From: Patescibacteria group bacterium
GTDB taxonomy: Bacteria > Patescibacteriota > JABMPQ01
DNA: 42,836 bases
Direction of reading: 5' to 3'
NCBI GenBank assembly: GCA_018818965.1
Contig: JAHJQX010000015.1
Span: 1 to 42,836 of the forward strand
The notes under the pieces are model-generated. The model did not search any database, had not been told where the DNA came from, and saw nothing but the letters and a program-made list of their open reading frames with translations. The translations under genes and the position numbers were made by a program. This document shows positions 1 through 42,836 of this stretch, one piece after another (the stretch's first letter is position 1; each line of letters starts with the position of its first letter).

Positions 1-1
1 C

Positions 2-424
2 ATCGTGCAAGGTGAAAGTGGTCTCCTAACCTTTCTAGCTAAATGTTGTCGTCCTACCATCAAAGACCATATTAAAGCTCATATTACTCGCTCCCGAGGA
101 GCTCGTATCCATAAAGTTGATTGTCCTGAGCTACAGAAAAAGAAAAAGGGGCGGGTCACAAACGCCAGCTGGAAAAAAGAATATCTTGGTCAAGTTAAAG
201 TGGAAATTCAAACCAACGATCGGGTAGGTTTGCTGAATGATATTATCCAAGTAGTAACTCAGGTAGGCGTAAACATCATTGATTCCCGGACTAAAGTAAA
301 TATTAAAGCCGGGACTACTAACATCACCGCCACCTTAGAAATGAAAAGCATCGATCAACTATTCATGCTGTTGAATAAAATTAGAAAGATCAAGGGAGTA
401 AAAAAGATCAGAAGAAGAAACTAA
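2..424 (+). CDS. RelA/SpoT-type (p)ppGpp synthetase/hydrolase, C-terminal part only
   Basis: The frame is open from the window edge, so only the regulatory C-terminus is visible. Residues 12-45 resemble the zinc-finger/RIS region of long RelA-SpoT homologues: a CC pair in AKCCRP, then ITRSRGARIHKVDCPEL, matching the family pattern CC-P...ITRGRG..VHR.DC. The last 75 residues (VKVEIQTNDRVGLLNDI onward) form an ACT domain ending in a basic tail. The usual P-GD motif after the CC pair is replaced by RPTIKDH, so this region is divergent. These domains sense ribosome and amino-acid state in the family, while the catalytic HD and synthetase domains would lie upstream. A GTG at position 5 is an artefact of the edge, not a start. 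The stop overlaps the convergent parB end by 4 nt. Confidence 0.8.
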   Translation: MVQGESGLLTFLAKCCRPTIKDHIKAHITRSRGARIHKVDCPELQKKKKGRVTNASWKKEYLGQVKVEIQTNDRVGLLNDIIQVVTQVGVNIIDSRTKVNIKAGTTNITATLEMKSIDQLFMLLNKIRKIKGVKKIRRRN

Positions 425-1278
425 GCGCGAGAAAATTTTTCTACTAACTCTTGAAGCTCCCGAGGAGAATAGAATCCGATGACAATGCTGCCACGGTTTT
501 TGTTTTTCCTGATTTCGACTTTTGTGCCCAAAGCTTGACGTAATTTTTCTTCATATTGAACTACCGTCGCATCCTGACGGCTTTTTTTATCCGATACGTC
601 CACTTTTACTTTTTTGATGCTTGCTTCTACGTCCCGCACAGACATTTGCCCAGCTAAGATATCTTTAAATAGTTTGTACCTTTGTTTCTCATCCTTAACT
701 CCCAACAATGTTTTGGCGTGACTAAGACTCAACTTGCTTTGCAAGAGCGCTCTTTGAATTTCAGCGGAAAGTGTTAAAACACGTAAAATATTGGTCACGG
801 CCGAACGACTTTTCCCTACCTTTTGCGCCACTTGATTCTGGGTAAGATTAAATTCATCCATCAGACGTCGGTAGGCCACTGCTTCCTCCACCGGATTAAG
901 ATTTTCCCGTTGGACATTTTCTACTAAAGCTACTTCAAGCTGCTGCTGCTTGGAGGCCGAACGAATTACCACGGGTACTTGCTTTAAACCAGCCATCTTG
1001 GCAGCCCGCAGACGTCGCTCACCAGCTAAGACCTCATAGCTGCCATCACCAACTTCCATTAACACCAGTGGTTGAATCACGCCATGTTCGCGGATGGAGG
1101 CCGCCAGCTCTTCCAACGGAGCCTTTTCCATCACTGATCGTGGCTGATGCGGGTTGGGTTTAATTTTACTAAGTAAAACTTCCTCAACTTCACCCGGCTT
1201 GGTGGCGATTTTGACTTGTACTTTTGGTGTTTTGGGGATAAGAGATTCTAACCCTCGTCCCAATCCTTTATTGACCAT
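421..1278 (-). CDS. parB: ParB/Spo0J-family chromosome partitioning protein
   Basis: A DNA-binding CTPase-type partition protein of 285 aa, a normal length. The N-terminus has the [11 protein letters not shown] peptide typical of chromosomal ParB. The ParB/sulfiredoxin domain follows, with PNPHQPR, the [12 protein letters not shown] box and the [14 protein letters not shown] motif involved in CTP binding and spreading. A helix-turn-helix lies at [19 protein letters not shown] (about residues 147-165). A basic C-terminal dimerisation segment completes it. It lies downstream of parA on the same strand, but 139 nt of repeat-containing sequence separates them. ATG is the only sensible start. I saw no canonical parS site, but the consensus in this lineage may differ. 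Confidence 0.95.
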
Positions 1279-1291
1279 TTTTATATTTTAG

Positions 1292-1416
1292 TAGAATTGA
1301 CGTATTTGGATGCAATTCGAGACGGAAGCGAGAAGTGCAGCAAGGTGGATAGAGATATACACCAAACGAGCACTACAGTTTCCAATAAAGAAATGTACCA
1401 AACACGTAAATCCTGT
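1292..1416. repeat. Dispersed about 125-bp inverted-repeat element, copy 1 (degraded)
   Basis: This parA-parB spacer is homologous along its length to 8794-8918. Shared blocks include the outer end CCAAACACGTAA, the internal TTCGAG.CGGAAG and AAAGAAATGT/GAAGAAATGT. The left end (GACGTATTTGG) is an imperfect inverted copy of the right end (CCAAACACGTAAATCC), so the element can fold into a long hairpin. It has no coding capacity of its own: an open plus-strand frame over it runs into parA antisense and is rejected. The element looks like a non-autonomous MITE- or REP-like sequence. No transposase is visible in the window. Confidence 0.75.
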
Positions 1417-1417
1417 T

Positions 1418-2188
1418 TTAAACTAAATTGTAAGCTTTCAATACTTCAATGGCTAACTTACGGTAAGCTTTGGAGCCGGCAGAACGTTCGGAGTGCTCAA
1501 TAATAGGCGTACCAAACGACGGCGCTTCCGCCAAATCAACATTACGAGGAATTAGAGTTTTAAAAACGCGATACGGAAAATGCTTTCTCACTTGACTAAC
1601 TACATCTTTGGCTAAGCGCAATCTTTTGTGATACATTGTCAGCAAAGCCCCCAAAATATTCAAGTCAGGTTGTAAATTATTTTTCACCAACTCGATTGAA
1701 TTTAGTAGCTGGCTCAGCCCTTCCAGAGCATAATACTCACATTGCACGGGAATTAGCACCTCGTCAGAAGCAACCAAACTATTAATAGTAAGTAAACCTA
1801 GGCTCGGGGGACAATCGATGAGAATAAAGTCGTAGTCGTTCCTCACTTCACGTAATGCTTCTTGCAGCTTATATTCCCTATTCTCAACATTCACCAGTTC
1901 AATACTTGCCCCCGACAAATCTTGTCCCGAAGGTAACAGATTAAGTCCCTGAACCGTAGTGCCGGCGATTGATTCGGTAGCAGTTTTGTGCCCGGCGAGA
2001 ACGTCATAAATCCCCCGATTACCTTCTTTCATCCGTACTCCCAGACCACTAGTGGCATTGCCCTGCGGATCAAAATCTAGCAAAAGTACGAACTTACCAA
2101 AAGTAGCCAGCGCTGCTCCGAGATTGATAGCGGTAGTGGTTTTTCCAGTGCCCCCTTTTTGGTTAACGATGGAAATTATTTGCGCCAT
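1418..2188 (-). CDS. parA: ParA/Soj-family chromosome partitioning ATPase
   Basis: A P-loop ATPase of the MinD/ParA class that acts with ParB in origin segregation. The deviant Walker A motif KGGTGKTTTAINLG (residues 10-23) contains the signature lysine, the Walker A' is LLLDFDPQGNATSGLG, and the Walker B is FILIDCPPSLGLLT. At 256 aa it is the size of chromosomal Soj proteins, without the N-terminal HTH of plasmid ParA. The ATG start at 2188 directly precedes MAQIISIVNQKGG, the expected family N-terminus. It is divergent from the tRNA-Leu promoter. Confidence in function is high; chromosomal rather than plasmid origin is inferred from the many biosynthetic neighbours. Confidence 0.95.
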   Translation of the reverse strand: MAQIISIVNQKGGTGKTTTAINLGAALATFGKFVLLLDFDPQGNATSGLGVRMKEGNRGIYDVLAGHKTATESIAGTTVQGLNLLPSGQDLSGASIELVNVENREYKLQEALREVRNDYDFILIDCPPSLGLLTINSLVASDEVLIPVQCEYYALEGLSQLLNSIELVKNNLQPDLNILGALLTMYHKRLRLAKDVVSQVRKHFPYRVFKTLIPRNVDLAEAPSFGTPIIEHSERSAGSKAYRKLAIEVLKAYNLV

Positions 2189-2257
2189 GAGTAATCATAA
2201 AACTAGTCGTGCCAATAGCATAACGTCTTACTACCATTGTAAAATCAACGAGAGAAA

Positions 2258-2285
2258 TTGACAAGCTGGTTTAATATCGTACAAT
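2258..2285 (+). promoter_or_regulatory. Sigma-70-type promoter for the tRNA-Leu region
   Basis: TTGACA (2258-2263) and TACAAT (2280-2285) are separated by 16 nt and point toward the tRNA-Leu sequences. The same -35 hexamer and 16-nt spacer recur in the two attenuator promoters of this window, which supports the reading. The 2189-2498 interval has no protein gene. It holds this promoter, the tRNA fragment, the tRNA and a hairpin. Confidence 0.7.
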
Positions 2286-2297
2286 GGTGTTTGTTGG

Positions 2298-2336
2298 GTC
2301 GAAGTGGCGGAATTGGCAGACGCGCTGGCAGGCAGG
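2298..2336 (+). pseudogene. Truncated duplicate of the tRNA-Leu 5' half, joined to a GCCTGCC-type repeat
   Basis: Positions 2298-2328 repeat the first 31 nt of the intact tRNA-Leu (2354-2384) with one mismatch, at a 56-nt offset. The copy covers the acceptor 5' strand, the D arm and the start of the anticodon stem, then stops. It continues as GGCAGGCAGGC, which in reverse complement matches the core of the palindromes at 5802 and 13419. No anticodon loop or T arm follows, so it cannot be a functional tRNA. It lies between the promoter and the intact tRNA and would be transcribed with it. Confidence 0.75.
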
Positions 2337-2353
2337 CGCACCCTTACTAATAA

Positions 2354-2437
2354 GCCGAAGTGGCGGAATTGGCAGACGCGCTGGATTCAAAATCCAGTGA
2401 AGGCAACTTCTTGAGGGTTCAACTCCCTCCTTCGGCA
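2354..2437 (+). tRNA. tRNA-Leu (anticodon CAA)
   Basis: The cloverleaf is complete. The acceptor stem pairs GCCGAAG with CTTCGGC, followed by discriminator A. The anticodon stem CTGGA/TCCAG encloses the loop TTCAAAA, giving anticodon CAA for the UUG codon. A long class II variable arm folds as GAAG-GCAA-CTTC, and the T arm is GAGGG-TTCAACT-CCCTC. Length is 84 nt. The CCA end is not encoded. The long variable arm and the A discriminator are as expected for tRNA-Leu. Confidence 0.95.
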
Positions 2438-2451
2438 AATTGCTGCCAAAT

Positions 2452-2482
2452 ACAAATAAGCTCCTAAGGGGAGCTTATTTGT
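2452..2482. terminator. Strong hairpin between tRNA-Leu and a convergent gene
   Basis: Arms 2452-2464 and 2470-2482 are perfectly complementary over 13 bp around a 5-nt loop. The 3' arm is T-rich (GCTTATTTGT) on the plus strand and an equally AT-rich arm exists on the minus strand. Its position between the tRNA end and the convergent gene ending at 2499 suggests a bidirectional terminator. It lacks a long T-run outside the stem. Confidence 0.6.
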
Positions 2483-2498
2483 ATACAGCTACACGAAT

Positions 2499-2993
2499 TT
2501 AATTACTTTCATTTTGTCTGGCTTTTATTTCTCTATCTATCACGCCAAGTCTTTGTAATAACTCGGAGCAGAAAGTGCCTTTCCTGATTGAATCAGCTAC
2601 ATCAATTTGTTTATCTGCTATTGCATATAGTCTTTCCTCGGCCTCAGACAGTCGATCATGTGATTGTCTCTTAGCTGCAATTCTATTTTTCTCTCCCAGC
2701 AGCCAATCGATATCTCTATTAAACTTGTCATACAATTGCCAATCTTGACTATTACCATCACGATGCTCATTAAATTCTCCCAATATTTTCTCTTGCTCTT
2801 CTCCTAGGCGAAGAAGCTCAGGATCCTTTCCAACCTCTGCTTTTATTTCCTGTTCCTGGTCACCAGCACTACCAGCATCCACAACTGGTAATTTTTTAGT
2901 AACTCTACCTAGATCCTCTTCTTCTTCCCATAAAATCTGTGTCTTTCTGCTTGGTTCACCGCCTTGGGGTTCGGGCGTAGGTTGTTCGTGCAT
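2499..2993 (-). CDS. Hypothetical charged, helix-rich protein
   Basis: I do not recognise the family. The 164-aa product has a disordered, proline- and acid-rich N-terminus (residues 1-55, including WEEEEDLG). A highly charged helical region follows (about 56-160) with heptad-like spacing around LLRLGEEQEKILGEF and RLSEAEERLYAIADKQID, consistent with a coiled coil. There is no signal peptide, membrane segment or obvious catalytic motif, and only one cysteine. It is 31 nt downstream of the similarly built gene at 3025-3831 and probably cotranscribed with it. The shared architecture (acidic disordered head, coiled-coil body) suggests related or interacting proteins, but that is only inference. 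Confidence 0.6.
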   Translation of the reverse strand: MHEQPTPEPQGGEPSRKTQILWEEEEDLGRVTKKLPVVDAGSAGDQEQEIKAEVGKDPELLRLGEEQEKILGEFNEHRDGNSQDWQLYDKFNRDIDWLLGEKNRIAAKRQSHDRLSEAEERLYAIADKQIDVADSIRKGTFCSELLQRLGVIDREIKARQNESN

Positions 2994-3024
2994 ATTATTT
3001 TACTAATTAATGATAAATAATAAA

Positions 3025-3831
3025 CTAATTTGCCTCACCTAATTTGTCCCTCACGTGCCGAGCCATTTTTTCTAGTCCATCCTTCTCAGCCTGAGCAACA
3101 CTAATTTTTTCTTGCACCTGACGAATTTCTCTAGCTAAAAATGAGGGCCTCGAATCTAACGGCTTATCTTTCCCCCCATCTTCTTCAGCTGTTTCTGTAA
3201 CATCTTCAAGCCCTAATCTTTTTCTTAGTTCAGCCGCATCGTGAGCTCTACCTAACTTACGTGCTCTATCGCCAAAACTACTATCTCCTTTTTTATCGGC
3301 TAATGCAGCTTTTTTATTCTGCAGCTCTTCTTCACTGGCTCGCAAATCCTCAATGACAAGATCTTGCGCTACTGATTGCTCCAATAAAATATCGTGTGCT
3401 TTTTCTAGAGCCTTGGGGTCATTTCCATTTTCACAAGCAGCAGCCATCCGATTACAACGACGTGCTTCGGACAACGCTTCCGCCATTTCTGTTTCTAATT
3501 TTGCAACACGTCCTTCAACTTCAGCAACAAAGTCACCTAAACCTTCTCGATCTGTGCCTAACGACACCGTGTAGGCTCCAAAATTCATACCTCTTTTTCC
3601 CGTTGCTGTATTCTCTTGAAGAAACTTCATTTTTCCCCTTGCTTGATCGGCTAGATCTTTAAAATAAGCAGCCGGATCCTCCCCTTTTGGTAATTTTTGC
3701 TCAACTTTTTTAAACCTTTGAGTAGGCCTCGATTCTAAGTCTTCTTTTCCTGTATTTTCATCTTCAAAGCTAAAATCCTGAGGAGCTTCCCCTTCTGCTG
3801 CATCCATTGATCCACTATCTGTCCCAATCAT
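3025..3831 (-). CDS. Hypothetical coiled-coil protein with acidic N-terminus
   Basis: I do not recognise the family. The 268-aa product starts with an acidic low-complexity segment (about residues 1-45, including FSFEDENTGKEDLE). The rest is alternating charged helices: a glycine-containing stretch near residue 80, a long coiled coil about 100-180 (VAEVEGRVAKLETEMAEAL, then ASEEELQNKKAALADKKG), and another near the C-terminus. There is no membrane segment or catalytic signature. It lies 47 nt downstream of aroB on the same strand, so it could be read from the aro operon, but nothing links it to aromatic synthesis. A plus-strand frame opposite it is a shadow. Confidence 0.6.
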   Translation of the reverse strand: MIGTDSGSMDAAEGEAPQDFSFEDENTGKEDLESRPTQRFKKVEQKLPKGEDPAAYFKDLADQARGKMKFLQENTATGKRGMNFGAYTVSLGTDREGLGDFVAEVEGRVAKLETEMAEALSEARRCNRMAAACENGNDPKALEKAHDILLEQSVAQDLVIEDLRASEEELQNKKAALADKKGDSSFGDRARKLGRAHDAAELRKRLGLEDVTETAEEDGGKDKPLDSRPSFLAREIRQVQEKISVAQAEKDGLEKMARHVRDKLGEAN

Positions 3832-3878
3832 ATTATATATTTAATTAAATTACTTTCTTGCCTTTTCATATATTTAGT

Positions 3879-4997
3879 TTACTTTACTGCCTCATTAGTC
3901 AGCTCAATCGATTCTTTAAGTAACTCCTCAAATCTATTCCTAGGAAAGGAGAACACCCATTTGCTTCTATTCTTAGCCACTTTCCCAATCGCCGCTACTA
4001 GCGGCAGACAAACTCCACCACCCCGGTTCTTTTTGTCCAACTTTATTGTATTATACAGCATTTTATGTGGAAAGTCAACGCTATCCTGAAAGCCGTATTG
4101 CTGAAGAATTTTTTTGATCTTGAGGACTTCTGACTTTTTTATTTTACCTAACAGATAACTCATATAGCTTTCTACTATCATCCCCGTCGCCACTGCCTGG
4201 CCATGCGATATCCGATGATTGCTGACCTTTTCGATGGCGTGACCAACGGTGTGGCCGAAATTTAATAAAGACCTTAAACCAGTGACTTCTCGTTCATCAG
4301 CTATAACAGCCCTCCCCTTAGCTACCATACAGGTCTTAACGAGAGGAACAAGTTTTGTCAGATTAGGTCTATTTAAATTAATTGGGTTATTTTCTAGCTT
4401 GGTAAAACTAGCCCGATCAAATAAAATCAGTGTCTTGATTAATTCCGCCATTCCTTCCTGGAGTTGACTCTTAGGTAGTGACTGTAAAAACTGCGGGGTG
4501 ACTAATATCTTGCGTGGTTGATAAAACGTACCGATAATATTCTTGGCATATCGAGAATTAATGCCATTCTTGCCGCCAATTGAGCTATCTACCATCGCCA
4601 GCAATGTAGTCGGTACTTGCCATAGGTCTACCCCCCGCATATAAATAGAGGCAATAAAGCCAGTTAAGTCCCCGGTCACCCCTCCGCCCAAAGCAATTAT
4701 TAAAGTGTCTCGCGGGTATTTTTTTTCGGCTACCTGGCCGATTATTTTAGCAAATACAGGGAAAGATTTAGACTGCTCACCGACTGGGAAAGTGATAAGA
4801 TCAGTTTTGGTGACTGAACTAATTTTTTGTTCTACAGCCCGGCCATATAACTTGGCGACTTGACTGTCACAAAATAAGACAACATACTGGTATTTTTCTT
4901 TTTTAAGTTCGCCGCACAACAAATCAGCTGGTTTTTTATCCAGCATAATAATCTGGGAAGTCCGACCGTCTTTAAATTTGAGATTAATCTTGGCCAT
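3879..4997 (-). CDS. aroB: 3-dehydroquinate synthase
   Basis: Second step of the shikimate pathway, converting DAHP to 3-dehydroquinate with NAD and a divalent metal. Family motifs are clear: FPVGEQSKSF, the glycine-rich NAD site IALGGGVTGDLTGFIAS, VPTTLLAMVDSSIGGKNGIN, and the metal-binding NFGHTVGHAIE. A second histidine region, HRISHGQAVATGM, completes the active site. Length (372 aa) is normal. An upstream TTG at 5000 would add one residue, but the ATG at 4997 is the better start. It overlaps the end of aroF by 14 nt, which implies translational coupling with the first enzyme of the pathway. Confidence 0.95.
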   Translation of the reverse strand: MAKINLKFKDGRTSQIIMLDKKPADLLCGELKKEKYQYVVLFCDSQVAKLYGRAVEQKISSVTKTDLITFPVGEQSKSFPVFAKIIGQVAEKKYPRDTLIIALGGGVTGDLTGFIASIYMRGVDLWQVPTTLLAMVDSSIGGKNGINSRYAKNIIGTFYQPRKILVTPQFLQSLPKSQLQEGMAELIKTLILFDRASFTKLENNPINLNRPNLTKLVPLVKTCMVAKGRAVIADEREVTGLRSLLNFGHTVGHAIEKVSNHRISHGQAVATGMIVESYMSYLLGKIKKSEVLKIKKILQQYGFQDSVDFPHKMLYNTIKLDKKNRGGGVCLPLVAAIGKVAKNRSKWVFSFPRNRFEELLKESIELTNEAVK

Positions 4998-5742
4998 CAA
5001 CTATTTGCTGAATTGCTTTAGCTTTTTTTATCAGCTGAGAAAAATCCGTAAAGTTTAATGATTGTTGACCATCGCACAAAGCCTGATCGGCTTGAGGGTG
5101 AATTTCCACGATTAGGCCAGAAGCACCAGCCCCTATGCCCGCCAGGGCGAGCGGTCCCACCAGCTTTATTTCCCCCGCCGCGTGTGAAGGATCGACAAAA
5201 ACAGTATAATCAGTTTCTTGTTCGATTTTTTTAATCGCGGCTAGATCGAGAGTAAAACGACTACTATCACTAAAAGTCCTTATTCCTCGTTCGACTAATA
5301 TCACCTCCGGATTTTTATCAGCTGCCAGATAACTGGCCGCCCCTAGCCAATCTTTTAAATCAGCTGCCAATCCTCGTTTTAAGAAAACTGGCTTCTCTTG
5401 CTTAGCTAGCTCCTTTAAAAGCTCATAATTCTGCATATTGCGCGCACCCACCTGCCAAAAATCGACTACTACCTCCATATCCTTTATTTGAGAGGAGTCA
5501 GTGATTTCGGTTAGCCATTTTAGGTCGTATTTTTCTTTCGCCTCCTTAATCCAGGAGAGTCCTTCGTTGCCCACTCCCTGAAAACTGTCAGCTGTTGTTC
5601 GGGGTTTATGGATACTGCCCCGCATGATTTTCAGACCAGCCTTTTGCAGAAATTCGGCGGTTTCAAGAATCTGCTCCTTGCTTTCAACCGCGCAAGGACC
5701 AGCGATAATTTCTAAGTTTTCTTGGGAAAATTGTTTAGTCAT
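4984..5742 (-). CDS. aroF: DAHP synthase, type I-beta (KDO8P-synthase-like)
   Basis: Entry reaction of aromatic synthesis, joining PEP and erythrose-4-phosphate. Motifs fit the short type I-beta class: IIAGPCAVES near the N-terminus, MRGSIHKPRTTADSFQG, VGARNMQNYELL, VFLKRGL, ILVERGIRTF and the metal/substrate site VFVDPSHAAG. At 252 aa it consists only of the barrel: the N-terminal ferredoxin-like or fused chorismate-mutase regulatory domains of feedback-controlled relatives are absent. Allosteric inhibition through its own domain is therefore unlikely, which makes transcriptional control upstream in this operon more significant. It follows the transketolase genes, which make erythrose-4-phosphate. 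Confidence 0.95.
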   Translation of the reverse strand: MTKQFSQENLEIIAGPCAVESKEQILETAEFLQKAGLKIMRGSIHKPRTTADSFQGVGNEGLSWIKEAKEKYDLKWLTEITDSSQIKDMEVVVDFWQVGARNMQNYELLKELAKQEKPVFLKRGLAADLKDWLGAASYLAADKNPEVILVERGIRTFSDSSRFTLDLAAIKKIEQETDYTVFVDPSHAAGEIKLVGPLALAGIGAGASGLIVEIHPQADQALCDGQQSLNFTDFSQLIKKAKAIQQIVDGQD

Positions 5743-5756
5743 AAATTTAGCTTAGA

Positions 5757-5923
5757 GACTATTCTGATGTACTACGAAGACACATTGATTTTCCCCAGCG
5801 AGCCTGCCTGCCGGTAGGCAGGGAAAACCAGCTCCGCGATCGACTTCGCTCTCTCCCGATCCGATCGGGAGAACCATGCCCGCTCAGCCGATCGAGGGTC
5901 TTCTTTAGCACATCAGAATAGCC
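5757..5923. repeat. Intergenic element with long matching arms (site A)
   Basis: Arms at 5757-5781 and 5898-5923 are inverted copies of each other (shared CTATTCTGATGT, then CTA and GAAGAC) and flank about 115 nt. Inside are two more hairpins: the palindrome at 5802-5823, and TCTCCCGAT/ATCGGGAGA (perfect 9 bp). The inner part (CTTCGCTC ... CGCTCAG) resembles the cores at 20713-20796 and 26201-26272, but the outer arms are unrelated in sequence. It lies between the tkt C-subunit gene and aroF, inside what is otherwise an operon, so it might act as an RNA stability or partial termination structure. Confidence 0.7.
5802..5823. repeat. GCCTGCC...GGCAGG palindromic repeat, intergenic copy
   Basis: An imperfect palindrome. 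Nineteen nt (5802-5820, GCCTGCCTGCCGGTAGGCA) are identical to 13419-13437 inside trpD. A partial match of 11 nt, in reverse orientation, ends the broken tRNA fragment near 2336. It appears to be a small mobile or spreading palindrome, comparable in behaviour to REP or Rickettsia palindromic elements. Confidence 0.75.
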
Positions 5924-5928
5924 ATCTT

Positions 5929-6876
5929 TTATTTATTAATAAACTTCAGAACTTCCGGAGCTAACTTCTCAGCCGTCAAACCTCTGGCGCTATACAAATC
6001 CTCCGTCCGACCGGATTCGCCAAAAACGTCATTTACACCAAATGATTTTAATTTAGTTGGATGATTGCGACTAAGTGCTTCAGCGACTGCGCCACCTAGG
6101 CCACCGATGATTGTATGATCTTCGATGGTGACAACTTTACCTGTTTTCTGCGCTGATTCGATCAGTAATTTTTCATCCAGAGGCTTAATAGAAGCCATAT
6201 TTAACACATCGGCTTTTATGTTTTGCGTTGCCAACTCCTGTGCCACTACCACCGCCTCGGCTGTCATCGTGCCACAAGCGATAATTGTAACGTCATCACC
6301 GGTCATCAACTGATCGCCTTGACCGATTACAAATTCTTTTTTGCCAGACAATCCAACGACATCAGTTACTTCATGACGCGGTAGGCGCATATAGATTGGC
6401 CCCTCGTGCTTGATCATTGCCCGTGTTGCCAATTTAGTCTCGTGGGCATCAGCCGGCGCCAATACAGTCATATTGGGCAAAGCGCGCATTAAGGCCATAT
6501 CTTCAACAGATTGATGACTAGAACCATCCTGACTAGCCGACAGGCCAGCGTGCGTTCCCACCAAATTTACATTCAGCTTAGGTAAAGCTACCGCCGCTCG
6601 CACCTGCTCGTTGGCTCGACTGGTAATAAAGACGGCAAAACTAGCAGCTAAGGGTATCTTGCCACTAGCCGCCAAACCAGCGGCCGCCCCAATCATATTT
6701 TGCTCGGCAATACCGGCGTTGAAAAAACGCTCTGGATAACGCTCGGCAAATAAGTCCACCTTGGTTGATTTAGTTAAATCGCCACCCAAAACTATTAAGC
6801 GTGGTTCTTCCTCTGCAATTTCTAATAAAGTCTGTCCAAAAGCTTCCCGTGGTGATTGTTTTTTCATTTCAGTCAT
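5929..6876 (-). CDS. tktB: Transketolase, C-terminal subunit
   Basis: Second half of a split transketolase (315 aa). It carries the pyrimidine-binding domain with the catalytic glutamate in FFNAGIAEQNMIGAAAGLA, THAGLSASQDGSSHQSVEDM and PADAHETKLATRAM, followed by the C-terminal domain containing DVLNMASIKPLDEKLL and TIEDHTIIGGLGGAVAE. Together with the upstream gene it would move two-carbon units between sugar phosphates and so supply erythrose-4-phosphate for aroF. It overlaps the N-subunit gene by 8 nt. Related 1-deoxyxylulose-5-phosphate synthase is a single long chain with different motifs, so transketolase is preferred. Confidence 0.9.
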   Translation of the reverse strand: MTEMKKQSPREAFGQTLLEIAEEEPRLIVLGGDLTKSTKVDLFAERYPERFFNAGIAEQNMIGAAAGLAASGKIPLAASFAVFITSRANEQVRAAVALPKLNVNLVGTHAGLSASQDGSSHQSVEDMALMRALPNMTVLAPADAHETKLATRAMIKHEGPIYMRLPRHEVTDVVGLSGKKEFVIGQGDQLMTGDDVTIIACGTMTAEAVVVAQELATQNIKADVLNMASIKPLDEKLLIESAQKTGKVVTIEDHTIIGGLGGAVAEALSRNHPTKLKSFGVNDVFGESGRTEDLYSARGLTAEKLAPEVLKFINK

Positions 6877-7690
6877 TTTTCAATTCCTTAAGTGACTTTA
6901 GTAACTCATCCTCAGACAAAGGCTTTCCGTGATATTCGTTAGCTGTCTCGATAAAAGAAATCCCCTTGCCCTTAACTGTATTGGCTATGATGGCAGTTGG
7001 TTTAGCAAAGCCGTGCGCGTCCTCAACTGCCTCTTCGATTTGCGCTAAATTATGACCATCTATTTCCAACACCTCCCAACCAAAATCAGCCATTTTTTCA
7101 CCGATATCCCCTAGGTCAGTGATATTTTCCGTTGGCCCTTCTAGTTGCATGCCATTGTCATCAACAATTAGAGTCAGATTATTTAACTTGTGCTGATTGG
7201 CAAACATCAACGCCTCCCAATTTTGTCCTTCCTGAAGTTCGCCGTCACCAACGAGAACATATGTCTGGTATTTTCGACTATCAATCTGAGCCGCCAGCGC
7301 CATGCCACACCCCACCGACAAACCCTGCCCCAGAGAACCGGTCGAAAAATCCAGACCCGGTGTCTTATTCATGTCGGGGTGACCTTGTAGGGACGAACCA
7401 AGTTCGCGTAAAGTTGCTAGCAAATTTCGGTTAAAATAGCCCGTCAACGCCAACGTAGCATATAAAGCCGGAGCAGCGTGGCCTTTACTGAGCACAAAGC
7501 GATCACGCTCGGGCCATTTCGGTTCAGTCGGACGATGCCGTAGCTTAAAGCCGTATAAAACAGCTAAAACATCGACGATTGAAAGCGAACCGCCCGGATG
7601 ACCCGAATCAGCCCGACAGATCATCTTCAGCGTTTCCGCCCGGACTTCATTGGCCAAATCTTCAATTTTTTTAATCTCTTCCTCCGTCAT
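6869..7690 (-). CDS. tktA: Transketolase, N-terminal (thiamine-diphosphate binding) subunit
   Basis: First half of a split transketolase (273 aa). The diphosphate-binding motif is VLVGDGELQEGQNWEALMFA with the downstream asparagine in LIVDDNGMQL. Substrate-contact segments are ADSGHPGGSLSIVDVLAVLY, RDRFVLSKGHAAPALYA and GSLGQGLSVGCGMALAAQ. It pairs with the C-terminal subunit encoded immediately downstream and needs it for activity. It starts 12 nt after the chorismate-mutase gene, so precursor supply and the chorismate branch are under the same leader. Split transketolases are widespread in bacteria and archaea, so the split itself is not unusual. Confidence 0.9.
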   Translation of the reverse strand: MTEEEIKKIEDLANEVRAETLKMICRADSGHPGGSLSIVDVLAVLYGFKLRHRPTEPKWPERDRFVLSKGHAAPALYATLALTGYFNRNLLATLRELGSSLQGHPDMNKTPGLDFSTGSLGQGLSVGCGMALAAQIDSRKYQTYVLVGDGELQEGQNWEALMFANQHKLNNLTLIVDDNGMQLEGPTENITDLGDIGEKMADFGWEVLEIDGHNLAQIEEAVEDAHGFAKPTAIIANTVKGKGISFIETANEYHGKPLSEDELLKSLKELKND

Positions 7691-7702
7691 AATTTCCTGT
7701 TA

Positions 7703-8752
7703 CTAATAACTGCCTAGCCAGCTAAAATAGGGACATTCCTCATTCAGGGCGACAAATAGTTTTTTTACCGCTTTGTCTTCTTGACCACCCTTGAAAGTGA
7801 TAAAAAACAGGTACTGCTCGGGATTTTCCGGATTCTGCTTGGATTGCAGGTAAGTTAAGTCAATCTCATTCTCAACAAAGAAATTAAGCACATCGCGTAG
7901 GGCGCCGACTCTGTTTTTTACCGCTAGCGAGACAGCTGTTTCTGTGCCAGCGGTTTGTTTGTCTTTCTCTCGACTTACCACCCAAAAATGAGCGTGATTT
8001 AAGTCCTTGTCCTCGACTTTCTTGGCCAACAACCTCAACTCCGGCAAATTAGGTAAAGAGGACAGATTAACCAACGCGGCCGTATTCTTTTTCTTACGGG
8101 CTTCAAACAAAGCTTTTTGATTATCATCGCATACTCGTAGTTGGGCTTTGCCTAACTTCTGTTGCAGCCACTTTTGACATTGATCAAGGGCTTCCTTGAC
8201 TCCGTAAACCACAGCTACATTGGCCAGCTTGCTTTCCCGCGAAACTAGATTTAAGTGGATCGGTACCGTTATCTTACGTATTACTGATAGTTTATGCTTA
8301 CCCACTTCAAATAAAATATCGGCCGTTGAACCAGTGATCGGATGACATTGCGGCACTACACCCAAATCCATGTTACTCTTTCTGACCTCAATCAGCAACT
8401 GTTCAAGATTGTTATTAGGCTCCCCTTCACTCTGCTGGCCAAATTCTTCCCTAACTGCCTCTTCTATTAGCGACAAGCGTTCTCCCAAAAAGCCAATCTT
8501 AACTCCACCCTCCAGGGCGATCATGGCCGACTGAACCTCTCGGTAGATAGAGCGGATGTCGTCTTCCTTGACTAGCTTCGCCTGCTTCGCCAGACCCCCG
8601 ACTACTTCATCAAAACGTGTCGGAGAAAAAACCGACAGCCCGGCTTTCTTTTTCTCCCGACCAATCTGCTTTGCCACTTGAGCTCTTTCTTCTAAGAGCT
8701 TGAGAATGCCGCTGTCAATCTGATCTATTTTCTCTCTTTGATTTTTTACCAT
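7703..8752 (-). CDS. aroQ: Chorismate mutase with degenerate prephenate dehydratase-like domain and ACT domain
   Basis: Domain order matches bacterial P-proteins: an AroQ chorismate mutase (1-81), a PDT-like region (84-262) and an ACT domain (about 274-345). The mutase keeps the expected basic residues (R6, R23, K34, R46), with E81 where many have Gln. The PDT-like part aligns by pattern but has lost key motifs. The usual GPxGTFS is FLGERLSL (88-95), SHPQA is VVYGVKEALDQC, the STAxAA segment is absent (DDNQKALFEA), and the catalytic Thr-Arg-Phe is AHF in LNHAHFWVV. The ACT domain keeps RVGAL, but its ESRP-type Phe site is LQSKQN. It probably supplies prephenate and perhaps regulation, not dehydration. 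It is the first structural gene after the 8927-9084 attenuator. Confidence 0.8.
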   Translation of the reverse strand: MVKNQREKIDQIDSGILKLLEERAQVAKQIGREKKKAGLSVFSPTRFDEVVGGLAKQAKLVKEDDIRSIYREVQSAMIALEGGVKIGFLGERLSLIEEAVREEFGQQSEGEPNNNLEQLLIEVRKSNMDLGVVPQCHPITGSTADILFEVGKHKLSVIRKITVPIHLNLVSRESKLANVAVVYGVKEALDQCQKWLQQKLGKAQLRVCDDNQKALFEARKKKNTAALVNLSSLPNLPELRLLAKKVEDKDLNHAHFWVVSREKDKQTAGTETAVSLAVKNRVGALRDVLNFFVENEIDLTYLQSKQNPENPEQYLFFITFKGGQEDKAVKKLFVALNEECPYFSWLGSY

Positions 8753-8793
8753 TGTTTTTTAATTTAAATTACTTATAGATAATAACATATTTT

Positions 8794-8918
8794 TTAGGAC
8801 TTACGTGTTGGGTACAGTTCGAGGCGGAAGTGAGGAGCGAAATGAGACTTACTTAGGCATACGTCGAATGAGCACCGGAGCTTCCAACGAAGAAATGTGC
8901 CAAACACGTAAGTCCTAA
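8794..8918. repeat. Dispersed 125-bp inverted-repeat element, copy 2 (intact ends)
   Basis: The ends are a perfect 16-bp inverted repeat: TTAGGACTTACGTGTT (8794-8809) against its complement at 8903-8918, extending to 18 of 19 positions. The interior has a second imperfect inverted repeat (TTCGAGGCGGAAG versus CTTCCAACGAAG). It is homologous to copy 1 at 1292-1416. It occupies the spacer between the attenuator terminator and the aroQ start, 5 nt past the terminator block, so any readthrough mRNA would contain this hairpin. The 8753-9150 interval carries no full-sized gene: it holds this repeat, the attenuator, the leader peptide and its promoter. Confidence 0.8.
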
Positions 8919-8926
8919 CATTTATC

Positions 8927-8950
8927 AAAAAACCGACCCTGTGGCCGGCG
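8927..8950 (-). terminator. Attenuator terminator of the aroQ-tkt-aroF-aroB operon
   Basis: Read on the minus strand, CCGGCC-ACAG-GGTCGG forms a 6-bp stem (one G-U) followed by six U residues. It is part of a 33-nt block (8924-8956) identical to 15784-15816 before trpE. The upstream sequence GCCGGCG (8983-8989) is complementary to CGCCGGC at 8944-8950, and ACCGAC in the leader is complementary to GTCGGT in the 3' arm. An antiterminator can therefore replace the terminator. This is the standard logic of ribosome-controlled attenuation. Confidence 0.85.
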
Positions 8951-8990
8951 ATTTTCTTTTGAAAAATTCTGAACGCTAAACGCGCCGGCT

Positions 8991-9047
8991 CTAATAGTCG
9001 GTATAGAAATAAAAGCTAAACCAGATTTTATTAATTAAGTTTTGCAT
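8991..9047 (-). CDS. Aromatic-rich leader peptide of the aroQ-tkt-aroF-aroB operon
   Basis: An 18-residue frame, MQNLINKIWFSFYFYTDY, lies between promoter and terminator. Seven of 18 residues are aromatic: W9, F10, F12, Y13, F14, Y15 and Y18. The first eight residues match the trpE leader except at position 5. Its ATG is 9 nt after the -10 box, so the mRNA probably begins 2-3 nt before the start codon and has no room for a Shine-Dalgarno. The stop codon lies 1 nt before the antiterminator arm. A ribosome reaching the stop would cover that arm and favour termination, while one stalled at Trp, Phe or Tyr codons would leave it free. Confidence 0.85.
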   Translation of the reverse strand: MQNLINKIWFSFYFYTDY

Positions 9048-9056
9048 GTTAACTGT

Positions 9057-9084
9057 ATTGTAACAGAAGTCTTTTAGCTGTCAA
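9057..9084 (-). promoter_or_regulatory. Promoter of the aroQ leader
   Basis: On the minus strand TTGACA (9084-9079) and TACAAT (9062-9057) are 16 nt apart. The -10 box is 9 nt before the leader-peptide ATG, exactly as in the trpE leader. The promoter lies in the gap after trpA, so this operon has its own start and does not rely on readthrough from trp. Confidence 0.85.
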
Positions 9085-9150
9085 GAAAATATTAAAACAA
9101 TACTGAGAAAAAATAAAGCCAGCGGTCTAAGATATCAGTCTAGCTGAAAA

Positions 9151-9960
9151 TCAACTGTTTCCATAAAATGATGCTTTAACTAATGTTTTGATAAATTTAT
9201 TAACCGCGCTGATCCTGCGTACTGACGATGATTTTCCCAATAGATTGATAACGGCACTGCCAACTATTGCTACCTCAGCCACCCCCAGCAATTTCTTAAT
9301 ATCAGCTCCCTGAGAAATACCAAAACCTACACCCAGAGGAACTTTAACATATTTCCTTACTCTCCCCAGATATTTAGGTAGATTTTTGCTGAAATCAGTC
9401 CGAGTCCCCGTGACCCCACTGCGCGCCATACAGTAAACAAAACCCTTAACTTCTCGACTAATCTTTTTTAGCCGATCAGCAGTGGTTGTTGGTGATACAA
9501 CAATAATATTGGCTAGGCCATTCTTACGACTAGCAGCGTAAAAACCCTCGCGCTTTTCTTCTTCCCGAGGCATATCAGGAATTATTAAGCCACTGGCACC
9601 AGCTCGCGCGGCCGCCTGACAAAATCGCTCCCCGCCATAGTTATAAACTGTATTGTAATAACCCATAAAGAAAAGAGGGATATTAACCTGACTACTTAGC
9701 TTTTTCATTAAAGCTAGATTATCTAACATACCTATCCCGTTTTGTAAGGCTCGCTGGTTGGCCTGCATAATAGCTGGTCCATCAGCCAGAGGATCAGAAA
9801 ACGGCATCTGTAGTTCGATAAAATCTACTCCGGCTTCAACCATAGCCAAAACTATTTTTTCCGTCTCCTTCATGGAAGGATAGCCAATCACCACGTGAGT
9901 CATTAGTCCAATTCGTTCTTCCTGTTTTATCTTGGCAAATTGTCGGACGATTTTATCCAT
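9151..9960 (-). CDS. trpA: Tryptophan synthase alpha chain
   Basis: Cleaves indole-3-glycerol phosphate to indole, which is channelled to TrpB. The TIM-barrel motifs are present: the catalytic Glu in GVDFIELQMPFSDPLADGP, the second acidic site in GLIIPDMPREEE, and the phosphate-binding GVGFGISQGADIKKL with VAIVGSAVI. Family members usually read ELG-P-SDP, and LQMPFSDP is a minor variant. Length 269 aa is normal. It overlaps trpB by 8 nt and is the last gene of the trp operon. No clear intrinsic terminator is visible between it and the next promoter. Confidence 0.95.
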   Translation of the reverse strand: MDKIVRQFAKIKQEERIGLMTHVVIGYPSMKETEKIVLAMVEAGVDFIELQMPFSDPLADGPAIMQANQRALQNGIGMLDNLALMKKLSSQVNIPLFFMGYYNTVYNYGGERFCQAAARAGASGLIIPDMPREEEKREGFYAASRKNGLANIIVVSPTTTADRLKKISREVKGFVYCMARSGVTGTRTDFSKNLPKYLGRVRKYVKVPLGVGFGISQGADIKKLLGVAEVAIVGSAVINLLGKSSSVRRISAVNKFIKTLVKASFYGNS

Positions 9961-11197
9961 TATTTTCAGCTTGGTTTTTTAAATATCGCCGCCAATTCTT
10001 GCGATCTAACTTATCAGCGGTAATAAATAGATCTTTATCACCTCGGCCGGATATATTTACTACAATTGTTTTACTTTTGGCTAATTTAGGAGCTAACTTT
10101 ATGACAGCCGCGACCGCATGAGCTGATTCTAGAGCTGCTAGAATACCTTCTTTTTGAGCTAATAATTGATAGGCTCGCAGAGCTTCCTGATCAGTCGCCT
10201 GGGTATACTGGACTCTTTTGGACTCATACAAAGACCCGTGTTCTGGCCCAATTCCCGCATAATCAAGCCCAGCCGAAATACTGGCTGTCGGCTGGATATT
10301 CCCCTCTTTGTCTTGGAGAAAATACGACTTAAAACCTTCCACTACCCCTAATCTGCCCCTACCAGTCAAGCGACTAGCATGCTGCCCAATCTTAGCCACG
10401 CCCTGACCACCCGCTTCCACGCCAATCATTTTCACCGCTTGGTCATCTAAGAAAGCATTAAACAAACCAATTGCATTGCTGCCACCCCCGACACAGGCAA
10501 CCAGATAATCAGGCCTTTTAGTCAGCTGCTCTTTTACTTCTAGGCCAATAATACTTTGGAAGTCCCGCACCAGTGAAGGATAAGGATGAGGACCAACTGT
10601 CGAGCCCAACAAAAAATATGAGTCATCTGGATCCGCTAGCCAATCTTTGATGGCCATATTGACAGCGTCCTTTAATGTCTTTGTGCCCTCTTCGACCGCT
10701 ACCACTTCGGCTCCTAATTGTTTCATAAAGAAAACGTTTGGCTGTTGCCTGGCAACATCCTTGGCTCCCATATAAATAGTGCAGGCAAAACCAAATTTAG
10801 CGGCAACTGTTGCCACCGCCAGACCGTGTTGACCTGCTCCCGTTTCCGCAATCAATCGCCGCTTGCCCATTTTCTTAGCTAGCAAAGCCTGAGCAATAGA
10901 ATTGTTCATCTTGTGAGCGCCGGTGTGAAGCAAGCCTTCGTTTTTTAAATATATTTTCGCCCCGCCCAAATGTCGCGTTAGATTCTCAGCCAGATAAAGA
11001 GGAGTCGGTCTGCCGAGATAATCTTTGTATAATTTAAACAACTCACGCTCGAACACTTTATCTCGCTTGATCTCCTCGTAAGCTCGCGTCAATTCCTCTA
11101 GCGCCGGAACCAAAACTTCAGGCATATAACGTCCACCAAAGTCACCAAAGTGGCCGTCCTTATCAGCATCATATTTAGTCTGGAAAAATAGTTTCAT
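9953..11197 (-). CDS. trpB: Tryptophan synthase beta chain (TrpB1 type)
   Basis: A PLP enzyme condensing indole with serine. The Schiff-base lysine is in LHTGAHKMNNSIAQAL, the catalytic glutamate is in LIAETGAGQHGLAVA, and the phosphate-binding loop is VACVGGGSNAIGLFNAF. The N-terminus FGDFGGRYMPEVLVPALEE and the long COMM-domain region mark the TrpB1 class that forms a complex with TrpA, in keeping with the adjacent trpA. Length 414 aa is slightly longer than the usual 395-400 because of a basic C-terminal tail (KLDRKNWRRYLKNQAE). It overlaps trpF by 4 nt (ATGA). Confidence 0.97.
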   Translation of the reverse strand: MKLFFQTKYDADKDGHFGDFGGRYMPEVLVPALEELTRAYEEIKRDKVFERELFKLYKDYLGRPTPLYLAENLTRHLGGAKIYLKNEGLLHTGAHKMNNSIAQALLAKKMGKRRLIAETGAGQHGLAVATVAAKFGFACTIYMGAKDVARQQPNVFFMKQLGAEVVAVEEGTKTLKDAVNMAIKDWLADPDDSYFLLGSTVGPHPYPSLVRDFQSIIGLEVKEQLTKRPDYLVACVGGGSNAIGLFNAFLDDQAVKMIGVEAGGQGVAKIGQHASRLTGRGRLGVVEGFKSYFLQDKEGNIQPTASISAGLDYAGIGPEHGSLYESKRVQYTQATDQEALRAYQLLAQKEGILAALESAHAVAAVIKLAPKLAKSKTIVVNISGRGDKDLFITADKLDRKNWRRYLKNQAENNG

Positions 11198-11808
11198 GAT
11201 TTTATTAGTCTGATTATTTTGACCATTTTATCTATATCTTTCTTCCCTGGCTCTTTTTCTATCTGGCTATTTATATCTATCACCTGTGGATTTAATTTCT
11301 CCAGCACCTCCTCGATATTATCCAAGCCAATCCCTCCGGCTAAGATATCAATGTCATCTAATTGCTTTAATAATTCCAGATTGATCGACTGCCCTGAACC
11401 CCGACCGCTATCTAGCAATATTTTATCAACCATTCCCTGATATTTCGCTATTTCCTCAATGCAGCTCTCATTAGCGCAAATAACTGCTTTCCAGATTTCG
11501 CTGTCACCCCGCAACTCTCGACAATACTCGGGCGCTTCCTGACCATGAAGCTGCAATATATCTAGTTGGCACTCCTGACTGATCTTTTTGGCTTCGTCTT
11601 TCGGCTGATCGACCAAGACACCGACAAATTTAATTTCCTGATTGTTCTCTTTGATCGCCGCTACAATTTCGCTAGCTTTCTCACTAGCAATGTTCCTCGG
11701 ACTCTGAGGATAATTTATAATAAAACCTAAATAATCAGCGCCGGCCTTACTAGCAACTTCGGCATCTGCTAAGTTTGTAACTCCACAGATTTTTACTTTT
11801 GGCTTCAT
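11194..11808 (-). CDS. trpF: Phosphoribosylanthranilate isomerase
   Basis: Amadori rearrangement step of tryptophan synthesis. A 204-aa TIM barrel with the catalytic cysteine in VKICGVTNLADA, the aspartate in FVGVLVDQP, LQLHGQE in the middle, and the phosphate site DILAGGIGLDNIEEVL. It is a separate gene rather than fused to trpC as in enterics. It overlaps trpC by 4 nt and trpB by 4 nt, which implies coupled translation throughout. Confidence 0.95.
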   Translation of the reverse strand: MKPKVKICGVTNLADAEVASKAGADYLGFIINYPQSPRNIASEKASEIVAAIKENNQEIKFVGVLVDQPKDEAKKISQECQLDILQLHGQEAPEYCRELRGDSEIWKAVICANESCIEEIAKYQGMVDKILLDSGRGSGQSINLELLKQLDDIDILAGGIGLDNIEEVLEKLNPQVIDINSQIEKEPGKKDIDKMVKIIRLIKS

Positions 11809-12623
11809 AATAATTTCAATTCCCTAATTTTACCAGCTACATTATTGCTCTCCATCAAGGTGGTGCCTACTAATATCCCTTGTACTCCCGCTTCGTGCAA
11901 CATTTTTACATCAGCCGCTGATTTTATCCCCGATTCAGCGATTAATATCTTGTCCTCTGGTACTGCCGCTGCTAGATCAACCACCACATCCAAGCTGATC
12001 CCGAAAGTGTGTAAATTTCGCGCGTTGATGCCAATAATTTGCGCTTTAGCCTGTAGAGCTTTAGTTAAATCTTTGACGGTGTGTATCTCTACCAGGCATT
12101 CCATACCCAGCTCATGCGTCAGATCAACCAGCTTATTCAATTCACCTTCATCCAACATTGTGGTAATCAGCAACACCGCATCAGCTCCATAATATTTTGA
12201 TTCATAAATTTGGTAAGGATCAAATATAAAGTCTTTTCTCAATACTGGTGTATCTTTAGTTGCTTTTTTCACTCTATTGATAAAACCAATATCACCCTTA
12301 AATTTACTTTTTTCCGTCAAAACCGAGATCGCATTAGCGCCACCCTTCTCGTACAACTTGGCCTGCATCTCAATATCTACTTCTTCATTAATATCGCCCG
12401 CTGAAGGTGAAGCCTTTTTTATTTCCGCTATCAGGGAAGGATTATCAGCTGTTAGAGCCTGAGTAAAATCCCTAACAACAATCTCGCCTAGCGCTTCTCT
12501 CTCAGCTAGTTTCTGCTTAAGCTCCTGCAACGGAAATTTTCCCTTAATTTCAGTCAATTCGGCCTTTTTACGATTAAAAAGATCGATTAAGACACTTGGT
12601 TTTTGTTCTGTTGCTGACGGCAT
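11805..12623 (-). CDS. trpC: Indole-3-glycerol phosphate synthase
   Basis: Ring closure to indole-3-glycerol phosphate. Family landmarks are LIAEIKKASPSAGDI (catalytic Lys), AISVLTEKSKFKGD, VLRKDFIFDPYQIYES, the LVEIHT stretch, IGINARNLHTFGISLD and LIAESGIKSAADV. Length 272 aa is typical of the stand-alone enzyme. It ends in TGA within the ATGA overlap with trpF, which confirms that TGA is a stop in this genome. The ATG start shares a base with the trpD stop (TAATG). Confidence 0.96.
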   Translation of the reverse strand: MPSATEQKPSVLIDLFNRKKAELTEIKGKFPLQELKQKLAEREALGEIVVRDFTQALTADNPSLIAEIKKASPSAGDINEEVDIEMQAKLYEKGGANAISVLTEKSKFKGDIGFINRVKKATKDTPVLRKDFIFDPYQIYESKYYGADAVLLITTMLDEGELNKLVDLTHELGMECLVEIHTVKDLTKALQAKAQIIGINARNLHTFGISLDVVVDLAAAVPEDKILIAESGIKSAADVKMLHEAGVQGILVGTTLMESNNVAGKIRELKLL

Positions 12624-13666
12624 TATAATTTATTACTTACTTCCACCCACTGGGCTAACTTGGCTGCGGCTTGGCCATCCTCAATTACCTCTTCCGCTTT
12701 GACCCGACATTTTTGGTAACTATCGGCCATCTCATAGGCCAACAACCCCATTGCCGCATTAGCAACAACAATGTCTTTTTTTGCCCCTGTCAATTTACCG
12801 GCAAATATATCTTTGATATCTTGAGCGTTTTCCTCAGCTGTACCCCCTTTTACTTCATCTATATTGTAAAACTTAGCTGGCTCAATTTTATACTTTTTAA
12901 CTTCCTGCCCCTTGGCAAACTCATACACCTGAGTAGGAGCCGAAACACTCACCTCATCCAAACCATCGTCTGAGTTAACTATAATCACCTTCTCTGATCC
13001 TAGCTCCATTAGCGCCTGACCCAATTTGGCGGCCATATCGGCTTGAGAAACCCCAATCACCTGATATTGAGCGCCAGCCGGATTAGACAATGGCCCGAGA
13101 AAATTAAAGATCGTCCGAATACCCAGAGCTTTACGCGCTGGCATCACATATTTCATCGCCGGGTGAAAGTTGGGAGCAAACATAAAGCCAATCCCTACCT
13201 CCTCAATGCATTTCTTAACCTGCTGCGTCCCGAGATCAACTTTTACCCCCAGGGCTTCTAACACATCAGCGCTCCCACTTTGCGAACTAGCGGCTCGATT
13301 ACCATGTTTGGCGACCTTGGCTCCCGCGGCCGCGCATACTATGGCCGCTGCCGTGGAGACATTAATCGTCCCCACGCCATCTCCGCCCGTGCCGCAAGTG
13401 TCTAGTAGCCTGCCTGCCGCCTGCCTGCCGGTAGGCATGGGTAAGCAAGGCCGACCAGCGACTTCAACCTGGTTCATCTGCTCTCGCATCACCTTCACCA
13501 TACCCACTATTTCTTCAATCGCCTCTCCTTTTTCTGACAGTGCAACCAGAAAATCGCTAATCTCAGCATCAGTTACTTTCCCTGTCATAATCAGCCGAGT
13601 AACCTCAGCTGCCTCGTCAGCCGTCAGATCATGTCCACCGATTATTTTATTTAAGTATTTTTTCAT
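12623..13666 (-). CDS. trpD: Anthranilate phosphoribosyltransferase with a repeat-encoded insertion
   Basis: Transfers phosphoribose to anthranilate. The PRPP-binding DTCGTGGDG and INVSTAAAIVCAAAG, KHGNRAASSQSGSADVLEALG, and the downstream FMFAPNFHPAMK and RTIFNFLGPLSNP identify it. The ATG at 13666 gives MKKYLNKIIGG; an upstream TTG at 13681 is less likely. Directly before the DTCGTGGDG loop (about residues 74-87) the protein contains CLPMPTGRQAAGRL, which relatives lack. The DNA there is the palindrome repeated at 5802-5823. The frame is intact, so the enzyme probably tolerates the extra loop. It overlaps trpG by 20 nt. Confidence 0.95.
   Translation of the reverse strand: MKKYLNKIIGGHDLTADEAAEVTRLIMTGKVTDAEISDFLVALSEKGEAIEEIVGMVKVMREQMNQVEVAGRPCLPMPTGRQAAGRLLDTCGTGGDGVGTINVSTAAAIVCAAAGAKVAKHGNRAASSQSGSADVLEALGVKVDLGTQQVKKCIEEVGIGFMFAPNFHPAMKYVMPARKALGIRTIFNFLGPLSNPAGAQYQVIGVSQADMAAKLGQALMELGSEKVIIVNSDDGLDEVSVSAPTQVYEFAKGQEVKKYKIEPAKFYNIDEVKGGTAEENAQDIKDIFAGKLTGAKKDIVVANAAMGLLAYEMADSYQKCRVKAEEVIEDGQAAAKLAQWVEVSNKL
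13408..13440. repeat. Palindromic repeat inserted in frame within trpD
   Basis: A partial tandem of GCCTGCCTGCC precedes the palindrome, whose 19 nt at 13419-13437 equal 5802-5820. Translated on the minus strand it gives PMPTGRQAAGR. The number of bases preserves the reading frame. A shorter related string in the Bro-N gene near 28885 (GCCTGCCGG, peptide VPAGKA) may be another, decayed, copy. Confidence 0.8.
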
Positions 13667-14228
13667 TGACCAGATTGGCAATTATTTTAAGACCGTTTTG
13701 GTCTTTAAAGGTTAACACGCTCTCCGGATGAAATTGCACTCCCTCGACCGGATATTCCTGGTGTCGCACTCCCATCACCATATCATCTAGTTTAGCACTT
13801 ACCTCTAAACAACTGGGAATTTTATCACCAATCAGAGAATGATAGCGACCAACTTCTAGTGGGCTAGGCAGGCCAGCATAAATAGTCCGACCGTCATGTT
13901 CGATTTCTGACTGCTTGCCATGATAAGGCCGATCCAACTGCTTTAAACTACCACCAAAAGACTCAATGATTGCTTGATGCCCCAGGCAAACGCCAAATAT
14001 TGGATACTGCTGGTGATATTTCTTGATTATTGGTAAAACATGGCCCGCCTGTTGAGGATTGCCTGGTCCAGGAGATAAAACTATCAGGTTGGGATTGATC
14101 TCAGCCACCTTGGTAATTTCAATATTATTACGATAAACAATCACTTCACATTTAAAACGCTTGAGGTAATCAGCTAAATTAAAGACAAACGAATCAAAAT
14201 TGTCTATTAATAATACACGTTTAAACAT
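13647..14228 (-). CDS. trpG: Anthranilate synthase glutaminase subunit
   Basis: Provides ammonia from glutamine to TrpE. Class I amidotransferase signature: LLIDNFDSFVFNLADYL at the N-terminus, the oxyanion loop LSPGPGNPQQAG, the nucleophile in IFGVCLGHQAI, and the His-Glu pair in GVQFHPESVLT. The internal HGKQSEIEHDG and RYHSLIG are typical of TrpG/PabA. Because a full trp operon surrounds it, TrpG is favoured, but the same protein may also serve folate synthesis. It starts on the last base of trpE (TAATG) and is 193 aa long. Confidence 0.95.
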   Translation of the reverse strand: MFKRVLLIDNFDSFVFNLADYLKRFKCEVIVYRNNIEITKVAEINPNLIVLSPGPGNPQQAGHVLPIIKKYHQQYPIFGVCLGHQAIIESFGGSLKQLDRPYHGKQSEIEHDGRTIYAGLPSPLEVGRYHSLIGDKIPSCLEVSAKLDDMVMGVRHQEYPVEGVQFHPESVLTFKDQNGLKIIANLVNEKILK

Positions 14229-15706
14229 TATTTTTTCTTTAATAAGCCAACTAGGGCGGCGGCCTTAGCCTCAGTCTCCCGGTATTCACTTTCTGGGTCA
14301 GAGTCATAGAGCAAAGTAGCCCCTGCTTGGAGCTCAATTTGATCATCGGCAATGACGGCTGAACGAATAATAATTCCAGTGTTTAGTTCATTATTAAAAG
14401 TTACGTAGCCAACATTGCCGCCGTAAAATCCCCGACGAACTGGTTCCATTTCTTCAATCAGCTCCATCGCCCGCGGCTTTGGTGTACCAGTGAGAGTCCC
14501 GGCATTGAGCGAAGCAATAAAAGCATCAAAGGCGGTAAAGTTCTTTTTGTCCAATCGTCCCCGAACGTGGGCTACAGTGTGCATGACCTTAGAATACTTT
14601 TCTACAAAGCGATAATCAGATAGCTCCACTCCTGGTAAACAAACCCGACTAATATCATTGCGACCTAAGTCAATTAACATATCTAGCTCGGATTTCTCTT
14701 TAGACGAATTGAGTAGGCTCATCATATTCTGATAATCAGTGATCGGGTCATCGCTGCGCTGCGCCGTACCAGAAATGGGTCGGGTATTAACTTCTCCATT
14801 CTCCACCCGAATAAACATCTCGGGTGAAGCGCCCAATAAGCAACTCTTGCCAAAATTGAAATAGAACATATAGGGAGCCGGATTAGCTCGACGGTAAAGA
14901 TCATACAGGGCTAAAGTTGATCCGGTAAATTTTGCTTGGAACTTCTGTGACAAAACCATTTCAAAAATATCACCTTTTTCCATATACTCTTTAGCTTTCT
15001 CTACCCCAGCCACAAATTGCTGCCGGTTGAAATTCGAACGTAATGGCCCGGTAACCTGAAAATCGTCTGGGGACGTTTTCCCATTAGGAATCTGCTTCAA
15101 TCTTTTAGTCAACGACAAACTAGTAAACTGAAAGTAATATAAGGCTGCTTGCTCTTTTAGGTGATCAAAGAAATAAATGACATCTGGCAGAAACAAATGA
15201 AAATCGGGAGTCTGGCCATGATCATGTCGATCGGGTAAATCTTCAAATAAGCGGACAAAATCATAGCTAAATCCTCCATACAAGCCTAATAAACTACTAT
15301 CGGAGGCTTGGCTCTGGAGCAGCGGAGTAAATTTACTAATAAGGGTTCTAATTACAAAAGAAATATTGGGCTGTTTTAATCTCTCACTTTCGGACAGCTG
15401 AAGATTTTCCCTTTTTACTTGTCCCGATATTTCTTGTTTTGAGAAACTGACTTTACTGGCATAATCAAAATCAGATTTATCAAACATTTTTAAAATTTCT
15501 GTGCCGATAGAATTTAAAGCGGTAATCCTAAAATTATTATCCTTGCCAACTACCTCCAGGGGCGGATCAACGGCAAACAAGCTCAAGCGACCATAGATCG
15601 GTGAAATATCAATCGATTCCAGCAAAAAACCAGGCAGATCTTCTGGATACTGGCTGAAATAAGAAACGGCGGTGTTGTATTTTATTGACCTAGTTATTAT
15701 TTCCAT
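14228..15706 (-). CDS. trpE: Anthranilate synthase component I
   Basis: Converts chorismate to anthranilate with TrpG. The N-terminal region has the tryptophan-sensing LLES motif (GFLLESIDISPIYGRLS), so allosteric feedback is likely. The catalytic half shows GDIFEMVLSQKF, PAPYMFYF, GASPEMFIRV, TRPISGTAQR, LVDLGRND-like LIDLGRNDISRVC, GTLTGTPKPRAMELIEE and YGGNVGY. Length 492 aa is typical. It is first in trpEGDCFBA and follows the attenuator at 15787-15941, with 80 nt of spacer after the terminator and no obvious Shine-Dalgarno. Confidence 0.96.
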   Translation of the reverse strand: MEIITRSIKYNTAVSYFSQYPEDLPGFLLESIDISPIYGRLSLFAVDPPLEVVGKDNNFRITALNSIGTEILKMFDKSDFDYASKVSFSKQEISGQVKRENLQLSESERLKQPNISFVIRTLISKFTPLLQSQASDSSLLGLYGGFSYDFVRLFEDLPDRHDHGQTPDFHLFLPDVIYFFDHLKEQAALYYFQFTSLSLTKRLKQIPNGKTSPDDFQVTGPLRSNFNRQQFVAGVEKAKEYMEKGDIFEMVLSQKFQAKFTGSTLALYDLYRRANPAPYMFYFNFGKSCLLGASPEMFIRVENGEVNTRPISGTAQRSDDPITDYQNMMSLLNSSKEKSELDMLIDLGRNDISRVCLPGVELSDYRFVEKYSKVMHTVAHVRGRLDKKNFTAFDAFIASLNAGTLTGTPKPRAMELIEEMEPVRRGFYGGNVGYVTFNNELNTGIIIRSAVIADDQIELQAGATLLYDSDPESEYRETEAKAAALVGLLKKK

Positions 15707-15786
15707 TTTGTCTGTAAATATCTTAACTACGGCACTGGCAAGACTTATATAAAAGTAATGTATGACGAGCTACCATTCATTCCATC

Positions 15787-15810
15787 AAAAAACCGACCCT
15801 GTGGCCGGCG
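15787..15810 (-). terminator. Attenuator terminator of the trp operon
   Basis: Minus-strand CCGGCC-ACAG-GGTCGG followed by six U residues, inside a 33-nt block (15784-15816) identical to the aroQ leader. The competing antiterminator pairs GCCGGCG (15843-15849, leader codons 19-21) with CGCCGGC (15804-15810). An outer helix of ACCGAC (15857-15862, codons 15-16) with GTCGGT (15792-15797) can extend it, so both terminator arms would be occupied. Confidence 0.88.
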
Positions 15811-15835
15811 ATTTTCCTTATAATGATGCAAAATG

Positions 15836-15904
15836 CTAAGCCCGCCGGCTTGAATAGTCGGTAAAGTAAAAGCTAGGCCAGATTTTATTAGTTAAATTTT
15901 GCAT
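15836..15904 (-). CDS. Aromatic-rich leader peptide of the trp operon
   Basis: A 22-residue frame starting MQNLTNKIWPSFYFTDY and ending SSRRA, then TAG. Aromatic residues are W9, F12, Y13, F14 and Y17. It is homologous to the aroQ leader but has only one Trp codon and runs on through the antiterminator arm before stopping. A ribosome paused at codon 9 leaves codons 15-21 free to form the antiterminator. A ribosome translating to the stop covers them and permits the terminator. The ATG is 9 nt after the -10 box, so the transcript is close to leaderless. Confidence 0.87.
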   Translation of the reverse strand: MQNLTNKIWPSFYFTDYSSRRA

Positions 15905-15913
15905 ATCAAATAT

Positions 15914-15941
15914 ATTATAACGAGCTCGCATTTTATGTCAA
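15914..15941 (-). promoter_or_regulatory. Promoter of the trp operon leader
   Basis: Perfect consensus hexamers on the minus strand: TTGACA (15941-15936) and TATAAT (15919-15914) with a 16-nt spacer. It is the strongest-looking promoter in the window. It sits between the aroD stop and trpE, so trp has a start separate from the aro operon upstream. Confidence 0.9.
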
Positions 15942-15977
15942 TGGACAATGAAGATAAAATTTTTTTGTACTTTGTTA

Positions 15978-16910
15978 TTATCCGTCTTTTTTTGTTTTAT
16001 CAATGATTTTTATAGTCGGTTGACGACGCGAACGTACAAAACCACGATTGCTTTTAAGACGTTCAGCCAACCCACCCTTTGTCTGGCCTTGTGGAGCTCG
16101 CTTGGCCTTTTCCCGCTGGATAGTACGCGCGGAAGGACCACTATATTCTTCTTCGAGCGCTTCTTCGTCTAATCTATCTGCCGGCTGGGTAGACTCATGT
16201 TCTGTCGGCAATTTATTAGCCATAATCTGCGCCGATTTATCGATCTGCCCATAAATCTCCCGCAACTCCTCGATATCAATCTGCCCCGGAGCTGTCTCTG
16301 AATCTCCTACTGAGGCAAAAGTTAAATAACTGCCAAATAGTGGCGCGATGATGCGAGTAATCTTTCCTTCCTCCCCCATGCCCAGCACGATCATTCTCTC
16401 ATCGGCCGCCTTATTGATAAGTAGTTTCATCAGTTTTTTAACATCCTTATCATCCTTAGCCGTCGTCACAATTTTTATAACATCAACCTGCTTGGCTCGC
16501 ATCTGGTCAACTATTCCTGTCAGCTCCTTGTAATTGGGTGTTTTATCAAAATCATGATAGGAGCAAATAATCTTAGTACCTTCGCTTACCCGACTGCGAT
16601 CCAGATTATCAATCGCTGACAGCTCAATGTCGATATGATCAAAGCCAGCGACGGCGGCCTCGGCAATTATCGCCAGCCGCTCTTTTTCTGATCCAGTAAA
16701 TTTGCCACCTTCATCTTGATGCCGACAAGTAAAAATCGCTCGCTTAGTCGTCTTTTCTTTAATCGCAGAAACGTCTTCCGGCTTGAAACCATTAATATAA
16801 TCTACTCGCAGTTCGACAAAATCGGATACCCGCTGGATATCCTGTAAATTTTGTCGGAATTCCGCCAATGTCTCACCCGTGACGACAGTACAGATGTTTA
16901 TTTTTGGCAT
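15978..16910 (-). CDS. aroD: 3-dehydroquinate dehydratase, type I, with long basic C-terminal tail
   Basis: Dehydrates 3-dehydroquinate through a Schiff base. Active-site residues are in FVELRVDYI (E33, R35), the histidine in CSYHDF (H119), the Schiff-base lysine in DVIKIVTTA (K146), the arginine in GKITRIIAPLFGS, and the lid GDSETAPGQIDI. The catalytic fold ends near residue 230. Another 80 or so residues follow, acidic first (DEEALEEEY) and then very basic (REKAKRAPQGQTKGGLAERL, RSRRQPTIKIID). Type I enzymes usually end near 230-250, so the tail is unusual; it looks disordered. It is the last gene of the aroA-C-K-E-D run. Confidence 0.92.
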   Translation of the reverse strand: MPKINICTVVTGETLAEFRQNLQDIQRVSDFVELRVDYINGFKPEDVSAIKEKTTKRAIFTCRHQDEGGKFTGSEKERLAIIAEAAVAGFDHIDIELSAIDNLDRSRVSEGTKIICSYHDFDKTPNYKELTGIVDQMRAKQVDVIKIVTTAKDDKDVKKLMKLLINKAADERMIVLGMGEEGKITRIIAPLFGSYLTFASVGDSETAPGQIDIEELREIYGQIDKSAQIMANKLPTEHESTQPADRLDEEALEEEYSGPSARTIQREKAKRAPQGQTKGGLAERLKSNRGFVRSRRQPTIKIIDKTKKDG

Positions 16911-16912
16911 AT

Positions 16913-17749
16913 TTATTTACAAACTAAAAGAGGCTCTTCTATCGCTCGCCGCATTACTTCTTCTGGAGCTTTTTCGCCCGTATAGAGCTCAAATTGCGCT
17001 ACTCCCTGACAGAGCAGCATCTCGGTACCGAGAATTATCTGAGCGCCTTTGAGTTGAGCGTCAGTAAGTAGCTTAGTTTTAAGCGGTACATAGACAGCGT
17101 CCATGACGATATGTTTATCAGTAAGATATTTCTCTGGCACCAGCGATTCACCTGTTCGCTCGCCCATACCAACAGCAGTAGAATTCAAAATAATATTGCA
17201 ATCTTTAACCTCTCTAATTTCATCCAAACTCCCCGCCCGACAGCCCAACTCACTTGCCAACTCCTTGGCTTTTTCAACTGTCCGATTATATATTTTTAAC
17301 TCCGCGCCTTTTTCTACTACACCATAAGCCATCGCGCGCGCAGCTCCACCTGCTCCAAGCAAAGCCACCTTCTTGCCGGCCAACTCAGTCACCTTCTCCA
17401 GTGGAACCACCGTCCCCAGCCAATCAGTATTATAGCCCTTAAGTACGCCATTATCATTGACCACCGTATTGACCGCGCCGATTTTCTTCGCTATTGGATC
17501 AATCTCGTCCAGATATTGCATTACCTCTTCCTTATGCGGCGCCGTGCAAGTCAGCCCACGCACTCCTTCCTTTCGTACCCTATTTACCATCTTACCAACT
17601 TCGCCAGATTTTACCCGCTCAGCTTTAAAAACATACTGGCCTTCAAGACCGAGCTCCTGATAAGCCGCGTTATGCATCACTGGTGACAGAGAATGCTCAA
17701 CTGGATCGCCGATGATAATGCACTCTTTTATTTTGCCGGTGATATTCAT
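16913..17749 (-). CDS. aroE: Shikimate dehydrogenase
   Basis: Reduces 3-dehydroshikimate to shikimate with NADPH. Seen are GDPVEHSLSPVMHNAAY (substrate serines), CTAPHKEEVMQYLDE with the catalytic lysine (relatives usually read NVTxPxK), GAVNTVV, YNTDWLGT with the catalytic aspartate, the Rossmann loop LLGAGGAARAMAYG, and IYNRTVEKA. The frame is open upstream to 17797, but the ATG at 17749 gives the expected MNITGKIKECIIIG and lies 4 nt after the aroK stop. The upstream extension would overlap aroK and has no homology, so the shorter start is chosen. Confidence 0.94.
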   Translation of the reverse strand: MNITGKIKECIIIGDPVEHSLSPVMHNAAYQELGLEGQYVFKAERVKSGEVGKMVNRVRKEGVRGLTCTAPHKEEVMQYLDEIDPIAKKIGAVNTVVNDNGVLKGYNTDWLGTVVPLEKVTELAGKKVALLGAGGAARAMAYGVVEKGAELKIYNRTVEKAKELASELGCRAGSLDEIREVKDCNIILNSTAVGMGERTGESLVPEKYLTDKHIVMDAVYVPLKTKLLTDAQLKGAQIILGTEMLLCQGVAQFELYTGEKAPEEVMRRAIEEPLLVCK

Positions 17750-17753
17750 ATTA

Positions 17754-18314
17754 TTAGCTATTACACCCTCCACACGTCCCACAACCACCACCGCCACACA
17801 TAAATATTAAATTCATCGCTACCTCACGCGCCACTTCATCAATATCTTTACCGCCGGTAAGAACAATGTAGTCAGCGTTAGCGCGATATTGGGGCAAGCG
17901 CTCAGTGAACAACTTTTGTGCTCGGTTTTTGTCGCGAAACAATGGTCGACTAACATCGCCTTCGAGTCGTTTCTCAATCTCATCGAACGGCGTGTCAAGA
18001 AAAACTGTTGTCCCCACTAGCTTTTTTAATACTTTTTCATTAATCCCTACTCCACCTCCCGTAGCAATAACTACATTTTCTCGGCCACCTAACTCTTCGG
18101 CCACCTTCGCTTCCAGCTCACGAAATTTATCCTCGCCATCTTTATCAAATATCTCATTGATACTCTTGCGACCTGACTTAGCCAGCACTATCTCATCCAT
18201 TTCTACCATTTCCAAACCTAAAAACTTAGCAATTTTATCGGCCACCACGCTTTTACCGGAACCCATAAATCCCGTGAGAACTATTCGCTGAGAATTTTTA
18301 TTAGCAATACTCAT
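17754..18314 (-). CDS. aroK: Shikimate kinase with C-terminal cysteine cluster
   Basis: Phosphorylates shikimate. Walker A is LTGFMGSGKSVVAD, the shikimate-binding aspartate is in LEMVEMDEIV, the arginine in KFRELEAKV, the GGG motif in VIATGGGVGI, and the lid in EGDVSRPLFRDK. The normal fold ends near residue 170. A short tail then carries four cysteines among glycines (C173, C178, C181, C184 in MCGGGGCGTCGGCNS). This tail is not part of the known kinase fold and resembles a small metal-binding knot. It overlaps aroC by 4 nt. Confidence 0.93.
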   Translation of the reverse strand: MSIANKNSQRIVLTGFMGSGKSVVADKIAKFLGLEMVEMDEIVLAKSGRKSINEIFDKDGEDKFRELEAKVAEELGGRENVVIATGGGVGINEKVLKKLVGTTVFLDTPFDEIEKRLEGDVSRPLFRDKNRAQKLFTERLPQYRANADYIVLTGGKDIDEVAREVAMNLIFMCGGGGCGTCGGCNS

Positions 18315-19396
18315 GAATTCTGGGCTCTATGGCGCAAATAATGATCCATTATTACCAGTGCCGCCATCGCGTCTACAATCGGCACGGCGCGCGGCAATAC
18401 GCACGGATCATGCCGGCCAGCTGCTGACAGCTTAGCTTTATTACCATCCTTGTCAACTGTGTCCTGCTCCTTACCGATAGTAGCCACTGGCTTAAAAGCT
18501 AGTCGAAAATGAATATCTTCGCCGGTAGTAATCCCACCCAATGTGCCTCCGGCATGGTTAGAACAGGTCTTTATTTTACATTTATCGTTGGCACAAAAAG
18601 CGTCATTGTGCTCGCTACCCCGCATCGCTGGAGCGGCAAAGCCAGAGCCATATTCGAAGCCCTTGGTCGCTCCAATACTCATCATTGCTTTAGCCAGATC
18701 GGCTGGTAGTTTATCGAAAACGGGCTCGCCTAGGCCAGCTGGCACACCCCTGATCACCCCACGTATCACTCCGCCGATAGAATCACCCTCGGCGCGTACC
18801 TTTTCAATCAACGCTACCATCTCCTTGGCCGCCTGCTTGTCCGGACAACGCAGGCTATTGCCTTCCACGTCTTTCTTCTCAACCTGGCGGTAATCTATAT
18901 CAGCCTTAATATCTCCCACTTGCTCCACGTAACTTACCACTTCAAATTTCATCTTCTCGCGTAAATATTTCTGAGCAATCGCTCCAGCTGCTACCCGCGC
19001 CAGCGTCTCGCGCGCCGAAGCTCGTCCGCCCCCACGCCAGTCGCGAAGACCATACTTGGCCTGATAAGTATAATCAGCATGGCCAGGTCGATAGACATCT
19101 TTTAGTTTACGATAATCCTCGCTCTTGGCGTCTTTATTGTATGCTATTAGCAATATAGGGGTGCCGGTGGTTTTACCCTCTGTTACGCCAGACATAATTT
19201 CAATCTTGTCTTTTTCTTGACGCTGAGTGGTAATTTCACTTTGTCCGGGTCGACGACGGTCTAATTCGCCCTGAATATCTTCAACTGCAAGCTCCAACCC
19301 CGGTGGACAACCATCGACAATGGCCGCTAACGCCCCACCATGAGACTCACCCGCTGTTGTTACCTTGAATAATTGACCAAAAGTATTACCTGGCAT
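18311..19396 (-). CDS. aroC: Chorismate synthase
   Basis: Final shikimate-pathway step, an FMN-dependent elimination giving chorismate. Family signatures: TTAGESHGGALAAIVDGCPPG, RRRPGQSEITTQRQEKD, YRPGHADYTYQAKYG, the active-site DWRGGGRASARETLARVAAG, GSEHNDAF, SNHAGGTLGGIT and RHDPCVLPRAVPI. Length 361 aa is normal. It begins 9 nt after aroA and overlaps aroK. The product feeds trpE, aroQ and possibly folate. Confidence 0.97.
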   Translation of the reverse strand: MPGNTFGQLFKVTTAGESHGGALAAIVDGCPPGLELAVEDIQGELDRRRPGQSEITTQRQEKDKIEIMSGVTEGKTTGTPILLIAYNKDAKSEDYRKLKDVYRPGHADYTYQAKYGLRDWRGGGRASARETLARVAAGAIAQKYLREKMKFEVVSYVEQVGDIKADIDYRQVEKKDVEGNSLRCPDKQAAKEMVALIEKVRAEGDSIGGVIRGVIRGVPAGLGEPVFDKLPADLAKAMMSIGATKGFEYGSGFAAPAMRGSEHNDAFCANDKCKIKTCSNHAGGTLGGITTGEDIHFRLAFKPVATIGKEQDTVDKDGNKAKLSAAGRHDPCVLPRAVPIVDAMAALVIMDHYLRHRAQNS

Positions 19397-19405
19397 ATTT
19401 TAATG

Positions 19406-20701
19406 TTATTTTCTAATTAGTTTAACCCCAAGTGATTCTAGCTCCTCCCAAAAACTAGGAAAAGATTTATCAACTACACTTGGCTTTAATATTTTCATCC
19501 CTGACGTCTTAACACCACTAACGGCCAACGACATCGCCATCCGGTGATCCTGGTAAGTCTCAACGACCGCTCCCTTTGGCTTGCCACCAATAATGATAAT
19601 ATAGTTATCACCAATCTTTGTTTTAACTTTCATTTTCTTTAGTTCTGCTCGTAGAGCTGCTAACCGGTCTGTTTCTTTGACCCGCAAATTTTGCAGGCCA
19701 GTGATCTTCGTCTCTCCCTCAGCATAAGCAGCTACTACCGCCAAAGTCTGAGCGGTATCGGGCATACTATTCATGTCTATTTCTGCGATGCTCTTGAGCT
19801 GAGCAGGACCAATTACCCGAATCCACTTGTCCGCTGAGTTTTGCGTCATTTTACAGCCCATTTTGACTAATACGTCCGCAAACTCAACATCGCCTTGGGC
19901 GGAGCGTGGATCAATGTTTTTTACCTTGACCTTGCCACCGGTAATAGCCGCCAATGCCCAAAAATACGAAGCGCCCGAAGCATCACCCTCGATCGTATAC
20001 TGTGACGGTTGATAATTACTCTCAGTACCAATAATATATTCCTGGTAATCATTGTTTATCGCCTCCACGCCAAAATCGCGCAGGCCACTGATAGTCATAT
20101 CGATATATGACGGCGACACTTGTTTACCGACTACCTTTATCTCTATTCCCTCCTCTAGGATCGGTGCGATCAGCAGCAGAGCGGTAAAATACTGACTACT
20201 AATATCACCATCAATACTTACTTCTCCTCCCTTTAAAACACCACCACTAATCTTCAGAGGAGGGAAACCCCGTTTGTTGACATACTGAATATCTGCTCCC
20301 AAGTGACGCAGTGCGTTGACCAAATCGCCAATCGGCCGCTCCCGCATGCGATCCGAGCCATCGAGAATAATTTCGCCCGGGACAAGCGAACAGACAGCGA
20401 CTAGAAAACGCATGGCTGTCCCCGCGTGACCGACGTTAATTTCCCCGCGGAATTCCTTAAAATCACCGCCGTTACCAATGATCGATATCCCATCACCATG
20501 TCGGGTGATAGCGATTCCTAGTTGACGCAAAGCGCCAACGAGTACACCGCAATCATCACAACGCGAAGCTTCACTAATCTCACTCGACCCTTTAGCCAAG
20601 CTAGCCATCACTAATGCCCGGTTAGTATAGCTCTTCGAGCCCGGCACAGTGATTTCGCCGTTGATTGGCTGCTTGGATGGAATTATGGAGATTTTTTTCA
20701 T
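19406..20701 (-). CDS. aroA: 3-phosphoshikimate 1-carboxyvinyltransferase (EPSP synthase)
   Basis: Adds enolpyruvyl from PEP to shikimate-3-phosphate. Motifs: VPGSKSYTNRALVMASLA (shikimate-binding, with T where many have S), the PEP-binding NVGHAGTAMRFLVAV, the RMRERPIGDLV loop, GDISSQYFTALLL, the catalytic DMNSMPDTAQTLAV, VKETDRLAALRAEL and TYQDHRMAMSLAV. The PEP loop is GHAGTAMR rather than the common GNAGTxxR. Length 431 aa is normal. It is separated from tyrA by the inverted-repeat element at 20713-20796. Confidence 0.96.
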   Translation of the reverse strand: MKKISIIPSKQPINGEITVPGSKSYTNRALVMASLAKGSSEISEASRCDDCGVLVGALRQLGIAITRHGDGISIIGNGGDFKEFRGEINVGHAGTAMRFLVAVCSLVPGEIILDGSDRMRERPIGDLVNALRHLGADIQYVNKRGFPPLKISGGVLKGGEVSIDGDISSQYFTALLLIAPILEEGIEIKVVGKQVSPSYIDMTISGLRDFGVEAINNDYQEYIIGTESNYQPSQYTIEGDASGASYFWALAAITGGKVKVKNIDPRSAQGDVEFADVLVKMGCKMTQNSADKWIRVIGPAQLKSIAEIDMNSMPDTAQTLAVVAAYAEGETKITGLQNLRVKETDRLAALRAELKKMKVKTKIGDNYIIIIGGKPKGAVVETYQDHRMAMSLAVSGVKTSGMKILKPSVVDKSFPSFWEELESLGVKLIRK

Positions 20702-20712
20702 AATAATGCTTG

Positions 20713-20796
20713 ATTTGATCAGCCATAACTACTTCGCTCACCTTAGCCCCGATCAGATCGGTGCCGGGTTCGCTCAGCAATTATGGCTGATCAAAT
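20713..20796. repeat. Intergenic element with perfect 16-bp arms (site B)
   Basis: ATTTGATCAGCCATAA (20713-20728) and its exact complement at 20781-20796 enclose 52 nt. The interior reads CTTCGCTCACC ... GGGTTCGCTCAGC with a small CCGATC/GATCGG hairpin. It resembles the cores of sites A (5757-5923) and C (26201-26272), but the arms are specific to this site. It fills nearly the whole tyrA-aroA spacer on an otherwise continuous minus-strand operon. Confidence 0.75.
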
Positions 20797-20806
20797 AACT
20801 ATCTAT

Positions 20807-22132
20807 TTAGGCTCTTTTAATTAACGCAAAACTAGTGACATTATTTTTCTGATCCTGCAAATCTTTGGCTAGTATTTTTAGATCAAATAAATCGGCGCAG
20901 ACTTGGTTGGCTAATACGGCTGCCGATGATGGCAATTTGCCAGCCGCTAGAGCCTTAGCGGCCGTGGCTTGGTCGATTAGTTCACCCTTGCCTTCGGTAA
21001 TTTTAACACGCGGAAATTTCTTTTTAAGTGTTTTCTGGCATTGTTTAATTGCCTGCGGATGAGAAATTATTTTTTTAACATCTGCTAAATTGACGCTCTT
21101 TTGCGCTAACAAAAAATGCCTGATAGGATGATGAACAATTTGCACCATCCGACATTCACACTGAGCTAGGGCGTGCATACTCTCTAACACTGGTCCCCCG
21201 ACTGAATTATAGATCGCCATTAGGCCGTAATCAATCTTACCCGATTTGAGCTGCTGAATCACGCGCGCCGAATCATACAAATATTTTACCTTGTATTCGC
21301 CAATACCAAATTCCTTAGCGTAAGTCCGCGCTACTTCTTCGTTAAAGCTTCCTTGGCCGCCTTGGATGCCTAGCACTGGTACGGCGTGTTGTTTTTTCTG
21401 CAGCTCACGGTCTATTTTCTTAAACGACCGCTCGATCCGCTGACGCACGCCTTCGCCGTAGGGATTTTTCGTTTGCAAGTCGTAAAATAGCTGCCAGCTA
21501 TCATTGCAAGTTTGATCGATCATCTTTTGTAGTCGCTTGAAGCCAAGGGTATCAATTGGAGTCGGTTTGAGATTTAGCTCTCCTAGTACTCGACCAATGT
21601 AAAAAGCGATACTTTGTGACTCAGCTGCTAATTTGTCATGCTGGCGGGGCGTAATTTCGACTACTTTGAGTTGTTTCTTTTTAAAATAATCACGCCAAAA
21701 TTTGTAGGTGGCTGGCTTCTGTCTTACTCGCGACAATACTATCCGCAAATCCGCCGCTCCCTCTTTAATACTATCGGGGCCAAACATCGGATGCGTACCA
21801 ATAATTTGACAAGTGCGCGGCAGGTGCTTTTTCATCAGATCAACTGGATAGGTTTTAACAGAGCAAACATCAAGGACAGTCCCGCGGGGATTAAAATGCT
21901 GGGCGTTCTTGGCTAAGAAATCAGCAAAACTAGAGATCGGAATACATAAAAAGACAGTTTCCATCTTTAGTGCATCTTTAAGGGTCGTGAAGGACAGTCC
22001 TTTAATCCCCACCCCCGGCGCGACTTTTCGCTGATCGGCCACAAAAACATTAAAATCTGGTCGCAAAAATTCCGCCCAGACCTGACCGAAGCGCCCGTAG
22101 CCAATAATGGCGATGTCTTTTTTCTTAGGCAT
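20807..22132 (-). CDS. tyrA: Fused prephenate/arogenate dehydrogenase and prephenate dehydratase
   Basis: Two enzyme domains in 441 aa. Residues 1-245 are a TyrA dehydrogenase: Rossmann IAIIGYGRFGQ, the histidine in GTHPMFGPDS (H114), and HDKLAAESQSIAFYIGRVL, closest in wording to arogenate-type TyrA (HD..AA.SQ....VGRVL). The position often occupied by a second His is Phe. Residues 253-440 are a prephenate dehydratase: GGQGSFNEEVA, DYGLMAIYNSVGG, IISHPQAIKQC, IDQATAA and the catalytic NNVTSF, where Thr is kept and the usual Arg is Ser. No ACT domain follows. One polypeptide thus holds both competing fates of prephenate. It starts 11 nt after abiEii. Confidence 0.88.
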   Translation of the reverse strand: MPKKKDIAIIGYGRFGQVWAEFLRPDFNVFVADQRKVAPGVGIKGLSFTTLKDALKMETVFLCIPISSFADFLAKNAQHFNPRGTVLDVCSVKTYPVDLMKKHLPRTCQIIGTHPMFGPDSIKEGAADLRIVLSRVRQKPATYKFWRDYFKKKQLKVVEITPRQHDKLAAESQSIAFYIGRVLGELNLKPTPIDTLGFKRLQKMIDQTCNDSWQLFYDLQTKNPYGEGVRQRIERSFKKIDRELQKKQHAVPVLGIQGGQGSFNEEVARTYAKEFGIGEYKVKYLYDSARVIQQLKSGKIDYGLMAIYNSVGGPVLESMHALAQCECRMVQIVHHPIRHFLLAQKSVNLADVKKIISHPQAIKQCQKTLKKKFPRVKITEGKGELIDQATAAKALAAGKLPSSAAVLANQVCADLFDLKILAKDLQDQKNNVTSFALIKRA

Positions 22133-22143
22133 ATGATTATGCT

Positions 22144-23010
22144 CTACAATTTCTCTTTTATTTCTCTCAACAAAATATCTTTAATATTTTTACTCAAATT
22201 CATCACAAACTTTTTATCTTCGATTAAACTCTCCAAATCCAATCTTATGCTTTTCGGATCAACCTTGGAAATAATCCGTAGGAGTTCTGATTTCATTTCA
22301 TCTTGATTACTAAACTCCGGCAGACAAGTCAGATTCGGCTTTATTTCTTTTTGTAAATACCACATCAAATCAAAATAATCCCGACCTTTGACCTTGATAA
22401 AAGCCTGGCCTCTTTTATCTTTTTGTTCCCATTTTCGATAAAGGATGGCTCTAATTTTTGTCGCCAACAAGGTAGGAAGATCGAAGGTTCTAATCAAAAT
22501 TGATTTATTTGCTTTAAATAAAGGGATAGTTTCAATTTTATATTTCTGACAAAAATTAAATTCTTTAAATACTTCAATTTTTAATAAAAGCAGATCAGAC
22601 TCCGACGCGCCAGCTAAACCCAATTCTTTTAAAACCGGAAATTTCAAATAGATCCGGAATTTTTGTACCTTGGTGTTTAAATCTAGATCCGTTTTTTCCT
22701 CAAAATATTTGGCTAAATCTACGGCTAAATTATCGAGATTAATTTTATCCCCTAAATCAACCAGATCGATATCTTCCGAAAGGCGCGGCAAATTATAGCA
22801 ATGCGACAAGCAAGATCCACCGTAAAAAATTAAATTATTATATTTAGGATGAGAATAGACAAAATCCAACACCAAAACTTGCAGATATTCTTTGATTATA
22901 TTCCTTCTAATAACAACCGAAGCTTTATAGTGCTCCTTTATTAAATTTTTGCTAAACGTTTTCGCTTCTTCCATCTGAGCTAATTTAATCTTCTGGCTAC
23001 TTACCAGCAA
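22144..23010 (-). CDS. abiEii: AbiEii-type nucleotidyltransferase toxin
   Basis: Toxin half of a type IV AbiE system, a DNA polymerase-beta-like nucleotidyltransferase (in this family such enzymes modify tRNA). The core motif is FYGGSCLSHCYNLPRLSEDI (GGS at 64-66, catalytic SEDID at 78-82). Later family motifs are LLLLKIEVFKEFN, LLATKIRAIL and KGRDYFDLMWYLQ. Length 288 aa is normal and the coding sequence is clearly AT-richer than the flanking aro genes, suggesting transfer. It overlaps abiEi by 14 nt. The next gene, tyrA, begins only 11 nt downstream. Confidence 0.88.
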   Translation of the reverse strand: MLVSSQKIKLAQMEEAKTFSKNLIKEHYKASVVIRRNIIKEYLQVLVLDFVYSHPKYNNLIFYGGSCLSHCYNLPRLSEDIDLVDLGDKINLDNLAVDLAKYFEEKTDLDLNTKVQKFRIYLKFPVLKELGLAGASESDLLLLKIEVFKEFNFCQKYKIETIPLFKANKSILIRTFDLPTLLATKIRAILYRKWEQKDKRGQAFIKVKGRDYFDLMWYLQKEIKPNLTCLPEFSNQDEMKSELLRIISKVDPKSIRLDLESLIEDKKFVMNLSKNIKDILLREIKEKL

Positions 23011-23641
23011 ATAAATAAGTGTAAATTTCCGCCATTTTTCGAGAACCTTCTAATTTCACATATCCTTTTAATTCCAAAATATCTTGCTTGTTAAAATTTT
23101 CTAAATTCAACCTTAATTCATCTACTGCTTCTTTATTAATTAAGTTATTTTTTCTGAAATAGAGAAAATCAAACAGAGCTTTAACCTTACCCGCTCGGTA
23201 AATTAACAAATTGCCCTTTTTGGTCATTTCAAACTGGCAAAAAAGACTTTCTTTAATTTGATGATAAACAAAAAGTCCTAATTCATTGGCAAATCTGGCC
23301 GTTTTGTTTTTAGTAACCAAAGTAAAATGCTGAGTAAATTCAGTTAAGATATTATTCTGAGCTAGAACATACTCCAAGCTCAAATAGGCTGGAGGATACA
23401 GAATATGACCAACAAATTCCAGATAATCACTATATTCTCCTTTTTTCTCAGTTTCTTCAATGTAATCCCGCGAGACATAAACTCCTTGACGCAGCGGAAC
23501 AATTTTTTTTCTCTTGGCTAATCGGGAAAGATATATCCGCAGATATTTCTTATCATCCTCTAGACTAACTAAGTCATTGATCGAGAAATAAGGCAAATCT
23601 TTTACCTTATTTAGAATATCCTTGGTGATAGAGATTGGCAT
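22997..23641 (-). CDS. abiEi: AbiEi-type antitoxin and autorepressor
   Basis: The 214-aa antitoxin partner. An N-terminal winged-helix segment (about 1-60: FSINDLVSLEDDKKYLRIYLSRL, then KIVPLRQGVYVS) is followed by the characteristic PPAYLSLEYVLAQNNILTE and the C-terminal domain that neutralises the toxin. In characterised AbiE systems the antitoxin binds inverted repeats in its own promoter; here an 18-bp inverted repeat directly abuts the start codon and overlaps the promoter, matching that expectation. AT-rich like its partner. Confidence 0.88.
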   Translation of the reverse strand: MPISITKDILNKVKDLPYFSINDLVSLEDDKKYLRIYLSRLAKRKKIVPLRQGVYVSRDYIEETEKKGEYSDYLEFVGHILYPPAYLSLEYVLAQNNILTEFTQHFTLVTKNKTARFANELGLFVYHQIKESLFCQFEMTKKGNLLIYRAGKVKALFDFLYFRKNNLINKEAVDELRLNLENFNKQDILELKGYVKLEGSRKMAEIYTYLFAGK

Positions 23642-23684
23642 ACGTTTCTGATAGTATACACTTATTGTATATTATTAGAAACGT
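23642..23684. promoter_or_regulatory. Inverted-repeat operator of the abiE promoter
   Basis: Arms ACGTTTCTGATAGTATAC (23642-23659) and GTATATTATTAGAAACGT (23667-23684) are inverted copies with two mismatches and a 7-nt spacer. The right arm covers the promoter spacer and part of the -10 box, and the left arm ends at the base before the abiEi ATG. This layout fits binding by AbiEi and autorepression. Confidence 0.75.
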
Positions 23685-23692
23685 ATTGTCAA
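23664..23692 (-). promoter_or_regulatory. Promoter of abiEi-abiEii, possibly also tyrA-aroACKED
   Basis: On the minus strand TTGACA (23692-23687) and TACAAT (23669-23664) are 17 nt apart, with 22 nt between the -10 box and the abiEi ATG. No terminator or second promoter is evident between abiEii and tyrA, so transcripts could continue into the aromatic genes. Confidence 0.75.
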
Positions 23693-23696
23693 TAGA

Positions 23697-24860
23697 TTAA
23701 TACCTCTTACAAAACAGATTAAACTTCTTGATCCCCGCTCGCAAATCACTTTCTTTGTTGGCAAAGGAAATTCGCACATGGCCCTCTTGGCCAAAAGCCA
23801 CACCAGGTACCGTGGCTACTTTTTCTTGCTCGAGTAACTGCTGGCAAAACTTAGATGAATCCTTTTCGATCTCAGAAATATCGATAAAAAAGTAGAAAGC
23901 GCCTTGCGGCTCGATATACTTGATCCGTTTATTCTGCTTAAGCAGTCCGGCTACCAAATCCCGTCGCTTCTGGAATATCTGCCGACCCTGCTCAACAAAC
24001 TCATCGCCTCGCCGCAAAACATCCTCTGCTGCCACTTGCGCTACCCCGCAAACATTGCCCGTAGAATGACTTTGTAGCCGGTTGATCAGACCAATGATCT
24101 CCTTGTCCGCTGCCACATAGCCCACCCGAAAGCCAGTCATGGCATATGCTTTGGAAATGCCGTTGATGACAAGCACTCTTTTCTTGGCCGCTTTCATGAA
24201 CTGGGCGATCGAATAAAATTTGGTGTTATCGTAGACAAGCTTTTCGTAAACATCGTCGGTAATAACATAAAGATCGTGCTGAATAAACATTTTGGCCAGC
24301 TCCTGCAGCCGCTGTCGCGAATAAACCATTCCGGTGGGATTGTTGGCAGAATTAATAATGACTGCTTTGGTTCGCGAACCGATTGCCTGCCGGGTACGCT
24401 GTATATCTGGTTCGAGATTTTTATCGGTACGCACAATTCGTGGTCGGCCACCCGCCAACTTAATCTGCTCAGTATAACTGACCCAAAATGGTGAATAGAC
24501 AATTACCTCGTCACCTTCGTTTAAAATAGCACAAAAAGTGTTATACAAGGCTTGCTTGCAACCGTTAGTGACGGCAATATTGTCCACGTTGTAGCTGAGA
24601 CCATTATCGCGTTTCAATTTGCGGGTGATTTCTTCACGCAAAACCGGATCGCCCAGGGATGCGCCATATTTAGTCTTGCCTTGATTAAAAGCTTTGACTA
24701 GACTTTGCCGCACAAAAGCAGGCGCCGCAAAATCAGGCTCACCACAAGAAAAATTGTAGACTTTGACGCCAGAGGCAATTAGCTTTTTGGCGGCGGTGTC
24801 TACTTCGATAGTCTGGGAAGCAGCGATTTTAGTGATGCGATTGTCTAGTTTTTTAGCCAT
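23697..24860 (-). CDS. Class I aminotransferase, aspartate/prephenate type
   Basis: A 387-aa PLP enzyme of the aspartate aminotransferase I-beta group. Motifs: FSCGEPDFAAP (substrate loop), KTKYGASLGDPVLREEI, TNGCKQALYNTF, INSANNPTGMVYS, DDVYEKLVY, the Schiff-base lysine in INGISKAYAMTGFRVGY and the carboxylate-binding arginine in HVRISFA. Position beside an arogenate-like TyrA makes prephenate aminotransferase activity plausible; aspartate and aromatic transamination are equally possible from sequence alone. It lies upstream of the abiE pair, 55 nt from its start. The enzyme type is certain, the substrate is not. Confidence 0.9.
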   Translation of the reverse strand: MAKKLDNRITKIAASQTIEVDTAAKKLIASGVKVYNFSCGEPDFAAPAFVRQSLVKAFNQGKTKYGASLGDPVLREEITRKLKRDNGLSYNVDNIAVTNGCKQALYNTFCAILNEGDEVIVYSPFWVSYTEQIKLAGGRPRIVRTDKNLEPDIQRTRQAIGSRTKAVIINSANNPTGMVYSRQRLQELAKMFIQHDLYVITDDVYEKLVYDNTKFYSIAQFMKAAKKRVLVINGISKAYAMTGFRVGYVAADKEIIGLINRLQSHSTGNVCGVAQVAAEDVLRRGDEFVEQGRQIFQKRRDLVAGLLKQNKRIKYIEPQGAFYFFIDISEIEKDSSKFCQQLLEQEKVATVPGVAFGQEGHVRISFANKESDLRAGIKKFNLFCKRY

Positions 24861-24863
24861 GAG

Positions 24864-24892
24864 TTTACTATTAGTAATGATGTAATAGTAAA
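24864..24892. promoter_or_regulatory. Perfect inverted repeat just upstream of the aminotransferase
   Basis: TTTACTATTA (24864-24873) and its complement TAATAGTAAA (24883-24892), spaced 9 nt, lie 3 nt before the ATG. It could be an operator or a 5' mRNA hairpin. Its sequence is unlike the abiE operator. I found no convincing -35/-10 pair here. Confidence 0.35.
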
Positions 24893-24982
24893 ATACTTTA
24901 GCGATAAAATAAAGGTGTTAGGGATATTGGGAAGAAATAAAAAAACAGCTGCTGTAAGCCGACAAACTTTAATAAGATATTT

Positions 24983-25372
24983 TTATTTGACAACCGCCAC
25001 CGCCTCTATCTCTACCTTTGCTCCCTTGGGCAGAGCCGTAACTCCTACCGTTGCCCGCGCTGGTGGATCTTGCGGGAAATAGCTGCCATAGACCTCATTT
25101 ACCGCTGCAAAATCACCTAGATCAACTAGGTAAATAGTCGTTTTTACTACATCATTTAGACTAGAACCGGCCGCTTCCAGGACAGCCCGTAGATTTATCA
25201 ACACTTGCTCGGTTTGTTCCCCAATTGATCCTTCCACCATACTCCCATTAGCCCGCAACGGTATTTGACCTGAACAATAAATTTGTTCACCTATTTTAAT
25301 AGCTTGCGAGTAGGGGCCGATGGCTTGGGGAGCGGTGGTAGTAGAAATTATTTCTTTTGGCATAATTTTCAT
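24983..25372 (-). CDS. ridA: RidA-family reactive intermediate deaminase
   Basis: Hydrolyses enamine/imine intermediates released by PLP enzymes such as threonine or serine dehydratases, protecting aminotransferases like IlvE. Typical features: PQAIGPYSQAIKIGEQIYCSGQ, a QTEQVLINLRAVLEAAGSS stretch, VVKTTIYLVDLGDFAAVNEVY, the arginine in PPARATVGV, and the C-terminal KVEIEAVAV. The start is either the ATG at 25372, which abuts the permease stop, or the ATG at 25363, which fits the family N-terminus MPKEIIST better. About 126-129 aa, normal length. Confidence 0.93.
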   Translation of the reverse strand: MKIMPKEIISTTTAPQAIGPYSQAIKIGEQIYCSGQIPLRANGSMVEGSIGEQTEQVLINLRAVLEAAGSSLNDVVKTTIYLVDLGDFAAVNEVYGSYFPQDPPARATVGVTALPKGAKVEIEAVAVVK

Positions 25373-26179
25373 TTATACGGCAATATCCCGCTTATTGAAC
25401 CATATCAACCCAATGCTAGTACACACCACCGCCACCCCAACGAAAACATAAATCGATAGCTCATTAATATGATTCTCGACCAAAGCGGCCTGGTAGTCAT
25501 AATAGTGAAAAAAGGAAATATATTTAAGATTTTCTACTTTTTCCAATAGTGATGCCGCCAAATTAGCAATATACATCCCGACGATCGTCATCCCACCAAC
25601 CATATATACTCGGCCTTTCTCAGAAAAAATCGCTGAAAACATCATCGCCATGCTAAACACTGCCCAACCAAAGAGTAATCCCAACATCGCCATTGTATTA
25701 TAATTGGTTAGAACATAGTCAATATCGTGCAACTCGGCCAGCGGGATCAGTGAATAGACAGATACAAGGGTAAATATTAGCAAAATAATAATGCCAGCTA
25801 AGTAGCGCGCTAAGAATATTTCTACTCGCGAAACTGGACGCGAGAGCATGATCTCAGCTGTCCCCTTCTCTATCTCAGTGGCTAGGCCAAAAGTGGCTAG
25901 GGCGATCATAAAGAAAATCATCATGATTGGCCAAACTAGACTAAAATGCTCGATCGACAAGAAATTCTCGATCTTATCGAAAGTGATCTGTTCATCCATA
26001 CCAAAAGCCTTCATGAAGCTCTCGGGATAATTTTTGATCAGTTCATTGAAGCTCTCCGCCTCCTCCTGAATAGTAGGAAACATCCCAATATACATCCAAA
26101 TAATCAAAACAGCCGCCACACAATAAATGATGAGCGAAACTTTTTTGTCTTTAATTGTGCGGATTAGAATTGGTAGCAT
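25373..26179 (-). CDS. ABC-2 type transporter permease
   Basis: A 268-aa integral membrane protein with about six helices: LIIYCVAAVLIIWMYIGMF at the N-terminus, a soluble loop (30-85), WPIMMIFFMIALATFGL, IIILLIFTLVSVYSLIPL, MAMLGLLFGWAVFSMAMMF, VGGMTIVGMYIANLAASLL and IYVFVGVAVVCTSIGLIW. The segment GTAEIMLSRPVSRVEIFLAR between helices is characteristic of bacteriocin/antibiotic-type ABC-2 exporters. It belongs with the ATPase gene upstream, separated by the hairpin element at 26201-26272. Substrate unknown. Confidence 0.88.
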   Translation of the reverse strand: MLPILIRTIKDKKVSLIIYCVAAVLIIWMYIGMFPTIQEEAESFNELIKNYPESFMKAFGMDEQITFDKIENFLSIEHFSLVWPIMMIFFMIALATFGLATEIEKGTAEIMLSRPVSRVEIFLARYLAGIIILLIFTLVSVYSLIPLAELHDIDYVLTNYNTMAMLGLLFGWAVFSMAMMFSAIFSEKGRVYMVGGMTIVGMYIANLAASLLEKVENLKYISFFHYYDYQAALVENHINELSIYVFVGVAVVCTSIGLIWFNKRDIAV

Positions 26180-26200
26180 GGATTCTTATTAAAGCTGGTA

Positions 26201-26272
26201 TGACTTGGTTGGTTATTGTTCGACTCACCTACCTCGGAAGGGGGGTTCGCTGAACAACAACCAACCAAGTCA
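26201..26272. repeat. Intergenic element with 21-bp arms (site C)
   Basis: TGACTTGGTTGGTTATTGTTC (positions 26201-26221, first 20 nt shown by pairing) matches the complement of 26252-26272 at 20 of 21 positions. The 30-nt loop contains GACTCACC ... GGGTTCGCT, similar to the cores of sites A and B, but the arms have no similarity to theirs. It lies between the ABC ATPase and permease genes, again inside an operon. Confidence 0.75.
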
Positions 26273-26291
26273 TTAATCATCAATAATACTC

Positions 26292-27164
26292 CTATTCATA
26301 AAACTCCAAAAATATATCCTCAAGTGACGCTTGATCGATTTCAAGATCTACTAACTTGTACTGACTAAGCTTCTTGACTACTTGGTCAATATCGCCCTTA
26401 ACCTTGAGCATTAGGCTATTATTGAGCTGTCTGACGATTTTGAGACCGTTGCCTTGGAAATCAGCCGGGTCAAATTTGTCAGCAAAATGAGCGTGAACAG
26501 AATAGATTTTTTTCTGCTTGAGACTGATAATACTCTCAGTGGCGGCCATTTTACCTTCTTTTATTACTGCTACTCGCTCACAGACTTTCTCGACTTCCGC
26601 TAGGTTGTGCGAAGACATGAAGACGGTAACTTCCCGCTTAGAAGCCTCCTGTAGCAGTTCATAGACCTCGTTTTGTAATAGAGGATCTAAGGCATTAGTC
26701 GGCTCATCACAAATAAGAACCTTAGGATAAAACATGAAGGCCATAATTATCCCTAGCTTCTGCCGGTTACCAGAAGATAGTTCTTTGGTTTTGCGGCTAG
26801 GATCAAAATCAAAACGTTTAATTAGCTCAGTCGAGTGATCCTCTTTGTGGCCGTTGAGCTTACGTAGGAAGTTCAGATGCGCCTGACCCGTCCATTTGTC
26901 ATAAAGACGGACATTGCCCGAGAGATAGCCGATGTCTTCTTTAACTTTGACTGTGTTTTTCTGGGCATCTTTACCGAGAATCTTGATTTCACCGGTCGTC
27001 GGACGAATAAAGTCCATCAGACAGCGAATAGTGGTCGTCTTGCCCGCGCCATTGGGTCCCAAAAACCCGAAAATCTCCCCCTTTTCCACGCTAAAGGAGA
27101 TATCGTCAACGGCTTTGACCTGGCCGAAATGCTTTACAAGATTGTTTACTTCGATGATGGGCAT
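26292..27164 (-). CDS. ABC transporter ATP-binding protein
   Basis: Drives the ABC-2 permease downstream. Walker A GFLGPNGAGKTTTIRCL, Q-loop region DIGYLSGNVRLYDKWT, a signature ELSSGNRQKLGI (SSGNRQ in place of SGGQxQ), Walker B VLICDEPTNALDP, and the switch histidine in VFMSSHNLAE. The accessory C-terminal domain (about 200-290) is as in DrrA/CcmA-type exporters. The open frame extends upstream to 27248, but that part is non-homologous; the ATG at 27164 (MPIIEVNNLVKHFG) is chosen, giving 290 aa. It begins only 6 nt after a TATAAT box. Confidence 0.92.
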   Translation of the reverse strand: MPIIEVNNLVKHFGQVKAVDDISFSVEKGEIFGFLGPNGAGKTTTIRCLMDFIRPTTGEIKILGKDAQKNTVKVKEDIGYLSGNVRLYDKWTGQAHLNFLRKLNGHKEDHSTELIKRFDFDPSRKTKELSSGNRQKLGIIMAFMFYPKVLICDEPTNALDPLLQNEVYELLQEASKREVTVFMSSHNLAEVEKVCERVAVIKEGKMAATESIISLKQKKIYSVHAHFADKFDPADFQGNGLKIVRQLNNSLMLKVKGDIDQVVKKLSQYKLVDLEIDQASLEDIFLEFYE

Positions 27165-27170
27165 GGGAGT

Positions 27171-27179
27171 ATTATAGCA
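27171..27179 (-). promoter_or_regulatory. Extended -10 promoter giving a probable leaderless ABC ATPase mRNA
   Basis: TGCTATAAT on the minus strand (27179-27171) is an extended -10 box. Only six nt (ACTCCC) separate it from the ATPase ATG, so transcription would start at or within one base of the start codon. No good -35 box is visible, as is common for extended -10 promoters. Confidence 0.6.
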
Positions 27180-27286
27180 TGGGGTTGGAGTGGAGGGGAA
27201 GAAAAAGGGGTGGATATTTTGCTCTATATTGATAATATGTAGATTCACTCAGCAAAGAATGTACCTTATCAAAGGAGAGAATTACT

Positions 27287-28114
27287 GTGCGAGATTGGAA
27301 TCCAGTATATCGACAGCTCACTGATCGCAACCGAGGCTTTATCAACCCAGGAGAGCAAGAACGGCTCCGGCGCTACCACGTGGCTGTGCTCGGTCTCGGT
27401 CTGGGAGCGCAGATCGTCGAGCTGATGGTGCGCACCGGCTTTAACCGGATAACGGTTGCCGATGGCGGCTTGATCGAAGAAACTAACCTTAACCGGCAAC
27501 CATGGACTTTACCTGACACCGGTCGGGAAAAGACACGAGTCTTGCATGACCGGGTTCGGACTATCAACCCCCATATCCGACTGGCTCACCATGATCGGAT
27601 GCTCAAGCACGCTGATATCGCCGGCTTACTTGATGAAGTCCATATCGTCATCAACGCCGTTGGGATTGAGGAGTTGCCACTGACTGTGGAGATTCACCGC
27701 CAAGCACGAGCCCGCGGCATCCCGGTGATTGAACCCATCAACGCCGGCTGGTGCGGAGGGTTGTTTGTCTTCAGTCCCAATGGCCCCAGCTTCGAGGAGC
27801 TGATCGAGCTGCGAGACGACGATGATCTGGAGGCGCTGGCTGCAAATCCAGCTCAACTACTCCCCTACTGGAGCAATCTGGTACACCAGCACATGCCCGA
27901 GCACCTGCGCGAGCCGATGGTGGAGTATCTGTACCAAGTTGGCCAGGATGGCTACTGCGCACTGCCTCAGCTGGGAGCAGGTGTGTATATCACGGCTGGA
28001 GTGGTAGTGACCACGCTGGTTAGGATAGCGCTAGAGCGGCCGGTCAAGCTGGCACCAGAGTTTATCTTCCTGGATCCGATCGAAGCAGCCGAACCTTTGA
28101 GTGACGAGATTTAG
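27287..28114 (+). CDS. ThiF/E1-like adenylyltransferase family protein
   Basis: A 275-aa Rossmann protein of the ThiF/MoeB superfamily, which adenylates C-termini of ubiquitin-like or carrier proteins or other carboxylates. Seen are the nucleotide loop VAVLGLGLGAQIVELMVRTG, the Asp-and-Arg segment ADGGLIEETNLNRQPW, and GREKTRVLHDRVRTINP. The middle (RARGIPVIEP, LFVFSPNGPSFEEL) resembles the subgroup often found with nitroreductase domains. The usual catalytic Asp region is INAVGIEEL, so chemistry is uncertain. C161 in AGWCGG is a possible acceptor. GTG start with a strong AAGGAGA site, and GC content near 60% or above, clearly unlike its neighbours: probably transferred. No ubiquitin-like partner is nearby. 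Confidence 0.8.
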   Translation: MRDWNPVYRQLTDRNRGFINPGEQERLRRYHVAVLGLGLGAQIVELMVRTGFNRITVADGGLIEETNLNRQPWTLPDTGREKTRVLHDRVRTINPHIRLAHHDRMLKHADIAGLLDEVHIVINAVGIEELPLTVEIHRQARARGIPVIEPINAGWCGGLFVFSPNGPSFEELIELRDDDDLEALAANPAQLLPYWSNLVHQHMPEHLREPMVEYLYQVGQDGYCALPQLGAGVYITAGVVVTTLVRIALERPVKLAPEFIFLDPIEAAEPLSDEI

Positions 28115-28140
28115 GTCTTTGACCTGGTCTTAGAATATAA

Positions 28141-28170
28141 CTCACCATAAGAGGGATGGTGGGTTTTTTA
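28141..28170 (+). terminator. Intrinsic terminator of the ThiF-like gene
   Basis: CTCACCAT (28141-28148) pairs with ATGGTGGG (28156-28163) around a 7-nt loop, followed by six T residues. The stop codon of the convergent Bro-N gene lies at the end of the T-run. Confidence 0.85.
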
Positions 28171-28938
28171 TTTACGAAGCGAGTGAGAGAAAAGTAAAAT
28201 TCTTTTATCTTTCCGAGCGAATGAGTTATCAAGGGGCGACGCCTCGCCCAGCATAGTAAAAATCAGCTCCAGGTCATTCATATGATCGCGCAGATTTTCT
28301 CGCTTCAATTTTTTGTGCTGCTTATACTCGGTGGGCGTCATGTCAAAAGTAGCTTTTGAAATCTCGGCCGTCAGTATTTCATATTCGCGATCTTGCTTTA
28401 CCCCTCGTTTTTGCCATTCGTCAGTTAATGTCTCTCGTACTTCAATCCCACGCATTCGCTTTTCAATCCAAGCATCGGAGTAGCCTTTGGCTTTATATAT
28501 AGCCCTCGTCCTTTTGGTAGCTAGTTCTGGATCCTCGATTTCCTGCACTCTTTCATAGCCTACTTTGGCCAACCAGCGCTTGAATGGTTCGGCCTTGGGC
28601 GATGGAATGGATTGAATGAGGCGAAATATTCCTTCTGTATTGGCACAATTAAGCCTTTGCTTACCACCTAAGGTTTCAATCGAAAGGGGGGTGACAAATT
28701 GTCCCCACCCTTTACTAAGCTCTTCATCTCTAACACGCATCTTTCTAATATAATCCTTAGCATTAGGCGTCTCTGTTAAAACCTCTACAACATCATTTAC
28801 CACAAACCACCATTCATTGTTAAAAATAGTTCTCCGCACCTTTTTGCCTCGAAAAAGGGCGATTTTGGTGCTGGCTTTGCCTGCCGGAACCTCGGCAGAG
28901 CTAGATTTGTTTTTGGCACCCTCCTGGTTTTTTGCCAT
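28168..28938 (-). CDS. Bro-N domain protein (phage antirepressor/DinD-like)
   Basis: A 256-aa protein with an N-terminal BRO domain: IALFRGKKVRRTIFNNEWWFVVNDVVEVLTE, then RVRDEELSKGWGQFVTPL and LNCANTEGIFRLIQSIPSPKAEPFKRWLAKVGYERVQEIEDPE (each written here only in part below 20 where aligned). The C-terminal part (SDAWIEKRMRGIEVRETLTDEW, ISKATFDMTPTEYK, HMNDLELIFTMLGE) is the conserved extension of chromosomal antirepressor-like proteins. It likely binds DNA. The N-terminus has a low-complexity stretch with VPAGKAS that may derive from the GCCTGCCGG repeat. No other phage genes are present. Confidence 0.85.
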   Translation of the reverse strand: MAKNQEGAKNKSSSAEVPAGKASTKIALFRGKKVRRTIFNNEWWFVVNDVVEVLTETPNAKDYIRKMRVRDEELSKGWGQFVTPLSIETLGGKQRLNCANTEGIFRLIQSIPSPKAEPFKRWLAKVGYERVQEIEDPELATKRTRAIYKAKGYSDAWIEKRMRGIEVRETLTDEWQKRGVKQDREYEILTAEISKATFDMTPTEYKQHKKLKRENLRDHMNDLELIFTMLGEASPLDNSFARKDKRILLFSHSLRK

Positions 28939-28975
28939 GTTTTCTGATTAATTAATTTGCCTGCTTCTTAAAGAC

Positions 28976-28984
28976 ATTATAGCA
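28976..28984 (-). promoter_or_regulatory. Extended -10 promoter of the Bro-N gene
   Basis: TGCTATAAT on the minus strand, 37 nt before the Bro-N ATG at 28938, again with no clear -35 box. Confidence 0.5.
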
Positions 28985-29086
28985 AAGTAATCACATTCTA
29001 TCTTGTGTAAAAACTGTGCTTATCTCACTTTGAAGACCGGATGATTTAGGATAAACTTAGAGGAATAATATTGAATCACTTTTTAC

Positions 29087-30748
29087 ATGCCCCTCACCCC
29101 ACTTGAAGCGATCATTATTGCCAACGCCATCGCTATTTTCGCCATCGGTTGGCTCGCTCTCCGTCACCACTGGCAGACACGACAGCAAACACGCAGTCAC
29201 CAACAACGATCCCGGCAGAAATTATATCAAAATATCCTCTTCGCCCTCACCAGCTTCACCTGTGCCGCTTGGTTAATATCCGACTTCCTGGTTGATCAAA
29301 GTACAAATCTAACTAGCGCTCTCCTCTGGAGCAAGCTAACCTTCGTCACCTCGATCCTGATTTTGGATCTCTTTTTTTATTTTGTGATTTTATTCCCAGC
29401 CATTCCTACTTGGTGGTGTAATAAATATTTCCTGTTAATTTACGCCCTGCCCACCTTTTTACTAGTGATATCTCCTACTAATCTACTTGTCAAAAACGTC
29501 TACTTCATCACTGAACAAACCACCGCTGGCTGGCAGATCGGTTTCACCCCCGGCACCCTCTACAACCTATTCATCACCCACCAAATTATATTTCTAGTCG
29601 CCACTCTAGCCATCATAATCACTAAGTACCACCAATCCCATAATGCCCAACGCCTCCAGTTAAAATACCTCGCGCTGGGATTTGCCACCACCACTGCCGC
29701 TTCAATTATTTTCGGCGCCATCCTGCCAGAAATTTTCGACCTTCCTGCTTGGGCCAAACTCGCTCCCGCCTCCGTAATATTTATCGTAACAGCTACAGCC
29801 ATCGCTTTAACCAAGCACTATTTGCTCAACATTAAAATAGTAGCAGCCGAAATCCTGGCCTTTTTTATCGGTTTAACTCTGCTGGCAAACATCTTACTAG
29901 CCACCAATAAAGAAGAATTAATTTTACGCTCGTTGTCATTCTCAATAGCCGTAGGTATAAGCATCTGGCTAGTGCGCAGTGTCCGGCAGGAAGTTGCCCG
30001 CCGGCAACAAATAGAGCAACTAGCGCAAAAGCTAGAAAAAGCCAACCGTAAACTCGCGACCTTGAACGAAAGAAAAAGCGTTTTCGTCTCGATGGTCGCT
30101 CACGAACTACGCACTCCTTTGACTAGTTTGCAGGGATATTTGACGCTTTTACAGTCGGAAAAATATGGCAACGTTACATCCCAGCAAAAAGCTATTTTCC
30201 AGAAATGTGGACGCAATTTCCGCGAACTTGACCGATTTATCGATTCCCTACTCGACTTGGCCCATATCGAAGCTGGTCAAATAAAATGTATCAAAAAATT
30301 ATTTGATTTAAACGAATTGATCACCAAAGTGGCAACGGAAATGAAAGCCTCAGCTCGCACTAAGAATTTGCGGCTGGTCATAAATCAATCAAACTCGCTT
30401 TTTCTTAGGGCAGACCGCGAAAAAATCAAACACGTTTTAATTAACTTGATCGACAACGCTATTAAATATACAGATAAAGGGAAAATTACAGTTTCTGTTC
30501 GGCAACGGGAAAACCACGTAATCATTGAAGTAAAAGACACTGGCAGCGGACTAAGTCCGTCAGAATGTAAACAGATTTTTAGCAAATTTACCCGCACTAA
30601 TGGTAGCTGGCAGATCAACCAACAGGGCTTGGGTCTCGGTCTTTATATCGCTAAAATGTTTATCGATGCTCATGAGGGTCGCATCTGGGTGAAGAGCGCG
30701 GGCCTCAATTGTGGTGCCACTTTTGGCTTTAACCTACCTTGCAAATAA
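29087..30748 (+). CDS. Orphan membrane sensor histidine kinase
   Basis: A 553-aa kinase. The N-terminal half has about nine hydrophobic helices (for example AIIIANAIAIFAIGWLAL near residue 10, FVTSILILDLFFYFVILF, IIFLVATLAIIIT, ILAFFIGLTLLANILLA), similar in layout to kinases with a 7TM-type input region. A short coiled linker (QIEQLAQKLEKANRKLATLN) leads to HisKA with H339 in MVAHELRTPLTSL. The ATPase domain has the N box LINLIDNAIKYTDKG, G1 VKDTGSGLSP, F box IFSKFTR and G2 GLGLGLYIAKMF, all intact. No response regulator is adjacent, so its partner and stimulus are unknown. Confidence 0.92.
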   Translation: MPLTPLEAIIIANAIAIFAIGWLALRHHWQTRQQTRSHQQRSRQKLYQNILFALTSFTCAAWLISDFLVDQSTNLTSALLWSKLTFVTSILILDLFFYFVILFPAIPTWWCNKYFLLIYALPTFLLVISPTNLLVKNVYFITEQTTAGWQIGFTPGTLYNLFITHQIIFLVATLAIIITKYHQSHNAQRLQLKYLALGFATTTAASIIFGAILPEIFDLPAWAKLAPASVIFIVTATAIALTKHYLLNIKIVAAEILAFFIGLTLLANILLATNKEELILRSLSFSIAVGISIWLVRSVRQEVARRQQIEQLAQKLEKANRKLATLNERKSVFVSMVAHELRTPLTSLQGYLTLLQSEKYGNVTSQQKAIFQKCGRNFRELDRFIDSLLDLAHIEAGQIKCIKKLFDLNELITKVATEMKASARTKNLRLVINQSNSLFLRADREKIKHVLINLIDNAIKYTDKGKITVSVRQRENHVIIEVKDTGSGLSPSECKQIFSKFTRTNGSWQINQQGLGLGLYIAKMFIDAHEGRIWVKSAGLNCGATFGFNLPCK

Positions 30749-30785
30749 TTCTCCAACCGACTAATGGACAAGTTTACCCTTAAAT

Positions 30786-30815
30786 AAAAAACCTCACAAC
30801 TACTTAGTAATGAGG
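30786..30815 (-). terminator. Intrinsic terminator of the gene at 30829-31335
   Basis: Read on the minus strand, GCCTCA (30816-30811) through TGAGG (30796-30792) with an inner ACT/AGT pairing forms a hairpin followed by six T residues (30791-30786) and an AT-rich stretch. Confidence 0.75.
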
Positions 30816-30828
30816 CATGTGCTTTAGT

Positions 30829-31335
30829 CTAATTGGGTTTTCTCCGGTCCGGCAACGGTTCATCTGCCAGAACAAACATGCAGAGTCTATCCCTCTCTCC
30901 CGCAAAACCATTGCAGATCACCTTGGGAGCCGGGGGACCGTTTGTCCCCTGATAGACAGCCAGGCCAGCACGCTCAGCTATGGCCTTGAAAACAAGCGCC
31001 CTGATCGCTTCGACTGCTCCCCGATTAGAGTACATCGGGGTGTAATCGTAGAAACGTCCGGCAGCAGCGAGATCATTGAGAGCATCAACGATCTCTTGCG
31101 GATATAGCAAACGTCCCAGAGGCTCACAATAACGCAAGAAAAGAACCGGATACAGACCAGTGAAGGTTCTAACGAGATCCTCAACCCCTAACTCGCTGTC
31201 CTGCCTGTGGCCACTTGATAAAGCTAAAACTTCATCAATCTCCTCTTCATTCATTCCGATGATAAAAACTTGGTAGCCAATCATCGGAACTTCAAAAAGT
31301 ATTTTTAGCAGCTTCAAAAAAGGTTTTTGTGCCAT
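30829..31335 (-). CDS. Hypothetical protein
   Basis: I do not recognise the family. The chosen ATG at 31335 gives MAQKPFLKLLKILFE and 168 aa, with a purine-rich GAGAGGGA upstream as a plausible ribosome site; an in-frame start 15 codons upstream is less likely. It looks soluble, mixed alpha/beta, with VPMIGYQVFIIGMNEEEIDE, YCEPLGRLLYPQEIVDAL, then a C-terminal APKVICNGFAGERDRLCMF. There is no membrane helix or known catalytic motif. It has its own promoter and terminator, so it is a single-gene unit and probably real. It follows the ilvC terminator but is not part of that operon. Confidence 0.65.
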   Translation of the reverse strand: MAQKPFLKLLKILFEVPMIGYQVFIIGMNEEEIDEVLALSSGHRQDSELGVEDLVRTFTGLYPVLFLRYCEPLGRLLYPQEIVDALNDLAAAGRFYDYTPMYSNRGAVEAIRALVFKAIAERAGLAVYQGTNGPPAPKVICNGFAGERDRLCMFVLADEPLPDRRKPN

Positions 31336-31383
31336 TGTCTGTCCCTCTCGTTTGGTAAGGTGCAGTTTTTTGTACTTCAAGAG

Positions 31384-31411
31384 ATTATGGCAGTTTTTGG
31401 GCAGAGGTCAA
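31384..31411 (-). promoter_or_regulatory. Promoter of the hypothetical gene at 30829-31335
   Basis: TTGACC (31411-31406) and CATAAT (31389-31384) on the minus strand with a 16-nt spacer, about 48 nt before the chosen start codon. Confidence 0.65.
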
Positions 31412-31427
31412 GACTACATCGCCCATC

Positions 31428-31451
31428 AAAAAAGAGGCCTTTACAGCCCCT
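31428..31451 (-). terminator. Intrinsic terminator of the leu-ilv operon
   Basis: On the minus strand AGGGGCT (31451-31445) pairs with GGCCTCT (31439-31433) using two G-U pairs and a 5-nt loop, then six T residues. It lies 14 nt after the ilvC stop and marks the end of the operon. Confidence 0.8.
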
Positions 31452-31465
31452 TTTCTTAATCTCGC

Positions 31466-32521
31466 TTATTTATCCTTCTGCCGCTCCGGCCGCAACTTCC
31501 TTACTTCTTCTCCCGCACTCCATATCTCTGATTCGCGCATCTCGCGCAGTTCTTCTTCTAGCTTCTCCCGATAATCCGGATCGCTATTAGCTTCAAGAGT
31601 GATGCGTGTTTCTTCACCATTCTTAACATTTTCGTATAGCTTTTTAAAGACTGGCTCCGTCGCCTCGCGAAACTTACCTTTCCAATCCAACGCTCCTCGC
31701 TGAGCCGTCGTCGAGCAATTAGCATACATCCAATCCATTCCCTTCTCGCCGATTAAGGGATATAGGCTCTGCGTCGCTTCCTCGACTGTCTCATTGAAGG
31801 CTTCCGATGGACTATGACCATTTTCCCGCAAGACATTGTATTGGGCTTCCATGATGCCAGCGATAGCGCCCATCAACACCCCTCGCTCACCCGTCAAGTC
31901 ACTCCAGACTTCGTTCTCAAAAGTTGTGGGAAATAGAAAACCAGAACCAACCGCCATTCCCAGCGCCTTCACTCGATCCTCTGCCTTACCCGTAGCATCC
32001 TGATGGATAGCATAGCTAGAATTTACCCCTTTGCCAGCTAAAAACAATTCGCGTAGCTTGGCACCAGGTCCCTTGGGCGCAACTAAGATCACATCCACAT
32101 CTTTCGGTGGCACCACACCCGTCTGTTCTTTGAAGGTGATCGAGAAGCCATGCGAAAAATATAAGGCTTTACCTTTGGTCAGATACGGCTTGATCTTTGT
32201 CCACAATCCTTTTTGCCCCGCGTCCGATAGCAAATATTCAATAATTGTTCCCTTCTGGGCTGCTTCCTCAAGCGGAAATAGTGTCTCATCGGGCACCCAG
32301 CCATCAGCGATTGCCTTATCCCAGGACTTAGAGCCTTCCCGCTGACCAACGATCACCTTAATACCATTGTCCTTTAAGTTCATAGCCTGTCCCGGTCCCT
32401 GCACACCATAACCGAGAATAACTACAGTCTCGTCTCTTAACACTTCCTGCGCCTTGCTAAGCGGAAATTCTTCTCGGGTGACGACTTCCTCTTCGGTGCC
32501 GCCAAAATTGATTTTTGTCAT
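31466..32521 (-). CDS. ilvC: Ketol-acid reductoisomerase, fungal/Bacteroidota-like class
   Basis: Isomerises and reduces acetolactate or acetohydroxybutyrate. Rossmann loop ILGYGVQGPGQAMNLKDNG, cofactor loop VGQREGSKSWDKAIADGW, LYFSHGFSITFKE, VILVAPKGPGAKLRELF, GERGVLMGAIAGIMEAQY, and the knotted domain ENGHSPSEAFNETVEEATQS with ANCSTTAQRGALDW. The wording of these motifs, and the C-terminus PDYREKLEEELREMRESEIW, matches what I recall of yeast Ilv5 and Bacteroides enzymes far better than the usual class I bacterial IlvC. Length 351 aa. Last gene of the operon. Confidence 0.95.
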   Translation of the reverse strand: MTKINFGGTEEEVVTREEFPLSKAQEVLRDETVVILGYGVQGPGQAMNLKDNGIKVIVGQREGSKSWDKAIADGWVPDETLFPLEEAAQKGTIIEYLLSDAGQKGLWTKIKPYLTKGKALYFSHGFSITFKEQTGVVPPKDVDVILVAPKGPGAKLRELFLAGKGVNSSYAIHQDATGKAEDRVKALGMAVGSGFLFPTTFENEVWSDLTGERGVLMGAIAGIMEAQYNVLRENGHSPSEAFNETVEEATQSLYPLIGEKGMDWMYANCSTTAQRGALDWKGKFREATEPVFKKLYENVKNGEETRITLEANSDPDYREKLEEELREMRESEIWSAGEEVRKLRPERQKDK

Positions 32522-32533
32522 TTATTTATAATT

Positions 32534-33031
32534 TTAAATTTTAAGCGCTATTAACCCACTCTTTACCATTTTTACCACATCCTTTTTCATATCCACTTCG
32601 GCGATCACATGATCAATCTCTCGCCCCTCACCCACTACTTCCAACACCGGATGGCGATCCACAGTATTAATCATGCGCACATTGACGTCGTGGCGTGACA
32701 TTTTGAGTAACCGATTGGCCACTTGGTTATTTTTTACAATCAGCAACAACAATTCTTTGTCAATTACGTCTTTGGGCTGAACTGCTTCGATAGAAATAAC
32801 TTCCACCAATTTATTGATTTGATTTACAATCTGCTGAATCTTTATTCCTTCCTCCGCAAAAACAATCGTCATATGGGAAACGCCCGGCTGATGTGAAGTG
32901 CTGACCGTCAGACTATCGATATTGTACCGTCGTCGTCGACAAAGCGAGGCAATCTTGCTTAAAACGCCCGGCTTGTTCTCTACCCAGAGGAGTACAATAT
33001 GTTTCTTTTTTTCTTTGGTGATTTTTGCCAT
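32534..33031 (-). CDS. ilvN: Acetolactate synthase small (regulatory) subunit
   Basis: Regulates IlvB by valine binding. N-terminal ACT domain: IVLLWVENKPGVLSKIASLCRRRRYNIDSLTV, then SHMTIVFAEEG. The C-terminal domain typical of IlvH-like subunits (VEVISIEAVQPKDVIDKELLLL, with DRHPVLEVVGEG) is present. Length 165 aa is standard. It begins immediately after the ilvB stop (adjacent bases), so translation is coupled. Valine or leucine feedback is expected from family knowledge. Confidence 0.94.
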   Translation of the reverse strand: MAKITKEKKKHIVLLWVENKPGVLSKIASLCRRRRYNIDSLTVSTSHQPGVSHMTIVFAEEGIKIQQIVNQINKLVEVISIEAVQPKDVIDKELLLLIVKNNQVANRLLKMSRHDVNVRMINTVDRHPVLEVVGEGREIDHVIAEVDMKKDVVKMVKSGLIALKI

Positions 33032-34723
33032 CTATTTATTCCGCTTAATAATCGTCTGCCTTAAAGTATTACCCGTCGGTACCATCGGCAACACATTGTC
33101 TTCCGGGCCAGTCATAAATTCCAATAAAATCGGTTTTTTACTCTCCGCCGCTTTCCTAATCATCTTCTTGGCCTGAGTGGTGGTAGTCACCCGATATGCT
33201 TCGATATTATAGGCCTTGGCAATCGCTACAAAGTCGGGATTAGCTAGCTTGGTCGCTACATAATTCTTGTCATAGAAAAGCTCCTGCCATTGTCGCACCA
33301 TGCCCAGATACCCATTATTAAAAAGCATGATCTTAATTGGTAACTTATGCTCCATGATCGTCCCTAGCTCCTGGATGTTCATTTGGATGCCACCGTCACC
33401 TACTAGCGACCAGACATCAGCCTTGGGTTTGGCAATCTTGGCGCCGATCGCGGCCGGCAAGCTATAGCCCATCGCCCCTAATCCACCCGAGCTAAGAAGC
33501 TGCTCTGGCTTAGAATAGGAAAAATGCTGCGCCGCCCACATCTGGTTTTGCCCTACATCCGTAACAATTGTTGCCTTACCTTCGGTCTGCTTGTCAATTT
33601 CGCAGACAATGTCAGCCGTCATCAGGTGTTTACTTTCTTGCATTCGGCCTTCGTGTTTTATTTTACTCAAACGAGTTTTGTTGTGCCAGCCTTTGATTTT
33701 CTTCACCCATTCGCGGTGCGATTTCTTCGCCACCTTTTTATTAAGCTGAGCAATAACTTGCCGACAATCTCCCAAGAGCGGCACATCAACAATGGTATTT
33801 TTCCCAATCTCGGCCGGATCGATATCGATATGGATCACATTGGCCTCCCGGGCAAATTCATCAATTTTACCAGTAATACGATCATCAAAACGCATCCCGA
33901 TACCGATAATAAGATCGGCATTGTGCACGGCGTAATTGGCATAAGCCATCCCGTGCATTCCCAGCATGCCAAAATGCAGCGGGTGCTTATCGGAAATTGC
34001 GCCCATGCCGAGCAAAGTTGTTATAACGGGAATTTCCGCTTTTTCAATTAGCTTTTTTACCTCCGCCGTCGCTCGAGAAATTGTTACTCCGTGGCCAACC
34101 AAAGCCACCGGTCGAGCAGATTTATTGATCAACTTGATCGCTTCTTGAATTTGTTTTGGCTCAGCCGTGGTTGGCACTTTATAGCCAGGCAAATTAATAT
34201 TTTTTGGATAAGTGAATTTGACTACCTCAGCCTTGAGAACATCAACTGGTAGATCAATATGAACCGGACCCGGTCGTCCAGTAGAGGCTAAATAAAATGC
34301 TTCTTTAACAATCCGTGGTAAATCTTTAACATCATCAACAAAGTAATTTTGCTTAGTAATCGGCTGAGTAATACCAGTGATATCTACTTCTTGAAAAGCA
34401 TCTGTTCCGGCGACAGCGGTAGCGACCTGGCAGGTGATAATCACCATACCAATCGAATCCATGTGCGCGTTGGCAATGCCAGTGATAAGATTGGTCGCTC
34501 CCGGGCCGGAGGTGGTCAAGCACACGCCTGGCCGGCCAGTCACGCGGTAATATCCATCAGCGGCGAGGGCTGCTCCCTGTTCGTGGCGCGGCAAAATATG
34601 GCGGATCTGCGGATAGTTGGACAACTTATCATGCAAGGGGATAGTGACGCCGCCCGGATAACCGAAAATGACGTCCACTTTCTCTTTGAGTAATGATTTT
34701 ATTAAGATGTCAGCGCCGATCAT
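33032..34723 (-). CDS. ilvB: Acetolactate synthase large (catalytic) subunit
   Basis: Thiamine-diphosphate enzyme making acetolactate or acetohydroxybutyrate. N-terminal domain with the catalytic glutamate in RHILPRHEQGAALAADGY and VCLTTSGPGATNLITGIANA; central FAD-type domain with DRITGKIDEFA; C-terminal ThDP motif LVGDGGIQMNIQELGTIMEH with IMLFNNGYLGMVRQWQELFY, whose W is the classic herbicide-site region. Length 563 aa. It follows the PPC-domain gene by 20 nt. Pairing with ilvN supports the anabolic (AHAS) rather than the catabolic enzyme. Confidence 0.97.
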   Translation of the reverse strand: MIGADILIKSLLKEKVDVIFGYPGGVTIPLHDKLSNYPQIRHILPRHEQGAALAADGYYRVTGRPGVCLTTSGPGATNLITGIANAHMDSIGMVIITCQVATAVAGTDAFQEVDITGITQPITKQNYFVDDVKDLPRIVKEAFYLASTGRPGPVHIDLPVDVLKAEVVKFTYPKNINLPGYKVPTTAEPKQIQEAIKLINKSARPVALVGHGVTISRATAEVKKLIEKAEIPVITTLLGMGAISDKHPLHFGMLGMHGMAYANYAVHNADLIIGIGMRFDDRITGKIDEFAREANVIHIDIDPAEIGKNTIVDVPLLGDCRQVIAQLNKKVAKKSHREWVKKIKGWHNKTRLSKIKHEGRMQESKHLMTADIVCEIDKQTEGKATIVTDVGQNQMWAAQHFSYSKPEQLLSSGGLGAMGYSLPAAIGAKIAKPKADVWSLVGDGGIQMNIQELGTIMEHKLPIKIMLFNNGYLGMVRQWQELFYDKNYVATKLANPDFVAIAKAYNIEAYRVTTTTQAKKMIRKAAESKKPILLEFMTGPEDNVLPMVPTGNTLRQTIIKRNK

Positions 34724-34743
34724 AAATTTAAGACTTAATGTTT

Positions 34744-35229
34744 CTATCCTACTTGCTGGCGAAAAAATAGCAATGGCTTGGGAAAAACTCCCGGATCTAT
34801 CTCGCGAATCATTTCAATACCCTTTGCCTCAACGATCACAATTTCGGTCAGAATAGCCATCTCACCTCTTACTAGATGTCCCATGCAAACCAAGTTATGA
34901 CTGTCGCCTCCAGCAGCAATATGAAGATGATTTTCATACTCTCCTTTTTGATTGAGGGCAATCGTTCCCTGTCCCATAAATTCCATCACATGGTCATATC
35001 TTTTAACAACTGGCTCGACTTCCTCGCCTTCTTTGTCCGGATCAGGGTTAATAACTTCTGCCCACTTCAAACCACCAAAGACGGAAGGGATATAGCCCGC
35101 TTTGATTTTGTGTTGCTGGCAAAATTCGGTGATTGCTGTGTGAAGATCTTTGCCAGGCAAAAAGCGAGCGATGAAATGCCGGCCGGGTTGGAATTCGATG
35201 GCGCGTTTTAGGTTTTGGTTGTCTGTCAT
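34744..35229 (-). CDS. PPC/DUF296-domain protein embedded in the ilv operon
   Basis: A 161-aa single-domain protein of the PPC (plant and prokaryote conserved) family. Motifs: HFIARFLPGKDLHTAITEF at the N-terminus, KAGYIPSVFGGLKWAEVIN, MEFMGQGTIALN, and the histidine-rich HLHIAAGGDSHNLVCMGHL with EMAILTEIVIVE. In plants the domain accompanies AT-hook DNA-binding proteins; in bacteria the role is mostly unknown, and the conserved histidines may bind a metal. It shares a base with the ilvD stop (TAATG) and precedes ilvB, so it is translated as part of the operon. A regulatory or accessory role in branched-chain synthesis is conjecture. Confidence 0.85.
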   Translation of the reverse strand: MTDNQNLKRAIEFQPGRHFIARFLPGKDLHTAITEFCQQHKIKAGYIPSVFGGLKWAEVINPDPDKEGEEVEPVVKRYDHVMEFMGQGTIALNQKGEYENHLHIAAGGDSHNLVCMGHLVRGEMAILTEIVIVEAKGIEMIREIDPGVFPKPLLFFRQQVG

Positions 35230-36848
35230 TATTGTGAATATTCTTGCCTAAATTTATCGAGAAACGGCGTCATTTTTCGTTGCGGCGTTCGCCTAGTCTT
35301 GAGGCGCTTTTTCAGCTCCGCCTGACTAACTTTGACATTTAATTTTCGCTTCGGGATATCTATTTCAATGATATCACCGTTTTTGACTGCTCCAATTAGC
35401 CCGCCATTGTAAGCTTCTGGCTCGATATGCCCGACGCATGCTCCACGCGTGCCACCAGAAAAACGGCCGTCGGTGAGCAGTGCCACTCGTAGCTCCGCTC
35501 CGGAAATCACTGAAGTCGGTGTCAGCATCTCCGGCAAACCTGGTGCGCCCGCTGAGCCCATAAAGCTTAACACAACCACGTCGCCATCCTTTATTTTTTT
35601 GTCCTCGACTGCTTGCATTACTGCCTCTTCGCTAGTAAAAACTTTGGCCGGTCCAGTAAATTGCATCATATCTGGCGCCACCGCTGTTTGCTTGATCACT
35701 GAGCTGTCAGCAATATTCCCTTTAAGTACCGCAATTCCGCCCTCTTTGCCAAACGGCCGATTAATCGGTCGAATCACTTCATCATCTTTCACTTTTCCCG
35801 CTGCAGCAATCTCCTTGATATCCTTGTAATTAACTGTCGGCGAGCTCTTGAGATACTTCTTGAGACGATTGAGTACTGCTGGTATACCGCCAGCATTATC
35901 TAGGTCTTCAATCACATGCTCACCGGCTGGGCGAATATGGCAAATATTTGGCGTTTGGCGAGCTATCTGGTCGAAGGTGATCAATGGAAGATCAATTCCG
36001 GCTTCTTTGGCTATAGCTGGAAGGTGCAGAGCCGTGTTAGTCGAACCGCCAATAGCCATATCGACTCGTACCGCATTTTCAAAAGCGTTCTTGGTCATAA
36101 TTTGTCGGGGTCGAATATCTTTCTTTACTAGCTGAACAATTCTTTTGCCCGACTCGTAAGCTTGCTTTTTCTTTTTGGGATCAAGGGCAAGAGTAGTCGC
36201 GCAACCAGTTAGCGACATACCCAACACCTCAGTCATACACGCCATTGAGTTGGCCGTAAAAAGACCCGCGCAAGATCCAGCTCCCGGACAAGCGGCACAT
36301 TCTATTTTGTGCGCCTCTTTCTCGGTCATTTTGCCCGCTTTAACCTTGCCAACAGCTTCAAAAGCTCCAGAGACCAAATCAATCCCTTGGCCATCTAGCT
36401 TACCTTCTTTCATCGCCCCACCCGTCAGCATTATTGCTGGTAAATCCAGTCGGCCGGCTGCCATCAGCATACCTGGAGTGATCTTGTCGCAATTGGTCAC
36501 ACCAACCCAGCCGTCAAAGGAATGTGAGAGCATCATGATCTCGATATTATCAGCAATATGATCGCGCGAAGGCAGTGACAGTCGCATCTCGACAAACATC
36601 GCAATGCCATCACAGACACCTGGCACACCCCACTCAAAAGGCACGCCACCGGCATCACGAATACCTTTTTTCACCCACTTGGTCAGCTCATTGAGATGAA
36701 TGTGACCGGGGACTACGTCATTAAATGAATTAGCCACGCCAATAAAGGGCTTTTTAAAATCAGCATCATTAAGACCATCTGCCCGCAACAACGAACGATG
36801 CGGCATCGTCGCTACATCTTTTTTTAATTTGTCGGAGGGGAGAGTCAT
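35229..36848 (-). CDS. ilvD: Dihydroxy-acid dehydratase
   Basis: Fe-S dehydratase giving the 2-keto acids of valine and isoleucine. Cluster cysteines lie in GVTNCDKITPGM and AACPGAGSCAGLFTANSM, with the upstream CDGIAMFVEMRLSLPSRD. Further family motifs: MAIGGSTNTALHLPAIA, HIRPAGEHV, LSFMGSAGAPGLPEMLTPTS and ALLTDGRFSGGTRGACVGH. Length 539 aa is on the short side of the 550-570 norm but complete. It follows ilvE by 9 nt. The N-terminal wording resembles archaeal/clostridial-type IlvD rather than that of Bacteroidota, unlike ilvC. Confidence 0.96.
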   Translation of the reverse strand: MTLPSDKLKKDVATMPHRSLLRADGLNDADFKKPFIGVANSFNDVVPGHIHLNELTKWVKKGIRDAGGVPFEWGVPGVCDGIAMFVEMRLSLPSRDHIADNIEIMMLSHSFDGWVGVTNCDKITPGMLMAAGRLDLPAIMLTGGAMKEGKLDGQGIDLVSGAFEAVGKVKAGKMTEKEAHKIECAACPGAGSCAGLFTANSMACMTEVLGMSLTGCATTLALDPKKKKQAYESGKRIVQLVKKDIRPRQIMTKNAFENAVRVDMAIGGSTNTALHLPAIAKEAGIDLPLITFDQIARQTPNICHIRPAGEHVIEDLDNAGGIPAVLNRLKKYLKSSPTVNYKDIKEIAAAGKVKDDEVIRPINRPFGKEGGIAVLKGNIADSSVIKQTAVAPDMMQFTGPAKVFTSEEAVMQAVEDKKIKDGDVVVLSFMGSAGAPGLPEMLTPTSVISGAELRVALLTDGRFSGGTRGACVGHIEPEAYNGGLIGAVKNGDIIEIDIPKRKLNVKVSQAELKKRLKTRRTPQRKMTPFLDKFRQEYSQ

Positions 36849-36857
36849 ATAGATATA

Positions 36858-37757
36858 TTATTTAACAAACGTTAGCCACTTGAAATATCTCTCATTTTCC
36901 GCGTTAACTATCTTTACAAATTCTTCTTTGAGATGTTTTGTTACCGGACCTATCTCATTCTTAATCGGTTTGTCATCAATTGATTTGATCGGTGTCACCT
37001 CAGCGGCAGTGCCAGTAAAAAAGCATTCATCAGCTTCGTAGGCCTCTTCCAACTTAATCGCCCGTTCCTCTACTTTGTAACCCAAATCTCGTGCCAGCTC
37101 AATCACTGACTCGCGCGTAATACCGGCTAATATCGTTCCTAGAGGCGGCGTGATTATCTTATTCCCTTGAACAATGAAAAAATTCTCACCTGGTCCCTCA
37201 GCTATATTGCCCTCGTAGTCCAGCAAAAGTGCTTCACCATAACCTTTGCTTGTTGCCTGAAGTCCGGCCAACATTGAATTTACATAATGGCCAGTGATCT
37301 TGGCATCCGTCACTGAAGATTTGGGATGAATTCTAATCAGGTCTGAAGTTTTTACTTTGATCGAATCACCAGGCAAATATGCTCCCCAAGGCCAGACAGC
37401 AATCGACGTCTCCACCGGACACCCTCCCGGACCGACACGCAACTCACCATAACCATAATAAATTATTGGACGCACGTAACAAGCTTTGACCTTATTAATC
37501 TTAATTGTCTCTAAAATCGCCTCTCTTAGTTGATCCTTATTATATGGCACTTTCATCTGCAAACTTTCCGCGCTATAAAGTAGTCGATCGATATGACGAT
37601 CGAGCTGAAACATAGCCGAGCCTTTCTTAGTGTCATACATTCTAATTCCTTCAAAAGCAGCTGATCCATAATGAAGGGAATGAGTAAGAATATGGACATT
37701 GGCTTTGTCCCAATCAACTAATTCACCATTCATCCAAATTTTTTGTGTTTTTTCCAT
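36858..37757 (-). CDS. ilvE: Branched-chain amino-acid aminotransferase
   Basis: Fold-type IV PLP enzyme doing the last step for Val, Leu and Ile. Motifs: IWMNGELVDWDKANVHIL, HYGSAAFEGIRMYDT, VRPIIYYGYG, the Schiff-base lysine in VTDAKITGHYVNSMLA, EALLLDYEGNIAEGPGENFF, TILAGITRESVIELARD, and ADECFFTGTAAEVTPI. Length 299 aa is normal. It lies between leuB and ilvD with gaps of 6 and 9 nt, linking the leucine and valine/isoleucine parts of one operon. Confidence 0.96.
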   Translation of the reverse strand: MEKTQKIWMNGELVDWDKANVHILTHSLHYGSAAFEGIRMYDTKKGSAMFQLDRHIDRLLYSAESLQMKVPYNKDQLREAILETIKINKVKACYVRPIIYYGYGELRVGPGGCPVETSIAVWPWGAYLPGDSIKVKTSDLIRIHPKSSVTDAKITGHYVNSMLAGLQATSKGYGEALLLDYEGNIAEGPGENFFIVQGNKIITPPLGTILAGITRESVIELARDLGYKVEERAIKLEEAYEADECFFTGTAAEVTPIKSIDDKPIKNEIGPVTKHLKEEFVKIVNAENERYFKWLTFVK

Positions 37758-37763
37758 AATTGT

Positions 37764-38828
37764 TTATATATTACCACAAATTCTATTTCCCATCTCCTTT
37801 GTCCCAACTTTCTCAAATCCTTCTTCCCAAATATCGCCTGTTCTAATTTTTTGTTCAAGTGTCTGGACAACCGCTTCCTCAATTGCCGTGGATTCATCTG
37901 CTAATTCAAATGAATGTTTGAACATCATCGCCGCTGAAAGTATCTGAGCAATTGGATTAGCAATTCCCTGGCCAGCGATATCAGGCGCCGATCCCCCACT
38001 CGGTTCGTACATTCCAAAACCTTCTTCATTCAAAGACGCTGACGGCAACAATCCTAGTGATCCAGCAAAAGTAGATGATAGATCAGATAAAATATCACCA
38101 AACATATTGCCCGTCACAATTACATCAAAATGTTTAGGATTTTTGACGAGTTGCATGGCGGCGTTATCGACGTACATATGCTCTAATTCTACCGCAGGGT
38201 AATCTTTTGCTACCCGCTCAACTACTTTTCGCCATAAAATAGAGCAGTCTAGGACATTAGCTTTATCGACTGAGGTCAGCTTCTTGCCTCGCTTCATCGC
38301 TGCCTCAAAGGCTACACGCGCAATTCGCTCAACTTCCGATTCGCTGTAAGTCATGATATCAGTCGCTTTGTCACCTTCCGTTTTATGTCCACCGAAGTAG
38401 ATTCCCCCTGTTAGCTCCCGGACAATCAAAACATCAAAGCCCTCACCTACCGTTTCAGCCTTTAAAATCGAAATGTTTTTCAACGGTTTAAACACGATCG
38501 ACGGACGCAAATTAGCAAACAAATCAAAATGTTTACGCATTCCCAACAACGCATTTTTCTCACAGTCTTTCCATCGGGGATCACCCTGGTGCTCTACCGG
38601 ACCGCCAATTGAGCCAAATAGAATTGCATCACAATCAGCGGCAGCCTTAAGCGTTTCCTTGGGTAAATGATTCTGATACTTATCCCAAGCTGCTCCGCCC
38701 GCTAAAGCCTTAACATAATCAAATTTGTGACCAAACTTTTCCGCCACTTTATCAAGCACTTTGACTGCTTCGGCCATTACCTCTGGTCCGATACCGTCGC
38801 CAGATATTACACAAATCTTTTTTTGCAT
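37764..38828 (-). CDS. leuB: 3-isopropylmalate dehydrogenase
   Basis: Oxidative decarboxylation in leucine synthesis, and probably of 3-methylmalate in a citramalate route. Motifs: [88 protein letters not shown], the metal aspartates in [20 protein letters not shown], and [19 protein letters not shown]. The R-S-E-L-less loop and ELTGGIYFG are of LeuB type, not isocitrate dehydrogenase. Length 354 aa. Confidence 0.96.
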
Positions 38829-38863
38829 AGTTTTAATTAGCTTAGATAACAGATAGCAGATAT

Positions 38864-39331
38864 CTAAATCGTCTCCAGTAAATTTCCCTTCTCCATGATT
38901 TTTTTTACAAAATCGGGAATCGGGCTAAATTTATACACTTTGTCATCCTTTCTAATCTCGCCACCCTCTAAATCAATCTCAATTTCATCGCCAGTTTTTA
39001 ATCCCTCGTCTAACTCCTTACATTCTATCGCCAAAAAACCATTATTAATCGCATTACGGTAAAATATGCGGGCAAAGGACTTGGCAATTACCGCTTTGAC
39101 ACCTGCTCCCCGCAGTGCCCAGACGGCGTGCTCACGGGAAGAACCACAGCCAAAGTCTCCACCAGCCACAACGACATCACCCACTTGCACTCGCCCGACA
39201 AATTCTTTATCAATATCCTCCATGGCATGCTTAGCTAACTCAGCTTCTTTGTCAGTATTCAAATACCGCGCCGGGATGATCTCGTCAGTATTTATATTAT
39301 CTCGCTGGTAAACGTGGATTTTGGCTTTCAT
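38864..39331 (-). CDS. leuD: 3-isopropylmalate dehydratase small subunit
   Basis: Swivelling-domain subunit of the aconitase-type isomerase. Motifs: [54 protein letters not shown] and [12 protein letters not shown]. The 155-aa length and the compact sequence fit the short LeuD type that pairs with LeuC of the roughly 400-aa class, as here. The YLNT stretch lies in the loop that affects substrate choice in this family. It is separated from its partner leuC by the cimA-like gene. Confidence 0.94.
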
Positions 39332-39336
39332 GGCTT

Positions 39337-40848
39337 TTATTTGTTAACTATGATGTTAAACATCTTCAAGGTGGCTTTAATAGACGATGTCACCTGATCT
39401 GTATCCAAGCCTTTGGTAGTAAATTCGCGCGCCTGCTCCCGCCAGGTGATTACTGTCTCCACCAATGACTCTGAACTGCCCCCGGGTGGAATCCGAACCT
39501 GATAATCAACTAGTTCCGGCAATTCGATCGCCAGTTTTTTGAATGTTTTACCAGCTGCTTTGAGAAACGCATCATACTGCCCACCCCCCTTACTTTGACT
39601 GCAATATTTTTTGCCCGCAATCGCCAAACATACTTTCACCCGCGGACTAGCTTGATACTTATGATTAATTTCTAAATCCAATAGTCCAACAGTCTTTTTC
39701 TTTTTCATCTCTAGAACATCAGTGATAATAAAGGGTAGATCTTCTAATGTCACCTCTTCTTTCTTATCACCCAACTCTACTACTCTATTTACAACCGCTT
39801 TTAACTCTTGTTTATTCAAACTGATACCTAATTGATCCAGATTCTTGATAATATTAGCTTTACCCGACATCTTACCAAGTCCGTATCGCCGCTCGCGACT
39901 AAAACGTTCCGGCAACAAATCGTTGCAATATAAGTTACCCTTACTATCACCATCGGCATGTACCCCGCAACACTGCGTAAAGACATTTTTTCCTACCACC
40001 GGCTTATTGTCAGGAATACTTGTCCCAGTGAATACTTCTACTAGCCGACTAATCTGAGCCAACTTTTTCTCGTTAATATTTAACTGGCACCTGGCTTGAT
40101 CTTTTAGACTAACGACCAGACTCGCCAGACTAACATTGCCCGCCCTTTCTCCGAGACCATTAACAGCTACATGGACACCCTTTGCCCCCGCTCCCACTGC
40201 ACTAAGAGAATTGGCTACTCCTAACTCATAATCATTGTGGCCATGAAAATCAAATTTAAGCTTAGGATAACGCTGGATAATTTGCTGGCAATAATCAAAA
40301 GTGGTGGTGGGATTCAATACCCCCAAGGTGTCAGCCAGCATGAAATGAGCTACTCCTTGCTCGACTAGTCCATCAAGTAAGGAAAAAACATATTGGGGCG
40401 AACTTTTCATACCGTTAGACCAGTCCTCGAGATAAAGATTAACTTTCATACCTTTCGCTCGAGCCAGCTTGATATTATCCTTGATGTTCGCTAAATGTTC
40501 CTGGGGATTTTTCCGTAATTGCTGTTTGACATGTTTTAATGATCCCTTAGCGAGAAAATTAACCACCTGACCACCAGCCTGCTCAATCCAATCGACTGAT
40601 TTACCTTCATCGATGAAGCCAAGAATTTCTATTTTATCCAGCAGTTTCTTGGATTTGGCCCACTGAGTAATTTGACAGACAGCCGCTTGCTCACCAGCCG
40701 AAACCCGCGCGGAAGCAACCTCAACCCGATCGACTTTCAATTCGCTCAGTAAAAACTGAGCCACATTCAACTTCTCGTTTTCAGAAAACGCTATCCCGGG
40801 AGTTTGCTCCCCGTCACGTAAGGTTACATCAACTATTTTGACTGTCAT
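39337..40848 (-). CDS. cimA: Citramalate synthase-like (LeuA-family) enzyme
   Basis: An acyl-CoA condensing enzyme of the isopropylmalate/citramalate synthase family, 503 aa. The barrel starts [20 protein letters not shown], with [15 protein letters not shown], metal histidines in [17 protein letters not shown] and [18 protein letters not shown], a linker, and a C-terminal LeuA-regulatory-like domain ending near [13 protein letters not shown] full LeuA is encoded two genes upstream, so this paralogue probably uses another 2-keto acid. Pyruvate (citramalate) would give 2-oxobutyrate for isoleucine through LeuCD and LeuB, and no threonine dehydratase gene is present in the window. The motif wording resembles a second LeuA-like gene seen in Bacteroidota leu operons. 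Confidence 0.75.
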
Positions 40849-40850
40849 AA

Positions 40851-42044
40851 TTAGATATATTTACGGGGGTCAGTAATTTTACCCGAGAGCGCCGAAGCAG
40901 CTACTGTCACGGGTGACGCTAGATAGACTTCACTCTCCGGATGCCCCATACGCCCGACAAAGTTACGATTGGTAGTAGAAATACATTTTTCTCCCTTAGC
41001 TAACACACCCATGTGGCCACCCAAACACGGTCCGCAAGTGGGAGTCGACACCACACAACCTGCCTCGATAAATAGCTCAATTAATCCCTCCTTAAGACAC
41101 CGCTTATAAATATCGGTGGTGGCTGGGATCACGATCGTCCGGCACTGTACTTTTTTGCCTTTTAAAACACCCGCCGACGCCTGGAGATCAGAAAAACGTC
41201 CGTTAGTGCAGGAACCAATGAAAGCTTGATCTAGTTTAATCCCGTCTTTTTCCGCCTCCGATATAGATTTACCATTTGACGGTAAGTGTGGGTAAGCGAC
41301 TAACGGCTCCAGATCGGAAACGTCCATGTCATAAACCTGCTCATACTGACAATCTTTGTCCGATTTATAATCTTCTGTCTCAATAATGCCATTTTTACCA
41401 CCCGCCTCGATCGCCATATTGCAGATCGTCATTTTTTCCTCGTCTGACATCCGATCAATCACCTCGCCCCCAAATTCCATCGCTTTGTATTGCGCCCCAT
41501 CCACGCCAATTTCTTTAATGATATACAAAATCACATCCTTGGCCGTCACGCCTGGCTGCAACCTACCCGTGATATTAAACCGCAGCGTCTCCGGCACCTT
41601 GAACCACAGCTTGCCAGTCGCCAATACATAAGCACAATCAGTTGAGCCGATCCCCGTTGAGAAAGCTCCCAACGCCCCATAAGTACAAGTATGCGAATCA
41701 GCGCCCACAATCACCAGGCCGGGTTTGACATGGCCTTGTTCCGGTAAAATGGCGTGGCAAACGCCATGGCAACCCAACTTATAATGATGTTTTATCCCCT
41801 GTTCCACCGCCCAATCATTTAGCTCCTTGGCTAGCTGGGCGCTCTCAATATCTTTATTGGGCACAAAGTGATCAGGAGTCACCACAATTTTATTCGAATC
41901 CCAGACCTTACTAATCCCCCGCTCAGCCAACATTTTAAGCGCCGGAGGGGTGGTCACCTCGTGGCACATCATCAAATCTATTTCCCGCTCAACGAGCTCG
42001 CCGACCGCGCCGCCGAGTATTTTTTCGGTTATTGTTTTGGCCAT
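40851..42044 (-). CDS. leuC: 3-isopropylmalate dehydratase large subunit (short, archaeal-type)
   Basis: Catalytic 4Fe-4S subunit. Cluster ligands and neighbours: VGADSHTCTYGALGAF, AFIGSCTNGRFSDLQ and STPTCGPCLGGHMGVL, plus NRNFVGRMGHPESEVYLASP. At about 397 aa it belongs to the shorter class common in archaea and clostridia, not the 465-aa enterobacterial form, and this class is often broader in substrate. The ATG at 42044 (MAKTITEKILGG) is preferred to a start three codons upstream. It overlaps the 3' end of leuA by 56 nt in another frame. Confidence 0.94.
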   Translation of the reverse strand: MAKTITEKILGGAVGELVEREIDLMMCHEVTTPPALKMLAERGISKVWDSNKIVVTPDHFVPNKDIESAQLAKELNDWAVEQGIKHHYKLGCHGVCHAILPEQGHVKPGLVIVGADSHTCTYGALGAFSTGIGSTDCAYVLATGKLWFKVPETLRFNITGRLQPGVTAKDVILYIIKEIGVDGAQYKAMEFGGEVIDRMSDEEKMTICNMAIEAGGKNGIIETEDYKSDKDCQYEQVYDMDVSDLEPLVAYPHLPSNGKSISEAEKDGIKLDQAFIGSCTNGRFSDLQASAGVLKGKKVQCRTIVIPATTDIYKRCLKEGLIELFIEAGCVVSTPTCGPCLGGHMGVLAKGEKCISTTNRNFVGRMGHPESEVYLASPVTVAASALSGKITDPRKYI

Positions 42045-42836
42045 TGTTCTCACTTATTAAGCTATTATTTAAAGCATTCAGATACGACTTGGCCGAAGCC
42101 TGAATAATATCATCAGAAGCGCCATAGCCGGCATATACTTGCCCACCTCGCTCGATCTTGACTAGCACTTCCGCGAGAGCATCCTTGCCCGATGTTATCG
42201 CTTTCATGGAAAATTCCAGCAACTTATTATTCTTGGCCGTTATTTTGTCAATCGCGTGGTAGACGGCATCGATCGGCCCGTTGGCAATTACCGCCGCTTC
42301 TTTGATTTTACCTTTATCATCACGTAGGCTGACAGTCGCTGTTGGTCTTATTTTATTGCCAGTCGTAACTTGTAATAGCTCAAGATTATATTTCTGCCCA
42401 GCTATTTGTAATTGATCAGAAACTAATGCTAATAAATCCTGATCGTAAATATTTTTATTCTTGTCAGCTAATTCTTTAAATCGTCGGAAAACCTCAGCAA
42501 ATTGATCTTGATTGAGAGTAATACCCATCGCCTTAAGCCTGTTCGCCAGCCCGTGTTTGCCAGAATGTTTACCAAGCACCAATTCATTTGAATCCAGGCC
42601 AATATCTTTAGCGTCCATGATCTCATAAGTCTCGCGCTTGCAAAGCACTCCGTGCTGATGAATACCGGCCTCATGGGCAAAAGCATTGGCACCGACAATC
42701 GCCTTGTTGGGTTGCACGGGAATGCCAGTGAGATTGGAAACTAGCTTGGAGACTTTGGCGATCTCTTTAGTTCTGATGCCGGTATCAGCTTGAAAATAAT
42801 CGTGACGTGTTTTGAGATTCAATACTATCTCTTCCA
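41989..42836 (-). CDS. leuA: 2-isopropylmalate synthase, C-terminal part
   Basis: The frame runs off the window edge; in-frame codons upstream of the first shown TTG read EEIV, matching the family, so that TTG is not a start. Visible are the end of the barrel (NLKTRHDYFQADTGI), the subdomain VGANAFAHEAGIHQHGVLC, VLGKHSGKHGLANRL, and the C-terminal leucine-binding domain (ATVSLRDDKGKIKEAAVIANG onward, GGQVYAGYGASDDIIQASA). Leucine feedback is likely. The last 25 or so residues (NNGQNNNRKNTRRRGRRAR) are a basic extension encoded over the start of leuC. Confidence 0.94.
   Translation of the reverse strand, partial: EEIVLNLKTRHDYFQADTGIRTKEIAKVSKLVSNLTGIPVQPNKAIVGANAFAHEAGIHQHGVLCKRETYEIMDAKDIGLDSNELVLGKHSGKHGLANRLKAMGITLNQDQFAEVFRRFKELADKNKNIYDQDLLALVSDQLQIAGQKYNLELLQVTTGNKIRPTATVSLRDDKGKIKEAAVIANGPIDAVYHAIDKITAKNNKLLEFSMKAITSGKDALAEVLVKIERGGQVYAGYGASDDIIQASAKSYLNALNNSLISENNGQNNNRKNTRRRGRRAR

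Follow-up and report, generated by a model that had tools for sequence, protein, structure and literature searches.

A predicted ribosome-mediated attenuator with a mixed aromatic leader before trpE, and its copy before pheA, in a Patescibacteria genome

In a Patescibacteria genome of 1.2 Mb, the trp operon is preceded on the minus strand by a segment, 15784-15941, that very probably acts as a ribosome-mediated transcription attenuator, in which a short leader peptide with Trp, Phe and Tyr codons would select between a terminator and an antiterminator. Positions refer to the window, the 42,836-nt stretch of DNA analysed here, which is one contig of this genome. A sequence-only reading of the same DNA had proposed such an attenuator, and the proposal is supported by the exactness of its parts, by a paralogous copy, by covariation with a sister genome of the same genus (G001) and by the recurrence of similar leaders across the phylum.

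The minus strand of the window carries an aromatic supercluster in the order aminotransferase, TyrA-PDT fusion, aroA, aroC, aroK, aroE, aroD and trpEGDCFBA (9151-15706), followed by pheA (7703-8752, encoding a chorismate mutase-prephenate dehydratase, CM-PDT), two transketolase halves, DAHP synthase (4984-5742) and aroB (3879-5000). The reported element is located between aroD and trpE (14228-15706), the first gene of the operon, whose product is most closely related to TrpE of Patescibacteria/Kerfeldbacteria MAGs (51-60% identity), a kinship that points to a member of the Candidate Phyla Radiation (CPR). The genome encodes two prephenate dehydratases, one fused to prephenate dehydrogenase (20807-22132) and one fused to chorismate mutase (7703-8752).

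The promoter, 22-codon leader, GCCGGCG/CGCCGGC pair and six-U terminator named in the sequence-only reading are each verified base by base, all on the minus strand. The promoter consists of a -35 hexamer TTGACA (15936-15941) and a -10 hexamer TATAAT (15914-15919), matches at 12 of 12 positions with a 16-nt spacer, and is the top site among 15 in 4 kb. The leader ORF, MQNLTNKIWPSFYFTDYSSRRA and a stop codon (15836-15904), contains the aromatic codons W9, F12, Y13, F14 and Y17, of which the first four are taken as regulatory. Its ATG (15904) lies 9 nt past the -10 hexamer, a distance that is equal in the trp copy, the pheA copy and G001, and the leader mRNA is therefore predicted to be nearly leaderless. 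Region 2 (AGCCGGCG, 15843-15850), the 5' arm of the antiterminator, overlaps the final leader codons, and its GCCGGCG (15849-15843) is completely complementary to region 3 (CGCCGGC, 15810-15804), which is common to the antiterminator and the terminator. The terminator hairpin GCCGGCC-ACAG-GGUCGGU (15792-15809, -10.8 kcal/mol) and its tract of 6 U (15787-15792) form an intrinsic terminator between the leader and the first gene. A possible extra antiterminator helix involves ACCGAC (15857-15862, codons 15-16), which is matched by the complementary GUCGGU in arm 4 of the terminator. Within 15791-15904, the trp leader start AUGCAAAAU also shows perfect 9-nt complementarity to AUUUUGCAU in the loop between regions 2 and 3, a pairing that might promote termination in the absence of leader translation; it is missing from the other two copies and was set aside.

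In the proposed mechanism, RNA polymerase would begin just a few bases ahead of the leader ATG. When Trp-tRNA (probably also Phe- or Tyr-tRNA) is charged, the ribosome would proceed to the stop codon and cover region 2, regions 3 and 4 would form the intrinsic terminator, and trpE would stay untranscribed. A ribosome stalled at W9 (or at F12-F14) would leave region 2 free to pair with the emerging region 3, and this pairing would block the terminator and let the trp operon be read. The duplicate would act likewise on pheA (and on transketolase, DAHP synthase and aroB if these are co-transcribed); its leader is richer in Phe and Tyr codons. The transcription start, the translation of the leader, the ribosome footprint and the amino acids sensed are deduced here from sequence.

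Folding models that assume a ribosome footprint size reproduce this behaviour, in that a stalled ribosome frees region 2 and a ribosome at the stop codon covers it. With a 15-nt footprint, the antiterminator has a probability near 1 when the ribosome stalls no later than codon 15, and near 0 from codon 16, so that W9, F12, Y13 and F14 are predicted to be effective and Y17 is not. In equilibrium folding, the ACCGAC/GUCGGU helix shifts the switch to codon 11-12; if the fold reaches equilibrium, W9 would then be the one codon that counts at trpE. Control of trpE by Trp through W9 is a firm prediction, since this codon opens the modelled switch in every case; sensing of Phe and Tyr at trpE would require the antiterminator to form before region 4 is made. 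The earlier expectation that low charging of Trp, Phe or Tyr opens the operon is thus upheld by all models for W9 and by one model for F12, Y13 and F14, and is not upheld for Y17.

It is quite possible, if short of probable, that the trp copy senses Trp alone, with F12-Y13-F14 left over from the pheA leader of which it would be a copy. Equilibrium folding with the ACCGAC/GUCGGU helix leaves W9 (with P10 and S11) as the sole opener of the trp copy, while in the pheA copy, which carries F10 where the trp copy has P10, W9, F10 and F12 count and the switch lies one codon later. Opposed to Trp-only sensing are co-transcriptional folding before region 4, under which stalls as late as codon 15 still give the antiterminator, the A.C mismatch that interrupts the ACCGAC helix in G001, and the retention of F12, Y13 and F14 in all three copies. 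The simplest history is that the trp operon acquired, by duplication, a mixed leader belonging to the shared pathway, like those before DAHP synthase and pheA, the direction being inferred.

The mixed leader is present before trpE as the sequence-only reading had claimed, but it is not peculiar to the trp operon. That reading had missed a second copy before pheA (8927-9084, minus strand), which was found by scanning the window for a promoter with a short ORF. This copy comprises the promoter TTGACA-16-TACAAT (9057-9084), a leader ORF paralogous to the trp leader (MQNLINKIWFSFYFYTDY and a stop codon, 8991-9047), region 2 (AGCCGGCG, 8983-8990), and region 3 with the terminator hairpin and U tract (8927-8950). 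The two copies agree letter for letter in regions 2, 3 and 4 and in the U tract, while the promoter spacer and the inter-arm loop differ considerably. The leader frame is nevertheless kept, the single coding indel being of 3 nt and adding a Tyr codon, and the changes at N3, Y13 and F14 are synonymous. The presence of two similar copies on one contig, with other inverted-repeat insertions nearby, might point to a dispersed repeat or mobile element that carries a promoter and hairpin and has no regulatory role. This is barely conceivable, as a search of the whole 1.2 Mb genome gives only two real copies, each before aromatic genes, and the orthologue in G001 occupies the same place before pheA.

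The pheA of G001 is 91% identical to that of the host and is preceded by the orthologous leader MKNLINEIYFSFYFTDF (ending in a stop codon), with aroC and shikimate kinase running directly up to the leader on the same contig. A conserved aromatic frame and covarying stems in relatives had been proposed as checks on the attenuator, and the aromatic frame and a covarying antiterminator stem are found here. All aligned aromatic codons of the host and G001 pheA leaders remain aromatic, apart from the 3-nt indel, and the Trp codon W9 is replaced by Y9. Searches of G001 for trpE and trpB found neither (the trpB search gave only a remote PLP enzyme), and the absence of trp genes is likely rather than proven, because the genome is 79% complete. 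In the antiterminator, which excludes the terminator, 7/7 pairs are kept with three changed on both sides (G-C to A-U, C-G to U-A and G-C to A-U) and one on one side (C-G to U-G), and pairing falls to 10-52% once the partner is displaced by 1-3 columns. The terminator likewise retains all of its pairs (7/7) despite three changes, each one-sided. The covariation score is reached in 26 of 500 shuffles, a strong though not overwhelming signal for three sequences, and it comes from the single host-G001 comparison because there are only three close copies.

Taken alone, the trp copy makes a modest case. Its folding energy is no better than that of shuffled sequences (z = -0.05, with z = -1.89 for the whole leader of the pheA copy), and aromatic codons make up 5 of its 22 codons (p = 0.012 against the window proteins). 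Whole-leader folding energy was dropped as evidence, the trp copy not being significant; of the folding check proposed earlier, total energy is unremarkable and the footprint models do give a switch. The element is lifted above chance by the paralogue at 8927-9084 with aromatic codons at 7 of 18 positions (p = 7e-5), the G001 orthologue with its compensatory changes, and the recurrence of such leaders across the phylum. A constitutive promoter followed by a leaky terminator, with the small ORF untranslated and meaningless, would be compatible with the strong consensus matches of promoter and terminator and with the unremarkable whole-leader folding. It is very unlikely, because the in-frame indel, the aromatic-for-aromatic replacements, the compensatory antiterminator changes and the phylum-wide match of codons to pathway require translation and an alternative stem. 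Riboswitches, T-boxes and TRAP-like systems also switch between terminator and antiterminator before aromatic genes, and a metabolite- or protein-binding leader could in principle take the place of ribosome stalling. We regard this as extremely unlikely: an Rfam scan of the window at the gathering score gives tRNA only, with no trp leader, T-box or riboswitch and no family match at the element, and what is conserved is a reading frame and two switching stems without an aptamer-like core.

Further support for ribosome-mediated attenuation comes from scans of DAHP synthase loci (present in 30 of 380 phylum genomes), prephenate dehydratase (PDT) loci and TrpE loci with fixed criteria. The 62.8 kb of upstream sequence yields 20 leader-plus-terminator matches and the 568 kb of control yields 7, among them a true leader that a contig end has displaced. 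A proviso is that the criteria were fixed after such leaders had been seen in some of the same loci; the PDT loci and most TrpE loci provide the cleaner test, since they were fetched after the criteria were set. Leaders with a promoter and terminator carry mixed F/Y/W codons before DAHP synthase, F-runs before prephenate dehydratase and WW before trpE. The codon counts are 13 W, 2 F and 1 Y in TrpE leaders, 1 W, 24 F and 3 Y in PDT leaders, and 14 W, 57 F and 29 Y in mixed leaders (DAHP synthase and one chorismate mutase), not all representing independent events, as some leader-bearing genomes are related. Thirty leaders show a candidate antiterminator arm, which usually spans the stop codon or lies close to it and in most of them beats shuffles. 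Promoters of the TTGACA type stand 5-11 nt ahead of the ATG in many DAHP synthase leaders (22-24 nt in the family of L154, L156 and L159), and the promoters of L179 and L174 are weak. The match at position 1496 of the DAHP synthase locus L168 was rejected as probably false, the true leader of this locus lying at 173.

Where a leader is found before DAHP synthase in the phylum, it is usually a mixed one. In the loci with the closest trpE relatives (L006, L021, L007 and L009), trpE sits behind DAHP synthase, and a mixed leader is located upstream of DAHP synthase, with the runs NYFDFYWF, NFWFYFSY, YFSWFWY and FNWYWFY, respectively (the L007 leader is MNNTQQYFSWFWYTMLRRVRVFSVVND, with its ATG at 681). 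No leader is found between DAHP synthase and trpE in these relatives, and this gene order accounts for the lack of an orthologous leader directly before trpE. WW or WWW leaders with terminators precede trpE in five Peregrinibacteria-type genomes (L013, L016, L017, L019 and L020). In other Peregrinibacteria (L010, L011, L012, L014 and L015), trpE lies behind a small TrpR/YerC-like reading frame, which is preceded by GTACTA..TAGTAC-like palindromes resembling the trp operator. When the pheA copy was used as a DNA query against the 380 phylum genomes, only short chance-like matches appeared beyond the host's own two copies, and the wider class was found through peptide and terminator scans because the DNA search was uninformative. 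A stem pattern search in relatives was discarded, as its matches were GC-rich chance hits and the gap in the pattern was one base too short for the window copy itself to be recovered.

Attenuation by leader peptides is textbook knowledge from E. coli trpL and pheL (PMC11802643). The present element resembles these in its product-codon leader, in an antiterminator and terminator that share one arm, and in the position of region 2 near the leader stop, but differs in having a mixed W/F/Y run instead of tandem Trp codons or a Phe-only run, in its near-leaderless start, and in the two paralogous copies (trp and phe) in one genome. With a single Trp codon in a W-P-S-F-Y-F run, the trp copy is not classed as a classical trp leader despite its similar working; regulatory codons are present all the same, and the pheA copy is richer in them. 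In Peregrinibacteria and other Patescibacteria, the classical WW leaders that precede trpE (L013, L016, L017, L019, L020 and L213) share the phylum, the mechanism and the gene, but contain Trp codons only, with no F/Y run, and several stand behind a small TrpR/YerC-like frame. Actinobacterial trp leaders have double or triple UGG.

In Corynebacterium glutamicum, the AroR leader with Phe-Tyr-Phe precedes aroF and is reported to mediate attenuation under limitation of Phe and not of Tyr (PMC11802643; PMC4046766). As a Phe/Tyr leader before a DAHP synthase, it is the nearest functional match to the DAHP synthase-type leaders of the phylum; it belongs to another phylum, no Trp codon is mentioned for it, and C. 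glutamicum trpE has a WWW leader of its own. The AroR-type arrangement is the same at the DAHP synthase loci of the phylum, while the leaders of the window have trpE or pheA behind them, and the peptides are too short for homology to be assessed. The AroR leader work is reportedly that of Neshat et al. in 2014. The uORFC-13-1 motif before aroF of Acholeplasma is a predicted uORF with one or more Phe codons and a terminator (PMC8632094), and is alike in placing a Phe-codon uORF and terminator before DAHP synthase; it is unlike in having a ribosome-binding site and other conserved structure, and as a prediction it is confined to Acholeplasma and environmental sequences. The trpL of Sinorhizobium meliloti (peTrpL/rnTrpL), whose leader mRNA begins at the ATG and which attenuates trpE(G) (PMC7298713), shares the leaderless start and the attenuation of trpE(G), but is an alphaproteobacterial leader with Trp codons and known roles in trans.

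The mechanism is known, while mixed and duplicated leaders and their presence throughout the CPR appear to be unreported in the literature searched. The sequence-only reading's statement that no mixed leader had been described in this kind of organism agrees with our literature search on attenuation and leader peptides in CPR/Patescibacteria, which returned no description, most subscription papers lying outside its reach. The usual description of CPR bacteria is that they lack amino-acid biosynthesis (PMC11665869). Predicted switches that would respond to tRNA charging and match the pathway suggest that CPR members retaining a pathway regulate it actively, by attenuation, which needs only ribosome, polymerase and RNA. 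Since the trp, pheA and phylum-wide elements precede aromatic genes, these minimal bacteria appear to tune their aromatic pathway in this way. We lean towards a wider reading in which a set of attenuators, near-leaderless in many cases, is in use phylum-wide in the CPR. A single leader peptide before the shared pathway would there read Phe, Tyr and Trp supply jointly, and leaders would be duplicated and would exchange codons as the operons they serve are altered (here W with F/Y for trp and phe; W to Y where trp genes were not found). Such leaders would then be a natural record of codon change upon operon gain or loss, and the element offers a simple test of multi-amino-acid sensing by a single leader.

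Several other features were observed in and around the supercluster. An inverted-repeat insertion (8787-8925, arms of 34 nt, 82% complementary) lies between the terminator of the pheA leader and pheA; it is missing at the matching site in G001, which has a similar 130-nt stretch elsewhere (L123:1413-1544), suggesting a small mobile palindromic element. Inverted-repeat intergenic stretches of mutually dissimilar sequence also precede DAHP synthase (5743-5928) and aroA (20707-20806). A large gene run that includes ketol-acid reductoisomerase (31466-42822) reaches the contig end, so that its start and any branched-chain leader fall outside the contig. Between the aminotransferase and the TyrA-PDT fusion, an AbiEii-type nucleotidyltransferase toxin gene and an uncharacterised partner ORF are encoded (22144-23641), and the aromatic cluster of G001 also contains an AbiEii-like gene (L123:17397-18011).
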